The position numbers and the translations under genes were made by a program. Below, piece after piece: positions 1 through 41,353 of a stretch of DNA of 41,353 bases (within the stretch, counting starts at the first letter, position 1; every line of letters starts with the position of its first letter). The stretch lies in contig JADGBM010000015.1 in assembly GCA_015231515.1 (NCBI GenBank), positions 1-41,353 of the forward strand, read 5' to 3'. The DNA comes from Desulfobulbaceae bacterium. GTDB taxonomy: Bacteria > Desulfobacterota > Desulfobulbia > Desulfobulbales > VMSU01. The notes under the pieces were generated by a model that worked only from the letters and a program-made list of their open reading frames with translations, had not been told where the DNA came from and ran no database searches.

Positions 1-2
1 TT

Positions 3-671
3 GGCTCTGTGCATAATGGGCCAGCCAGCCAGGTGGCGATCCAGCATAACTGCACCGGCGCCAATATTACTACGAGCGGTGCTGATTATTCATTTGAGCA
101 GGCATTAATGAGTGCGGAACTTCTAGCTGACAGTCGTGACGAATCGATCTTCGTAATTGGCGCCGATGAAGGGCACCCTCAGTTCTCTCATCTTTTCGAC
201 CAATCGATTAATGCGAATACACCTCTGGTTGATGGCGGCGCCGGTTTTTGCCTGACCAGAAACGCTAGCGGGAATGGCGTTACAATTTGCACCTCCTTTT
301 ATAAAAATTCAAAAAGTACTGCTGTCTTTGAAGCTCTGCTTGAAGCCCTTGGTGGCGCCAACCAGCTGGCAGCTGATTATGGAGTGCTGATGGTCGGTAT
401 ACCAGCGGCTTTCCGCAAAGAGGGTGATCGGCAGCTGGCCCAGTTCATGGAGCTTTCAGGATTTACAGGGCCGGTTATTGACTATAGGCAGCTAACCGGT
501 GAATTTGCTTCTGCGTCTGCCGTTGCGGCAGTTATGGCGTTGGAGTTTTTAGAAAAGGGGGCGCTGCCAAAAGAGCTTGCTGGCGGCAGCCAAAGGTCAT
601 TTGAACAAAAAGGGGTTCTCGTTTTAGGTTTTGGTCAATTTATCACCGCAATGGAGTTACATGCTCCATGA
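3..671 (+). CDS. Beta-ketoacyl synthase-like protein (N-terminal KS type), 5' end outside window
   Basis: Open reading frame that is already open at the left edge, so the start lies outside the window. The visible part is about 222 residues. It resembles the short KS N-terminal-like proteins (Ketoacyl-synt_2 type) found beside FabF homologues in aryl polyene and related lipid clusters: a QHNCTGANITTSG stretch followed by a helix and the IGADE segment that corresponds to the thiolase-fold strand after the active-site helix. I see no normal TACxxS nucleophile and none of the two KS histidine motifs, so it is probably a non-catalytic partner or chain-length-type subunit. Its stop overlaps the start of the next radical SAM gene by 4 bases (ATGA), indicating translational coupling. 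Family assignment is moderately sure; function is inferred. Confidence 0.6.
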   Translation, partial: GSVHNGPASQVAIQHNCTGANITTSGADYSFEQALMSAELLADSRDESIFVIGADEGHPQFSHLFDQSINANTPLVDGGAGFCLTRNASGNGVTICTSFYKNSKSTAVFEALLEALGGANQLAADYGVLMVGIPAAFRKEGDRQLAQFMELSGFTGPVIDYRQLTGEFASASAVAAVMALEFLEKGALPKELAGGSQRSFEQKGVLVLGFGQFITAMELHAP

Positions 672-2014
672 ATATTTTATTGATCTCACCGAATACACTT
701 ACGGTTCCCTATCCTGTTTACCCTATAGGCCTGGACTATGTGGCTGGCTCAGTATCTAAAGCCCACCAAGTGCGAATCGCTGATATGAATGTTGAAACCT
801 ACGAGTCGCTTGGCCGGATTCTTAAGGAATTTGCCCCTGACATTATTGGGGTTTCCTGCCGTAATATTGATAACACCGATGCCGGCGATTCACTGTTTTG
901 TGTTAACGAATATCGTGATGTTATTGCCTGGCTCAGGAGACATTCCAATGCTTGTATCGTCTGCGGCGGCAGCGGCTTCACAATTTTGCCGGAGTCGGTT
1001 TTCGATAAATTAGGGGCTGACTATGGCGTCATTGGCGAAGGAGAACGCTTTGGCCTGCTGGTTGAGGCCTTAAGTGAGGGTAGAAATGTAACTGAAATTC
1101 CAGGCATCATTTCGAAATTCTCTTCAAGTTCGACCCCTCAACCCTGGTCGGGCGTTTTGAACAGGGATTTCAGAACAGACTCTGCCCATAATCAGTTTTA
1201 CATGAAAAGAGGTGGGGTGTTTAACCTGCAGACCAAACGGGGCTGCACATTTAATTGCATCTACTGCCCCTATCCTCACATTGAGGGAAGACGGCATCGC
1301 TTGAGTGAGCCCGGCGCGGTCGCAGAAACGGCAATTTCTCTCCAGAAAGCCGGAGCTAAATACCTTTTTATTACCGATTCAGCCTTTAATTCAGATCTTG
1401 AGCACAGTCTCGCTGTGGCCAAAGCGTTTAAAAGCGCCGGACTATCAACTCCCTGGGGAGCGTTTTTTGCTCCTATCAAACACCCTGAAAACTATTTCAG
1501 GACAATGGCCGAGGCGGGCTTAACCCATGTAGAATTTGGCACTGAATCACTCTCTGATTTAATGCTGACTTCTTACCACAAACCTTTCCGGGCAAATGAT
1601 GTCTTTAAGGCCCATAATGAGGCTGTTGAGGCAGGCTTGCATGTTGCCCATTACTTTTTACTAGGTGGTCCGGGAGAATCTGCGGCTACGGTTAACGATT
1701 GCCTGGATAAAATAGAAGGGCTTAACAAAACAGTTTTATTTTTCTTTCTTGGTATCAGAATTTATCCCCACACTCAACTATACGATATTGCCTTGGCAGA
1801 AGGGAAAATCTCCAGCAGCATGGAGATGTTGGAGCCGGTTTTTTATGCACCAGATGCCATCAGTCTTGATGAAATTAATGAGCTTGTGCAACAAAGAGCA
1901 GGCCAGCGGATAAACTGGATATTTGGTTCCGGCGGCACTGAAAGCTCAGCCGTAGTTTCCAGAATGCATGAAAAAGGGTATGTTGGGCCCCTGTGGGAGT
2001 ACTTGGTACGATAA
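668..2014 (+). CDS. B12-binding-domain radical SAM protein, lipid-cluster type
   Basis: A 448-residue protein with an N-terminal Rossmann-like cobalamin-binding domain (about residues 1-140, starting MNILLISPN and containing VCGGSGFT and GVIGEGE), then a radical SAM barrel with the cluster motif RGCTFNCIYC (Cys193, Cys197, Cys200) and a GGPGES segment near residue 335. I see no DxHxxG cobalamin signature, as in many members of this class. Such enzymes methylate unreactive carbons or make C-C bonds. This architecture is the one described for B12/radical SAM proteins in lipid clusters including ladderane candidates; that link is from memory of the family, not a search. Its ATG overlaps the upstream KS-like stop. 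A gap of about 300 bases follows before the next gene. Substrate unknown. Confidence 0.85.
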   Translation: MNILLISPNTLTVPYPVYPIGLDYVAGSVSKAHQVRIADMNVETYESLGRILKEFAPDIIGVSCRNIDNTDAGDSLFCVNEYRDVIAWLRRHSNACIVCGGSGFTILPESVFDKLGADYGVIGEGERFGLLVEALSEGRNVTEIPGIISKFSSSSTPQPWSGVLNRDFRTDSAHNQFYMKRGGVFNLQTKRGCTFNCIYCPYPHIEGRRHRLSEPGAVAETAISLQKAGAKYLFITDSAFNSDLEHSLAVAKAFKSAGLSTPWGAFFAPIKHPENYFRTMAEAGLTHVEFGTESLSDLMLTSYHKPFRANDVFKAHNEAVEAGLHVAHYFLLGGPGESAATVNDCLDKIEGLNKTVLFFFLGIRIYPHTQLYDIALAEGKISSSMEMLEPVFYAPDAISLDEINELVQQRAGQRINWIFGSGGTESSAVVSRMHEKGYVGPLWEYLVR

Positions 2015-2321
2015 GCGAGTTGCTGCCGACATCAAGGAAGTGCCTCACAGGCCGATTCCTCGAAGGACTGGCAGGCTTGCTTGATATGGGGTACGAAGCG
2101 ACGCGTGACAATTCTGGAGGTTGCAGGTTGACACCTCTTGGGCCTGGCCTCGCCACTGTGTTCTTCATATCGAATATCCAGTTTTCTCCGGGTTTTGTTG
2201 AAATATTTTTTATTTATTGGTAAGTTCGCACGGCCTTCTTCTAATGAAATGCCAGTGTTTATGCGGATTGTAGTCAAAGAGACGGATGGATGGGCGCTTT
2301 TCATAGGAAGGTACAATTTTT
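2015..2321. other. Intergenic stretch of about 307 bases, no gene recognised
   Basis: Short open frames exist on both strands here, but none has a recognisable domain or a good ribosome binding site. A purine-rich AGGAAGG at 2305-2311 serves the next gene at 2322. The gap is unusual for this otherwise packed gene run and may hold a promoter for the downstream genes, but I cannot point to convincing -35/-10 boxes. Confidence 0.4.
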
Positions 2322-2672
2322 ATGTGGTATACGCTTGTTGAAGTTAAACAATCTGCTGAACTTGAAATATCGGCCAAAGTAAAAATCGAAGCTGATTCTC
2401 CGTGGTTTGCCGGGCATTTCCCAGAGGCGCCAATCTTGCCGGGGATAGCTCAGTTGGGAATGGTTTCTGATCTTATTTCCAAATTCAGCAAAAATGATTT
2501 ATATATACGAAGTTTGAGCAGGGTTAAGTTTAAAAAACTGTGCAAACCTGAAGATTTACTAAGTATTCATGCTCTTCCCGGGAAGGCTGCAAATAGTTAC
2601 TCTTTCCGCATAGAGGTCAGTGAAGAAGAAGTATGCTCCGGTGTACTAATGCTTGAAAATAAGGAGAAATAA
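2322..2672 (+). CDS. FabZ-like 3-hydroxyacyl-ACP dehydratase (single hotdog)
   Basis: A 116-residue single hotdog protein. The motif GHFPEAPILPG (His32 to Gly41) matches the FabZ/FabA active-site segment in which the His acts on the beta-hydroxyacyl-ACP. The protein is shorter than typical FabZ (about 140-150 residues), as is common for ApeP/ApeI-like dehydratases in polyene clusters. The catalytic acidic residue usually found on the central helix is not obvious: the helix reads QLGMVSDLI. It may therefore be an altered dehydratase or a hotdog partner. Start ATG at 2322 is chosen for the AGGAAGG ribosome binding site ten bases upstream. The ACP gene follows after 8 bases. Confidence 0.75.
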   Translation: MWYTLVEVKQSAELEISAKVKIEADSPWFAGHFPEAPILPGIAQLGMVSDLISKFSKNDLYIRSLSRVKFKKLCKPEDLLSIHALPGKAANSYSFRIEVSEEEVCSGVLMLENKEK

Positions 2673-2680
2673 AGACCGCG

Positions 2681-2947
2681 ATGCAAAACGATATTAGCCA
2701 AACTACCATTCGTATTGCCCAGATACTTATCAATGAGTTAAAACTTGATGATGTCACCCCGGAGACCTTCGACCCTGATCTTGATTTGGTCGATGAAGTT
2801 GGGGTCGACAGCATGGATCTTGCCACAGTTGCCCTGGTACTTCGAGATGAGTACGGCATTAGAATTGATGAGGATGATTATCCAAAACTGACTACCGTGC
2901 GGATTATTGCCGAATACATTACCAACAAGTTACGCAGTGACGATTAA
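2681..2947 (+). CDS. Acyl carrier protein
   Basis: An 88-residue acidic ACP. The phosphopantetheine attachment site is GVDSMDL, with Ser44. Helix 1 spans about residues 8-22 and the typical C-terminal helix ends YITNKL. It lies between a dehydratase and two radical SAM proteins, and the next gene begins one base after its stop codon. This suggests that the substrates handled by the radical SAM enzymes may be ACP-bound acyl chains. It is one of three ACPs in the window, and the three sequences differ clearly, so each probably serves its own module. Confidence 0.92.
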   Translation: MQNDISQTTIRIAQILINELKLDDVTPETFDPDLDLVDEVGVDSMDLATVALVLRDEYGIRIDEDDYPKLTTVRIIAEYITNKLRSDD

Positions 2948-4015
2948 GTGAACTCCTCGGTTACAGGAAAAAAAGAGTATAAATTTTCCGAAATAATTGC
3001 TGATCCGGTCATCAAGGAAAGATTTGAAAAGGTGAGGAAGTATTTCTTCCTGCGCGAATCCACCTATGATATGACCCACCGCTGTAATGTTCGTTGTGAG
3101 GGGTGCTATTATTTTGCCGGAGAAAAGCAGTTTGCCGAAGAAAATCTGGATGAAAATAGTTGGCAGACTCTGCTGGAAGCAGAGAAAGAAAGAGGCATAA
3201 CCTTTGTGGTGCTTGCCGGTGCCGAGCCCTCGCTTGTCCCCCAGTTATGTGAAGTCTGTTATCGCACAATTCCATTAGGTGCTATTGCCACCAATGGTTT
3301 GATCCATATTCCTCTCCATATTGATTATAAAATCCATATCTCCGTTTGGGGTAATGACCAGACCAGCCTTGAAATCCGCAAAGCCAAAGATATGTTGGCC
3401 AGGCAGATCGTCAATTACCAAGATGATCCACGAGCAATATTTGTTTACACGTTTACCCCGGTTAATATTGATCAGGCCCGGGAGGTAACTGCTCTGCTGG
3501 CCCAAAACGGTCATAAAATTACCTTTAATATGTTTTCTGCTCCAGAGGGTTACCAAGGGCATCTTCGCCATGACCCAGACACTTTGGCCAGAACTCGCCA
3601 AACCATGACTGAGTTATTGCTACAGTATCCTGAAACGGTGGTATATTCCCATTACAATATAGTGGCCCATACTGACCCGAAAGGTCTGCATGCCCTTTAT
3701 TCGTGCTCTTATCCCCGCCGGAATCCTCTCTCTGATATCGGTCTTGGCCGCTCGTTCAGGCAATACAGGACAGATCTTCAATGGGACAGGGAGGCGGCCT
3801 GTTGTGTTCCCGATACGGATTGTGACGATTGTCGGCATTATGCAGCCGGTAGTGCCGTGGTAACCGCCAGGATGTATCGGCATGCCTCTGATCCTGAGAG
3901 TTTTAAGGCCTGGCTCGATTATGTCGACACCTATTTGGCCGTTTGGGTGAAGGATTACACAAAGGGCCAAAATCTTTGTGATAGGTTCATTGCCCCCCCT
4001 TCTGCTGAAGCTTAA
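2948..4015 (+). CDS. Radical SAM protein, first of a paralogous pair
   Basis: A 355-residue radical SAM protein. The 4Fe-4S motif is HRCNVRCEGC (Cys46, Cys50, Cys53), followed by the LAGAEPSL strand in place of the usual GGEP and an ATNGL segment near residue 118. The C-terminal third carries further cysteines (around residues 245-295, with a CC pair and a CxxC pair) that could bind an auxiliary cluster. It starts with GTG directly after the ACP stop. The next gene is a clear paralogue, sharing the same layout, the ISxWG segment and the tail cysteines. No known peptide-maturation or cofactor role fits the neighbours, so an acyl-chain substrate is inferred. Exact reaction unknown. Confidence 0.82.
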   Translation: MNSSVTGKKEYKFSEIIADPVIKERFEKVRKYFFLRESTYDMTHRCNVRCEGCYYFAGEKQFAEENLDENSWQTLLEAEKERGITFVVLAGAEPSLVPQLCEVCYRTIPLGAIATNGLIHIPLHIDYKIHISVWGNDQTSLEIRKAKDMLARQIVNYQDDPRAIFVYTFTPVNIDQAREVTALLAQNGHKITFNMFSAPEGYQGHLRHDPDTLARTRQTMTELLLQYPETVVYSHYNIVAHTDPKGLHALYSCSYPRRNPLSDIGLGRSFRQYRTDLQWDREAACCVPDTDCDDCRHYAAGSAVVTARMYRHASDPESFKAWLDYVDTYLAVWVKDYTKGQNLCDRFIAPPSAEA

Positions 4016-4057
4016 GAGTAATTAATCATAGATCTACAACCCAAAACAATACCTGAT

Positions 4058-5056
4058 ATGAAAACTGTAAGTTCTTTGTTGGATGAACATTGGTACGAAC
4101 GTTATAAGAAGATCTCGAAACTCAATATCCGCAGTTCGATATATGATGTAACGGATCGCTGTAATCTTCGCTGTAAAGGGTGTTTTTTCTTCTCTTCGGA
4201 TGAGCACAAAGCTGCCTCAGAAGAAAAAGATATCACAAAATGGGATGCTTTTGTTGAGAATGAGATGGCCAGAGGCGTCAACCTTGCCATCCTGATCGGA
4301 GGGGAGCCGACTCTGTGCCTGGACAGAATCGAGGCCTTTTACAAACGGCTGCCAACCTTTTGTGCCACCAACGGTTTGATTAAGGTCCCCAGGGAGCGAT
4401 TCCCTGACATGATGGTCGGGATCTCTTTATGGGGTGACGCAGAAGACGAAGTGTTTCTGAGAGGAAAAGATACCTTTACGATTTCCAGTGCCAATTATGC
4501 TGGAGATCCCTACACCTATTATCTCTATACCATCTCCCCCAAGCAGATTGGCAAGATTGAGCGAAATATCAAAAAAGTTGCCGATGTCGGTCTGAAAGTT
4601 CATATGCAGCTGTTGTCTAATGATGAGGGGTTTGACGGATTTTCCTGGCAACCGGAGCAGCTTGTCGCTATCCGGGCTGAAATGGATGATATGCTTGATA
4701 AATATCCCAAGACTGTCATCTCTTCAAAATACTATCACGAGATTATTACCACCGGCCAAATGCTGGGCCGCCCCTTTGGCTGGAATGAGTGCCCATCGGT
4801 GACCGATACTTTGGATAAGCGTGAGCCAAGACCAAAACGCTTAACTAATTTTATTCGTTGGGCCTCTGATCTTAAAACTATGCATCGCTGCTGCACCTCC
4901 GAGACCCGTGACTGTTCTACCTGTAAAGATGGCGCCGCCCATATGAGTTGGGTAATGGTCAATAAACGGGATCATATCCGCACCACCAAGGATCTGCAGA
5001 ACTGGATAGAGGTGTATGAAATGTTTGCAAAACTCTACCAATTTATCCCCTGGTAG
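4058..5056 (+). CDS. Radical SAM protein, second of a paralogous pair
   Basis: A 332-residue radical SAM protein with DRCNLRCKGC (Cys35, Cys39, Cys42), GGEPTL for SAM binding near residue 85, CATNGL, and a C-terminal cysteine group (HRCC, then CSTC about residues 290-305) that probably ligates a second iron-sulfur cluster. It is homologous to the preceding gene over its whole length (shared DVTDRCN/DMTHRCN start, ISLWG/ISVWG strand, tyrosine-rich middle). The pair may act as a heterodimer or carry out consecutive steps. It is separated from the upstream paralogue by about 40 bases and its stop lies 7 bases before the next ketosynthase. Substrate is inferred to be an acyl intermediate from the context only. 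Confidence 0.82.
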   Translation: MKTVSSLLDEHWYERYKKISKLNIRSSIYDVTDRCNLRCKGCFFFSSDEHKAASEEKDITKWDAFVENEMARGVNLAILIGGEPTLCLDRIEAFYKRLPTFCATNGLIKVPRERFPDMMVGISLWGDAEDEVFLRGKDTFTISSANYAGDPYTYYLYTISPKQIGKIERNIKKVADVGLKVHMQLLSNDEGFDGFSWQPEQLVAIRAEMDDMLDKYPKTVISSKYYHEIITTGQMLGRPFGWNECPSVTDTLDKREPRPKRLTNFIRWASDLKTMHRCCTSETRDCSTCKDGAAHMSWVMVNKRDHIRTTKDLQNWIEVYEMFAKLYQFIPW

Positions 5057-5063
5057 GGGCCAT

Positions 5064-6311
5064 ATGGGCCTGAAAAAAGCTGTCATTCTCGGGTATGATG
5101 CGATCTCTCCTCTGGGCAGCGATCTCGAGAGCCAGTGGCAGAAGGCCCTTGACGGCGAGAGTGGCATTGGACCTTTGAGCCGCTTTGCGACGGGTGATGA
5201 TTTTCCCGTCCATATTGCCGGGCAGGTTCCGGATATCGACGATGAACCCTACCCTTTCCTCTCTGCAAGGCACCAGGCCTCCTGGAGCTCTCCTGTTTTT
5301 AAATATTCTATGCTGTCGGTGACCCGGGCTCTCTGCCGAAGTAAAATTGAGATAACGCCTGATCTTTCTCCCAGAGTTGCGGTTACCTATAGCTCTGCCA
5401 TTGGCGGGGTGGATGCGGTACTCAAGGCCGACCGGCGACTGATGGCAGAGAATAAACTGCCTCATCCGTACACGAATCCCAATGCCTGCATCAATATGGT
5501 TGGCGGCAAGATTGCCATTCAGACCAAGGCCCGAGGGCCGATAACTTCTACTATTACCGCTTGTGCCACGGGCCTGTCATCAATGGTTATCGGAGCCATG
5601 TTTTTAGCTCAGGGCAGAGCTGATGTGGCTATCTGCGGAGCGGTTGATTTTGCCCTGGTTGAACCGATTGTGGCCGGCTTTGCCACCATGAACGGCTGCT
5701 ATAATCCCCAAAAAGGTCAGGAGAATGAGGCCCCGGACAAGGCCAGTCGGCCATTTTCAAAAAACCGTCGTGGCTTTGTGCTCTCAGAAGGGGCTGGGGC
5801 GGTGATACTCGCCACTAAAGAGTTTGCCCAGGCCCATGGTCTAGAATATGCCATTGAACTTGCCGGTTGGGGCATGACTTCAGATGCCCATCATTTTGTT
5901 GCCCCATATTTTGAGACAGTAAGGCAATGTATGGCTGATGCGATACACGATGCCGGAATTACCAGGCAGGATATTGATGCGGTCAATGCCCATGCCGCCT
6001 CCACCAGAGTTGGCGACAAGGTCGAATATGACGCTCTGCTGGATCTTTTCGATGGTGCGCTGCCGCCGATCTCTGCCAATAAGTCATTGATTGGCCATGC
6101 CATGGGGGCCTCCAGTGTGATTGAGTCCATTTTTGCTATGCATGGTATGCAGCATGATTGGTTGCTGCCGACCATCAACTACACACCTGACCCTGAAATG
6201 GTCCTGGATTGCGTCTCAGAGGGCAAACGGCAGCTTACCCAGGAGTTTGTTCTCAAAAATGCCTTTGGCTTTGGCGGCTGTAACTGCTGCGCTGTTTTCC
6301 GTAGGGTTTAA
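5064..6311 (+). CDS. FabF-type beta-ketoacyl-ACP synthase (KS 1)
   Basis: A 415-residue ketosynthase of the FabF/KAS II fold. The nucleophile is in TACATG (Cys167) and the two histidines are in NAHAAST (His310) and SLIGHAMG (His345). The first His motif reads NAHAAST instead of the common NAHGTST, but the catalytic residue is kept. The C-terminal NAFGFGGCNCC segment is typical. I use ATG 5064 instead of an in-frame start at 5016, because 5016 would overlap the preceding gene and 5064 is preceded by AGGGG at 5055-5059. It should perform Claisen condensation on ACP-bound chains. It is followed 17 bases later by a second, clearly different KS. Confidence 0.9.
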   Translation: MGLKKAVILGYDAISPLGSDLESQWQKALDGESGIGPLSRFATGDDFPVHIAGQVPDIDDEPYPFLSARHQASWSSPVFKYSMLSVTRALCRSKIEITPDLSPRVAVTYSSAIGGVDAVLKADRRLMAENKLPHPYTNPNACINMVGGKIAIQTKARGPITSTITACATGLSSMVIGAMFLAQGRADVAICGAVDFALVEPIVAGFATMNGCYNPQKGQENEAPDKASRPFSKNRRGFVLSEGAGAVILATKEFAQAHGLEYAIELAGWGMTSDAHHFVAPYFETVRQCMADAIHDAGITRQDIDAVNAHAASTRVGDKVEYDALLDLFDGALPPISANKSLIGHAMGASSVIESIFAMHGMQHDWLLPTINYTPDPEMVLDCVSEGKRQLTQEFVLKNAFGFGGCNCCAVFRRV

Positions 6312-6328
6312 TAAGGCAGACACTACCT

Positions 6329-7594
6329 ATGAAAGCACCCAGAAATAGACGTGTATTTGTTATCGGTTACGGGGCCGCCACCCCCTTAGGGAACAGTTTT
6401 GCCAAAACATGGCAGGGGGCGGTCGAGGGGCGGGCCGGTTTCAAGAAAATAACAAAATGCGAAGTTACGACCAGAAGTAATATTGTCGGCCAAATTCCAG
6501 ACTGGAATCCTGCCGATCTTGACTTTGTCAACCGCAAAGAGGCGGCAGTCTGGGATGCTGATTATGTTTTTCTGACCATGCAGGTCTGCCGTGAGGCTCT
6601 GGTAAATGCCGGTTTGGAAATGAACGCCGAAACCGGACCCAGAACCGCATGCCTGATAGGTTCAGCCTTAAACGGCACGGATTCATATCGAATTGCTATG
6701 GATAACTATGTGAATCGAGGTCCCTTGAAGGTCAGCCCCTACCTCCTGCCGAATTTATGCGCCAATTTACCGGCTGGCAAGGCTGGGATGCTGCTGGGCT
6801 TTAGCGGCCCGATTTTTTCGCCCCAGGGAGCTTGTGCCTCTGCTAATCACGCAATCGGCATCGGGGCCAGGATGATCAGGGACGGGGATTGTGACTTTGT
6901 TCTTGCCGGTGGTGCTGAGACCTGTCTGGTGCCCGAGATTATTCAGGGTTTTGCCAACATGCAGGCAACTATTAAAGTAGGGCCCAAGGATCGGGCTTTT
7001 GGAGATCCGACTTTGGCATCACGGCCTTTCAGTATTGATCGGAAAGGATTTGTACTCTCGGAAGGTGCCGGTGTTGTCGTGCTGGCCGCAGAAGAGATGG
7101 TTCAATCATTAGGTCTTGAGGCAAAGGCTGAGGTCATGGGCATTGGCTGGACATCTGATGCCTTACATTTTACCAGACCTAATCCTCAAACTATTATCCG
7201 GGCGATATCTCAAGCAATCGACGATGCAGAGATTAGTCCGGCAGAGATTGGTTCCATCAATGCCCACGGCACCTCGACGCCAACAGGCGATAGTACCGAG
7301 ATTGAATGTTTGCGAACAATATTTGGTGCAAAGCTGTCTACGATTCCTGTTACCGCTAATAAATCCCAGATTGGTCATACCTTAGGCGCCTCCGCCGCCA
7401 TAGAAGCCGCGCTCAGTATCGAGGCAATGGGCAAGGGCTTGGTGCTGCCCACTGTAAACCATATAGCCGATCCTGCATTTGATGATGTTGATGTCGTTCC
7501 AAATATTGCCCGAAAACATACCTATGAATTTTTTCTTTCCAATGCCTTTGGTTTTGGTGGAACAAACTGCTGTGTTGTGTTTAAGGGTATTTGA
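6329..7594 (+). CDS. FabF-type beta-ketoacyl-ACP synthase (KS 2)
   Basis: A 421-residue FabF-like ketosynthase with the complete triad: Cys169 in GACASA, His312 in NAHGTSTPTGD and His350 in NKSQIGHTLGAS. It also has the FVLSEGAG and NAFGFGGTNCC segments. It is paralogous to KS 1, but the sequences are far enough apart to expect different chain specificity or heterodimer formation. In aryl polyene systems two KS-like proteins commonly act together, but here both keep all catalytic residues, unlike a KS/chain-length-factor pair. The start ATG lies just after the KS 1 stop. About 65 bases separate it from the thioesterase gene. Confidence 0.9.
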   Translation: MKAPRNRRVFVIGYGAATPLGNSFAKTWQGAVEGRAGFKKITKCEVTTRSNIVGQIPDWNPADLDFVNRKEAAVWDADYVFLTMQVCREALVNAGLEMNAETGPRTACLIGSALNGTDSYRIAMDNYVNRGPLKVSPYLLPNLCANLPAGKAGMLLGFSGPIFSPQGACASANHAIGIGARMIRDGDCDFVLAGGAETCLVPEIIQGFANMQATIKVGPKDRAFGDPTLASRPFSIDRKGFVLSEGAGVVVLAAEEMVQSLGLEAKAEVMGIGWTSDALHFTRPNPQTIIRAISQAIDDAEISPAEIGSINAHGTSTPTGDSTEIECLRTIFGAKLSTIPVTANKSQIGHTLGASAAIEAALSIEAMGKGLVLPTVNHIADPAFDDVDVVPNIARKHTYEFFLSNAFGFGGTNCCVVFKGI

Positions 7595-7660
7595 ACATCA
7601 TTCGTCGTATTAAAAGCGATACCACCGCCCTATTAACTGCAATACCTTTGGAGTAGAAAA

Positions 7661-8140
7661 TTGAGACCAAAACCTTTTATTCCTGAATTTTTGGATCAAG
7701 ATAAACCTTTTGTCCGGGATAAAAATAGCGGCAGGGTCTGGCACCAATGTGAACTGCGTACCCTTTATGTGGATACTGATCGTTCCCAGGTTGTTTATCA
7801 TGCCAATTATCTCAGGTATTTTGAGTTTGGCAGGGCCTCTTTAATGCGCTATACGGCCTATCCGTATCGGGAAATTGAAGAGAGCGGTTATATCTATCCG
7901 ATCATAAAAATTGAGGTCAATTACTATACCCCGTTATTCTACGATGACCTGATGCTTATCCATACCAGTCCAGCCGCCCTGGAACTGGTCAAGTTGCAGT
8001 TTGACTACGTTATAACCAACCAGCAAACAGGTGAGATAATCTGTACCGGATTTACTAAACATTGCGCCGTAAACACTTCCGGGACTCCCGTTGAAATTGA
8101 TGACAAAACACGTGAGCTATGGCAGAGGTTTCCGAAATAA
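7661..8140 (+). CDS. YbgC/4HBT-family acyl thioesterase (hotdog)
   Basis: A 159-residue hotdog thioesterase. The segment YVDTDRSQVVYHANY (residues 36-50) matches the YbgC/4-hydroxybenzoyl-CoA thioesterase active-site strand and helix, with Asp40 in the catalytic position. An N-terminal extension of about 25 residues precedes the domain. It starts with TTG at 7661, supported by GGAG at 7650-7653. It may release or proofread acyl-ACP or acyl-CoA intermediates; thioesterases of this type are regular members of aryl polyene and flexirubin-type clusters. Its last 22 bases overlap the next gene, showing tight coupling with the dehydratase. Confidence 0.85.
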   Translation: MRPKPFIPEFLDQDKPFVRDKNSGRVWHQCELRTLYVDTDRSQVVYHANYLRYFEFGRASLMRYTAYPYREIEESGYIYPIIKIEVNYYTPLFYDDLMLIHTSPAALELVKLQFDYVITNQQTGEIICTGFTKHCAVNTSGTPVEIDDKTRELWQRFPK

Positions 8141-8994
8141 CTGTCCTTTCTCGGTTGCCGGTTACCATCGAGATTCAACCTTGGTTTCGGGATCATTGTT
8201 TTGCCGGCAAGATGATTCTGCCGGCGGTGGAGACTCTGGCCGTTCTAGCAAACGAAGTTACCAAGTTCAGGCCTGATATTGAGATCAGCAAAATGTATGA
8301 GGCACATTTTGCTAAATTTCTTGAAATTGGCCCGGCTGACCATGAGCTTGAGGTCATGGTCGAAATTGCTGAACATGACCTTGGTCAGATCACTGCAAAA
8401 TTACTAAGCAAATTCCATAAAAAGGCAATTTCCCGGATCGTTGAACATGGCCGAGTGACATTTTCCTCGCACAGAGCAGATCTGACTCCTCAAGCAGATC
8501 CAACTCGATTTACCCTTCCACAATCGGCCTTTAAACTGTCCTCCCAGCAGGTTTACCGGGAACTTGTTCCTTTTGGTAAGGCCTATCAAAATATTATCGG
8601 TGATATGTATCTCTTTGAACAGGGGGCCTGGGCCAGATTGATGGCACCTGCTTTGCCGTCAACTGCACTCGGTGGCGGTTTAGGTTCCCCCTTTCCTCTC
8701 GATGCTGCCTTTCATGCCGCCTGTGTCTGGGGCCAGCGTTACGCCGGATTTATCCCCTTTCCGGTAGGTTTTTCCAGCCGGACAATCAGCGAGTTTACCG
8801 AACCCGGGGCTACATATGAAACCAGAGTTATCCCGATTGAAGTTAAAGCGGATGAACTGATTTTTGACCTGTGGATTTATACTTCTCAAGGTGAGTTATT
8901 TGAGACCGTCTGTGGTATTAAGATGCGCGATGTCAGTGGAGGCCGCCTGAAACCGCCTACCTGGATTAAGTGTAGTCAAAATGCGATTCTGTAA
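8119..8994 (+). CDS. PKS-type double-hotdog dehydratase
   Basis: A 291-residue double hotdog protein resembling stand-alone polyketide synthase dehydratase domains (PS-DH). The first hotdog has RDHCFAGKMILPAVE (His26), matching the DH HxxxGxxxxP motif. The second has FPLDAAFHA with Asp195 and His199, matching the DxxxQ/H catalytic Asp motif. It would remove water from beta-hydroxyacyl-ACP and so create the double bonds of a polyene chain. It overlaps the thioesterase end by 22 bases. It is the last gene of the first block; a scar with decayed restriction-system pieces follows. The call is good; chain specificity is unknown. Confidence 0.75.
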   Translation: MAEVSEITVLSRLPVTIEIQPWFRDHCFAGKMILPAVETLAVLANEVTKFRPDIEISKMYEAHFAKFLEIGPADHELEVMVEIAEHDLGQITAKLLSKFHKKAISRIVEHGRVTFSSHRADLTPQADPTRFTLPQSAFKLSSQQVYRELVPFGKAYQNIIGDMYLFEQGAWARLMAPALPSTALGGGLGSPFPLDAAFHAACVWGQRYAGFIPFPVGFSSRTISEFTEPGATYETRVIPIEVKADELIFDLWIYTSQGELFETVCGIKMRDVSGGRLKPPTWIKCSQNAIL

Positions 8995-9126
8995 TTTGTA
9001 ACTCTATAGAAATTCTCATTTCGCAGGGTGCTAATAAATTGCACATCTCTTCAACTAATTGTAGAACCAATAAAATAAGCTAGGTGAATGCCTGTTCCAT
9101 AGCTGTTTTTAGGATTCGATTAACCA

Positions 9127-9264
9127 ATGATAGACACCCTAAAAAACAAATCAGCACAATGTCATATTTACGTATTTCATGCACGGCAGAGTGTCGTGGA
9201 AGAAGCGCTCCGCGACACCCTCCTGCCCAAATTGATGAACAGGGAGGTGCGGGTGGCGTTATGA
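9127..9264 (+). pseudogene. Remnant of type I restriction specificity subunit (HsdS C-terminus)
   Basis: Translating from ATG 9127 gives 45 residues ending ALRDTLLPKLMNREVRVAL. That tail closely resembles the usual C-terminus of HsdS proteins (LRxTLLPKLxSGExRV). No methylase or helicase gene accompanies it, and the first half of the peptide shows no HsdS character, so this is a decayed fragment. A RhuM fragment follows at 9384; rhuM genes frequently sit inside type I restriction loci, which supports the reading. The span also contains a hairpin-capable GAGTGTCG/CGACACcCTC pair. Confidence 0.55.
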
Positions 9265-9299
9265 CATACGATGCCGACATTTACAATCGCCGGTTCCCT

Positions 9300-9361
9300 G
9301 TAGGGGCAGGCCCCCGTACCTGCCCTGATGGCGATGGGCAACCACATGGGGTTGCCCCTAC
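9300..9361. repeat. Nested palindromic repeat (REP/MITE-like)
   Basis: Outer arms GTAGGGGCA (9300-9308) and TGCCCCTAC (9353-9361) are perfect inverse complements. Inside, each half forms its own hairpin: GGGCAGG/CCTGCCC on the left and GGGCAACC/GGTTGCCC on the right, giving a cloverleaf-like fold. It sits between the two restriction-locus fragments. The style resembles widespread extragenic palindromes that are mobilised in trans. Confidence 0.75.
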
Positions 9362-9383
9362 GGCGGGTATCGAAGGTGAAAGC

Positions 9384-9623
9384 ATGACGAATTCAGATCT
9401 CCCGGGAAAAGTTCAGAACTTTGTTATCTTCAAAACCGCAGACGCCAAAGCAACCCAGACCTTTTTCAAATTGGTGCAGAGCAAATTACACTATGCAGTT
9501 CATCGTCATACCGCGGCAGAATTAATTGTCGCAAGAGCGGATGCAGAGAATAAGAACATGGGATTGACAACCTGGGATGGATCGCCGGACAAGAAATTAA
9601 ATGGTAGGACTGCTGTTAACTAA
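9384..9623 (+). pseudogene. RhuM-family virulence/restriction-associated protein fragment
   Basis: An open frame of 79 codons from ATG 9384. The segment AATQTFFKLVQSKLHYAVH-like region (around residues 20-42) followed by HTAAELIVARADA and NMGLTTWDG is highly reminiscent of the internal part of RhuM proteins (FFxxVQNKLHWAxxGxTAAEIIxxRADxxxxNMGLTxW). Full RhuM is over 300 residues, so only a central-to-C-terminal piece remains, and it is cut right after the motif. With the HsdS tail upstream it marks the place of a former type I restriction locus inserted between two blocks of the lipid cluster. Confidence 0.6.
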
Positions 9624-9636
9624 AAAGGAGGCTAAA

Positions 9637-10083
9637 ATGAAACGTTCTAAATATCAATTCGCTCTATTGGTTCTTATGTTTGTCAGTTTTTTACCCTGGC
9701 ATGTAATCGCAGCCGAAACGATGGTGGAGTTTGCACCGGGTGAAGAAAAGCTGCTGATTGCAAGCGTTGGCGAAGATGGGGTGCAGCACGTCGAACTTAT
9801 TGGCGGCGGGTATTACTTCGACCCGAACCATATCGTGGTGAAGGTCGATAAGCCTGTTGAACTTCTCGTACGAAAGGCCAGCGGTTTTGTACCACACAAT
9901 ATCATTGTTAAGGCCCCGGAAGCCGGCATCGATTTCAATGTTAATCTGGAGGATAAATTCTTGCCGATCAACTTCACTCCCACCAAAACTGGTAAGTATA
10001 CGATCTACTGTGATAAATCGTTATTATGGTTTGAAGATCATCAGGGAAAAGGCATGGAAGGGATAATCGAAGTAGTGGAATAA
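9637..10083 (+). CDS. Secreted cupredoxin-like protein (type I copper site)
   Basis: A 148-residue protein with a signal peptide (MKRSKYQFALL, hydrophobic core, cleavage after about residue 26 at VIAAE). The mature part is a small beta-rich domain ending in a cupredoxin copper site: His87 in PHNII, Cys125 in TIYCDK, His135 and Met140 in DHQGKGM. The order His...Cys-x9-His-x4-Met fits a blue-copper or related electron carrier in the periplasm. I choose ATG 9637 instead of an upstream in-frame start at 9601 because a strong AAAGGAG lies just before it and the signal peptide then begins properly. Relation to the lipid locus is unclear; a role with an oxidase or reductase partner is possible. Confidence 0.8.
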   Translation: MKRSKYQFALLVLMFVSFLPWHVIAAETMVEFAPGEEKLLIASVGEDGVQHVELIGGGYYFDPNHIVVKVDKPVELLVRKASGFVPHNIIVKAPEAGIDFNVNLEDKFLPINFTPTKTGKYTIYCDKSLLWFEDHQGKGMEGIIEVVE

Positions 10084-10094
10084 ACAAAAGGTGT

Positions 10095-10307
10095 GTGTTA
10101 TGGAATTCCGGAAATATCCTCAAATATCCGGCCCATCTATCAGTTGGGGGCGTTATCGTTTCCCTCATCCTGGCTACCTCCTTAGTGTCCCGAAAGATCA
10201 CCGGCACTCAAGCAAGCTCCTTTCGTCAGGTTCATTTCTTCCTGGGGCTCGCTATCCTTTCGTTTTATCTGCTGCAAGTATTGCTCGGCCTCGGTGTTTT
10301 GCTCTGA
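10095..10307 (+). CDS. Small two-helix membrane protein, uncertain
   Basis: A 70-residue frame rich in hydrophobic residues with two probable membrane spans (about residues 17-32 and 46-69) and histidines before each span (PAHLSVGG and RQVHFFLG), an arrangement that could suit a small haem-binding or electron-transfer membrane subunit next to the cupredoxin. The start (GTG 10095) is not certain. A second open frame (10091-10348) overlaps but encodes no such pattern and looks like the shadow. A frameshift near 10130 cannot be excluded. No family is recognised. Confidence 0.45.
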   Translation: MLWNSGNILKYPAHLSVGGVIVSLILATSLVSRKITGTQASSFRQVHFFLGLAILSFYLLQVLLGLGVLL

Positions 10308-10394
10308 TGGAAGTAAATGCATGGGACTACTGCCGATTAATCAGCTAATCAGCGCGTGGGACGATAAATAAAAAGACAGTTTGGGCGGAATGGT

Positions 10395-10796
10395 TTATTT
10401 TTGCAAATCTATGTCGGCCTGTTGTCCATTACCCAATGCCAAAAGCCTTTCCACTGATACCCTGGTCAGCCAACGGCAAAATATCAGCGTGTAGGTTCCG
10501 CCGGAGAGATACATTCCAAATATAAAAACAAGATGGGATAGTCCGTAGGTCAGCGGGCCGCCAATCACTACAACCAGTGGTTCATTAAGATGGATCGACA
10601 GGACGCCGAGGCCTGCCACGGCCGGCCAGCCGAGCACAAAACTCAGGCAGATAATAAATACTCCGCTAATTGTCAACAGAGACGGCTTTTCTTTGAAGGC
10701 GCTGAGGTCGGCCTGTTCTTCAATAGCCAGACGGACAAAATCTGCTTGGGAAATTTCGACAATGTACCTTTTGACCAGATCGATAATTTTTTTCAT
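10395..10796 (-). CDS. Membrane protein of unknown function
   Basis: A 133-residue protein read from ATG 10796 (MKKIIDLVKRY); an upstream in-frame ATG at 10826 is possible but would almost touch the divergent gene. An amphipathic N-terminal part of about 45 residues is followed by two or three hydrophobic segments (residues about 40-65, 72-97 and a shorter one near 100-115). I do not recognise a family. It is the only minus-strand gene in the first 24 kb and stands back to back with the glycosyltransferase gene, with about 41 bases between the two starts. Confidence 0.6.
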   Translation of the reverse strand: MKKIIDLVKRYIVEISQADFVRLAIEEQADLSAFKEKPSLLTISGVFIICLSFVLGWPAVAGLGVLSIHLNEPLVVVIGGPLTYGLSHLVFIFGMYLSGGTYTLIFCRWLTRVSVERLLALGNGQQADIDLQK

Positions 10797-10837
10797 AGTT
10801 AACCACCATTTTAACAACATAATCATGGATTGTCACT

Positions 10838-11551
10838 GTGTGCTCTTTAGATAGCTGGTCATTTTTTGATAAAATCTACTGTATTTCAATAGATGATCGT
10901 ACCGATAGACGGGTTGAGGCAAAAAGGCAGTTTGCCAGCGTCGGTTTGCTGGGTCGGGTCGAATTTGTGGTCGTTAAAAAACATGCTGCCTCACCTGAGC
11001 AAGGGTGCTATCAGTCGCATATTGCTTGTTTGCAAAGTGCACTTGCTGCTGGTGCCGAGCATATCCTGATATTTGAAGATGATATTATCTTTAAGGGTTT
11101 CAAAGATTCAACGCTTCAAGAGGTATCTTGTTTTCTGAGGGAAAATCCAAATTGGAATATCCTGTTTTTGGGCGGTATTGTGCGCCGGAGCTCAAAAACA
11201 ACCAGCAAATCAGTGGTAAAAATTACCTACCAGTGCCTGTCACATGCCTACGCCATTACCCGGCAGTTTGCAGAAAGAGTGGTTGCAAAGCCTTGGCAGG
11301 GAGTTCCCTATGATGCTTTTTTGGCTCAGCTTAACCAAAATTTCTATGCGGTTTACCCTTCATTTTCCTTTCAAAGCAACTCTCCAACTGATAATAAGTT
11401 TTTTATTGATACACTGAGGCGGCTGTTGGGCGGCTTATATTTCATTCAAAAGGCAAATGAGCTATTTCAACGCTATAAGACGCCGATAATTATTGGTCAT
11501 ATCTTGGCGCTGGCCGCCTTGGTGTTTTTTATATTCAGACAGTTTCAGTAA
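10838..11551 (+). CDS. Glycosyltransferase family 25-like protein, C-terminal membrane anchor
   Basis: A 237-residue protein with the GT25 layout: an N-terminal YCISIDDRTDRR segment, GCYQSHIACLQSAL in the nucleotide-sugar region, and the metal-binding EDD at residues 80-82 in LIFEDDIIF. A hydrophobic helix at about residues 213-234 probably anchors it in the inner membrane. GT25 enzymes usually transfer a hexose to lipopolysaccharide core or similar lipids. Here a role in glycosylating the cluster product is inferred from position at the head of a 14-kb plus-strand gene run. The start is GTG 10838 and the ribosome binding site is weak, so the exact start is not firm. Confidence 0.72.
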   Translation: MCSLDSWSFFDKIYCISIDDRTDRRVEAKRQFASVGLLGRVEFVVVKKHAASPEQGCYQSHIACLQSALAAGAEHILIFEDDIIFKGFKDSTLQEVSCFLRENPNWNILFLGGIVRRSSKTTSKSVVKITYQCLSHAYAITRQFAERVVAKPWQGVPYDAFLAQLNQNFYAVYPSFSFQSNSPTDNKFFIDTLRRLLGGLYFIQKANELFQRYKTPIIIGHILALAALVFFIFRQFQ

Positions 11552-11565
11552 GGGTTTTTTCTTAA

Positions 11566-14500
11566 ATGATCAATTTTCGTCTCTTAATTAAAATTGTCGT
11601 ATTGTTTGGCGCCCTTGCCGCATTTGGTTTTATGCGGCTGGATGTCGAAACCGATGTGGTTCGCTCTCTGCCTACAAGTAACAAGGTAATTGCCGATGCC
11701 CTTGATATCTTCACCAATCACCCAATTCATGATCAGATAGCAGTTGATATCGGGCTTGATACGGATGATCCCGAAACCCTGCTGGCCTGTGCTGAGTTTG
11801 TCGAGAATAAATTTGTTGAAAGCGGCCTGTTTGCCCAAGTGGGCATGTCAGAAATGGGCAACCTGATCCCTGAGCTGGCATTGCAGGTGGTGAATAATCT
11901 GCCGTTTCTGTTTTCGGCAAGTGAGTTGCGCGACTCTGTTGCCCCGCGTTTAACTGCCCTTGAGATTAGCAGGAAGGTTACAGGTATATTCTCCGATCTG
12001 AGCAGCATGGACGGCATTGGACAAACTGAGTTTATTGCCGCCGATCCTCTCGGCCTGAAGGATCTGATACTGGCCAAAATGGCTATGCTTGCACCATCAG
12101 GCAACGCCCGTATGTCTAATGGCAAACTTTTTTCCGCCGATGGCCGCCATCTGCTGGTCACCGCCCGGCCCGTAATGACAGGTTCTAATACCGCGTCTGC
12201 CAGAAAAATTGAGCAGCTGATATCTGACCTTGCCGGCCAATTGACTGACAGGTTTGCAGGCAAGGGGTATACTGTTACACTGACCCCGGCAGGCTCATAT
12301 CGAGCCGCCCTGGACAATGAACGTATTATTAGAAGCGATGTAAATCGTGCCATTCTTCTTGCCACCATAGGAATTGCCCTGTTACTGCTGCTGGCCTTTC
12401 CCAGGCCGTTGATTGGCCTGTTAGCACTGGTTCCTGCTTTGGCTGGCACCGCCGCCGCCTTTTTTGTCTATTCTTTTTTTCACTCTTCTATATCAATAAT
12501 GGTTCTGGGGTTTGGCGGGGCCATTATTTCAATTACTGTCGACCATGGTATCGCCTATCTGCTCTTTTTAGATTGCCCCCATGAGACCAAAGGCAAAGAG
12601 GCGGCCAGGGAGGTGTGGGCGGTGGGGCTAATGGCCGTTCTGACAACCATCGGCGCCTTTACTGTTCTCTGTTTCAGCGGCTTTCCTGTTTTTGTCGAGC
12701 TTGGCCAGTTTACCGCCCTTGGTGTTTTGTTCTCTTTTTTGTTTGTGCACCTGGTCTTCCCCCAAATATTTCCCGCCCTGCCTCCTGGCAGCAGTCGGGC
12801 CTTGCCCTTACAAAAAGTTGTGGATAACTTTTTTAACTTTGGAAAAACAGGGGCGGTTGTCGCAGCGCTTTTTGCTGTTGTGATGGTCTTTTATGCAAAG
12901 CCTGAATTTAATACAGATTTACATACCATGAATACCGTGAGTCGGGATACTCTGGCTGCAGACCGCCAGTTTGCTAAGGTCTGGGGTGATATTGCCAGTA
13001 AAAGTTATCTGATGATTTCTGCGCCCTCCATTGACGAAATACGACAAATTGATGACGCGCTGCTTGCTACCATTGAAGGTGATATCCAAGCCGACTTGCT
13101 GGCCGGGGCCTTTGTGCCGGCCATGATATTTCCAGGGGAAAAGAGGCGTAAGGAAAATTTTGCGGCCTGGAGATCCTTTTGGACCGACAATACGATCAGC
13201 GCGGTGAAGCACTCCCTGACCGACTCATCCATGACCTTAGGGTTTGCGGTTAATGCCTTTTCGCCTTTTTTTGATTCTCTTGATACCACCAGCTATCAAC
13301 CTGAGAGTCCAATTCCGTCTCGTTTTTATAATCTTCTAGGGATCTCCGAGGTCAAGGATCAGACGACATTGGTCCAGTTTATAACGATTACCCCCGGCGA
13401 ACAGTATAAGGCGGATGCTTTTTTAGAAAAATACAGTCGTTACGGGAAAATATTTGAACCACAATATTTTTCTAAAAAGTTAGGGGATCTTCTTTTCTCA
13501 ACATTTACCAGGATGTTTTTGATACTGGCGGCAACTGTAACGGTTCTTCTGTTCTTGGTCTTTTTGAGCTGGCGGCTTACCTTAATTACTCTGGCGCCGG
13601 TTGCATTTGCCTACGTATCTACGTTGGGAACGTTAAAGATTTTAGGGCATCCCTTGGATATCCCCGGCCTCATGTTATCAATAATTATTTTAGGGATGGG
13701 AATTGATTATTCAATTTTTATTGTCAGGGCCCATCAGCGATATAGATCAACCGGGCATTCATCCTATAAGCTTGTGCGGATGGCCGTTTTCATGGCCTCT
13801 GCCTCAACGCTTCTTGGTTTTGGGGGGCTGGTTTCTGCTGAGCACTCTCTGTTGAACAGCGCCGGTCTGACCTCATTACTTGGTATCGGTTATTCGCTGA
13901 TCGGTGCTTTTGTGCTGCTGCCGCCTCTGCTCAAAGCGCAGTTCTCTAAGCACGAGTATCCTTTAGCCCTAGACTCCGCAGATCTGCCCCGTCGTGTTCG
14001 CAGAAGATATGCGCAGGTTGAAGCCTATCCGCGCCTGTTTGCGCGCTTTAAGTTGAGACTTGACCCGCTATTTGTTGATCTTACGGCCAAGCTTGCCGCA
14101 TGTCACGATGTCAGGACTATTGTCGATATTGGCTGTGGCTATGGAGTTCCGGCGGCATGGTGTCTCGAACAGTTTAAAAATGCCAGGGTTTTTGGCATTG
14201 AGCCTGATCCTGAAAGGGTGCGGATTGCCTCCTTAATAACCGGAGACAGAGGTGTTATCAAACAGGGATGGGCACCGGAAATGCCCGATCTCTCGGATCC
14301 AGCTGATATTGTTTTAATGCTTGATATGATGCACTATTTAGATGATAAAACCATCAGCGCAGTTTTCACTAACTGTTTTCACATCATCAGAGATGGTGGT
14401 GTGCTGGCGGCCAGATATGTAATTGTTCCTGAGGGGAAACCCTCCCTGGTCTGGCGTTTTGAAGAGTTGAAAATTAAATTGTCCGGCCTGACCGCTCATT

Positions 14501-14625
14501 ATCGACCTGCAAAAAAGATAAGCGCCTTGTTGATTGATGCCGGGTTTTCCGTTGAATCCAATAACATATCTGCAGTCAATGATGAATTGTATTGGTTTGT
14601 GGCCCGGGTTAACAAGAAATCATGA
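11566..14625 (+). CDS. MMPL/RND-family exporter fused to a SAM methyltransferase
   Basis: A 1019-residue protein. Residues 1 to about 800 are an MMPL-type RND exporter: an N-terminal helix, a large periplasmic loop, a first bundle of helices (about 260-410, with GFGGAIISITVDHG), a second loop, and a second bundle (about 640-795, with LGMGIDYSIF). Residues about 815-1019 form a class I methyltransferase with VDIGCGYG near residue 857 and LMLDMMHYL. Aryl polyene and flexirubin clusters encode MMPL exporters and methyltransferases as separate genes as a rule; the fusion suggests that methylation and export of the product are coupled. The next gene starts within its stop codon (ATGA). Confidence 0.88.
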   Translation: MINFRLLIKIVVLFGALAAFGFMRLDVETDVVRSLPTSNKVIADALDIFTNHPIHDQIAVDIGLDTDDPETLLACAEFVENKFVESGLFAQVGMSEMGNLIPELALQVVNNLPFLFSASELRDSVAPRLTALEISRKVTGIFSDLSSMDGIGQTEFIAADPLGLKDLILAKMAMLAPSGNARMSNGKLFSADGRHLLVTARPVMTGSNTASARKIEQLISDLAGQLTDRFAGKGYTVTLTPAGSYRAALDNERIIRSDVNRAILLATIGIALLLLLAFPRPLIGLLALVPALAGTAAAFFVYSFFHSSISIMVLGFGGAIISITVDHGIAYLLFLDCPHETKGKEAAREVWAVGLMAVLTTIGAFTVLCFSGFPVFVELGQFTALGVLFSFLFVHLVFPQIFPALPPGSSRALPLQKVVDNFFNFGKTGAVVAALFAVVMVFYAKPEFNTDLHTMNTVSRDTLAADRQFAKVWGDIASKSYLMISAPSIDEIRQIDDALLATIEGDIQADLLAGAFVPAMIFPGEKRRKENFAAWRSFWTDNTISAVKHSLTDSSMTLGFAVNAFSPFFDSLDTTSYQPESPIPSRFYNLLGISEVKDQTTLVQFITITPGEQYKADAFLEKYSRYGKIFEPQYFSKKLGDLLFSTFTRMFLILAATVTVLLFLVFLSWRLTLITLAPVAFAYVSTLGTLKILGHPLDIPGLMLSIIILGMGIDYSIFIVRAHQRYRSTGHSSYKLVRMAVFMASASTLLGFGGLVSAEHSLLNSAGLTSLLGIGYSLIGAFVLLPPLLKAQFSKHEYPLALDSADLPRRVRRRYAQVEAYPRLFARFKLRLDPLFVDLTAKLAACHDVRTIVDIGCGYGVPAAWCLEQFKNARVFGIEPDPERVRIASLITGDRGVIKQGWAPEMPDLSDPADIVLMLDMMHYLDDKTISAVFTNCFHIIRDGGVLAARYVIVPEGKPSLVWRFEELKIKLSGLTAHYRPAKKISALLIDAGFSVESNNISAVNDELYWFVARVNKKS

Positions 14626-15470
14626 TCTCTGAAACAAACCCCAAGGCCCCCTGGTCTCTAGCCGAAAAGATTGGCCTTGCGACAATTATCTTCTCAGCTT
14701 TGGTTTTTGCGGCTGCTCCGCAACTGGCAATACTATCTCTGGCATTTTTTCTAATCCTCTGTGCCGTTTCCCCTTTTTTACACAGGTTTAGTTTTTTTCT
14801 GCCGGTTATCAGTCATGGCCAAAGCGGGGTGAGTGGAGTTGCCATTACCTTTGATGATGGCCCTTCTCCGGCATCGACACCGGATTTATTGAAGCTTCTC
14901 GCCAAATACAACCTTAAAGCCACTTTTTTTGTGATTGGTGAAAAAGCGGCGGCTTACCCGCAGTTGATTCGAGATATTTTAACGCAGGGTCATTCAGTAG
15001 CGAACCACTCATACAGGCATGATAGCCTGCTAATGTTTAAGAGTTATCGTGACCTGAAAAATGATATCCAAACCACCCAGTCGATTCTTGAGGGCATAGG
15101 GGTTCGGCCCCATCTTTTTCGTTCTCCGGCTGGAATTACCAATCCACGATTAAAAGCAGTTTTGGCCGAAATCGGCCTGACTATGGTCAATTTCAGTTGT
15201 CGAATTTTTGATTATGGCAATAAGCGCATCGATGGACTGGCAGCCAAAGTTTTGGCCCGAATTCGCCCTGGAGATATTTTGATGCTGCATGATACCTGCC
15301 CTGATCAGAATGAGCGTAAAAATTATTGGCTCACCGAGATAGACCGTTTATTCGCTGACTTGCAGAAAAAAAATACCATTCTACCATTAGAAGATGTTAT
15401 TAAGATGCCTGTCATGAGCCTTTTACCCAATAACGACACTCAATATGTTCAAACGGTATCATCGCGATGA
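14622..15470 (+). CDS. Polysaccharide deacetylase (NodB homology), membrane-anchored
   Basis: A 282-residue protein. Two hydrophobic segments lie at about residues 17-52. The NodB domain follows with motif 1 ITFDDGPSP (near residue 82), motif 2 HSYRHD (metal-binding histidines), motif 3 RSPAG and a late LMLHD. All the key metal ligands and the catalytic Asp are present, so activity as a carbohydrate or N-acyl deacetylase is likely. Such a gene is a frequent companion in flexirubin and dialkylresorcinol clusters, where its substrate is not firmly known. It overlaps genes on both sides by 4 bases. Confidence 0.85.
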   Translation: MISETNPKAPWSLAEKIGLATIIFSALVFAAAPQLAILSLAFFLILCAVSPFLHRFSFFLPVISHGQSGVSGVAITFDDGPSPASTPDLLKLLAKYNLKATFFVIGEKAAAYPQLIRDILTQGHSVANHSYRHDSLLMFKSYRDLKNDIQTTQSILEGIGVRPHLFRSPAGITNPRLKAVLAEIGLTMVNFSCRIFDYGNKRIDGLAAKVLARIRPGDILMLHDTCPDQNERKNYWLTEIDRLFADLQKKNTILPLEDVIKMPVMSLLPNNDTQYVQTVSSR

Positions 15471-16393
15471 ATTGCAGAAAGACGAAACGAGTATTGGTCT
15501 TGTATTATTCGCAAAGCGGTCAGCTGAAAAACGTACTGGAGACCATGCTTGCACCGCTGGAGCGCTGCAATGAAATCCTCTGTGATTTTCGAGAAATCAA
15601 ACCGCAGAAGGCCTATCCGTATCCCTGGTCTTTTTATAAGTTCTTCAATGTCTTTCCGGAATCTGTGTATCTGGACGGCTGTGAGGTGCAAGAGGTCGAG
15701 AGTCAGGATGAGTATGATCTGATTATCCTGGGCTACACGGTCTGGTTTCTGTCTCCTTCGATCCCGGTAACTGGGTTTTTGAAAAGTGACCAGGCCAGGA
15801 GGTTGTTTGCCAAAACGCCTGTGGTGACGGTTATCTCTTGCCGGGATATGTGGTTGATTGCCCAGGAAAAAATGAAATCGCTTTTGACTGATCTTGATGC
15901 CCGCTTGCTGGATAACGTTGTGTTTACCGACCAGGGCAAATCACTCTATACCTTTGTAACCACGCCGCGCTGGATGCTGACCGGCCAAAAAGACGCCTTT
16001 TGGTTCTTTCCAAAAGCTGGTGTTTGCCAAAAGGTTATCGTGAACTCATCACGTTTTGGTAATCGTCTATGCGCCGCTCTCAAAGAAGATGGGGAACAAG
16101 GAGCTGCTCCGCTGCTTGCCGGGCTAGGGGCAGTAAATGTGAATGGCAAGTTAATTGCCACGGAGCGCATTGCGCATCGAAGTTTTTTGATCTGGAGCAA
16201 GCTGATAAAAAAAGCTGGTGCGCCAAACTCCTGGCAACGTAATGTGGTCATTACCATATACGCTGTTTTTCTCTTAACCTTGGTGCTGACAGTTGTCCCG
16301 CTGAATATGCTGGTCCGTAAAAGTATCTATCCCTTTAGAAAACGGGCCCTTGATGAAACAGTTATTTATTATGAACAACCATCAGGGAAATAG
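15467..16393 (+). CDS. darA: DarA-like dialkylresorcinol condensing/aromatising enzyme
   Basis: A 308-residue protein beginning with a flavodoxin-like fold (VLVLYYSQSGQLKNVLETML, cut here to key part YYSQSGQ at about residues 13-19), followed by the YPWSFYKFFNVFPESV segment typical of DarA proteins. A hydrophobic helix near residues 262-284 suggests membrane association. DarA works with the ketosynthase DarB: DarB joins two acyl chains and DarA-type enzymes complete aromatisation to a 2,5-dialkylresorcinol. The gene directly precedes a DarB-like gene with a 4-base gap, as in known dar loci. The gene symbol rests on family resemblance and this pairing. Confidence 0.78.
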   Translation: MNCRKTKRVLVLYYSQSGQLKNVLETMLAPLERCNEILCDFREIKPQKAYPYPWSFYKFFNVFPESVYLDGCEVQEVESQDEYDLIILGYTVWFLSPSIPVTGFLKSDQARRLFAKTPVVTVISCRDMWLIAQEKMKSLLTDLDARLLDNVVFTDQGKSLYTFVTTPRWMLTGQKDAFWFFPKAGVCQKVIVNSSRFGNRLCAALKEDGEQGAAPLLAGLGAVNVNGKLIATERIAHRSFLIWSKLIKKAGAPNSWQRNVVITIYAVFLLTLVLTVVPLNMLVRKSIYPFRKRALDETVIYYEQPSGK

Positions 16394-16397
16394 TTAA

Positions 16398-17549
16398 TTG
16401 ACCTTATCACAGGTTTACATTACCAATATTACCGCATTCTTACCGAATGCACCTGTTTCGAATGAATCGATGGAACCGATTCTTGGACAGATCGGTAGAA
16501 GGGCATCACGCTGTCGTAAGTTGATTCTGCGGAGTAATCAGATACAATCGAGGCATTATGCGATTGACCCTGAAACCGGGAAGGCGACTCATAGTAATGC
16601 CCAACTGGCAGCCGAAGCAATCCGTAAATTCAGCAGCCAGGGCCGGGATATAAACACCATTGAGCTTCTGGCCTGCGGCACGACTCTTCCAGACCAGTTG
16701 CTGCCAAACCACGCCTTAATGGTCCACGGTGAACTTGGTGGACCACCTTGTGAGGCCATTGCCACTGCCGGGATCTGTCTCTCTGGGGTTATGGCACTAA
16801 AATACGGTTATATGGCAATTCGCGCCAGGCTGCATACCGATGCCGTTGCCACTGGTTCAGAAAATGCGTCTTCAATAATGCGGGGACACAATTTTACTGA
16901 GGAGGTCGAGTTGAACGCCGAACAGCTCAAGAAGCTGTCGGAGATATCCTTTGAGAAAGATTTTTTACGCTGGATGTTAAGTGATGGCGCCGGAGCAGTC
17001 TGGATGAGTGATACGGCCAATTCCCACGGCAACTCCCTGCGGATTGACTGGATCTATCAAAAATCATACGCCGCCGAACTTGATACCTGCATGTACGCCG
17101 GCGCCGAAAAACTTGCGGATGGTTCTCTGAAGGGTTGGCGCCAGTATTTACCCAATGAATGGCTGCAGCATTCCATCTTTTCAGTTAAGCAGGATGTTAA
17201 GCTGCTCAACGAAAAAATTATCGAATATACGGTAACCAAGCCCCTTGTAGAGCTTATTGCCCAGGACAAAATTGTGGCTGAGGAAGTAGACTGGTTTCTA
17301 CCGCATTACTCTTCGGGCTACTTTAAAGACAAAGTATATGCGGGTACGAAGTCTGCGGGCTGCGATATTCCTCAGGAGAAATGGTTCACTAATCTAACGA
17401 GTAAAGGAAACACTGGTTCAGCATCTATCTTCATCATCCTCGAAGAACTTTTCAACTCGAACCGCCTAAAAAAAGGCGAGACCTTGCTGCTCTACATTCC
17501 TGAAAGCGGGCGCTTTTCCACGGCCTTCATGCGCTTGACTGTGGTCTAG
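16398..17549 (+). CDS. darB: DarB-like ketosynthase (KAS III fold)
   Basis: A 383-residue KAS III-type ketosynthase. The triad is visible: Cys127 in AGICLSG, His303 in LPHYSS and Asn338 in KGNTGSAS. The length exceeds FabH (about 320), as in DarB, which condenses a beta-ketoacyl chain with an enoyl or other acyl thioester to give the cyclohexanedione precursor of dialkylresorcinols. Position right behind the DarA-like gene is the strongest support. The start is TTG 16398 with AGGG about 12 bases upstream. The following small gene begins 7 bases after the stop. Confidence 0.82.
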   Translation: MTLSQVYITNITAFLPNAPVSNESMEPILGQIGRRASRCRKLILRSNQIQSRHYAIDPETGKATHSNAQLAAEAIRKFSSQGRDINTIELLACGTTLPDQLLPNHALMVHGELGGPPCEAIATAGICLSGVMALKYGYMAIRARLHTDAVATGSENASSIMRGHNFTEEVELNAEQLKKLSEISFEKDFLRWMLSDGAGAVWMSDTANSHGNSLRIDWIYQKSYAAELDTCMYAGAEKLADGSLKGWRQYLPNEWLQHSIFSVKQDVKLLNEKIIEYTVTKPLVELIAQDKIVAEEVDWFLPHYSSGYFKDKVYAGTKSAGCDIPQEKWFTNLTSKGNTGSASIFIILEELFNSNRLKKGETLLLYIPESGRFSTAFMRLTVV

Positions 17550-17555
17550 ATAGAA

Positions 17556-17975
17556 ATGGAGCACGGCAAAGTCCCCCAGCATAATATCTCAACATACGCT
17601 AATAATAAAAAAGCGATGTATGCCACCGATGAAAGCGGCAAGTACTGCGTTGTCGCCTCGTCCGGCTGGGAAGTTGAAGAGGCGGTGACTAAACAGGCCT
17701 TAAGCGAACTGAAACGGCTGGCCTGTGATGCTCATCGCCAGGTCTGTTCCGGAGAAGTTTCACCGTTATATTTCCACATGTACGACCGCCGCATGGATAT
17801 ACAGGTTCTGTCCGAATCCACCGGAATTTACAAATGGCGCATTAAAAGACATTTTAAGCCGGCAGTGTTTACCCAGCTATCCGTGAAAATTCGTCGGCGA
17901 TACGCTGAGGCGCTGGGTCTATCTGTTGAGGAACTTGGCAGAGTGCCTGAAAGAGTGAATAGAAGTGAAGAGTAA
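17556..17975 (+). CDS. Small protein of unknown function between DarB-like and BtrH-like genes
   Basis: A 139-residue, probably cytoplasmic basic protein. The first third contains an ESGKYCVVASSGWEVEE segment; the last third (KWRIKRHFKPAVF... LGLSVEELGRVPE) is rich in arginine and ends in a short helix resembling a helix-turn-helix tail, though I would not call it a regulator. I do not recognise the family. Its tight placement in the dar-like run (7 bases after DarB, overlapping the BtrH-like gene by 11 bases) implies a function in the same pathway. Proteins of this size occupy the same slot in some flexirubin-type clusters as far as I recall; unverified. Confidence 0.75.
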   Translation: MEHGKVPQHNISTYANNKKAMYATDESGKYCVVASSGWEVEEAVTKQALSELKRLACDAHRQVCSGEVSPLYFHMYDRRMDIQVLSESTGIYKWRIKRHFKPAVFTQLSVKIRRRYAEALGLSVEELGRVPERVNRSEE

Positions 17976-18969
17976 AGCTTTCGAACATGCCCATTTTGCC
18001 CACTGTGAAAGTGGGGTTATGTCGCTGATGATGCGCCACTATGGGTTGCCGCTCTCTGAGGCGATGGTTTTTGGCCTGTCTGGGGCGCTGATGTTTGCTT
18101 ACCTGCCCTTTGTAAAACTTGGCGGCATGCCGCTCGTCGCTTATCGCAGTTTACCCAAATCGATTATCAAGGGATTGCAGAAAAATCTTGGTATCAGGAT
18201 GAAGATGCAGACCTTTTCTCAACCCCAAAAAGGCAGTGAGGCCTTAGATGAGCTCTTGGCCCACGGTGAGATTGTTGGCGCTCAGACTTCGGTCTTCTGG
18301 CTGCCGTACTTTCCGGAAGAGATGCGCTTTCACTTTAATGCCCATAACCTGATCATCTATGGCAAAGAGAATGGCGACTATTTAATCAGCGATCCGGTTT
18401 TTGAAGCGCCGGTGCGCTGCGAAGCAAGCGCCCTGCAAAAGGCGCGTTTTGTTAAAGGGGTGATGGCGCCTAAAGGATTGCTTTATTATCCGGAAAAAAT
18501 CCCCGCCACTGTTGATTATGCGACCATTATTCCAAAAGTTATCAGGAAGAGTGCCAAACGCATGCTCAAGACTCCGGTGCCCATTGCCGGGATCAGCGGC
18601 ATTCGAGCTTTGGCCAGAAAAATTGGCAAACTGGCCAAGGAAGACCGCCGTTATGCAAAACTCTTTTTAGGCCACATTGTTCGGATGCAGGAAGAGATCG
18701 GGACAGGGGGGGCCGGGTTTCGTTTTATCTATGCCTCCTTTTTACAGGAAGCGGGCAGTCTCCTTGACAGTAAAGTGCTTGATGAAGCCTCGGAAATGAT
18801 GACCAGTGCCGGGGATCAGTGGCGCGAATTCGCCCTAATGTCTGTTAAGGCGATCCGCAGCAAAAAAAGCCAGGAGATTGATTTTTTCTCTTTAAGAATG
18901 AAGCTCGAAAGTGTTGCCGATGCCGAAGCGGCTGTGTATCGAAAACTATTAGCAGACAAGCTGGTTTAA
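17965..18969 (+). CDS. BtrH N-terminal domain protein (probable acyltransferase)
   Basis: A 334-residue protein. The N-terminal half (residues 1 to about 170) matches the BtrH-type papain-like fold: FAHCESGVMS with Cys14 as likely nucleophile, and HNLIIYG near residue 128 supplying a histidine. The rest is helical and corresponds to the DUF4872-like tail. BtrH transfers an acyl group from an ACP to an amine in butirosin synthesis; in flexirubin-type clusters the same family occurs next to an ABC exporter. Here it may move the product or an acyl group off an ACP before export. The start is GTG 17965. The ABC ATPase follows after 3 bases. Confidence 0.78.
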   Translation: MKSKAFEHAHFAHCESGVMSLMMRHYGLPLSEAMVFGLSGALMFAYLPFVKLGGMPLVAYRSLPKSIIKGLQKNLGIRMKMQTFSQPQKGSEALDELLAHGEIVGAQTSVFWLPYFPEEMRFHFNAHNLIIYGKENGDYLISDPVFEAPVRCEASALQKARFVKGVMAPKGLLYYPEKIPATVDYATIIPKVIRKSAKRMLKTPVPIAGISGIRALARKIGKLAKEDRRYAKLFLGHIVRMQEEIGTGGAGFRFIYASFLQEAGSLLDSKVLDEASEMMTSAGDQWREFALMSVKAIRSKKSQEIDFFSLRMKLESVADAEAAVYRKLLADKLV

Positions 18970-18972
18970 GCT

Positions 18973-19893
18973 ATGATTGCCATCAAAAACCTTGTGAAGC
19001 GTTATGATGATCATTGTGCTTTGGATCATCTTGATATGAGCATTGGCAAGGGCTGTATCTTTGGCCTGCTTGGCCCTAATGGCGCTGGTAAAACAACACT
19101 TATTTCGATTCTCAATGGCTTAACCAGCTTTCAGGAAGGGACGGTTGAAATTTTCGGCATGCCCCTGCCTGAAAAAATCCACGAAATTCGCCAGCGCAGC
19201 TCTTTTATTCCCCAGTCCCTTGCCCTTTATGACAAGCTGAGCGTGATGGAGAATTTACAGTTTTTTGCCGGAATTCAGCCGCTCAGCGTCAGTAAGCGTC
19301 GTGACAATATTGATTTTGCCGTTTCAGTCAATCGGCTCAACGCCTTCCTTGATCAAAGTGCCGCGACTCTCTCGGGGGGCCAGCAACGCCGCCTTAATCT
19401 TGCCATTGGTCTTCTTAATAATCCCGAAATTCTCTATTTAGATGAACCGACGGTCGGAATTGATCCTGAATCACGCAATGATATCCTTGAGACGATTAAG
19501 ACATTTAAAGAGTATGGCAAAACCGTAGTTTATACCTCACATTACATGCTGGAAATCGAAAAAATCTGTGACGAAGTCGTAATCCTCGATCGCGGCCGAA
19601 TCGTTCAACAGGGTAACCTCAAAACAATGCTGCAGGAAGAAGGAACCGATTCTGTTATTATTGAACTGGCATGTTCCAGTGAGGATGCGCTTTATGCGCT
19701 GGCCCAAAAAGACGCCAGCCTCCAGGTGATAGATGCCACGACACTGATGCTGCCTACACAAGAAGCCTGCAAGATTGCCGATATTCTTGCCGTTTTGCAG
19801 GCAAACAATATTGCAGTAAAACATATCAATTTTGGTGCAGCAAATCTCGAAGCTCTTTTTATCCGTCAGACCAGACAGGGATCTCATGTTTAA
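18973..19893 (+). CDS. ABC transporter ATP-binding protein
   Basis: A 306-residue ATPase with Walker A GPNGAGKTT (residues 34-42), signature LSGGQQRR, Walker B ILYLDEP and the switch histidine in TSHYM. The C-terminal extension (about 80 residues) is typical of ABC-2 type exporters of lipids or drugs. The permease gene overlaps its end by 8 bases. Together with the BtrH-like gene upstream and the ACP downstream it forms a small export unit inside the cluster. Confidence 0.93.
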   Translation: MIAIKNLVKRYDDHCALDHLDMSIGKGCIFGLLGPNGAGKTTLISILNGLTSFQEGTVEIFGMPLPEKIHEIRQRSSFIPQSLALYDKLSVMENLQFFAGIQPLSVSKRRDNIDFAVSVNRLNAFLDQSAATLSGGQQRRLNLAIGLLNNPEILYLDEPTVGIDPESRNDILETIKTFKEYGKTVVYTSHYMLEIEKICDEVVILDRGRIVQQGNLKTMLQEEGTDSVIIELACSSEDALYALAQKDASLQVIDATTLMLPTQEACKIADILAVLQANNIAVKHINFGAANLEALFIRQTRQGSHV

Positions 19894-21082
19894 GGCGATG
19901 TTGATCAAAGAGTTTATTCTGGTCCTGCGTGACAAGCATGCCCTGGCAGCGCTCTTTATTATGCCGGCAATTTTCATTTTGATTATGTCCATGGCCCTCA
20001 AAGACAGCTTCAACAGTGATCGGGCCCTGTTACGTTATGCCTTAATTGATCATGACAATACTGCCGCGAGTGCCAAAGTTCGAGCTCTTCTAAGTGGTGC
20101 TCCTGCCATGGCCGAACATGAGGTGGAAATTACCAGCCCAAGGCAAAAACAGCAGGCCTTGAACGAAACGCTGCATTTCGTGTTGACTATGCCAGCCGGT
20201 TTTGCCGCTGCTCTTGTTCAACAGCAGGAAGGCGCCCCACTATTTCAACTCGACATCGCAGCTGACGTGAAACAAGAGATGCTTGTTCTTTTTAAAGCCA
20301 GATTAGCCATGGTCATCATGCAGCTTCGAGTCGACAAGCTGCAAGAGGAACTTGCCCCCTTTTTGCCTGAGTCTGCCCGGAAGCTCACCGCGATAGATAG
20401 TGATCTTGAGGCATTGGTGGATGTCCGCTTCAATGCCATGGCCGCTGAGAAAAAACCAACCTCCACCCAGCAAAGTGTTCCGTCGTGGATTGTTTTCGGG
20501 ATGTTTTTTGTGGTCATTCCCATGTCGACAATCTTTATCAATGAGCGCAAGCAGAATACCCTGATGCGGATCAGGGCCATGAATATATCTGTGCCGGTGC
20601 TGTTTGCGGGGAAAATTGCACCTTATCTAATCATCAACCAGATTCAGGTCTGGCTGATGATTGCCGTGGGGATTTTTTTCGTCCCTCTTTTGGGTGGTGA
20701 GGCCTTGGTGCTCGGCAATTCCATAAGCGGTTTATTTATGGTTTCACTGGGGCTTAGCCTTGCGGCCATAGGCACCTCCGTGCTGATTGCGGTGTTGGCT
20801 GCTACCGTCGAACAGGCCACCACCGTTGGCGGTATTGTCAATATTTTACTGGGGGCGATTGGCGGTATTATGGTGCCCAAATTTGTGATGCCGCCTGCGA
20901 TGCAGGCCTTTGCCAACGTCTCTCCTATGTCATGGGGCCTGGAAGGGTTTCTTGATATTTTCTTGCGTGGCCTCGGAGTGGAAGCAGTACTGACTGAATC
21001 ATTGGCCTTAGCAGGTTTTGGTGTCGGATTACTCCTTGTCGCCGGGGTGATTTTTAAAGCATCTGATGGTAAGAAAACATGA
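19886..21082 (+). CDS. ABC-2 type transporter permease
   Basis: A 398-residue permease. The first helix is at about residues 20-38 (LAALFIMPAIFILIMS), followed by a large extracytoplasmic loop of about 180 residues and then five hydrophobic segments between about residues 215 and 390. This is the ABC-2 layout of DrrB/YhhJ-like exporters. I use ATG 19886 instead of an in-frame start at 19832, because 19886 lies at the ATPase stop with AGGG upstream and starts with a typical MFKAMLIKE. It would export the lipid or a precursor. Its stop overlaps the ACP start (ATGA). Confidence 0.88.
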   Translation: MFKAMLIKEFILVLRDKHALAALFIMPAIFILIMSMALKDSFNSDRALLRYALIDHDNTAASAKVRALLSGAPAMAEHEVEITSPRQKQQALNETLHFVLTMPAGFAAALVQQQEGAPLFQLDIAADVKQEMLVLFKARLAMVIMQLRVDKLQEELAPFLPESARKLTAIDSDLEALVDVRFNAMAAEKKPTSTQQSVPSWIVFGMFFVVIPMSTIFINERKQNTLMRIRAMNISVPVLFAGKIAPYLIINQIQVWLMIAVGIFFVPLLGGEALVLGNSISGLFMVSLGLSLAAIGTSVLIAVLAATVEQATTVGGIVNILLGAIGGIMVPKFVMPPAMQAFANVSPMSWGLEGFLDIFLRGLGVEAVLTESLALAGFGVGLLLVAGVIFKASDGKKT

Positions 21083-21348
21083 AGGGTTCTTTAGATGAGG
21101 CGTTAAAAATGCGCCTGAAGACAATGATCATAGCAGAGTGTGAGAAAGAGCACATCACCGCTGCCGAGGTGGCTGATGACGTGCTGCTGTTTTCTGATGC
21201 CAGCGGCCTTGATCTCGATTCGCTCGATGCGCTGCAGATTTCGGTGGCCTTACAGAATCAGTTCGGCATTCGCATACCAGACAGTAAGGCGTTCCGCCGC
21301 CAGGTGACAACGATCAACGCCCTTGCCGACTTTATCCAGCCGGATTAA
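21079..21348 (+). CDS. Acyl carrier protein
   Basis: An 89-residue ACP with the attachment site GLDLDSLDALQ (Ser48) and a helix III/IV region ending NALADFIQ. The N-terminal 15 residues are more basic than in the other two ACPs of the window. It is translationally coupled to the ABC permease upstream (ATGA) and the next KS starts 7 bases downstream, so it probably carries the chains used by the DarB-like and third FabF-type KS (a DarC-like role). Confidence 0.92.
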   Translation: MKGSLDEALKMRLKTMIIAECEKEHITAAEVADDVLLFSDASGLDLDSLDALQISVALQNQFGIRIPDSKAFRRQVTTINALADFIQPD

Positions 21349-21355
21349 TACGATA

Positions 21356-22498
21356 ATGATAACAATACTCGGTGGTGAACTGCTCTGCGCACTGGGGCCA
21401 GAAGCCCAAAAAATAGAGGCCTTGCGTACCGGAAAAGTAAACGTCGGCTCAATGAGTGTCATGGTCGGCAACGACAAGCTAACCTACCCTTATTACCGAA
21501 TTGATGAAACACCCTGCCCCTGCCCCGCCTCCGTTGTTGATGGTTATCTTGACCGGGTTGTCAGCTCTTTATTAAACAAGCTCAATCTTGCGCCTCATGA
21601 TCTGACCAACGTTGGACTGTTTCTAGGTTCGTCGTCCATTGATTATTCTCTGGGCAGGGCCATTGAACAAAGTGTTGTCAACACGTCCAGAGCCTCCTTG
21701 CAGCGGAAGCATGTTGGCGGTGGCAATTTTGCTGCCAGGCTTATGGAACGTTTTGCCCTGGAAGGACCATCTTTAACCTACAACACCGCTTGCACCTCAA
21801 GTGCCAATGCCTTGATGGAAGCCGCTTCCCTATTAACAGGCGGTATTATTGACTATGCTCTGGTTCTTGGCCTGGAGCTCGCCTCTGCCACTACTCTTGA
21901 AGGGTTTATTGCCATGCAATTGCTCTCCAGGGAAAAGATCCGGCCTTTTGATCAGCGGCGCAGCGGGATGGTGCTGGGAGAAGCGGTGGGGGCTGTTTTA
22001 CTGAGCCGGGATGACATACAGCCATCTTTGTGGCAGTATCGTGGTGGTGCAAGTAACTGTGAGACGTTCAGTGTGACAGGGGCAAATCCAGATGGCTCAG
22101 GTCTCGCCAAGGTGATTTACGACGCACTTGAAGATGCCGGGATCTTGCCTGAGAAATTAACCGCTGTCAAAGCGCATGGCACAGCGGGTGAATTGACCGA
22201 TCTGGTAGAGTTGCGCGCTATGGAGCAGGCCTTTGCCGCACTTCCGCCCTATTTTTCTTTAAAACCCTATATTGGCCATACTTTGGGGGGCTGCGGGATT
22301 GCGGAGCTTTTGCTGACCATGGAGTGCGTCGATGCCGGATTCATCCCCCCAACGATTAATTTTGAGACACTCGATAGTGGGTTTGACAGCGGGCCGACTT
22401 ACAAGGAAATGCCGGTGAAGACAGGATATTTTATGCTGAACTATTTTGGTTTTGGCGGCAACAATACCTCATTTATCGTCGAGAAAGTTGGGCAATGA
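21356..22498 (+). CDS. FabF-type beta-ketoacyl-ACP synthase (KS 3)
   Basis: A 380-residue ketosynthase, about 30 residues shorter than KS 1 and KS 2. Cys146 in NTACTSS, His274 in KAHGTAGE and His308 in YIGHTLGG give a complete triad. The usual N-terminal VVITG segment is replaced by MITILGGELLCALG. ATG 21356 is preferred over 21323, which overlaps the ACP. It is followed, with an ATGA overlap, by a KS-like protein lacking the cysteine; the two together look like a KS and chain-length-factor-type heterodimer. Confidence 0.88.
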   Translation: MITILGGELLCALGPEAQKIEALRTGKVNVGSMSVMVGNDKLTYPYYRIDETPCPCPASVVDGYLDRVVSSLLNKLNLAPHDLTNVGLFLGSSSIDYSLGRAIEQSVVNTSRASLQRKHVGGGNFAARLMERFALEGPSLTYNTACTSSANALMEAASLLTGGIIDYALVLGLELASATTLEGFIAMQLLSREKIRPFDQRRSGMVLGEAVGAVLLSRDDIQPSLWQYRGGASNCETFSVTGANPDGSGLAKVIYDALEDAGILPEKLTAVKAHGTAGELTDLVELRAMEQAFAALPPYFSLKPYIGHTLGGCGIAELLLTMECVDAGFIPPTINFETLDSGFDSGPTYKEMPVKTGYFMLNYFGFGGNNTSFIVEKVGQ

Positions 22499-23361
22499 TC
22501 CATATAAATGCCATTGGCATCCATAACACTACTCCGGATAAACAACAGCCTGATCTCCTGCGAGAACTCAAATCTGTCAGCGGCAAGGTCTATCGGCGCA
22601 GCGACCACTTTATTCAACTGGCCATCCTGGGAGCCCATATGGCGGTCAACAAGTTAAGTCTATCAGATAAGACGGCCATTTACCTGACTTCGGGCCAGGG
22701 TAACATCTCGGTCTTTCAGCGATTGTGTGAGCAGCGCTGCCTCCAGAAATTTCTGCCTAAGCCTGTAGATTTCATTAATCTTCTTAGTAATTCAGCAGGA
22801 TTTTATGTCGCCTGTCACCTTGGCTTACGTGGCAAAAATCTATTTTTATCGCATCTTGATTTCCCGGTTCAAATGACCCTGCTGGCGGCTCAGAATGATC
22901 TGAACCTGGGAAAGCAAAAAGCAATTTTAGTTGGTGGCGTTGATGAATGGCTTGCAGATCAGGAGCTTTCCAGAAAACTACTTGGGGTAGATGCCACAAA
23001 AACTCTGGGAGAAGGAAGTAATTGGCTGTTAATCAGTGCGGAAGCCAAGGGTGGGCTCGGCACCTTTGATATGGCAAGCAAAGGCCTTGATATCAACAAA
23101 CTGCATGAACGTGTGGCCTCCGCAGCGGCAGGAACCTATCTGGCTTTTTCGACGCGTTTTTCAGATGAGGAGGCGGCAGCGATTATGGCGATAAATGGCG
23201 GTTGCAGACGATTTGATTATGAGGGGTCATGCGGCTATTATGAGACCTTGCCTCTTTATGCGCTCAACAGCTTTCTTACTACCAAAGAAGGTCGGTTGAT
23301 TCATCTCGATGTCAAAAATGGCCGCTATATGCTCATGACTGTAGACAACACCAAATCGTAG
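22495..23361 (+). CDS. Cysteine-less KS-like partner (chain-length-factor or KS N-terminal type)
   Basis: A 288-residue protein with the KS N-terminal fold: an AILGAHMAVNKL helix near the start and, at the expected nucleophile elbow, LLSNSAGFYVA, with Ser in place of Cys, followed by QKAILVGGVDEW. The C-terminal histidine motifs are absent, and the protein is about 100 residues shorter than a full KS. It probably partners KS 3, encoded immediately upstream, in the way a chain-length factor does, or supports it structurally. It shares character with the truncated KS-like gene at the left edge of the window. Confidence 0.68.
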   Translation: MIHINAIGIHNTTPDKQQPDLLRELKSVSGKVYRRSDHFIQLAILGAHMAVNKLSLSDKTAIYLTSGQGNISVFQRLCEQRCLQKFLPKPVDFINLLSNSAGFYVACHLGLRGKNLFLSHLDFPVQMTLLAAQNDLNLGKQKAILVGGVDEWLADQELSRKLLGVDATKTLGEGSNWLLISAEAKGGLGTFDMASKGLDINKLHERVASAAAGTYLAFSTRFSDEEAAAIMAINGGCRRFDYEGSCGYYETLPLYALNSFLTTKEGRLIHLDVKNGRYMLMTVDNTKS

Positions 23362-23372
23362 ATTTTTTAATT

Positions 23373-24860
23373 ATGAACAATCAATCCTCTTTTCCTGAAA
23401 AAGTCCTGATTATTGGTTCCGGTATTGGTGGCTTAAGCGCGGCAATTATTTTAGCAAAACTTGGCGCTGAGGTTACTGTCCTGGAAAAAAATCAAAAACC
23501 GGGCGGCTTGATGCGCAGTTACCGGCGCGATGGGCTTGATTGTGAAGTCGGAGTTCATTACTTGGGGTCGTTGGCACCGGGCCAGATCCTGCGGAAATTT
23601 TTTGATTATTTAGGGGTTACCGACTTAATTCCAGTGACGAGAATGGGGCAGGAGGGCATTATTGATCGGTATATCTTTAACTCCTCCGGTCAGAATCCGA
23701 CACTATTTGATTTACCTGAGGGAATGGATGCCTTCGAAGATAATCTCAAACAGTCCTTTCCGGCCGAAGCAAACAAGATCAGCAGAATAGTTGAACCGAT
23801 TCGCCAGGCGGCCAGACAGCTCCATGCGCTTGATTTACTCTATGCAACGCAAAGCGATTTTTCCTTGCTCGATCAGGCCCAGCCTCTTGGGGAAATTTTA
23901 GACGACCTGCAATGCTCACCTGGCCTGCGAACCGTTCTGGCTGTGCCATCTTGCTGGATAGGGGTGCCGTTGCAGGACTGCCCGGCCTACTATCATAATA
24001 TGGCCCTGGCTTCCTATATCTCTTCCTCGTGGCGTTTAAATGGAAGTGGGGCGGATATGGCAGATGTTCTGGCTAGGCGTCTTCAAGAGCTGGGTGGCAA
24101 AATTATAACCGGCGCCGAAATTGACAAGATTCATGTCGCCAGCCGTGTTGTAAGCGGTCTACAATTAAAATCTGGAGAAGTTTTGACAGCCGCAACAGTT
24201 ATCGGAGCGCTGCATCCGAAAATTGTCTTAAATATGTTGCCGGAAGGTGCAGTAAAACCCTCATACCGACAGCGGATCAGCAACCTGATAGATACCCACG
24301 GAATTTTTTCAGTCCATGTCAGGCTTGATGCTGATGCCCATCCGGAAATTCCATACAATATCTTTAAATTAGACACGGATCAATATGGTAACGTGCCGGA
24401 TTTACGCTATTACCAAATCCGCAAATCAGCTAGGGCGGGCGTCAATCTCCTGTCAATTCTGACATCGGGGAAGGATGAATTATGGGCCCCGTGGCAGAAC
24501 ACTAAAAGCGGCCAGCGCGGCAGCGGCTATCTTGCAGCAAAAGATGGGCTCGCGCGGCAGCTGATTTACGAAGCGGAAGAACTGTTCGGGCCGTTACCGG
24601 GAAATAAAATTCTTGATACCTACACGCCTCTGACAATGCGGGACTGGGTCAACAGCCCCGGCGGAAGCGCTTACGGGGTGCAGCGTTCTGCCAGTCAGAT
24701 GCTGGCCACCGCCTTGCTCAATCGGACATCGGTGCAAGGACTGTATCTTGTCGGTCAGAATGTGATGGCGCCGGGAATCATTGGTACTATTATGGGTTCT
24801 TTCAGTACCGTAAAACTTATCATAGGGGCAACTGAATTTAAAAAGGCGATTCAATTGTAA
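23373..24860 (+). CDS. CrtI/phytoene-desaturase-like FAD-dependent oxidoreductase
   Basis: A 495-residue flavoprotein. The N-terminus has the dinucleotide-binding motif LIIGSGIGGLSAA (about residues 13-25), then EKNQKPGGLMRSY and GVHYLG, and the C-terminus has LYLVGQNVMAPGIIGTIMGS, all typical of the phytoene desaturase / carotenoid isomerase / retinol saturase group. It could desaturate, saturate or isomerise a polyene chain. Phytoene-desaturase-like genes are also among the ladderane candidates of anammox bacteria, which is notable given the radical SAM genes here. It is the last gene of the plus-strand run; a convergent lipoprotein gene follows. Confidence 0.85.
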   Translation: MNNQSSFPEKVLIIGSGIGGLSAAIILAKLGAEVTVLEKNQKPGGLMRSYRRDGLDCEVGVHYLGSLAPGQILRKFFDYLGVTDLIPVTRMGQEGIIDRYIFNSSGQNPTLFDLPEGMDAFEDNLKQSFPAEANKISRIVEPIRQAARQLHALDLLYATQSDFSLLDQAQPLGEILDDLQCSPGLRTVLAVPSCWIGVPLQDCPAYYHNMALASYISSSWRLNGSGADMADVLARRLQELGGKIITGAEIDKIHVASRVVSGLQLKSGEVLTAATVIGALHPKIVLNMLPEGAVKPSYRQRISNLIDTHGIFSVHVRLDADAHPEIPYNIFKLDTDQYGNVPDLRYYQIRKSARAGVNLLSILTSGKDELWAPWQNTKSGQRGSGYLAAKDGLARQLIYEAEELFGPLPGNKILDTYTPLTMRDWVNSPGGSAYGVQRSASQMLATALLNRTSVQGLYLVGQNVMAPGIIGTIMGSFSTVKLIIGATEFKKAIQL

Positions 24861-24876
24861 GCACTTTCGAATCGCC
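24836..24876 (-). terminator. Rho-independent terminator of the lipoprotein gene
   Basis: The inverted pair GGCGATTC (24845-24852) and GAATCGCC (24869-24876) forms a stem. Read on the minus strand it is followed by TTTTTAAA, the pattern of an intrinsic terminator about 30 bases after the lipoprotein stop at 24903. It overlaps the 3' end of the CrtI-like gene; on the plus strand the T-tract is weak. Confidence 0.7.
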
Positions 24877-24902
24877 CTTATTCAGGTAGAGTTAGAGGAA
24901 AA

Positions 24903-25550
24903 CTAGTTGTTTGCAGGAACAGTTTTGTAGATGTATTCTCCGATTAACACACCGAGGTCGGCTGGCAGGCTATGATCTGTTGATCCACCAGTCCATGCGG
25001 CTCCCCAGGCATTGTTTGAGGTTGAAAGTATTTTTTTGTAGACAACTTCTTTTGTCGCCACATCCTGTATTTCGACGAGGACATCCATATAGGAATTTCC
25101 TGCAAAAGCACCGCCCCAAAAACGAGCTGCACCTCCGGCTATGCGAATATCGCTGACGCTCAGGTTGACGATAACGCTCTTGCCCGTGAGAGTTTTGCCG
25201 GGGTCATCAGTTACGTTTTTATAAGCATTTTTGCTCTTTAACTGCCCAATGATGCGACTCTTACAATCAATTACGGCATGTGGATAGTCGCTTTGGATTT
25301 GGTCGGTGCTTTTGAAATCGTCAATGACGATATTGTCATATTTAGCTTTTAGTGGCGCTTCTACAGATATCGTCTCAATAGAGGCGAGCTCTATTTTTTC
25401 AACACCTGAAACCCCTGTGCTTACAGGTGTGCTGGGTTCCTCTCTTTCCGAGACGGGCGGTTGGCTCGTTCCACTCACACAGGCCGAAAACATGAATAGG
25501 ATGCAAGTGATAGCAAGAATGTTGTTACAGGTATTTCGATTCAGATTCAT
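24903..25550 (-). CDS. Lipoprotein, DUF4410-like
   Basis: A 215-residue lipoprotein. A signal sequence ends in the lipobox FSAC with Cys24, then a Ser/Pro/Glu-rich linker of about 35 residues, then a compact alpha/beta domain starting KYDNIVIDDF that resembles the DUF4410 family. Glycine-rich AGGAARFWGGAFAG near residue 140 is typical of that family. Start ATG 25550 is supported by AAAGGAG at 25560-25566 (read on the minus strand). It would sit in the outer membrane or periplasm. The function is unknown; no link to the biosynthetic genes can be shown. Confidence 0.7.
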   Translation of the reverse strand: MNLNRNTCNNILAITCILFMFSACVSGTSQPPVSEREEPSTPVSTGVSGVEKIELASIETISVEAPLKAKYDNIVIDDFKSTDQIQSDYPHAVIDCKSRIIGQLKSKNAYKNVTDDPGKTLTGKSVIVNLSVSDIRIAGGAARFWGGAFAGNSYMDVLVEIQDVATKEVVYKKILSTSNNAWGAAWTGGSTDHSLPADLGVLIGEYIYKTVPANN

Positions 25551-25649
25551 TTATTAATTCTCCTTTCTGGTTTTATAAAAGTGCAAAGCTGTTGTGCACC
25601 TTAGCGGTTAATTGAATTAGCTTATTATGTTTCCAGCAGCGCTGAGCAG

Positions 25650-25693
25650 AAATTTTCAGGGCCACAAAATTTTCAGCAAAATTTTCAGGGCCA
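25650..25693. repeat. Short direct repeats AAATTTTCAG(GGCCA)
   Basis: AAATTTTCAGGGCCA occurs at 25650-25664 and 25679-25693, with a truncated copy AAATTTTCAG at 25667-25676 between them. They lie in the gap between the lipoprotein gene and the HigA-like gene (25551-25790), where I see nothing else besides the lipoprotein's ribosome binding site. They may mark the edge of the accessory island. Confidence 0.7.
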
Positions 25694-25790
25694 GGCCTTG
25701 GGAAATAAGAAAGTGATATTTCAAGACCTCACATATTTCATATCAAGACCCCGGCTTATGTGATTCGGCTTTTCTTTTTAAATTGATAGA

Positions 25791-26117
25791 TTACGCTGTT
25801 GCAAGATTGCGTGAGCTAGTTTGAGAGGAGTGATACTTAACTTCTTTTTCTATTATTTTCCCCACTTTACTTTTAGCTATTTTCATATTGTACCGTACTT
25901 GTAGATTGAGCCAAAATTCTGGTTCAATTCCAAAATACTTGCCGAGACGTAACGCAGTATCAGCTGTAATTTCTCTTTTACCATGTATAATTTGACTGAC
26001 CCGATTTGCCGGGACATTAAGGTCTTTTGCCAACTGATTTTGAGTGATTTCCATTGGCTTAAGAAATTCTTCCAGCAATACATCGCCCGGAGTGATTGGA
26101 GTTAGTTTAGTTGCCAT
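25791..26117 (-). CDS. higA: HigA-type antitoxin (XRE helix-turn-helix)
   Basis: A 108-residue antitoxin. The start MATKLTPITPGDVLLEEF and the helix-turn-helix (about residues 22-55, ITQNQLAKDLNVPANRVSQI with IIHGKREIT after it) are characteristic of HigA/VapI antitoxins. ATG 26117 is chosen because AAGGGG stands at the right distance; an in-frame ATG 24 bases upstream overlaps the toxin end. It should neutralise the HigB-like toxin encoded just upstream and repress their shared promoter. The toxin stop and this start are about 4 bases apart. Confidence 0.9.
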   Translation of the reverse strand: MATKLTPITPGDVLLEEFLKPMEITQNQLAKDLNVPANRVSQIIHGKREITADTALRLGKYFGIEPEFWLNLQVRYNMKIAKSKVGKIIEKEVKYHSSQTSSRNLATA

Positions 26118-26121
26118 AATT

Positions 26122-26409
26122 TTACCCCTTGTGATAGTCAATAATTTCTACGTCGAAGACGCTTTCTTCTGACCATACGAAACAAATACGCCACTGGTCG
26201 TTAATTCTAATACTGTTCTGTCCGCTTCTGGCGCCTTTTATTAACTGCTCAAGCCTATTTCCAGGAGGAACTCGCAAACTTTGCAAAGAAACAGCAGCGT
26301 TAAGAACCTCAAGTTTTATTCTTGCTGCTCTGGAAATATTTCTGAACTTTTTCACATCTAAATCGTCAAAAAGTTTTTCCGTATCTTTGCATTTGAAGAA
26401 TTAAATCAT
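26122..26409 (-). pseudogene. higB: HigB-type toxin with an in-frame TAA at codon 3
   Basis: The readable part matches RelE-fold HigB toxins: KCKDTEKLFD, then KKFRNISRAARIKLEVLNAA, PPGNRLEQLKGA-like region and NDQWRICFVW ending VEIIDYHKG. The canonical family start (MI[K/R]SFKCK) would be ATG 26409, and the DNA there reads ATG ATT TAA TTC TTC AAA TGC: the frame is intact but codon 3 is a stop. The longest stop-free version starts at GTG 26355 and lacks 18 residues. The toxin may therefore be silenced or made only by re-initiation. Its HigA partner is intact, which fits loss of the toxin first. Confidence 0.7.
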
Positions 26410-26420
26410 AAAGATACGCT

Positions 26421-26437
26421 ATGACGCTATACGTCAT
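26421..26437. promoter_or_regulatory. Palindromic operator of the higBA promoter region
   Basis: ATGACG (26421-26426) and CGTCAT (26432-26437) form an inverted repeat with a 5-base spacer, placed about 12 bases upstream of the original higB start. A TTGACG at 26444-26439 (minus strand) could be the -35 box. Position and symmetry fit HigA autorepression. The -10 box is not clear. Confidence 0.5.
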
Positions 26438-26648
26438 TCGTCAATAGAAATATTGGACTTAAGAGCGACAAACGACCAGCATAAGGGGCGGCGGCCACTG
26501 AAATAGTTTCAGAGAAAGCTGCTCCCCGCCGTCCCTCACTATGCCTACCAAACTAATAAGGGAAGTGTCCCTATTCTCCTATTTTCTCGTTAAAACCGGC
26601 GTGCTCGCGCGTCGTGCTTGAGCGAATTGTTAGTGTTTTTTTGCTGTT

Positions 26649-26993
26649 TTATAGCTTGAGAACCAGCTTCAAGCCCTCGTCGACTTGGTCTATGATATTG
26701 TTGGGTAGATGGTGAACTTTTTCAGTTAATAATGCTTTGTCGATGGTAATAACTTGAGAAATGTTAATAACGCTTTCTTTGGGCAATTTAGAGCTTTTAC
26801 TGGATAAAAGTATATTCCCGGGGGCTGCCACTAAGCGTAGGTTTGAGGTAATTACAACGGCAATTATTGTGTTTATTTTGCTTTTGTTGAATTCGTTTGA
26901 TTGGACTATGAGTAGTGGTCTTTTGTAGCCCGGCCCTGAACCAACAGGCTCAGGGGGTTCGGCCCACCAGATATCCCCGCGTTTTATTACCAT
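26649..26993 (-). CDS. MazF/PemK-family toxin (endoribonuclease)
   Basis: A 114-residue protein with the MazF/PemK start RGDIWWAEPPEPVGSGPG and KRPLLIVQSN, the strand TIIAVVITSN and the ESVINISQVITIDK segment near residue 75, all hallmarks of this mRNA-cleaving toxin family. It is encoded after its antitoxin and overlaps it by 7 bases. Downstream (26410-26648) lies a non-coding stretch with half of an attC-like site and a GC-rich hairpin. Confidence 0.9.
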   Translation of the reverse strand: MVIKRGDIWWAEPPEPVGSGPGYKRPLLIVQSNEFNKSKINTIIAVVITSNLRLVAAPGNILLSSKSSKLPKESVINISQVITIDKALLTEKVHHLPNNIIDQVDEGLKLVLKL

Positions 26994-27223
26994 TCTTCTT
27001 TCTCTATTGAGCTGAACTGCATAGTTGAAATGGTTCCGTTCAATTTTGCAGGCTCTGAAGAGTAGATTTCATCAAGCTGTTTAGTAATGAGTTCAGAAGG
27101 GTGTTGTTCTAAAAATTTTGCAACAGCCTCTGTGTACAGCTTGCTTCGCGAAAACCCATGGTTTTTTGCGTACTGGTCAGCTGCACGGAACAATTTGTCT
27201 GGTATTGAGATTGCAGTTTTCAT
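26987..27223 (-). CDS. Ribbon-helix-helix antitoxin (MazE/PemI-like)
   Basis: A 78-residue protein starting MKTAISIPDKLFRAADQYAK, a classic ribbon-helix-helix DNA-binding N-terminus (residues 1-45). The C-terminal tail, rich in acidic residues (SSIEKEEW at the end), would wrap the MazF-like toxin. It precedes the toxin gene with an overlap, the usual antitoxin-first order. Its promoter lies so close that the transcript probably starts at the ATG itself. Confidence 0.88.
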   Translation of the reverse strand: MKTAISIPDKLFRAADQYAKNHGFSRSKLYTEAVAKFLEQHPSELITKQLDEIYSSEPAKLNGTISTMQFSSIEKEEW

Positions 27224-27229
27224 GTCTAA

Positions 27230-27258
27230 AGTATAACTATGGTAATACTCAGTGTCAA
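27230..27258 (-). promoter_or_regulatory. Near-consensus promoter of the MazEF-like pair
   Basis: Read on the minus strand: TTGACA (27258-27253), a 17-base spacer, TATACT (27235-27230). The expected transcription start falls about at 27223, the A of the antitoxin ATG, so the mRNA would be leaderless. Confidence 0.75.
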
Positions 27259-27309
27259 TTCGTTTTTTGAGAGCGTTAACGTTAAGCTAACCACACTGAA
27301 AATTGGGGG

Positions 27310-27370
27310 CTACACATCTGACAGACCTGATTCCCAACTTAATTTCACTTTCACTTTGTCAGATGTGTAG
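27310..27370. repeat. Inverted repeat with 14-base perfect arms
   Basis: CTACACATCTGACA (27310-27323) and TGTCAGATGTGTAG (27357-27370) are perfect inverse complements, flanked by runs of G/C (GGGGG on the left, CCTGACCCCC on the right). The GGGGTCAGGTCT type end resembles REP-like elements associated with Y1 transposases. The right arm encodes the last residues of the neighbouring minus-strand gene. Confidence 0.8.
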
Positions 27371-27803
27371 ACCTGACCCCCTCTATTATTCCAAAATCAC
27401 CAAATTGTTTTTCAAGTGCACCCCAATGGCTTCGCAATATGCCTCTATGTCGACAAAATGGGTGCAACCATACCCAATCTAAGACCCAGCATGACCTATC
27501 ACTAAATTCTCTCCATCTAAAACAGCAACCACCTATTAAGCGCGTAGGTGTTTCAGAATGTTCTTCTGTCATTGCGTCAAAGGCTGCTTCCGTAAACAAT
27601 AAACCATGATATTTGTGATCATCATATAAATGCTCGTCTGCCTCATATTGGATATGATCATATTTGAACTCTTTTTTGAAGTAACCAGCGAAAGTTTCAA
27701 GTATCGCACGCATTTCTTGAGAGGACGTTTTCTCTATGTCGTACCTCCCATTAGAAGAGATACATTTATCAATCACTGGAAGTGAAATAGTATATTTATC
27801 CAT
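27351..27803 (-). CDS. Small protein, possible GNAT-like acetyltransferase
   Basis: A 150-residue protein. The segment CWVLDWVWLHPFCRHRGILRSHW (key part HPFCRHRGI, about residues 111-119) resembles the strand-loop-helix of GNAT acetyltransferases that binds acetyl-CoA, where R-x-x-G-x-G/A is expected; here the last position is Leu. The rest, including a region with many His and Asp (about residues 50-70), is not recognised. The final eight to ten residues (VRSTHLTK) are encoded by the inverted repeat, so the original C-terminus may have been replaced. The bactofilin-like gene ends 11 bases upstream of its start. Confidence 0.5.
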   Translation of the reverse strand: MDKYTISLPVIDKCISSNGRYDIEKTSSQEMRAILETFAGYFKKEFKYDHIQYEADEHLYDDHKYHGLLFTEAAFDAMTEEHSETPTRLIGGCCFRWREFSDRSCWVLDWVWLHPFCRHRGILRSHWGALEKQFGDFGIIEGVRSTHLTK

Positions 27804-27814
27804 AAGTTTATGAT

Positions 27815-28108
27815 TTACCCAATTGATGCGTTGGCTGAGATATTAGTTTCACCTGCCTGGTCGATAACCTGGCCGGATACTGTGCCTGAGATACTAATTT
27901 TTCCGCCTTTATTCACAACATCACCAGTAACCATTCCATGTATTTCTACAATAGCACCTTGTTCCACGATCAAAGCTTTGGTTGCCGTGCCGTGAAGAGT
28001 GAGAAAGCCGCCATTTTTGACAGTTACATTGCCAGTAAACATGCCATGCATTTTCAATTCTGAAGTTATTTCAACATCACCATCTATTTTTCCGTGTTCA
28101 GTATTCAT
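27815..28108 (-). CDS. Bactofilin-like polymer-forming protein (beta-helix)
   Basis: A 97-residue protein built of short repeats with a hydrophobic-x-G-x-V pattern (for example MHGMFTGNVTVKNGG, VEIHGMVTGDVVNKGG, ISISGTVSGQVIDQAG), the sign of a right-handed beta-helix as in bactofilins (DUF583). It is slightly shorter than typical bactofilins and lacks their N-terminal tail. It lies immediately downstream of an attC-like site on the minus strand, as a cassette gene would. Role unknown; bactofilins form filaments at membranes. Confidence 0.7.
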   Translation of the reverse strand: MNTEHGKIDGDVEITSELKMHGMFTGNVTVKNGGFLTLHGTATKALIVEQGAIVEIHGMVTGDVVNKGGKISISGTVSGQVIDQAGETNISANASIG

Positions 28109-28121
28109 GTATTCTCCTTAG

Positions 28122-28245
28122 CACATAACGATCGCGATAACTTGCCCAACTGGGAACTTTGATTGGGCAAAAATAAATTAAATCCCAAACTGCGAAAACC
28201 CATAAACGCGGCCCCATTGGGTCAAGTTAATTGTATGGTTATGTG
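28122..28245 (-). other. attC-like integron recombination site
   Basis: Outer arms CACATAAC (28122-28129) and GTTATGTG (28238-28245) are perfect inverse complements. Inner arms AACTTGCCCAACTGGG (28139-28154) and CCCATTGGGTCAAGTT (28213-28228) pair with one extra base on one side, the kind of extrahelical base that marks attC strand polarity. The 124-base length and position between two minus-strand genes fit an attC site with R' (GTTATGTG) just before the bactofilin-like gene. Confidence 0.6.
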
Positions 28246-28296
28246 ATTTCATACAATTTAATTCGATATTTTTAGTAAGGTTTGCATATGCTTATT

Positions 28297-29415
28297 CTAA
28301 CTTTTCTCATCTTGCTTGGTGATATACTGAAACCCTTTACTTGGAGACCAGCTGATTGCAATATCTGATTGCCCTTCATTGATAAAACCAATAATATTTT
28401 CTGGAACCTCTTCAACATTTAGAATATTTGCATTGACAACTACTCCTCTCATCCTTTTAATGTTCATTCTCATTACGACTGGAATTTTGCTCCACTCTGC
28501 ATCTTGAAGACATTGCTTTTTTCTTTTATCTGTGATGTCTGTGTCTTTTATTGTTACTGACAATTCAGCACCATCTGCGATATTTCTAACTTTGACTTTG
28601 AAATATTCAAAGTTTGAACTATCAACTTTTATTATTCTAAAAATTCCGTCTATTCTATCATCTATTGCTTTTTCTCTTTGCTTCTTAAATATTTGCTTAA
28701 CAGTTTTACTTTGTATGTCTTTGACGGCATTTATAGATATTTCGTCAGCATCTGATAATTTTTTTAATAATGTTGTTTGCATTGCATCAACACTTTCTTG
28801 CACTTGTTCTAATCCGGGATTGTATTTGTAAGCATTTGCCAAGATCTCCATACGCTTAATTTCTTGTTCTGAGGCAAATCTTCTTGCGTCAATCTCTTCC
28901 TTTTTCTGTATTGTTTGTTGCTCGGCAACAAACAAGTCTTTTTGGTGTTGAAGAAGAGTGCTCAATCCAGCGTTACCACCCCACATTAACCCAAGACCAA
29001 GAACAGTTATCACGTAATGTTTAGGTTCCATTTTTGTTGCCATATCTTTTGCAAAAATAGTTATTGTTTTTATAAGTTCCGCGACAACCTCTGAAGACCC
29101 TTCTGATATTTGAAATGTAATAGTAAGATTTTCTTTTTCATCATCAGTTAGTTTGTTTGCATTTAATTTACTATGAACAGCCAAGGCATAAGTTCTGAAA
29201 ATAGTATTTTGAAGTTCAATCAAACCTTCCATGTTCTTAGCTGTAAGCGAGGCTTGGTGTTTAATACCTTTTAGTTTAATGTCTATTTTCGGCCAGTTTG
29301 AAAATACTAGCTCAAGATTCGAATGTTCGTCGAATGCGCCCTCTAGAGCCTGTTCGAAAATCTCCCATGCGTCATCCTCATTTTTAATTTTAATACTATT
29401 TATATCTTCACTCAT
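28297..29415 (-). CDS. Unknown protein with one membrane segment and coiled coil
   Basis: A 372-residue protein. Residues 1-130 are soluble and helix-rich; residues about 133-152 (YVITVLGLGLMWGGNAG) form one probable membrane span; residues about 155-215 are strongly charged and predicted coiled coil (QKKEEIDARRFASEQEIKR within it); the C-terminal 130 residues look like a beta-rich domain. No family recognised. It lies 189 bases downstream of the cyclase-like gene on the same strand, and both fall between two attC-like sites, so they may travel together. AT-rich composition sets it apart from the biosynthetic genes. Confidence 0.7.
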   Translation of the reverse strand: MSEDINSIKIKNEDDAWEIFEQALEGAFDEHSNLELVFSNWPKIDIKLKGIKHQASLTAKNMEGLIELQNTIFRTYALAVHSKLNANKLTDDEKENLTITFQISEGSSEVVAELIKTITIFAKDMATKMEPKHYVITVLGLGLMWGGNAGLSTLLQHQKDLFVAEQQTIQKKEEIDARRFASEQEIKRMEILANAYKYNPGLEQVQESVDAMQTTLLKKLSDADEISINAVKDIQSKTVKQIFKKQREKAIDDRIDGIFRIIKVDSSNFEYFKVKVRNIADGAELSVTIKDTDITDKRKKQCLQDAEWSKIPVVMRMNIKRMRGVVVNANILNVEEVPENIIGFINEGQSDIAISWSPSKGFQYITKQDEKS

Positions 29416-29517
29416 CTGGCGTCCTTTGTTGAATGCAATTTTATATGATTTATTTTAATGGGTATCTGCTTAGGTATTTTCTCCGCAAGACATAATTAGG
29501 GTAATTAGGGGACAGAG

Positions 29518-29563
29518 CACGGTTTTGACGGGCTTTCAAAGGTGTGTCTTTTTATAAACCGTG
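29518..29563. repeat. Imperfect inverted repeat (REP-like) downstream of the cyclase-like gene
   Basis: CACGGTTT (29518-29525) and AAACCGTG (29556-29563) pair perfectly, and the surrounding GGACAGAG / GGTCTGGTCC extends the stem imperfectly. The preceding AATTAGGGGACAG is typical of extragenic REP-like elements. It lies in the 29416-29604 gap, in which I see no gene. Confidence 0.6.
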
Positions 29564-29604
29564 GTCTGGTCCTCATTTGTTCCGTGGGAGCTGAGAGTAA
29601 ATGT

Positions 29605-30321
29605 TTACCCGTGACATTGCTTACAAACATCCATGTGAAACTGTTTTGTATTTTGCCACTTTTGACAAATTGAAGGATTGGCAGCCCAATCTTCAGGTGT
29701 TGGGTCATCGTTTTTTTTTGACCAAAGGAAAGGATTTTGATGGTGAATGCCATAAGTCCAATCAAGAGCCAGAGTTGAAATAGTCTCATTGTTTTTAAGT
29801 GGTACGTTGTAAGGGAGAATCGGCCAATCAGCAAATTTCCCTCCTCGCACAAATTCTGGGACACGACCTGCTGCAGAGTCTGTGAGGGCCGCCCCAGCCC
29901 ACTGTTGCTTTTGTTCCATTTCATATGCATCTATAATTGGCTTCCCAACGTACATAGCGTTTTTAGGATCAATAAATGCATTGCCGTATGCTATGCCAGC
30001 CCTCATACGAGTATTGCTGAACATTGTCACGAAAAGCAGCCATGCCACGCTTTGCAGCAACTCCTGTAAGCTTTCATCCGAGTCTTCATGAGTGAATAGC
30101 AGAATTGTATCGGAAAACCATGCAAGACCAATGTTTGAATTTTTGTTGATGTCATCGAAGTTTGGAACTGTTTCCGGCCAATCATTTTTATTTATAGAAT
30201 GATGGAGAGCCTTACGGAACCACCCTAGTACATTACCTACAACAGTATCAAGTGGAGTACTACGGACAAGTTCCGAAAACCCGAGAATGTCACATATAGC
30301 TATTGTGTACTGTCTATTCAT
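29605..30321 (-). CDS. Class III nucleotide-cyclase-like domain protein
   Basis: A 238-residue protein starting at ATG 30321 (MNRQYTIAICDILGFSELV); upstream in-frame starts lie within the attC-like site. The layout ICDILGFS (Asp11), WFSDTILLF (Asp71) and MRAGIAYG (near residue 105) matches the metal-binding strands and core of class III nucleotide cyclases, including the single-domain cyclases of Pycsar-type phage defence. The C-terminal third contains several Trp and a CKQC pair and has no clear match. Both metal aspartates are present, so catalysis is possible, but base specificity cannot be read. It is a single-domain stand-alone cyclase in an accessory region. Confidence 0.6.
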   Translation of the reverse strand: MNRQYTIAICDILGFSELVRSTPLDTVVGNVLGWFRKALHHSINKNDWPETVPNFDDINKNSNIGLAWFSDTILLFTHEDSDESLQELLQSVAWLLFVTMFSNTRMRAGIAYGNAFIDPKNAMYVGKPIIDAYEMEQKQQWAGAALTDSAAGRVPEFVRGGKFADWPILPYNVPLKNNETISTLALDWTYGIHHQNPFLWSKKNDDPTPEDWAANPSICQKWQNTKQFHMDVCKQCHG

Positions 30322-30343
30322 ATATTTATATTTTACCGTGCTA

Positions 30344-30477
30344 CACATAACGGCCAGCATCACCTGCACCAAGCAGATTTGCCGACCAACTTGGCAAATG
30401 CACGAAAGGCTGATATATTGATGGCCTTGAAAAAATCGCAGGCGTGCTTGGTGTCAGCGTGTATGCCATTGTTCGGC
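30344..30477 (-). other. attC-like integron recombination site
   Basis: Left end CACATAAC (30344-30351), identical to that of the other site, and right end GTTCGGC (30471-30477). Inner arms 30352-30374 (GGCCAGCATCACCTGCACCAAGC split by mismatches) and 30446-30467 pair imperfectly, with perfect CACCAAGC/GCTTGGTG. Read on the minus strand: R'' GCCGAAC, then L'' and L', then R' GTTATGTG, followed 23 bases later by the cyclase-like gene start. Confidence 0.58.
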
Positions 30478-30777
30478 ATTCTCTGCCGTTTTATTCTCTG
30501 TCAGCCAGATATTAGTTGCATAAGCCACTGCCTCTGGTTATATTAAGAGTAATTGGAATATCTAGTTTTTTGTTGCCGCTCGCACGGGCCTTATGAATGT
30601 AAGGGAAAGTGCTGTATCAAAGATTTTTTTGGTGCAAGCGTTGGGTGTCTGTATTAAGCAGGCCTTCATCAAAGTCTTCGGACGGAGGATGTCGTGGCAA
30701 AGCCTCTCACCTGAGAAACCGCATCTTAAATTAGTATATATTTCAATATAATTTAACAATTATCGTGTTAAATATAT
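30478..30777. other. Non-coding stretch of about 300 bases
   Basis: Between the attC-like site and the terminator of the next cassette. An open frame of 65 codons (30562-30759, minus) has no recognisable domain and no good ribosome binding site, so I do not call it. I see nothing else here. Confidence 0.4.
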
Positions 30778-30807
30778 AAAGGCTAGTCATTAATTTGACT
30801 AGCCTTT
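30778..30807 (-). terminator. Strong hairpin terminator
   Basis: AAAGGCTAGTCA (30778-30789) and TGACTAGCCTTT (30796-30807) form a perfect 12-bp stem with a 6-base loop, starting one base after the stop codon of the 30809-31627 gene. T-runs at both sides make it likely to act in both directions. Confidence 0.85.
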
Positions 30808-30808
30808 C

Positions 30809-31627
30809 TTATTTGTGTGGGACTCTAACAAAATCATTCAGATAAATGTTTACATGTGTAGTGTTACTGTTGTCGACCTCTCCGTTAACGCTACATATAA
30901 ATTTATAACCACTAAGAGTTGGTTTGCTAATATGCTTAACATCGAAATGAAACCCTGCATCCCATAGCAGACCTAGTCGGTAAATTCCTTTTAAGAAATG
31001 TTTTGGGTGTTTTTTTGCATCGTCATGTCTTAAATTGCCTTCATTCATTTTAGTAACTGGAAACACAAGATTCCGTGAGTCTTGGTAGCACCTAAGCTCC
31101 TTGTTTTCTTTAATAGAAGAGAAAACATTTTCATCAAGATTGCCGAAGTAAAATTCACGTAAAAAATCAAAAAATTCCCTACCCTCAGTTATAAAATTTT
31201 TATTAGGTAGTAATAGGTAATGCCTCCTTGAAGGGCGCTTTTTGATTTTCAAACCATTGCGTATAGTCTGCAATAATTCATGCCCAAATTCTTCAATGTC
31301 CTTGAAATGGTTAAGTATATAGTCGTAATAGGTTGTTGTTTTATTGAGCGGTTGTATGTCTGCAAATGGGAAAAATAATTTTTTAAGAATAGTTGATCCT
31401 TTGTATTGGACATAGACAACTCTGATCGTTTTAGGTGCTTTTCTTGAAACGGTTTGAGCAAAACTATCAATAAATTTTTCTATAACAACTTCTTTGTAAA
31501 CAGGTTGTTTTTCTTGAACAGTAAGAAACGTAACAGCGTTATCTTTTTTTAGTCCATTTCTTTCTAACCATTTCAGTAGTATGGGTTCATCTTTGGCTGC
31601 TATTCCAGCAATAATAATATGATGCAC
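30809..31627 (-). CDS. Unknown protein, second gene of a two-gene module
   Basis: A 272-residue soluble protein, rich in Lys, Phe and Tyr. The start MHHIIIAGIAAKDEPILLKWLERNG suggests a Rossmann-like or nuclease-type alpha/beta N-terminal domain. The middle (about 120-150) has a basic KKRPSRRHYLLLPNK segment. The end (FHFDVKHISKPTLSGYKF region) contains histidines. I recognise no family. It starts 4 bases after the stop of the gene upstream and is followed at once by a terminator, so the two genes form a closed operon in the accessory region. Confidence 0.7.
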   Translation of the reverse strand: MHHIIIAGIAAKDEPILLKWLERNGLKKDNAVTFLTVQEKQPVYKEVVIEKFIDSFAQTVSRKAPKTIRVVYVQYKGSTILKKLFFPFADIQPLNKTTTYYDYILNHFKDIEEFGHELLQTIRNGLKIKKRPSRRHYLLLPNKNFITEGREFFDFLREFYFGNLDENVFSSIKENKELRCYQDSRNLVFPVTKMNEGNLRHDDAKKHPKHFLKGIYRLGLLWDAGFHFDVKHISKPTLSGYKFICSVNGEVDNSNTTHVNIYLNDFVRVPHK

Positions 31628-31631
31628 CGTT

Positions 31632-32297
31632 TTACCTTTTTTTAATTAAGTAACTAATGATATCTAGAGGTAAAACTACTTTTGATCGTTTGTTTGCAGG
31701 AATAGCCTGTATTATCTCTTCGAGAAGAGTCGATTTATCCCCTGCAAACGACTTATCTATATGTTTTTCAAACATAGATAAATCAATTTTGTTTTTTTCT
31801 GACCATTTTTTTATATTTGTAAATATCTGAGTGATGACACTCTGCTCCATCTGTTTTAGGTTTATAGGAATTTTGGCATCGATCAAATAATCATTCTCTA
31901 TTTCAACCATAGAATCATCTTCTTTGGCGAATGTAAATCTGTATGGTGGTGAGGTGGTGAAGTAAACATTCGGTTGTGCTTTGCATTTAGATGCAAAGGC
32001 AAACAATAAGGTTCTTGGAATTTTAGTTAGAAAATGCAACGCTTCGCTGTCTAATTTATTGGCACTTTCATGCAATATTTTTTCAATTTCCTCTTTGTCA
32101 TCAATAGTCGCAATTGCAGTTCTCTCTTTCTCGGGGCCACAAGCTACCGTATACCCATCCATTGACTCTACAAATTCTCGTAGATTGCCAATCATTAAAC
32201 CATTTTTTTTAAGGATGCCCCCAAGTTGAGACAAATAAAGTGGTTTAGGGGAATTAGGATATATTTTTTTTATAAAATCTGCTGTTTTTTGCATCAC
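31632..32297 (-). CDS. Unknown protein with possible OST-HTH/LOTUS-like N-terminus
   Basis: A 221-residue lysine-rich soluble protein. The first 60 residues (PLYLSQLGGILKK, then NLREFVESMDGYTV) resemble the winged-helix OST-HTH/LOTUS fold, which binds RNA and often accompanies PIN- or NYN-type nucleases; this match is weak and by eye. The rest has no recognisable motif. It is the first gene of a two-gene operon, with its partner 4 bases downstream. Base composition is clearly AT-rich compared with the flanking biosynthetic genes. Confidence 0.68.
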   Translation of the reverse strand: MMQKTADFIKKIYPNSPKPLYLSQLGGILKKNGLMIGNLREFVESMDGYTVACGPEKERTAIATIDDKEEIEKILHESANKLDSEALHFLTKIPRTLLFAFASKCKAQPNVYFTTSPPYRFTFAKEDDSMVEIENDYLIDAKIPINLKQMEQSVITQIFTNIKKWSEKNKIDLSMFEKHIDKSFAGDKSTLLEEIIQAIPANKRSKVVLPLDIISYLIKKR

Positions 32298-33084
32298 ATC
32301 TCCCTATTTGCATGGATTTTATTTGTTCCCAATAAAGTAGCTAGCTTAATCATTTATGGATATTTATCACCCAAAATTTTACAAGGATGTCTAATGATGT
32401 CCTCTTTCAAGGAGTTATGTAGGGAGCCGAACAAGTTATTAACTGGACGGAATCCGTCCTGTCAACACCACAAATTGTGGTGTTATCCATAAAGCAAAAA
32501 GTGCGCCAGATATTCATTGCTGGTTCTCATGTCGTGTCAACGTGATCAAAAATCCAGAGGGCTTTTTGCTTCTTTGGTGGTTTTACACGGTATGCAATGA
32601 GTTTAAATCATCGTTGTTTTTACATCGGTTTAGCCCAACCGCCAGCCCCCAACCGCCACAAAAATCGAGAAAATATCGGAGCCATTTCCCCTAATAAACA
32701 GCGGATGGCGCATGGATTGTCCGTTGTTCTAAAACTCTGTTGAATCGGGCTGCAACATTTTCCGGGACTTGCAACATGTCCCTAATTACTCTGATATAAA
32801 ATTAACGTGGAATTAATAGTGACTCGAATGACTATCTCTTCTACTCAGTAGCTGATAGGAAGTCAATTGATAATAAAGAGGGCTTATTGGGGGGGGGCGT
32901 ACAGCGACGCTTGAGGAAGGGGCTGTAGGAGGCTTTTAGGGCTTCCATGTTGAAAATTTACTCCCGTTATTGTTACCCCCGAAGACATCATTCTGCTCGG
33001 GTAGCCAGTTCCGGTTCATCCGGCATACGATCTGATGTGTTACCAGTTGATACAAAAGGTCCGGTCAATTATGGTTTGAGGATT
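32298..33084. other. Long intergenic region with palindromes, no gene recognised
   Basis: Nearly 790 bases without a convincing gene. It holds two palindromes: GGACGG-AAT-CCGTCC (32445-32459) and a 21-base one with arms AACACCACAA and TTGTGGTGTT (32464-32484). A G9 run stands at about 32889-32897. A GTTGGGC-type core lies on the minus strand near 32645-32655 and could be the rest of an attC site, but I find no partner arm. It forms the border between the AT-rich accessory genes and the radical SAM operon. Confidence 0.5.
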
Positions 33085-34125
33085 CTAGCCTGGATTCTTA
33101 CAAGATGAATTTCGCCAACACGTTGGATCGGCGGCCAGATAATCACCGGTAAGCTGGTAGGCTGCGCCCCGGCAACCATAGCATTCGGCGGCTTTGTCAC
33201 AGGTGCGGCACTCGCCTTTAATCATCTCCCGAAAATTTTTCAGATTGTTCACAACCTCACTGTTTTTCAGTATAGCAGCCAACGGTTGCTGACGAATATT
33301 GCCAATAGCGATGGTGACACCGACACAGGGCATGACATTGCCGGTGGCGGTTACTACACAGGAGACTTGATGGCGCATGCATTTGTTGCCGGCCAGGGGC
33401 GGTTGTGGGTCCCAATCTCGACCATAGATATCACGGTCTATTTCGGCCAGCTTGGTAAATATTTTTTTAAGCTCGTTGGGGGAAACTTCGAGCCAGGTGT
33501 TCTGTTTGGCGTTGCCCTGTGGGGTAATTACCTCAAAATACGGCTCAATATTCTGGTCCCGCAGCCATTTCCACATTTGGGGTAATTCATCGATATTTTG
33601 CTGACAGATTATGGTGCTGATGGCCAAGAAGGCATCACTTGATGGGTAACCGGCCAGTTTCAAGTTGGCAAGGGCCTGCTGGATAATCTGAAAAGCCCCA
33701 TTTTTTCCGGCCAGGCGGTCTTGGAGGGCCTCATCCTGGGAGTTTTGCTTTAAAACGACCCTGACCTTGTTGGCGGCCAGGAAGTTGGCCAGCTCAGGGG
33801 TAATGCCACTGCCGTTGGTGAACATTTCAATGTCCAGCCCCTCTTTTTTGATGAAATTGATCATCTCTTGAAGATGGGGGTAGATACTTGGCTCACCGCC
33901 AAGGATGATAATTTTTCCAGCGCCCAGGCCTTTGGCCTGAAGTATAACATCCCTCAACTCTTCCCTGGAGAGTTCTTGTTCCAGCTCCTCTTTAGTTGGG
34001 ACATAACAGTACGAACAACGAAAATTACAGCGTCGGCTGAACTCAATCTCCATAGATAAAAGCCGGTTGGCGGCGACAGCCTTTTTGATCTCTTCTTCAG
34101 AAAACTCAAGATTATATGTTTGCAT
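33085..34125 (-). CDS. Radical SAM/SPASM domain protein
   Basis: A 346-residue radical SAM protein. The cluster motif is RRCNFRCSYC (Cys33, Cys37, Cys40), then ILGGEPSIYPH for SAM binding. The C-terminal 100 residues form a SPASM domain with cysteines in NKCMRHQVSC, MPCVG, GECRTC, ECYGCRG and TCWRNSSC, enough for two auxiliary iron-sulfur clusters. SPASM enzymes typically modify peptides, but some act on other substrates; no precursor peptide is visible nearby. It is the last gene of a minus-strand operon with an ACP, a ketosynthase and an acyltransferase, starting 5 bases after the preceding stop, so a lipid substrate is plausible. Confidence 0.85.
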   Translation of the reverse strand: MQTYNLEFSEEEIKKAVAANRLLSMEIEFSRRCNFRCSYCYVPTKEELEQELSREELRDVILQAKGLGAGKIIILGGEPSIYPHLQEMINFIKKEGLDIEMFTNGSGITPELANFLAANKVRVVLKQNSQDEALQDRLAGKNGAFQIIQQALANLKLAGYPSSDAFLAISTIICQQNIDELPQMWKWLRDQNIEPYFEVITPQGNAKQNTWLEVSPNELKKIFTKLAEIDRDIYGRDWDPQPPLAGNKCMRHQVSCVVTATGNVMPCVGVTIAIGNIRQQPLAAILKNSEVVNNLKNFREMIKGECRTCDKAAECYGCRGAAYQLTGDYLAADPTCWRNSSCKNPG

Positions 34126-34130
34126 AGTTT

Positions 34131-35621
34131 TTATTGCTCATCAAGTTCTGTGAATTGGTTCATCTTTGTCCAGCGTGCTACTTCTTTCTCGTATCTTCCC
34201 TGCCAACCGTGCTTCTTCAGCATCCGACCATAATACAATTTCATAACAGGCTTAAAAAGGTATCGCCAGATAGAAGTCCATCCTTTACCGTGCTCTTGGG
34301 CTTCTTTGGAAGGATTCCACCAGCCAAGAACCATTTGCCGATGGTACCAGAAAAGATATTGCAGCAGGGCGGTGTCTAAGTGTTTGGTCTTCACATTGGC
34401 CCATAAGCCGTTATATTTGCTGAAGTCAGTCGTATTGGTGACGAGCCCTTCACCAATAAGATGCTCTCTCATCTCTGTTTTGGGATACGGGGTCAGGATT
34501 TGGCAATAGGCAGCATCTGCCTTTATAGATTTTAAAAATGAGTAGTTTTCGACGATGGAGTCTTCATCGTCCTCGGGAAAACCGAAGATTAAACCTCCAA
34601 CAACCATCATGCCGTATTTATGGCAATTCTCAATAGCCTTTCGAGATGCCTCGCAGATATCACCTTTTCCTGCTGTCGTTAAATTCTTCTTTGAAGCGTT
34701 TTCAATACCAAGAAATACCGATTTGAAGCCTGCTTCGGCCATTTTCTTGACCATTGCCTCATTTCTAGACATTGAAACACAATCCGCCTGCACAACCAGG
34801 TTCAGATTTTTATAGTTCTGGGCGATAATAGCATCGCAAAGTTCGATGACTCGGCTTGGGTTAAGAACCATATTGTCATCGACAACGAAAGCCCACCGCG
34901 TTTTTCGGTTGTAGTAGATGTCATCAAGATCTTTGAGCACACGGTCAATTGGGAAGGCTCTGAATGATCGGCCATACATATGTTTCATACTGCAAAAATT
35001 GCACGTTCGAGTGCACCCTCTGGATGTCTCAAGAAGTTCAATTTTGTTGTAGGTTATATGATAGCCCCAGGTAAGCCTGCGCTTGTCTCGCACCGGCAGT
35101 TTCAGGGTGCTCAAATCAAGATTTTCCCCCCGAGGATTATGAATAAACTGACCATTTTCTCGGTAAGACAGCGCCGGGATATCAGCCAGAGTATCACGAC
35201 CATCTAAGGCATTAACCAAGCGGCGGCAAACCTCTTCTCCTTCACCTCGCACCATGAAATCAATACATTCAGATTCTGCCGCGGCACTGATCTCTTCATA
35301 CATAAGGGTAGCGTGATAGCCGCCGATCACAATTTTAACATCGGGCAATATACGTTTTACCAGTCTGGCGATTTTTATGCAGGTCTCATACTGCCAGGCC
35401 ATGGCCGAGAGCCCCACAAGATCCGGCTTGATACGTACCAAGGTTTTGGTGAGATATTTTTTTATTGAACGTCTTTTGCGAATAAGATCGATAAGATAGA
35501 CATCATGCTCTGTGTCGATATTCCCTGCCACACTGGCAATCCCATGATTTGGCATGTGGATTGCCGATTCGTGAATGATCAGCGGGACAACGTCCGGCAT
35601 GGAGATCAGGATAACTTTCAT
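34131..35621 (-). CDS. B12-binding-domain radical SAM protein
   Basis: A 496-residue protein from ATG 35621 (MKVILISMPDVVPL); an in-frame start 27 bases upstream overlaps the reconstructed end of the acyltransferase gene. The N-terminal cobalamin-binding fold has IVIGGYHATLMYEE and MVRGEGEE; the radical SAM motif is RGCTRTCNFC (Cys203, Cys207, Cys210), followed by VVDDNMVLNPSR and GLIFGFPEDDEDS. The C-terminal DUF4070-like part is helical. This is the class of hopanoid, tetrapyrrole and antibiotic methylases and ring-forming enzymes. Placed between an acyltransferase and a SPASM enzyme in an ACP/KS operon, it probably acts on an acyl chain or lipid. It differs in sequence from the one at the left of the window. 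Confidence 0.87.
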   Translation of the reverse strand: MKVILISMPDVVPLIIHESAIHMPNHGIASVAGNIDTEHDVYLIDLIRKRRSIKKYLTKTLVRIKPDLVGLSAMAWQYETCIKIARLVKRILPDVKIVIGGYHATLMYEEISAAAESECIDFMVRGEGEEVCRRLVNALDGRDTLADIPALSYRENGQFIHNPRGENLDLSTLKLPVRDKRRLTWGYHITYNKIELLETSRGCTRTCNFCSMKHMYGRSFRAFPIDRVLKDLDDIYYNRKTRWAFVVDDNMVLNPSRVIELCDAIIAQNYKNLNLVVQADCVSMSRNEAMVKKMAEAGFKSVFLGIENASKKNLTTAGKGDICEASRKAIENCHKYGMMVVGGLIFGFPEDDEDSIVENYSFLKSIKADAAYCQILTPYPKTEMREHLIGEGLVTNTTDFSKYNGLWANVKTKHLDTALLQYLFWYHRQMVLGWWNPSKEAQEHGKGWTSIWRYLFKPVMKLYYGRMLKKHGWQGRYEKEVARWTKMNQFTELDEQ

Positions 35622-35631
35622 AAGAGACTCA

Positions 35632-36417
35632 TTAATTTCCTGTGGCAAACGATTGCTGTACCAAGTTTTTCAACTCTGAAACCGAGGGCATGTTGTTCTG
35701 GTAATCCGGGTCGATGCTGTCAATAAATTCCACCATGATTTTATTTCTGATACCTGTGTTAAACAGGAATTTGCCTGGAGCAAAGAGTTTATTGCTGTTG
35801 TGAATACGCAGAACTTTGATTGGTGCCTGTCAGAGTCTGGCAATTTTAAGTGCCCCGTTGTTCAACGGGCCAATCTGTTCGGCGCTGTTTCTAGTCCCTT
35901 CAGGGAAAATAATAAGATTACCGCCTTGCCTCAAATACTCAGCCATCTGTTCAATCTGGTTGATCATCTGGTAGGAGAATTTTTCGTCGGTCGTTGAAGG
36001 CAAATAACCCGCCGTTTTCATAAGCCAGCTAAAGATCGGCACATGAAAGAACCTGGTTTTGACAATGGTTTTATGCCGCTCAAACAGGGAGATCATAATC
36101 AGAGGATCCAGATAGGAAACATGATTGCAGATAATAACCGAGGATCTGATCTTTAGGATATCCGTGTCGATATGCCATGAATGTCTTGGAATAATGGCCT
36201 TTGCCAGCTTAAAAAAAACTCTGTAATAAATATGGTGCAAACGCTGAAAAGCGAGTTCTCGATTTTTGGAAAACAGATAGGCAATCAAGTACAACAGAAC
36301 GAAAAAGAAGAGAAAGCCAAAAATAAAATAGGCCCAGAGAATCAGGGTTACAACAAGATCAACCAATTGCGTGCCAAATCTGGGCAAAGGAACATTAGTT
36401 GGTTTCGGGACTGCCAT
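35632..36417 (-). pseudogene. Lysophospholipid acyltransferase-like protein interrupted by in-frame TGA
   Basis: The first 195 codons encode an LPLAT (PlsC-like) protein: membrane segment at about 21-50, NHVSYLD (His99, Asp104, the HX4D motif), FPEGTR at 171-176 and NNGALKIARL. A TGA then stands at 35832-35830, but the same frame stays open for 65 more codons (QAPIKVLRIHNSNKLF and onward) to TAA 35634-35632, 10 bases before the next gene. The downstream part continues the LPLAT fold as expected, so this is a nonsense change in an otherwise preserved gene, or much less likely a recoded codon. The intact enzyme would acylate a glycerolipid or the cluster product. It overlaps the KS end by 23 bases. 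Confidence 0.75.
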
Positions 36418-37642
36418 TTTTTATCAAGAGACAGGTATTTACCCCGCCAAAAGCAAAATTCTGGATAGAAGCAATGTTAATGTTTGCCGGAGTCAACTTC
36501 CTGGTGTGGTTAATCATGCTGCATCGTTCATCGACGTTGTCCAGGTTCAAAGTAGGCGCGATAAAACCCTCTTCCATCATGTATAAGGTTGAAATCAGTT
36601 CAATGGCCCCGCATGAGCCCATGGTGTGGCCTGTGTAGCTTTTCAGTGCGGTAACCAGCGGTGCATTGCCATAGACAGCAGCAATGGCTTGGGCCTCAAT
36701 AACATCGCCCATTTTGGTGCCGGTGGCATGGGCACTGATGAAATCGACATCCCCCGGCTTGATTCCGGCACTTTCAAGAGCAATGTTAAGTGTGGCGGTG
36801 ATGCCGTTCAGATTGGGGAGAATCAGATCGCCGCCGTTGTTGTTACAGGCAAAACCGATTACCTCAGCCAGGATAGTGGCGCCACGGTTCTTTGCTGATT
36901 CGTACTCCTCCAGCAAGACGGCACCGGCCCCTTCACCAACCACCAGGCCATCACGGTTGGCATCGAAAGGTCGGGGGGTGCATTGGGGAGTGTCGTTATA
37001 GGAGGTTGAACAGGCCAGCAGGTTGTCGAAGACGGCAACAGTGGTGGTGTCATATTCATCGGCTCCACCGCAAATCATGGCGTCTTGCATCCCATACTTA
37101 ACCATTTCGTAGCCAAATCCAACCGACTGACTGCTGGTTGTACATGCCGTTGACGAGGCTATTACCCGCCCGGTGATCTCGAACATTCTGGTAATATTCA
37201 CCGCCGTAGTATGGACCATTGATTTCAGGTAATCAACAGCGCCAATGGTAGAAAACTCGGATTTTAAATTACTGAAAAAGGTCTTGTAGATGTCACGCTG
37301 CACTGTTGGGCTGCCATGGGTTGAGCCAAAAGCTACACCTAAACGCCCGGAGGAGATGAACTCCTGGGTAAGCCCGGCTCTTTCTAAAATATCCTTAGTT
37401 ACCTGACAGGCATAAAAAGCCACCGGCCCCATGGTCTTGCGGTAATGACGTTTGAAGTCGTAGGCAATTGGGTAATCAACAGTTCCAAAAACATGCGAGT
37501 GAAGATATTCAGTAAGTAAACCATCACTGCGGAGGGGCTTGACTCCGGAAACCCCTTCTTTAAGGCTTCGGATTATATCTGCTTTGGCGTGGCCTATCGG
37601 GGTGATTGCTGAACATCCGGTAATAACGACTCTTCGTTCCAT
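36395..37642 (-). CDS. FabF-type beta-ketoacyl-ACP synthase (KS 4)
   Basis: A 415-residue ketosynthase starting MERRVVITGCSAITPIG. The triad is complete: Cys167 in STACTTS, His305 in SAHATGTKMGD and His339 in SYTGHTMGSCG. The C-terminus has the NFAFGGVNT segment. It resembles the ApeO-like KSs of aryl polyene systems more than housekeeping FabF, judged by the YDTTTVAVFDNL region and ACP partner. It starts 13 bases after the ACP stop and overlaps the acyltransferase gene, so the five genes from 37913 down to 33085 form one operon. Confidence 0.9.
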   Translation of the reverse strand: MERRVVITGCSAITPIGHAKADIIRSLKEGVSGVKPLRSDGLLTEYLHSHVFGTVDYPIAYDFKRHYRKTMGPVAFYACQVTKDILERAGLTQEFISSGRLGVAFGSTHGSPTVQRDIYKTFFSNLKSEFSTIGAVDYLKSMVHTTAVNITRMFEITGRVIASSTACTTSSQSVGFGYEMVKYGMQDAMICGGADEYDTTTVAVFDNLLACSTSYNDTPQCTPRPFDANRDGLVVGEGAGAVLLEEYESAKNRGATILAEVIGFACNNNGGDLILPNLNGITATLNIALESAGIKPGDVDFISAHATGTKMGDVIEAQAIAAVYGNAPLVTALKSYTGHTMGSCGAIELISTLYMMEEGFIAPTLNLDNVDERCSMINHTRKLTPANINIASIQNFAFGGVNTCLLIKNGSPETN

Positions 37643-37655
37643 TGAAAAGGCCTGG

Positions 37656-37913
37656 TTATTTTTTTCGATCAGCGACTATAGCTTCGACATAATCTAAAAT
37701 ATCGTTGATAGTTCTGATCTCCATGGCTTTTTCTTTCTCTGCTCTGGAGAGAGTGTAACCAAGTATTTTTTCGATTTCGCCCAATAATTCAATGGCATCA
37801 ATACTGTCAAAGCCATGGTCGTCTCGGAGGTTGTCTTCTAACCCAGGATTTTCAAACTCAAATAACTCTTCGAAAATCTGTAATATTTTAGCCTGTATTT
37901 CAGCTCTATTCAT
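37656..37913 (-). CDS. Acyl carrier protein
   Basis: An 85-residue ACP with the attachment site HGFDSIDAIELL (Ser37) and acidic helix II. Sequence is closer to the ACPs that partner KS and LPLAT proteins in polyene clusters (long C-terminal helix ILDYVEAIVADRKK) than to the other two in this window. First gene of the minus-strand operon. A probable promoter stands directly upstream and leaves almost no 5' leader; I see no Shine-Dalgarno sequence before its ATG. Confidence 0.92.
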   Translation of the reverse strand: MNRAEIQAKILQIFEELFEFENPGLEDNLRDDHGFDSIDAIELLGEIEKILGYTLSRAEKEKAMEIRTINDILDYVEAIVADRKK

Positions 37914-37927
37914 GATATGTGGATTTA

Positions 37928-37956
37928 TTGATATGTTATTATGTTGAACCGGTCAA
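37928..37956 (-). promoter_or_regulatory. Putative promoter of the ACP-KS-LPLAT-radical SAM operon
   Basis: On the minus strand TTGACC (37956-37951), 17-base spacer, TATCAA (37933-37928). The expected transcript start is about 8 bases before the ACP ATG. The -35 box is part of a near-palindrome TTGACCGGTTCAA that could bind a regulator. Confidence 0.5.
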
Positions 37957-37987
37957 AAAAGTTCACTGACAGGTCATTTCTAAGTCA

Positions 37988-38572
37988 CTAAAAAGAAAAA
38001 CCAACCATAAGATTACTTGAATTCAATGGAACATTGGGCTCTCTCTGTCCGCCATTTGAAACATGGCTGAAGCGATATTCGATCTTGAGGTTACGTGACA
38101 AGCCGGCATCAAATTCAGCCCCTACTCCAAACATATATGTGCCATTAACATCTTTGGACATGCCCGGAATATCTGCATCGATGTAAACGGGACCTCCTCC
38201 AGCCAGCAAATATGGATTGTAGCCGGTATGCAGGTCTGTAAAAGACCAGAGTCCTATAAAATTAATACCAGTCATTACACCGCTATCAGGGGCAAAAATA
38301 TAATGAACCGGCACTTCACATCTGACGGAATGATACCCCTTCAACCATGAAGGGCCAAACTCCTCAGACAACACCCTTTCGTAACTGCCCGCCAGATAAA
38401 TAGACTCAACCCAAACCTCCGTTTGGCCTAAGTTGGTGTGGGTGAAACTATAGCCGCCCATGGCGTTCCATTTTGAATCACCCATTTCTGCTTCTGCAGC
38501 TGGGGTGAAAGACAAACTTACACAGAAACAAATAAACAGACCAAGCCAGTTTCTTATTCGATGACTATGCAT
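37988..38572 (-). CDS. PagL-like lipid A 3-O-deacylase / acyloxyacyl hydrolase (outer membrane)
   Basis: A 194-residue protein with a signal peptide (cleavage near residue 28, after PAAEA). The rest is an eight-stranded beta-barrel pattern ending in SNLMVGFSF, with C-terminal Phe as in outer membrane proteins. The segment YRFSHVSNGG...EPN near residue 168 matches the PagL catalytic region, in which His and Ser of the HxS pair act; both are present (His-Val-Ser). It would remove a fatty acid from lipid A in the outer membrane. It stands alone upstream of the ACP-KS operon, on the same strand with about 75 bases between. Confidence 0.72.
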   Translation of the reverse strand: MHSHRIRNWLGLFICFCVSLSFTPAAEAEMGDSKWNAMGGYSFTHTNLGQTEVWVESIYLAGSYERVLSEEFGPSWLKGYHSVRCEVPVHYIFAPDSGVMTGINFIGLWSFTDLHTGYNPYLLAGGGPVYIDADIPGMSKDVNGTYMFGVGAEFDAGLSRNLKIEYRFSHVSNGGQREPNVPLNSSNLMVGFSF

Positions 38573-38859
38573 TTTTAGTCCTCACGATTAGTAGCCTTAG
38601 GCGGGGTAAAAAGTGCGTTCCATGCTGTGGTGGAATGACCCATTGGCAAACACAACAAGGCCCACTATATCTAAATAACCCTATGAAATCACCAACTTTG
38701 TTATGTTAGTTTTGTTAAATCAAAACAAAACAGTAACATGGCCTTACTTTTTTAGATGGTTTCCAGGATATACCGTTTCATGGTACAATTCCTATCTTCT
38801 TGAGAGGTGTAATCATTTCATCATAAAAAGAGAGTGCCCAAATACAAAGGAGTCCAACC
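38573..38859. other. Divergent intergenic region
   Basis: About 290 AT-rich bases between the PagL-like gene and the secreted cysteine-repeat gene, which diverge. It must hold promoters for both. A TACAAT box at 38784-38789 could serve the plus-strand gene, whose ribosome binding site AAAGGAG is at 38846-38852. No gene is recognised here. Confidence 0.45.
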
Positions 38860-39264
38860 ATGATCAGATATATGTTGATGAGTGTCATTGCCGCTATGTT
38901 CCTCTGTACTGCTCATGCGGGAGCCAAAGAGATCAACCTCGGCACCGGAGAAACCTTCCGCCAGGGAGACCTTACGGTCACTTGCGGTCAATTAACACCT
39001 GACACCCCATTGACCCTCAAAGACTGCCAGTACTGGGATACTTTTAATGAAAAATGTCTGTTTGAAAAAACAATCTATTCCTATAAAAATCTCGAATGCG
39101 TCGAGGATTGTCAACACTGGGACAAGTTTAACGCCACCTGCCATTACCAGACGAAGTGCACTTTTTACCCGCCCCATATGGCCTTTGTGAAGACCACTTG
39201 CGAGAAGTTTGACGATTTCAACGATACCTGTCTGAAAACGAAAGAGACAAAAATAGGCCGCTGA
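38860..39264 (+). CDS. Secreted small cysteine-repeat protein
   Basis: A 134-residue protein with a signal peptide (cleavage near residue 20, AHAGA). The mature part contains three copies of a short motif C-x2-[WF]-D-x-F-N-x2-C: CQYWDTFNEKC, CQHWDKFNATC and CEKFDDFNDTC, with further cysteines in between (about ten in all), so it is likely disulfide-bonded and periplasmic or extracellular. No family recognised. ATG 38860 has a strong AAAGGAG seven bases upstream. It converges with bioD. No link to the lipid genes can be shown beyond location. Confidence 0.75.
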   Translation: MIRYMLMSVIAAMFLCTAHAGAKEINLGTGETFRQGDLTVTCGQLTPDTPLTLKDCQYWDTFNEKCLFEKTIYSYKNLECVEDCQHWDKFNATCHYQTKCTFYPPHMAFVKTTCEKFDDFNDTCLKTKETKIGR

Positions 39265-39316
39265 ATTTGAGTCGGGCCACGTCATAGAAAGACAGGGCTT
39301 TTATAGCTACTCTCCA

Positions 39317-39937
39317 TTACAGTCCAAAACAACTACAGGCCTTACGAATAGAGTGTCGATCAATTGTCTCAAGCCTATCTATTTCGGCAAGCACTTCAAC
39401 TCGCCCATGATGAACAATCGCCTCACGATTGACCAGATCAGGTTTCCCATTCATGACCACGCCAAAGAGTTCACAACCGATTCCGCGCAAGGCGTTAATT
39501 GTCAGTAATGTTTGATTAATAGCACCTAAGCGATTTTCGGCGACCACCAGAACCGGAAGCCCAAATTTTTTAATGAGATCAATGACAAGATGTTTGTCAT
39601 TTAAAGGAACGAAAACACCGCCAGCACCTTCAACAATCAGAGAGCCCTGGCAATGTGGCAATGCAATTCTATCAATATCAATGACAACACCATCGTGGGC
39701 CGCCGAGGCATGGGGTGACAGTGGCTGGCTCAAACAGTAAGACTCGGGGAAAACATCTCCCGTTGTCTCACTGAATTTACGTACAAATTGACTGTCGGTC
39801 TGGTCATGCATGCCACTTTGAATCGGCTTCCAGTATGAGGCATTCAGTCCTGTTACCAGTATCGTTGAAACTACGGTTTTGCCAACAGAGGTATCTGTGC
39901 CTGTAACAAAGAGTTTATCCGGAAAGGGTCTGGTCAT
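39317..39937 (-). CDS. bioD: Dethiobiotin synthetase
   Basis: A 206-residue protein. The P-loop VTGTDTSVGKT is near the start (residues 11-21), then WKPIQSGM, the LIVEGAGGVFVPL segment that binds Mg-ATP, and VVAENRLGAINQT. This is the complete BioD pattern; the enzyme makes dethiobiotin from 7,8-diaminopelargonate, CO2 and ATP. Slightly shorter than typical BioD (about 220-230). It overlaps bioC by 4 bases, so the two are coupled. Confidence 0.93.
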   Translation of the reverse strand: MTRPFPDKLFVTGTDTSVGKTVVSTILVTGLNASYWKPIQSGMHDQTDSQFVRKFSETTGDVFPESYCLSQPLSPHASAAHDGVVIDIDRIALPHCQGSLIVEGAGGVFVPLNDKHLVIDLIKKFGLPVLVVAENRLGAINQTLLTINALRGIGCELFGVVMNGKPDLVNREAIVHHGRVEVLAEIDRLETIDRHSIRKACSCFGL

Positions 39938-40734
39938 CGTTTCTTTTTTGCTCGTAGAATATCAAAGACATAAGTCATTTTAAGGGTTTCACCTTTCAAG
40001 CTCAACTCCCAGCCACGGATTAAACGCCGCATTTGACCTGCGGTTAGGACTAAACCATCTTTTTGGGCATTAGTACCTGTCAATTTCAGAGAACGAAAAA
40101 AATAGTCGGTGCTGGGATACTCTATCTCGATAGATTTTGAAACGGATTCAAGTGAATCAAAAACAGTTGCCACTTCTTGATTAATTTTCGCACTGTTCGG
40201 CAACAGATTCGCAGTACAAGGCACATTAAGCCGATTAGAGGCAGAATACCATTGGGCAAACGACCCCTGCACAAGACATGAAAAAATAAATTCACCGCCG
40301 GGAATCAATGAGTCGTAAACACGATGCAGGGTCTGCTGAAAATCAGAAAACCACTGTACTGTAAGCCCTGATATTACTGCGGCATAGGCATTTTTGTCTG
40401 ATAATTGTTCAGCATCCAGAATCGTACACTGAAAATCATTGGGCGGTGTCCTAAGTTTCTCAATTTTTTGCTGACATTGTTCAACCATCCTCACTGAGAT
40501 ATCAGAAAATATCAGTTTTCGAGAACCTAAGAGCCGACTGATCTCAGCACTCATCTGCCCAGTTCCACAACCTATCTCTAAAATTGTTCCTTTCTGCAGG
40601 GATGCACAGGCCAGCCCGACATGCGTTAGCAGGAGGTCTGCCGCTTGATTCTGCATTCTGGCAAAACTGTCATAAGTCGTTGAGGCCCTTGAAAAATTGG
40701 CTTCTATACGTTTTTTAGTCGATTTGACTACCAC
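39934..40734 (-). CDS. bioC: Malonyl-ACP O-methyltransferase
   Basis: A 266-residue class I methyltransferase. The N-terminus KKRIEANFSRASTTYD is typical of BioC, followed by ILEIGCGTGQMS (SAM motif), FSDISVRMVE and VISGLTVQWFSD. BioC methylates malonyl-ACP so that the fatty-acid machinery can build pimeloyl-ACP methyl ester. Together with BioH-like and BioD here it forms the early biotin operon. The start is GTG 40734 inside the end of the esterase gene (20-base overlap). Confidence 0.9.
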   Translation of the reverse strand: MVVKSTKKRIEANFSRASTTYDSFARMQNQAADLLLTHVGLACASLQKGTILEIGCGTGQMSAEISRLLGSRKLIFSDISVRMVEQCQQKIEKLRTPPNDFQCTILDAEQLSDKNAYAAVISGLTVQWFSDFQQTLHRVYDSLIPGGEFIFSCLVQGSFAQWYSASNRLNVPCTANLLPNSAKINQEVATVFDSLESVSKSIEIEYPSTDYFFRSLKLTGTNAQKDGLVLTAGQMRRLIRGWELSLKGETLKMTYVFDILRAKKKR

Positions 40735-41353
40735 AAAGTTTATCCCTTATAATCTCAAGACACTGTTGAACATGCGTAAAAGGCAAACCGTGACCCGCGC
40801 CATTGATTTGAAAGAGTGTACCTGTAAGTTTTTTTTGAAGTTCATCGGCACGATCTACAGGTACAATACGATCATTAGAACCGTGCAAAATCAAAACTTT
40901 CACATCCCTCAACGGTTCATACTGGAGGCAAACAGTATCAAGCAGGTCCAGGTCTGCTGCCAGTAAATCAAGATTAAGCAAAGCGATATCGGGAACCTCG
41001 CCGTACCACGAACAATCCCGATAAAAGTCTTTGAGCAGCTGGTCTGGTTCACGCTGCAAACGGACCTGCATCCGGTTAATGTGCTTTCTACTTATTTGAT
41101 TTGCAGGATTATGACCATGAAAACAGACAAAACCGCCCAACACAACAATCATATCAACTGAGTTCAACTGGTCTTTAGTGAAAAAATGTAACCCCAATGA
41201 ATGGCAGACAAGAACGTTATATCCACTGTGCAGTATTTGGGGAAAGGCATTCTCATTCCCCCAATAGCCACGGTCTAAAAAAGTAAGATCTGATCCTTGC
41301 AGTTGGGACAACCAGCCTTTAAAGCAGTCCCGGTTAAAGCCCCAGCCGTGCTG
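40715..41353 (-). CDS. BioH-like pimeloyl-ACP methyl ester esterase (5' end outside window)
   Basis: The frame is open to the right edge, where it reads QHGWGFNRDCF, the oxyanion-hole start (HGWG) of BioH-type alpha/beta hydrolases. The nucleophile elbow is VCHSLGLHF (Ser in CHSLG), the acid is in LHGSNDRIVP and the histidine in NGAGHGLPF. About 212 residues are visible; only a short N-terminal piece is missing. It would cleave the methyl ester of pimeloyl-ACP, ending the BioC-initiated chain. Whether BioH, BioG or a related esterase cannot be settled by eye; context with bioC and bioD supports the role. Confidence 0.82.
   Translation of the reverse strand, partial: QHGWGFNRDCFKGWLSQLQGSDLTFLDRGYWGNENAFPQILHSGYNVLVCHSLGLHFFTKDQLNSVDMIVVLGGFVCFHGHNPANQISRKHINRMQVRLQREPDQLLKDFYRDCSWYGEVPDIALLNLDLLAADLDLLDTVCLQYEPLRDVKVLILHGSNDRIVPVDRADELQKKLTGTLFQINGAGHGLPFTHVQQCLEIIRDKLCGSQID

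Follow-up and report, generated by a model that had tools for sequence, protein, structure and literature searches.

Two adjacent radical SAM genes of a Desulfobulbaceae bacterium, here called A and B, may encode two functionally distinct proteins that work as an obligate pair in anaerobic lipid synthesis of the type II fatty acid/polyketide kind, oxidising a chain bound to an acyl carrier protein (ACP)—a tentative reading drawn by analogy, to which a probability of roughly 0.45 is attached. The pair constitutes an uncharacterised subfamily within a kind of cluster that had been noted before in sulfate reducers, and such Desulfobacterota clusters have been reported as expressed in anoxic water (PMC9902471). 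The ACP-A-B arrangement is a compact marker of the sulfate-reducer clusters, and A, B and their carrier protein become named candidates for anaerobic fatty-chain modification. The window referred to below is the whole 41,353-nucleotide stretch of DNA that was analysed.

The gene pair and its conserved block

The pair, its immediate neighbours and the other members of the cluster named in the text are as follows.

668..2014, + strand: B12-binding radical SAM gene (TIGR04072 rSAM_ladder_B12, 384 bits against a cut-off of 360), homolog of the B12 gene of the anammox ladderane locus
2322..2672, + strand: ApeI/FabZ-type dehydratase, usually upstream of the ACP
2681..2947, + strand: dedicated acyl carrier protein (PP-binding, PF00550), conserved directly upstream of A
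2948..4015, + strand: radical SAM protein A (GTG start, 355 aa; CNVRCEGC, LAGAEP, ISVWG, tail C253...CCVPDTDCDDC)
4058..5056, + strand: radical SAM protein B (ATG start, 332 aa; CNLRCKGC, LIGGEP, ISLWG, tail C245...CCTSETRDCSTC)
5076..6311, + strand: FabF-type ketosynthase 1, member of the conserved block
6329..7594, + strand: FabF-type ketosynthase 2, member of the conserved block
7661..8140, + strand: YbgC/FadM-type thioesterase, member of the conserved block
8119..8994, + strand: PS-DH (polyketide-type dehydratase) protein, member of the conserved block
11566..14625, + strand: MMPL exporter and methyltransferase domain in one fused open reading frame
16398..17549, + strand: DarB-like dialkylresorcinol ketosynthase, within the same cluster
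17556..18969, + strand: DarG-family protein and DarH (BtrH-related acyltransferase), dialkylresorcinol/flexirubin type
33085..34125, - strand: rSAM3, a SPASM-type radical SAM gene, homolog of the other radical SAM gene of the anammox ladderane locus (47-50% identity)
34131..35648, - strand: BchE-like B12 radical SAM gene, adjoining rSAM3

A first-pass annotation had placed the two open reading frames of the pair at exactly these coordinates and described a layout shared from end to end, which is borne out by BLASTP (30% identity over 322 aa, E 4e-43); the CxxxCxxC motif (residues 46-53 of A and 35-42 of B), the ISVWG/ISLWG strand and the tail cysteines are all present as it quoted them. The latter are C253, C285, C286, C292 and C295 in A and C245, C278, C279, C286 and C289 in B, each tail carrying a CC-x5/6-C-x2-C motif with one cysteine upstream of it. 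The ACP stop codon TAA occupies positions 2945-2947 and the GTG of A follows at the very next base, leaving spacers of 0 bp between ACP and A and 42 bp between A and B. This direct junction, also pointed out earlier, is common, recurring in 31 of 79 loci among the best 80 of at least 466, start positions being assigned from homology to the window. The AGAEP of A, set against the GGEP of B, is present but is no single-copy oddity, being a fixed A-type feature (73 of 75 A proteins among the best 80 of at least 466 loci). A and B are the only close family members in the window's genome, the radical SAM gene at 33085-34125 giving a third, weak match (30% over 66 aa).

The core order in 19 relatives is FabZ-ACP-A-B-FabF-FabF-YbgC thioesterase-PS-DH dehydratase with small exceptions, the run from FabF1 and FabF2 through thioesterase to dehydratase lying downstream of the pair in all 19 examined. 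The exceptions are G077, where FabF1 stands between A and B and FabZ was not detected; G085, with neither FabZ nor ACP detected; G047, with FabZ on the opposite strand; and G039, with extra genes ahead of the dehydratase. Frequent neighbours include TIGR04072 B12 radical SAM proteins, MMPL exporters, polysaccharide deacetylases, acyltransferases, ketoreductases (KR), AMP-ligases and LolA-like proteins; where neighbouring families bear no label, we take their names to be those suggested by reading their sequences. Aryl polyene component types (ApeI, ACP, KS, KR, TE and AMP-ligase) are found across the loci, and the cluster as a whole resembles, judging from its genes, an aryl-polyene-plus-resorcinol or ladderane-like lipid cluster. 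The DarB, DarG and DarH genes (16398-18969) are also found in one relative, G301, and are unexpected for this group, since the window's genome appears from its closest named relatives to be that of an anaerobic sulfate reducer. A short open reading frame at 9084-9623, amid the lipid genes, has a partial RhuM-family match and looks like a remnant insertion.

Family, conservation and origin of the pair

The radical SAM superfamily membership of A and B follows from the invariant CxxxCxxC motif and from Foldseek matches to radical SAM structures, PF04055 matching A at 22.1 and B at 24.2 bits, both below its gathering score of 29.5. The SPASM motif follows the formula CX9-15GX4C-gap-CX2CX5CX3C-gap-C. 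Neither protein has this SPASM/Twitch pattern, their tail being CC-x5/6-C-x2-C, and neither gives a Pfam match to PF13186 (SPASM), which the rSAM3 homolog in the presumed anammox locus L200 does. Among curated NCBIfam radical SAM equivalogs the best matches of A and B reach 28-30 bits against cut-offs of 180-650; no match to LipS or LipA models was found for either, and the LipS1 and LipS2 models (NF053742/NF053743) are not among the matches of A, B or a B-like protein. The tetraether synthase (Tes) model gives weak matches to both, far below its cut-off and confined to the common core. Placement in a known peptide or nucleotide subgroup, which the annotation had raised as an argument against its reading, was thus not found, no curated family claiming A or B. 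AlphaFold models have a mean pLDDT of 87 for A and 83 for B, with a confident core and a low-confidence tail in which cluster geometry is not visible. Among solved structures Foldseek places radical SAM enzymes nearest, a good many of them bearing auxiliary clusters, the best matches including SkfB, SuiB and ChlB, and GDGT-MAS occurring among those of B; these matches are generic, with TM up to about 0.57 and at most 20% identity, many being to peptide or nucleotide enzymes.

A scan of the named genomes' contigs gave at least 466 encoding loci, of which the best 80 were kept, and the alignment sets from the named genomes comprise 75 A proteins and 77 rows extracted as B. Among these best 80 of at least 466 loci, C253, C285, C286, C292 and C295 of A are kept in 75/75 proteins, C278, C279, C286 and C289 of B in 77/77 rows, and C245 of B in 73. 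Four of the 77 rows bear the A-type signature LAGAEP; being A matches from loci without a recovered B, they would account for the four rows lacking C245. CxxxCxxC is invariant across all aligned members, and CC-x5/6-C-x2-C is invariant also in A-like and B-like single-copy relatives, save for B-like plasmid singles in which the spacing is shortened to x4 (CCTSGHCNDC type); two A-like singles, L031 and L033, lack C253. The poor conservation of tail cysteines that the annotation had named as a point against its reading was not observed, these cysteines being invariant across the family.

Among 395 genomes from the phylum to which the window belongs, full-length A occurs in 28, B is present in 28/28 of these, and the two are adjacent in all except G077 with its interposed FabF1. 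Among the judgeable loci of the best 80 of at least 466, an ACP gene stands ahead of A in 74 of 74 and B comes next after A in 71 of 74. The hosts of these best 80 loci are mostly Desulfobulbales and Desulfobacterales, and the same block is found in Thiorhodococcus mannitoliphagus, a purple sulfur bacterium, in one Planctomycetota MAG and in two Spirochaetes MAGs. Exactly two copies per genome are present in four named genomes, including Desulfofustis glycolicus, Thiorhodococcus, Planctomycetota and Spirochaetes. An IQ-TREE phylogeny places A in one clade (100/99) and B in another (100/100), which rules out a recent tandem duplication; the earlier term 'tandem paralogous' therefore holds in that the genes are related and adjacent, but not in the sense of such a duplication. 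A groups with the A-like singles from Methylomagnum and G018 (100/99), so the divergence of A and B came before the tandem block arose. In both the A and B subtrees Thiorhodococcus clusters with a Desulfobulbus MAG, as would be expected had the two genes been transferred together. Some branches of this tree are flagged as long, and the placement of the B-like singles is less certain. On the sequence evidence, A and B are ancient members of a single, uncharacterised subfamily of radical SAM proteins and move between phyla together.

Single-copy relatives are found in several other settings. An A-like single lies in an ACP-TauD-radical SAM-NRPS arrangement on a Methylomagnum plasmid, and in four planctomycete genomes a B-like single comes immediately after LipS1 and LipS2, lipoate ligase and GcvH-like genes being present in those loci that were examined. 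Examples of the latter are L202 5081-6196, L203 7581-8738 and L204 7569-8663 (- strand), where Hdr-like genes are also nearby. Replacement of LipS1 by the B-like protein is ruled out, LipS1 being present in 4/4, one gene further on; as LipS1 and LipS2 are both there, the B-like protein comes in addition to them and, to judge by gene order, is possibly a third radical SAM protein involved in assembling lipoate. Such a third protein goes unmentioned in the available part of PMC10332631. B-like singles also stand beside a PaaA-type protein in Burkholderia (followed by a thioesterase) and Alteromonas (followed by MaoC), and within about 1 kb of a PaaA-type gene in Tistrella; these homologs of PaaA-type acyl-CoA oxygenase close to a B-like gene are seen on Burkholderia, Alteromonas and Tistrella plasmids (L034 11267-13664, L035 11129-13484, L036 8025-10682). 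Matches to the B-like gene came from 11 Alteromonas plasmid records, and a gene of the Alteromonas type with the same score occurs in a record labelled Enterobacter hormaechei (NZ_OR497351.1, 177513-178469), possibly a mislabelled or unusual plasmid. For the B-like singles of the order Chromatiales, an alpha/beta hydrolase is the sole neighbour shown.

Proposed chemistry and its alternatives

The conserved link with a dedicated ACP and a pair of ketosynthases supports, together with the context of distant relatives, acyl-ACP chemistry, and the recurrence of these relatives beside carrier-bound acyl chemistry (ACP/NRPS; LipS1-LipS2-lipoate) lends support by association to acyl-carrier substrates. 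What their settings share is acyl chains borne by carriers or by CoA. Taken with the conserved neighbourhood, A and B probably modify a carried fatty chain without oxygen, and on balance the substrate is likely to be ACP-bound. Gene linkage by itself fits an enzyme of the ACP-bound chain, a maker of starter units or a late tailoring step equally. The annotation had called paired radical SAM enzymes acting on ACP-bound chains unusual chemistry; the conserved ACP/ketosynthase linkage supports the substrate, and 'unusual' is fair for a linked pair, but precedents exist. Jaw5-type cyclopropanases act on carrier-bound chains. Such HemN-like cyclopropanases, Jaw5 among them, belong to iterative polyketide synthases (PMC13389473), and lipoyl synthases are radical SAM enzymes acting on carrier-bound acyl chains (PMC9585515), so the chemistry of A and B would be unusual, not unheard of.

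In the proposed mechanism, A and B would each generate a 5'-deoxyadenosyl radical and take hydrogen from the chain on the adjacent ACP, with a putative second Fe-S cluster on CC-x5/6-C-x2-C serving as electron acceptor. Together they would carry out an oxygen-independent oxidation of the growing chain, most likely a desaturation involving one or two steps or positions, ahead of the action of thioesterase and exporter. Dehydrogenation as the net reaction, suggested by the cysteine pattern and by analogy, is a rather doubtful assignment. Greater reserve still applies to the proposal that A and B are a two-protein, oxygen-independent acyl-ACP desaturase or cyclase not common to anammox ladderane synthesis; if true, such an enzyme would be an anaerobic counterpart of the oxygen-dependent acyl desaturases and could account for polyunsaturated lipids of sulfate reducers.

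The tail cysteines bear on what else the pair might do. Insertion of sulfur into the ACP-bound chain, with the auxiliary cluster as sulfur source as in lipoyl synthases, is suggested by the B-like singles after LipS1-LipS2, with their lipoate ligase and GcvH-like genes, and by acyl chains being carrier-held in both systems. It is nonetheless distinctly unlikely: the planctomycete loci keep LipS1 and LipS2 with the B-like protein as an extra, A and B match no LipS or LipA model, and the four invariant tail cysteines could fill all iron sites of a cluster, as opposed to the clusters of LipA, LipS1 and LipS2, which are bound by three cysteines and another ligand (PMC9585515). Since four cysteines could fully ligate a [4Fe-4S] cluster, an electron-transfer role is favoured over that of a sacrificial sulfur donor, which places dehydrogenation ahead of sulfur insertion; the next rival is C-C bond formation. 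The formation of C-C bonds within or between lipid chains (cyclisation, cross-linking), as by tetraether synthases or hypothetical ladderane cyclases, draws on TIGR04072 and the other ladderane-type genes of the cluster, on the Tes model matches and on GDGT-MAS among the Foldseek matches of B, yet those Tes matches fall far short and touch the common core alone, and the anammox ladderane loci are without A and B; it is accordingly judged unlikely.

The kinship of the cluster with aryl polyene and dialkylresorcinol clusters raises the question of whether the pair makes or modifies an ACP-borne starter unit, aromatic or short acyl, instead of the growing chain. The window genome and 8 of 11 relatives (9 of 12 genomes) lack an aromatic ammonia-lyase, so that an aryl starter via ammonia-lyase is not supported, and this absence would leave a starter-making role for A and B; an AMP-ligase in 7 of 21 neighbourhoods, however, offers an alternative starter route, and the chance that the pair serves the starter is slim. 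That A and B are peptide-modifying (RiPP) maturases lying in a lipid cluster by chance is highly improbable: SkfB, SuiB and ChlB are among the best Foldseek matches, but the spacers on either side of A leave a precursor gene no room, no maturase model comes near its cut-off and the lipid neighbours are constant, and with neither precursor gene nor SPASM motif this candidate was rejected.

Relation to ladderane, SPASM, lipoyl and aryl polyene systems

Radical SAM genes common to anammox bacteria and Desulfotalea were described by Rattray 2009 and its reviewers as Kuste3343/DP1855 and Kuste3342/DP1853, ladderanes not being found in D. psychrophila (PMC2649909). Polyunsaturated hydrocarbons are known from D. 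psychrophila and would be a candidate product if its genome carried A and B. The shared TIGR04072 suggested that A and B might be the anammox pair Kuste3342/3343. In genome G486, presumed anammox from full-length hydrazine-synthase-like open reading frames and ladderane gene order (the marker being full-length frames of about 800-830 aa, PF18582 alone not being clean), locus L200 has the order methyltransferase-FabF-small gene-AMP-ligase-radical SAM/SPASM-B12 radical SAM-FabG-FabA-like, with which the Kuenenia gene list in Table 2 of PMC4790861 agrees. The radical SAM pair of L200, identified as Kuste3342/3343 by gene order and not by sequence, matches the window genes at 33085-34125 (47%) and 668-2014 (32%), neither of which is A or B; the identity of A and B with Kuste3342/3343 is ruled out, the slot being filled by homologs of other window genes. 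The A/B pair was not found in the presumed anammox genomes, where an A1 profile gives distant core matches only. As the anammox slot holds those other homologs, A and B set the sulfate-reducer clusters, to which annotation tools give the label 'ladderane', apart from genuine anammox ladderane loci. Away from its ladderane locus, a presumed anammox genome carries a tandem pair of BchE-like B12 radical SAM genes (L199 6309-9281, - strand), homologs of the window gene at 34131-35648.

A literature search on radical SAM enzymes in aryl polyene clusters gave survey and mining papers only, going by titles and abstracts. Compared with the ladderane loci (Kuste3335-3352) and the syntenic Desulfotalea psychrophila clusters, the window has in common FASII genes, divergent FabFs, a phytoene-desaturase-like gene, and the SPASM and B12 radical SAM genes. 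SPASM/Twitch enzymes of the SkfB, SuiB, BlsE and BtrN type share with A and B the radical SAM core and a cysteine-rich C-terminal tail, whereas A and B have neither the SPASM cysteine pattern nor the Pfam SPASM domain, and fold similarity outside the core is low. LipS1/LipS2 are likewise two radical SAM proteins, whose genes adjoin those of the B-like relatives in planctomycetes, and have auxiliary [4Fe-4S] clusters and a carrier-bound acyl substrate, the counterparts of which are putative in A and B; the latter differ in sequence family, LipS being BioB-like, and in cysteine layout (PMC9585515, PMC10332631). With aryl polyene and dialkylresorcinol/flexirubin clusters the window shares the ApeI-type dehydratase, ACP, ketosynthases, YbgC thioesterase, MMPL exporter, acyltransferases and DarB/DarG/DarH, but here the ammonia-lyase is usually absent, the hosts are mostly anaerobic, and A and B together with further B12 radical SAM genes have been added.
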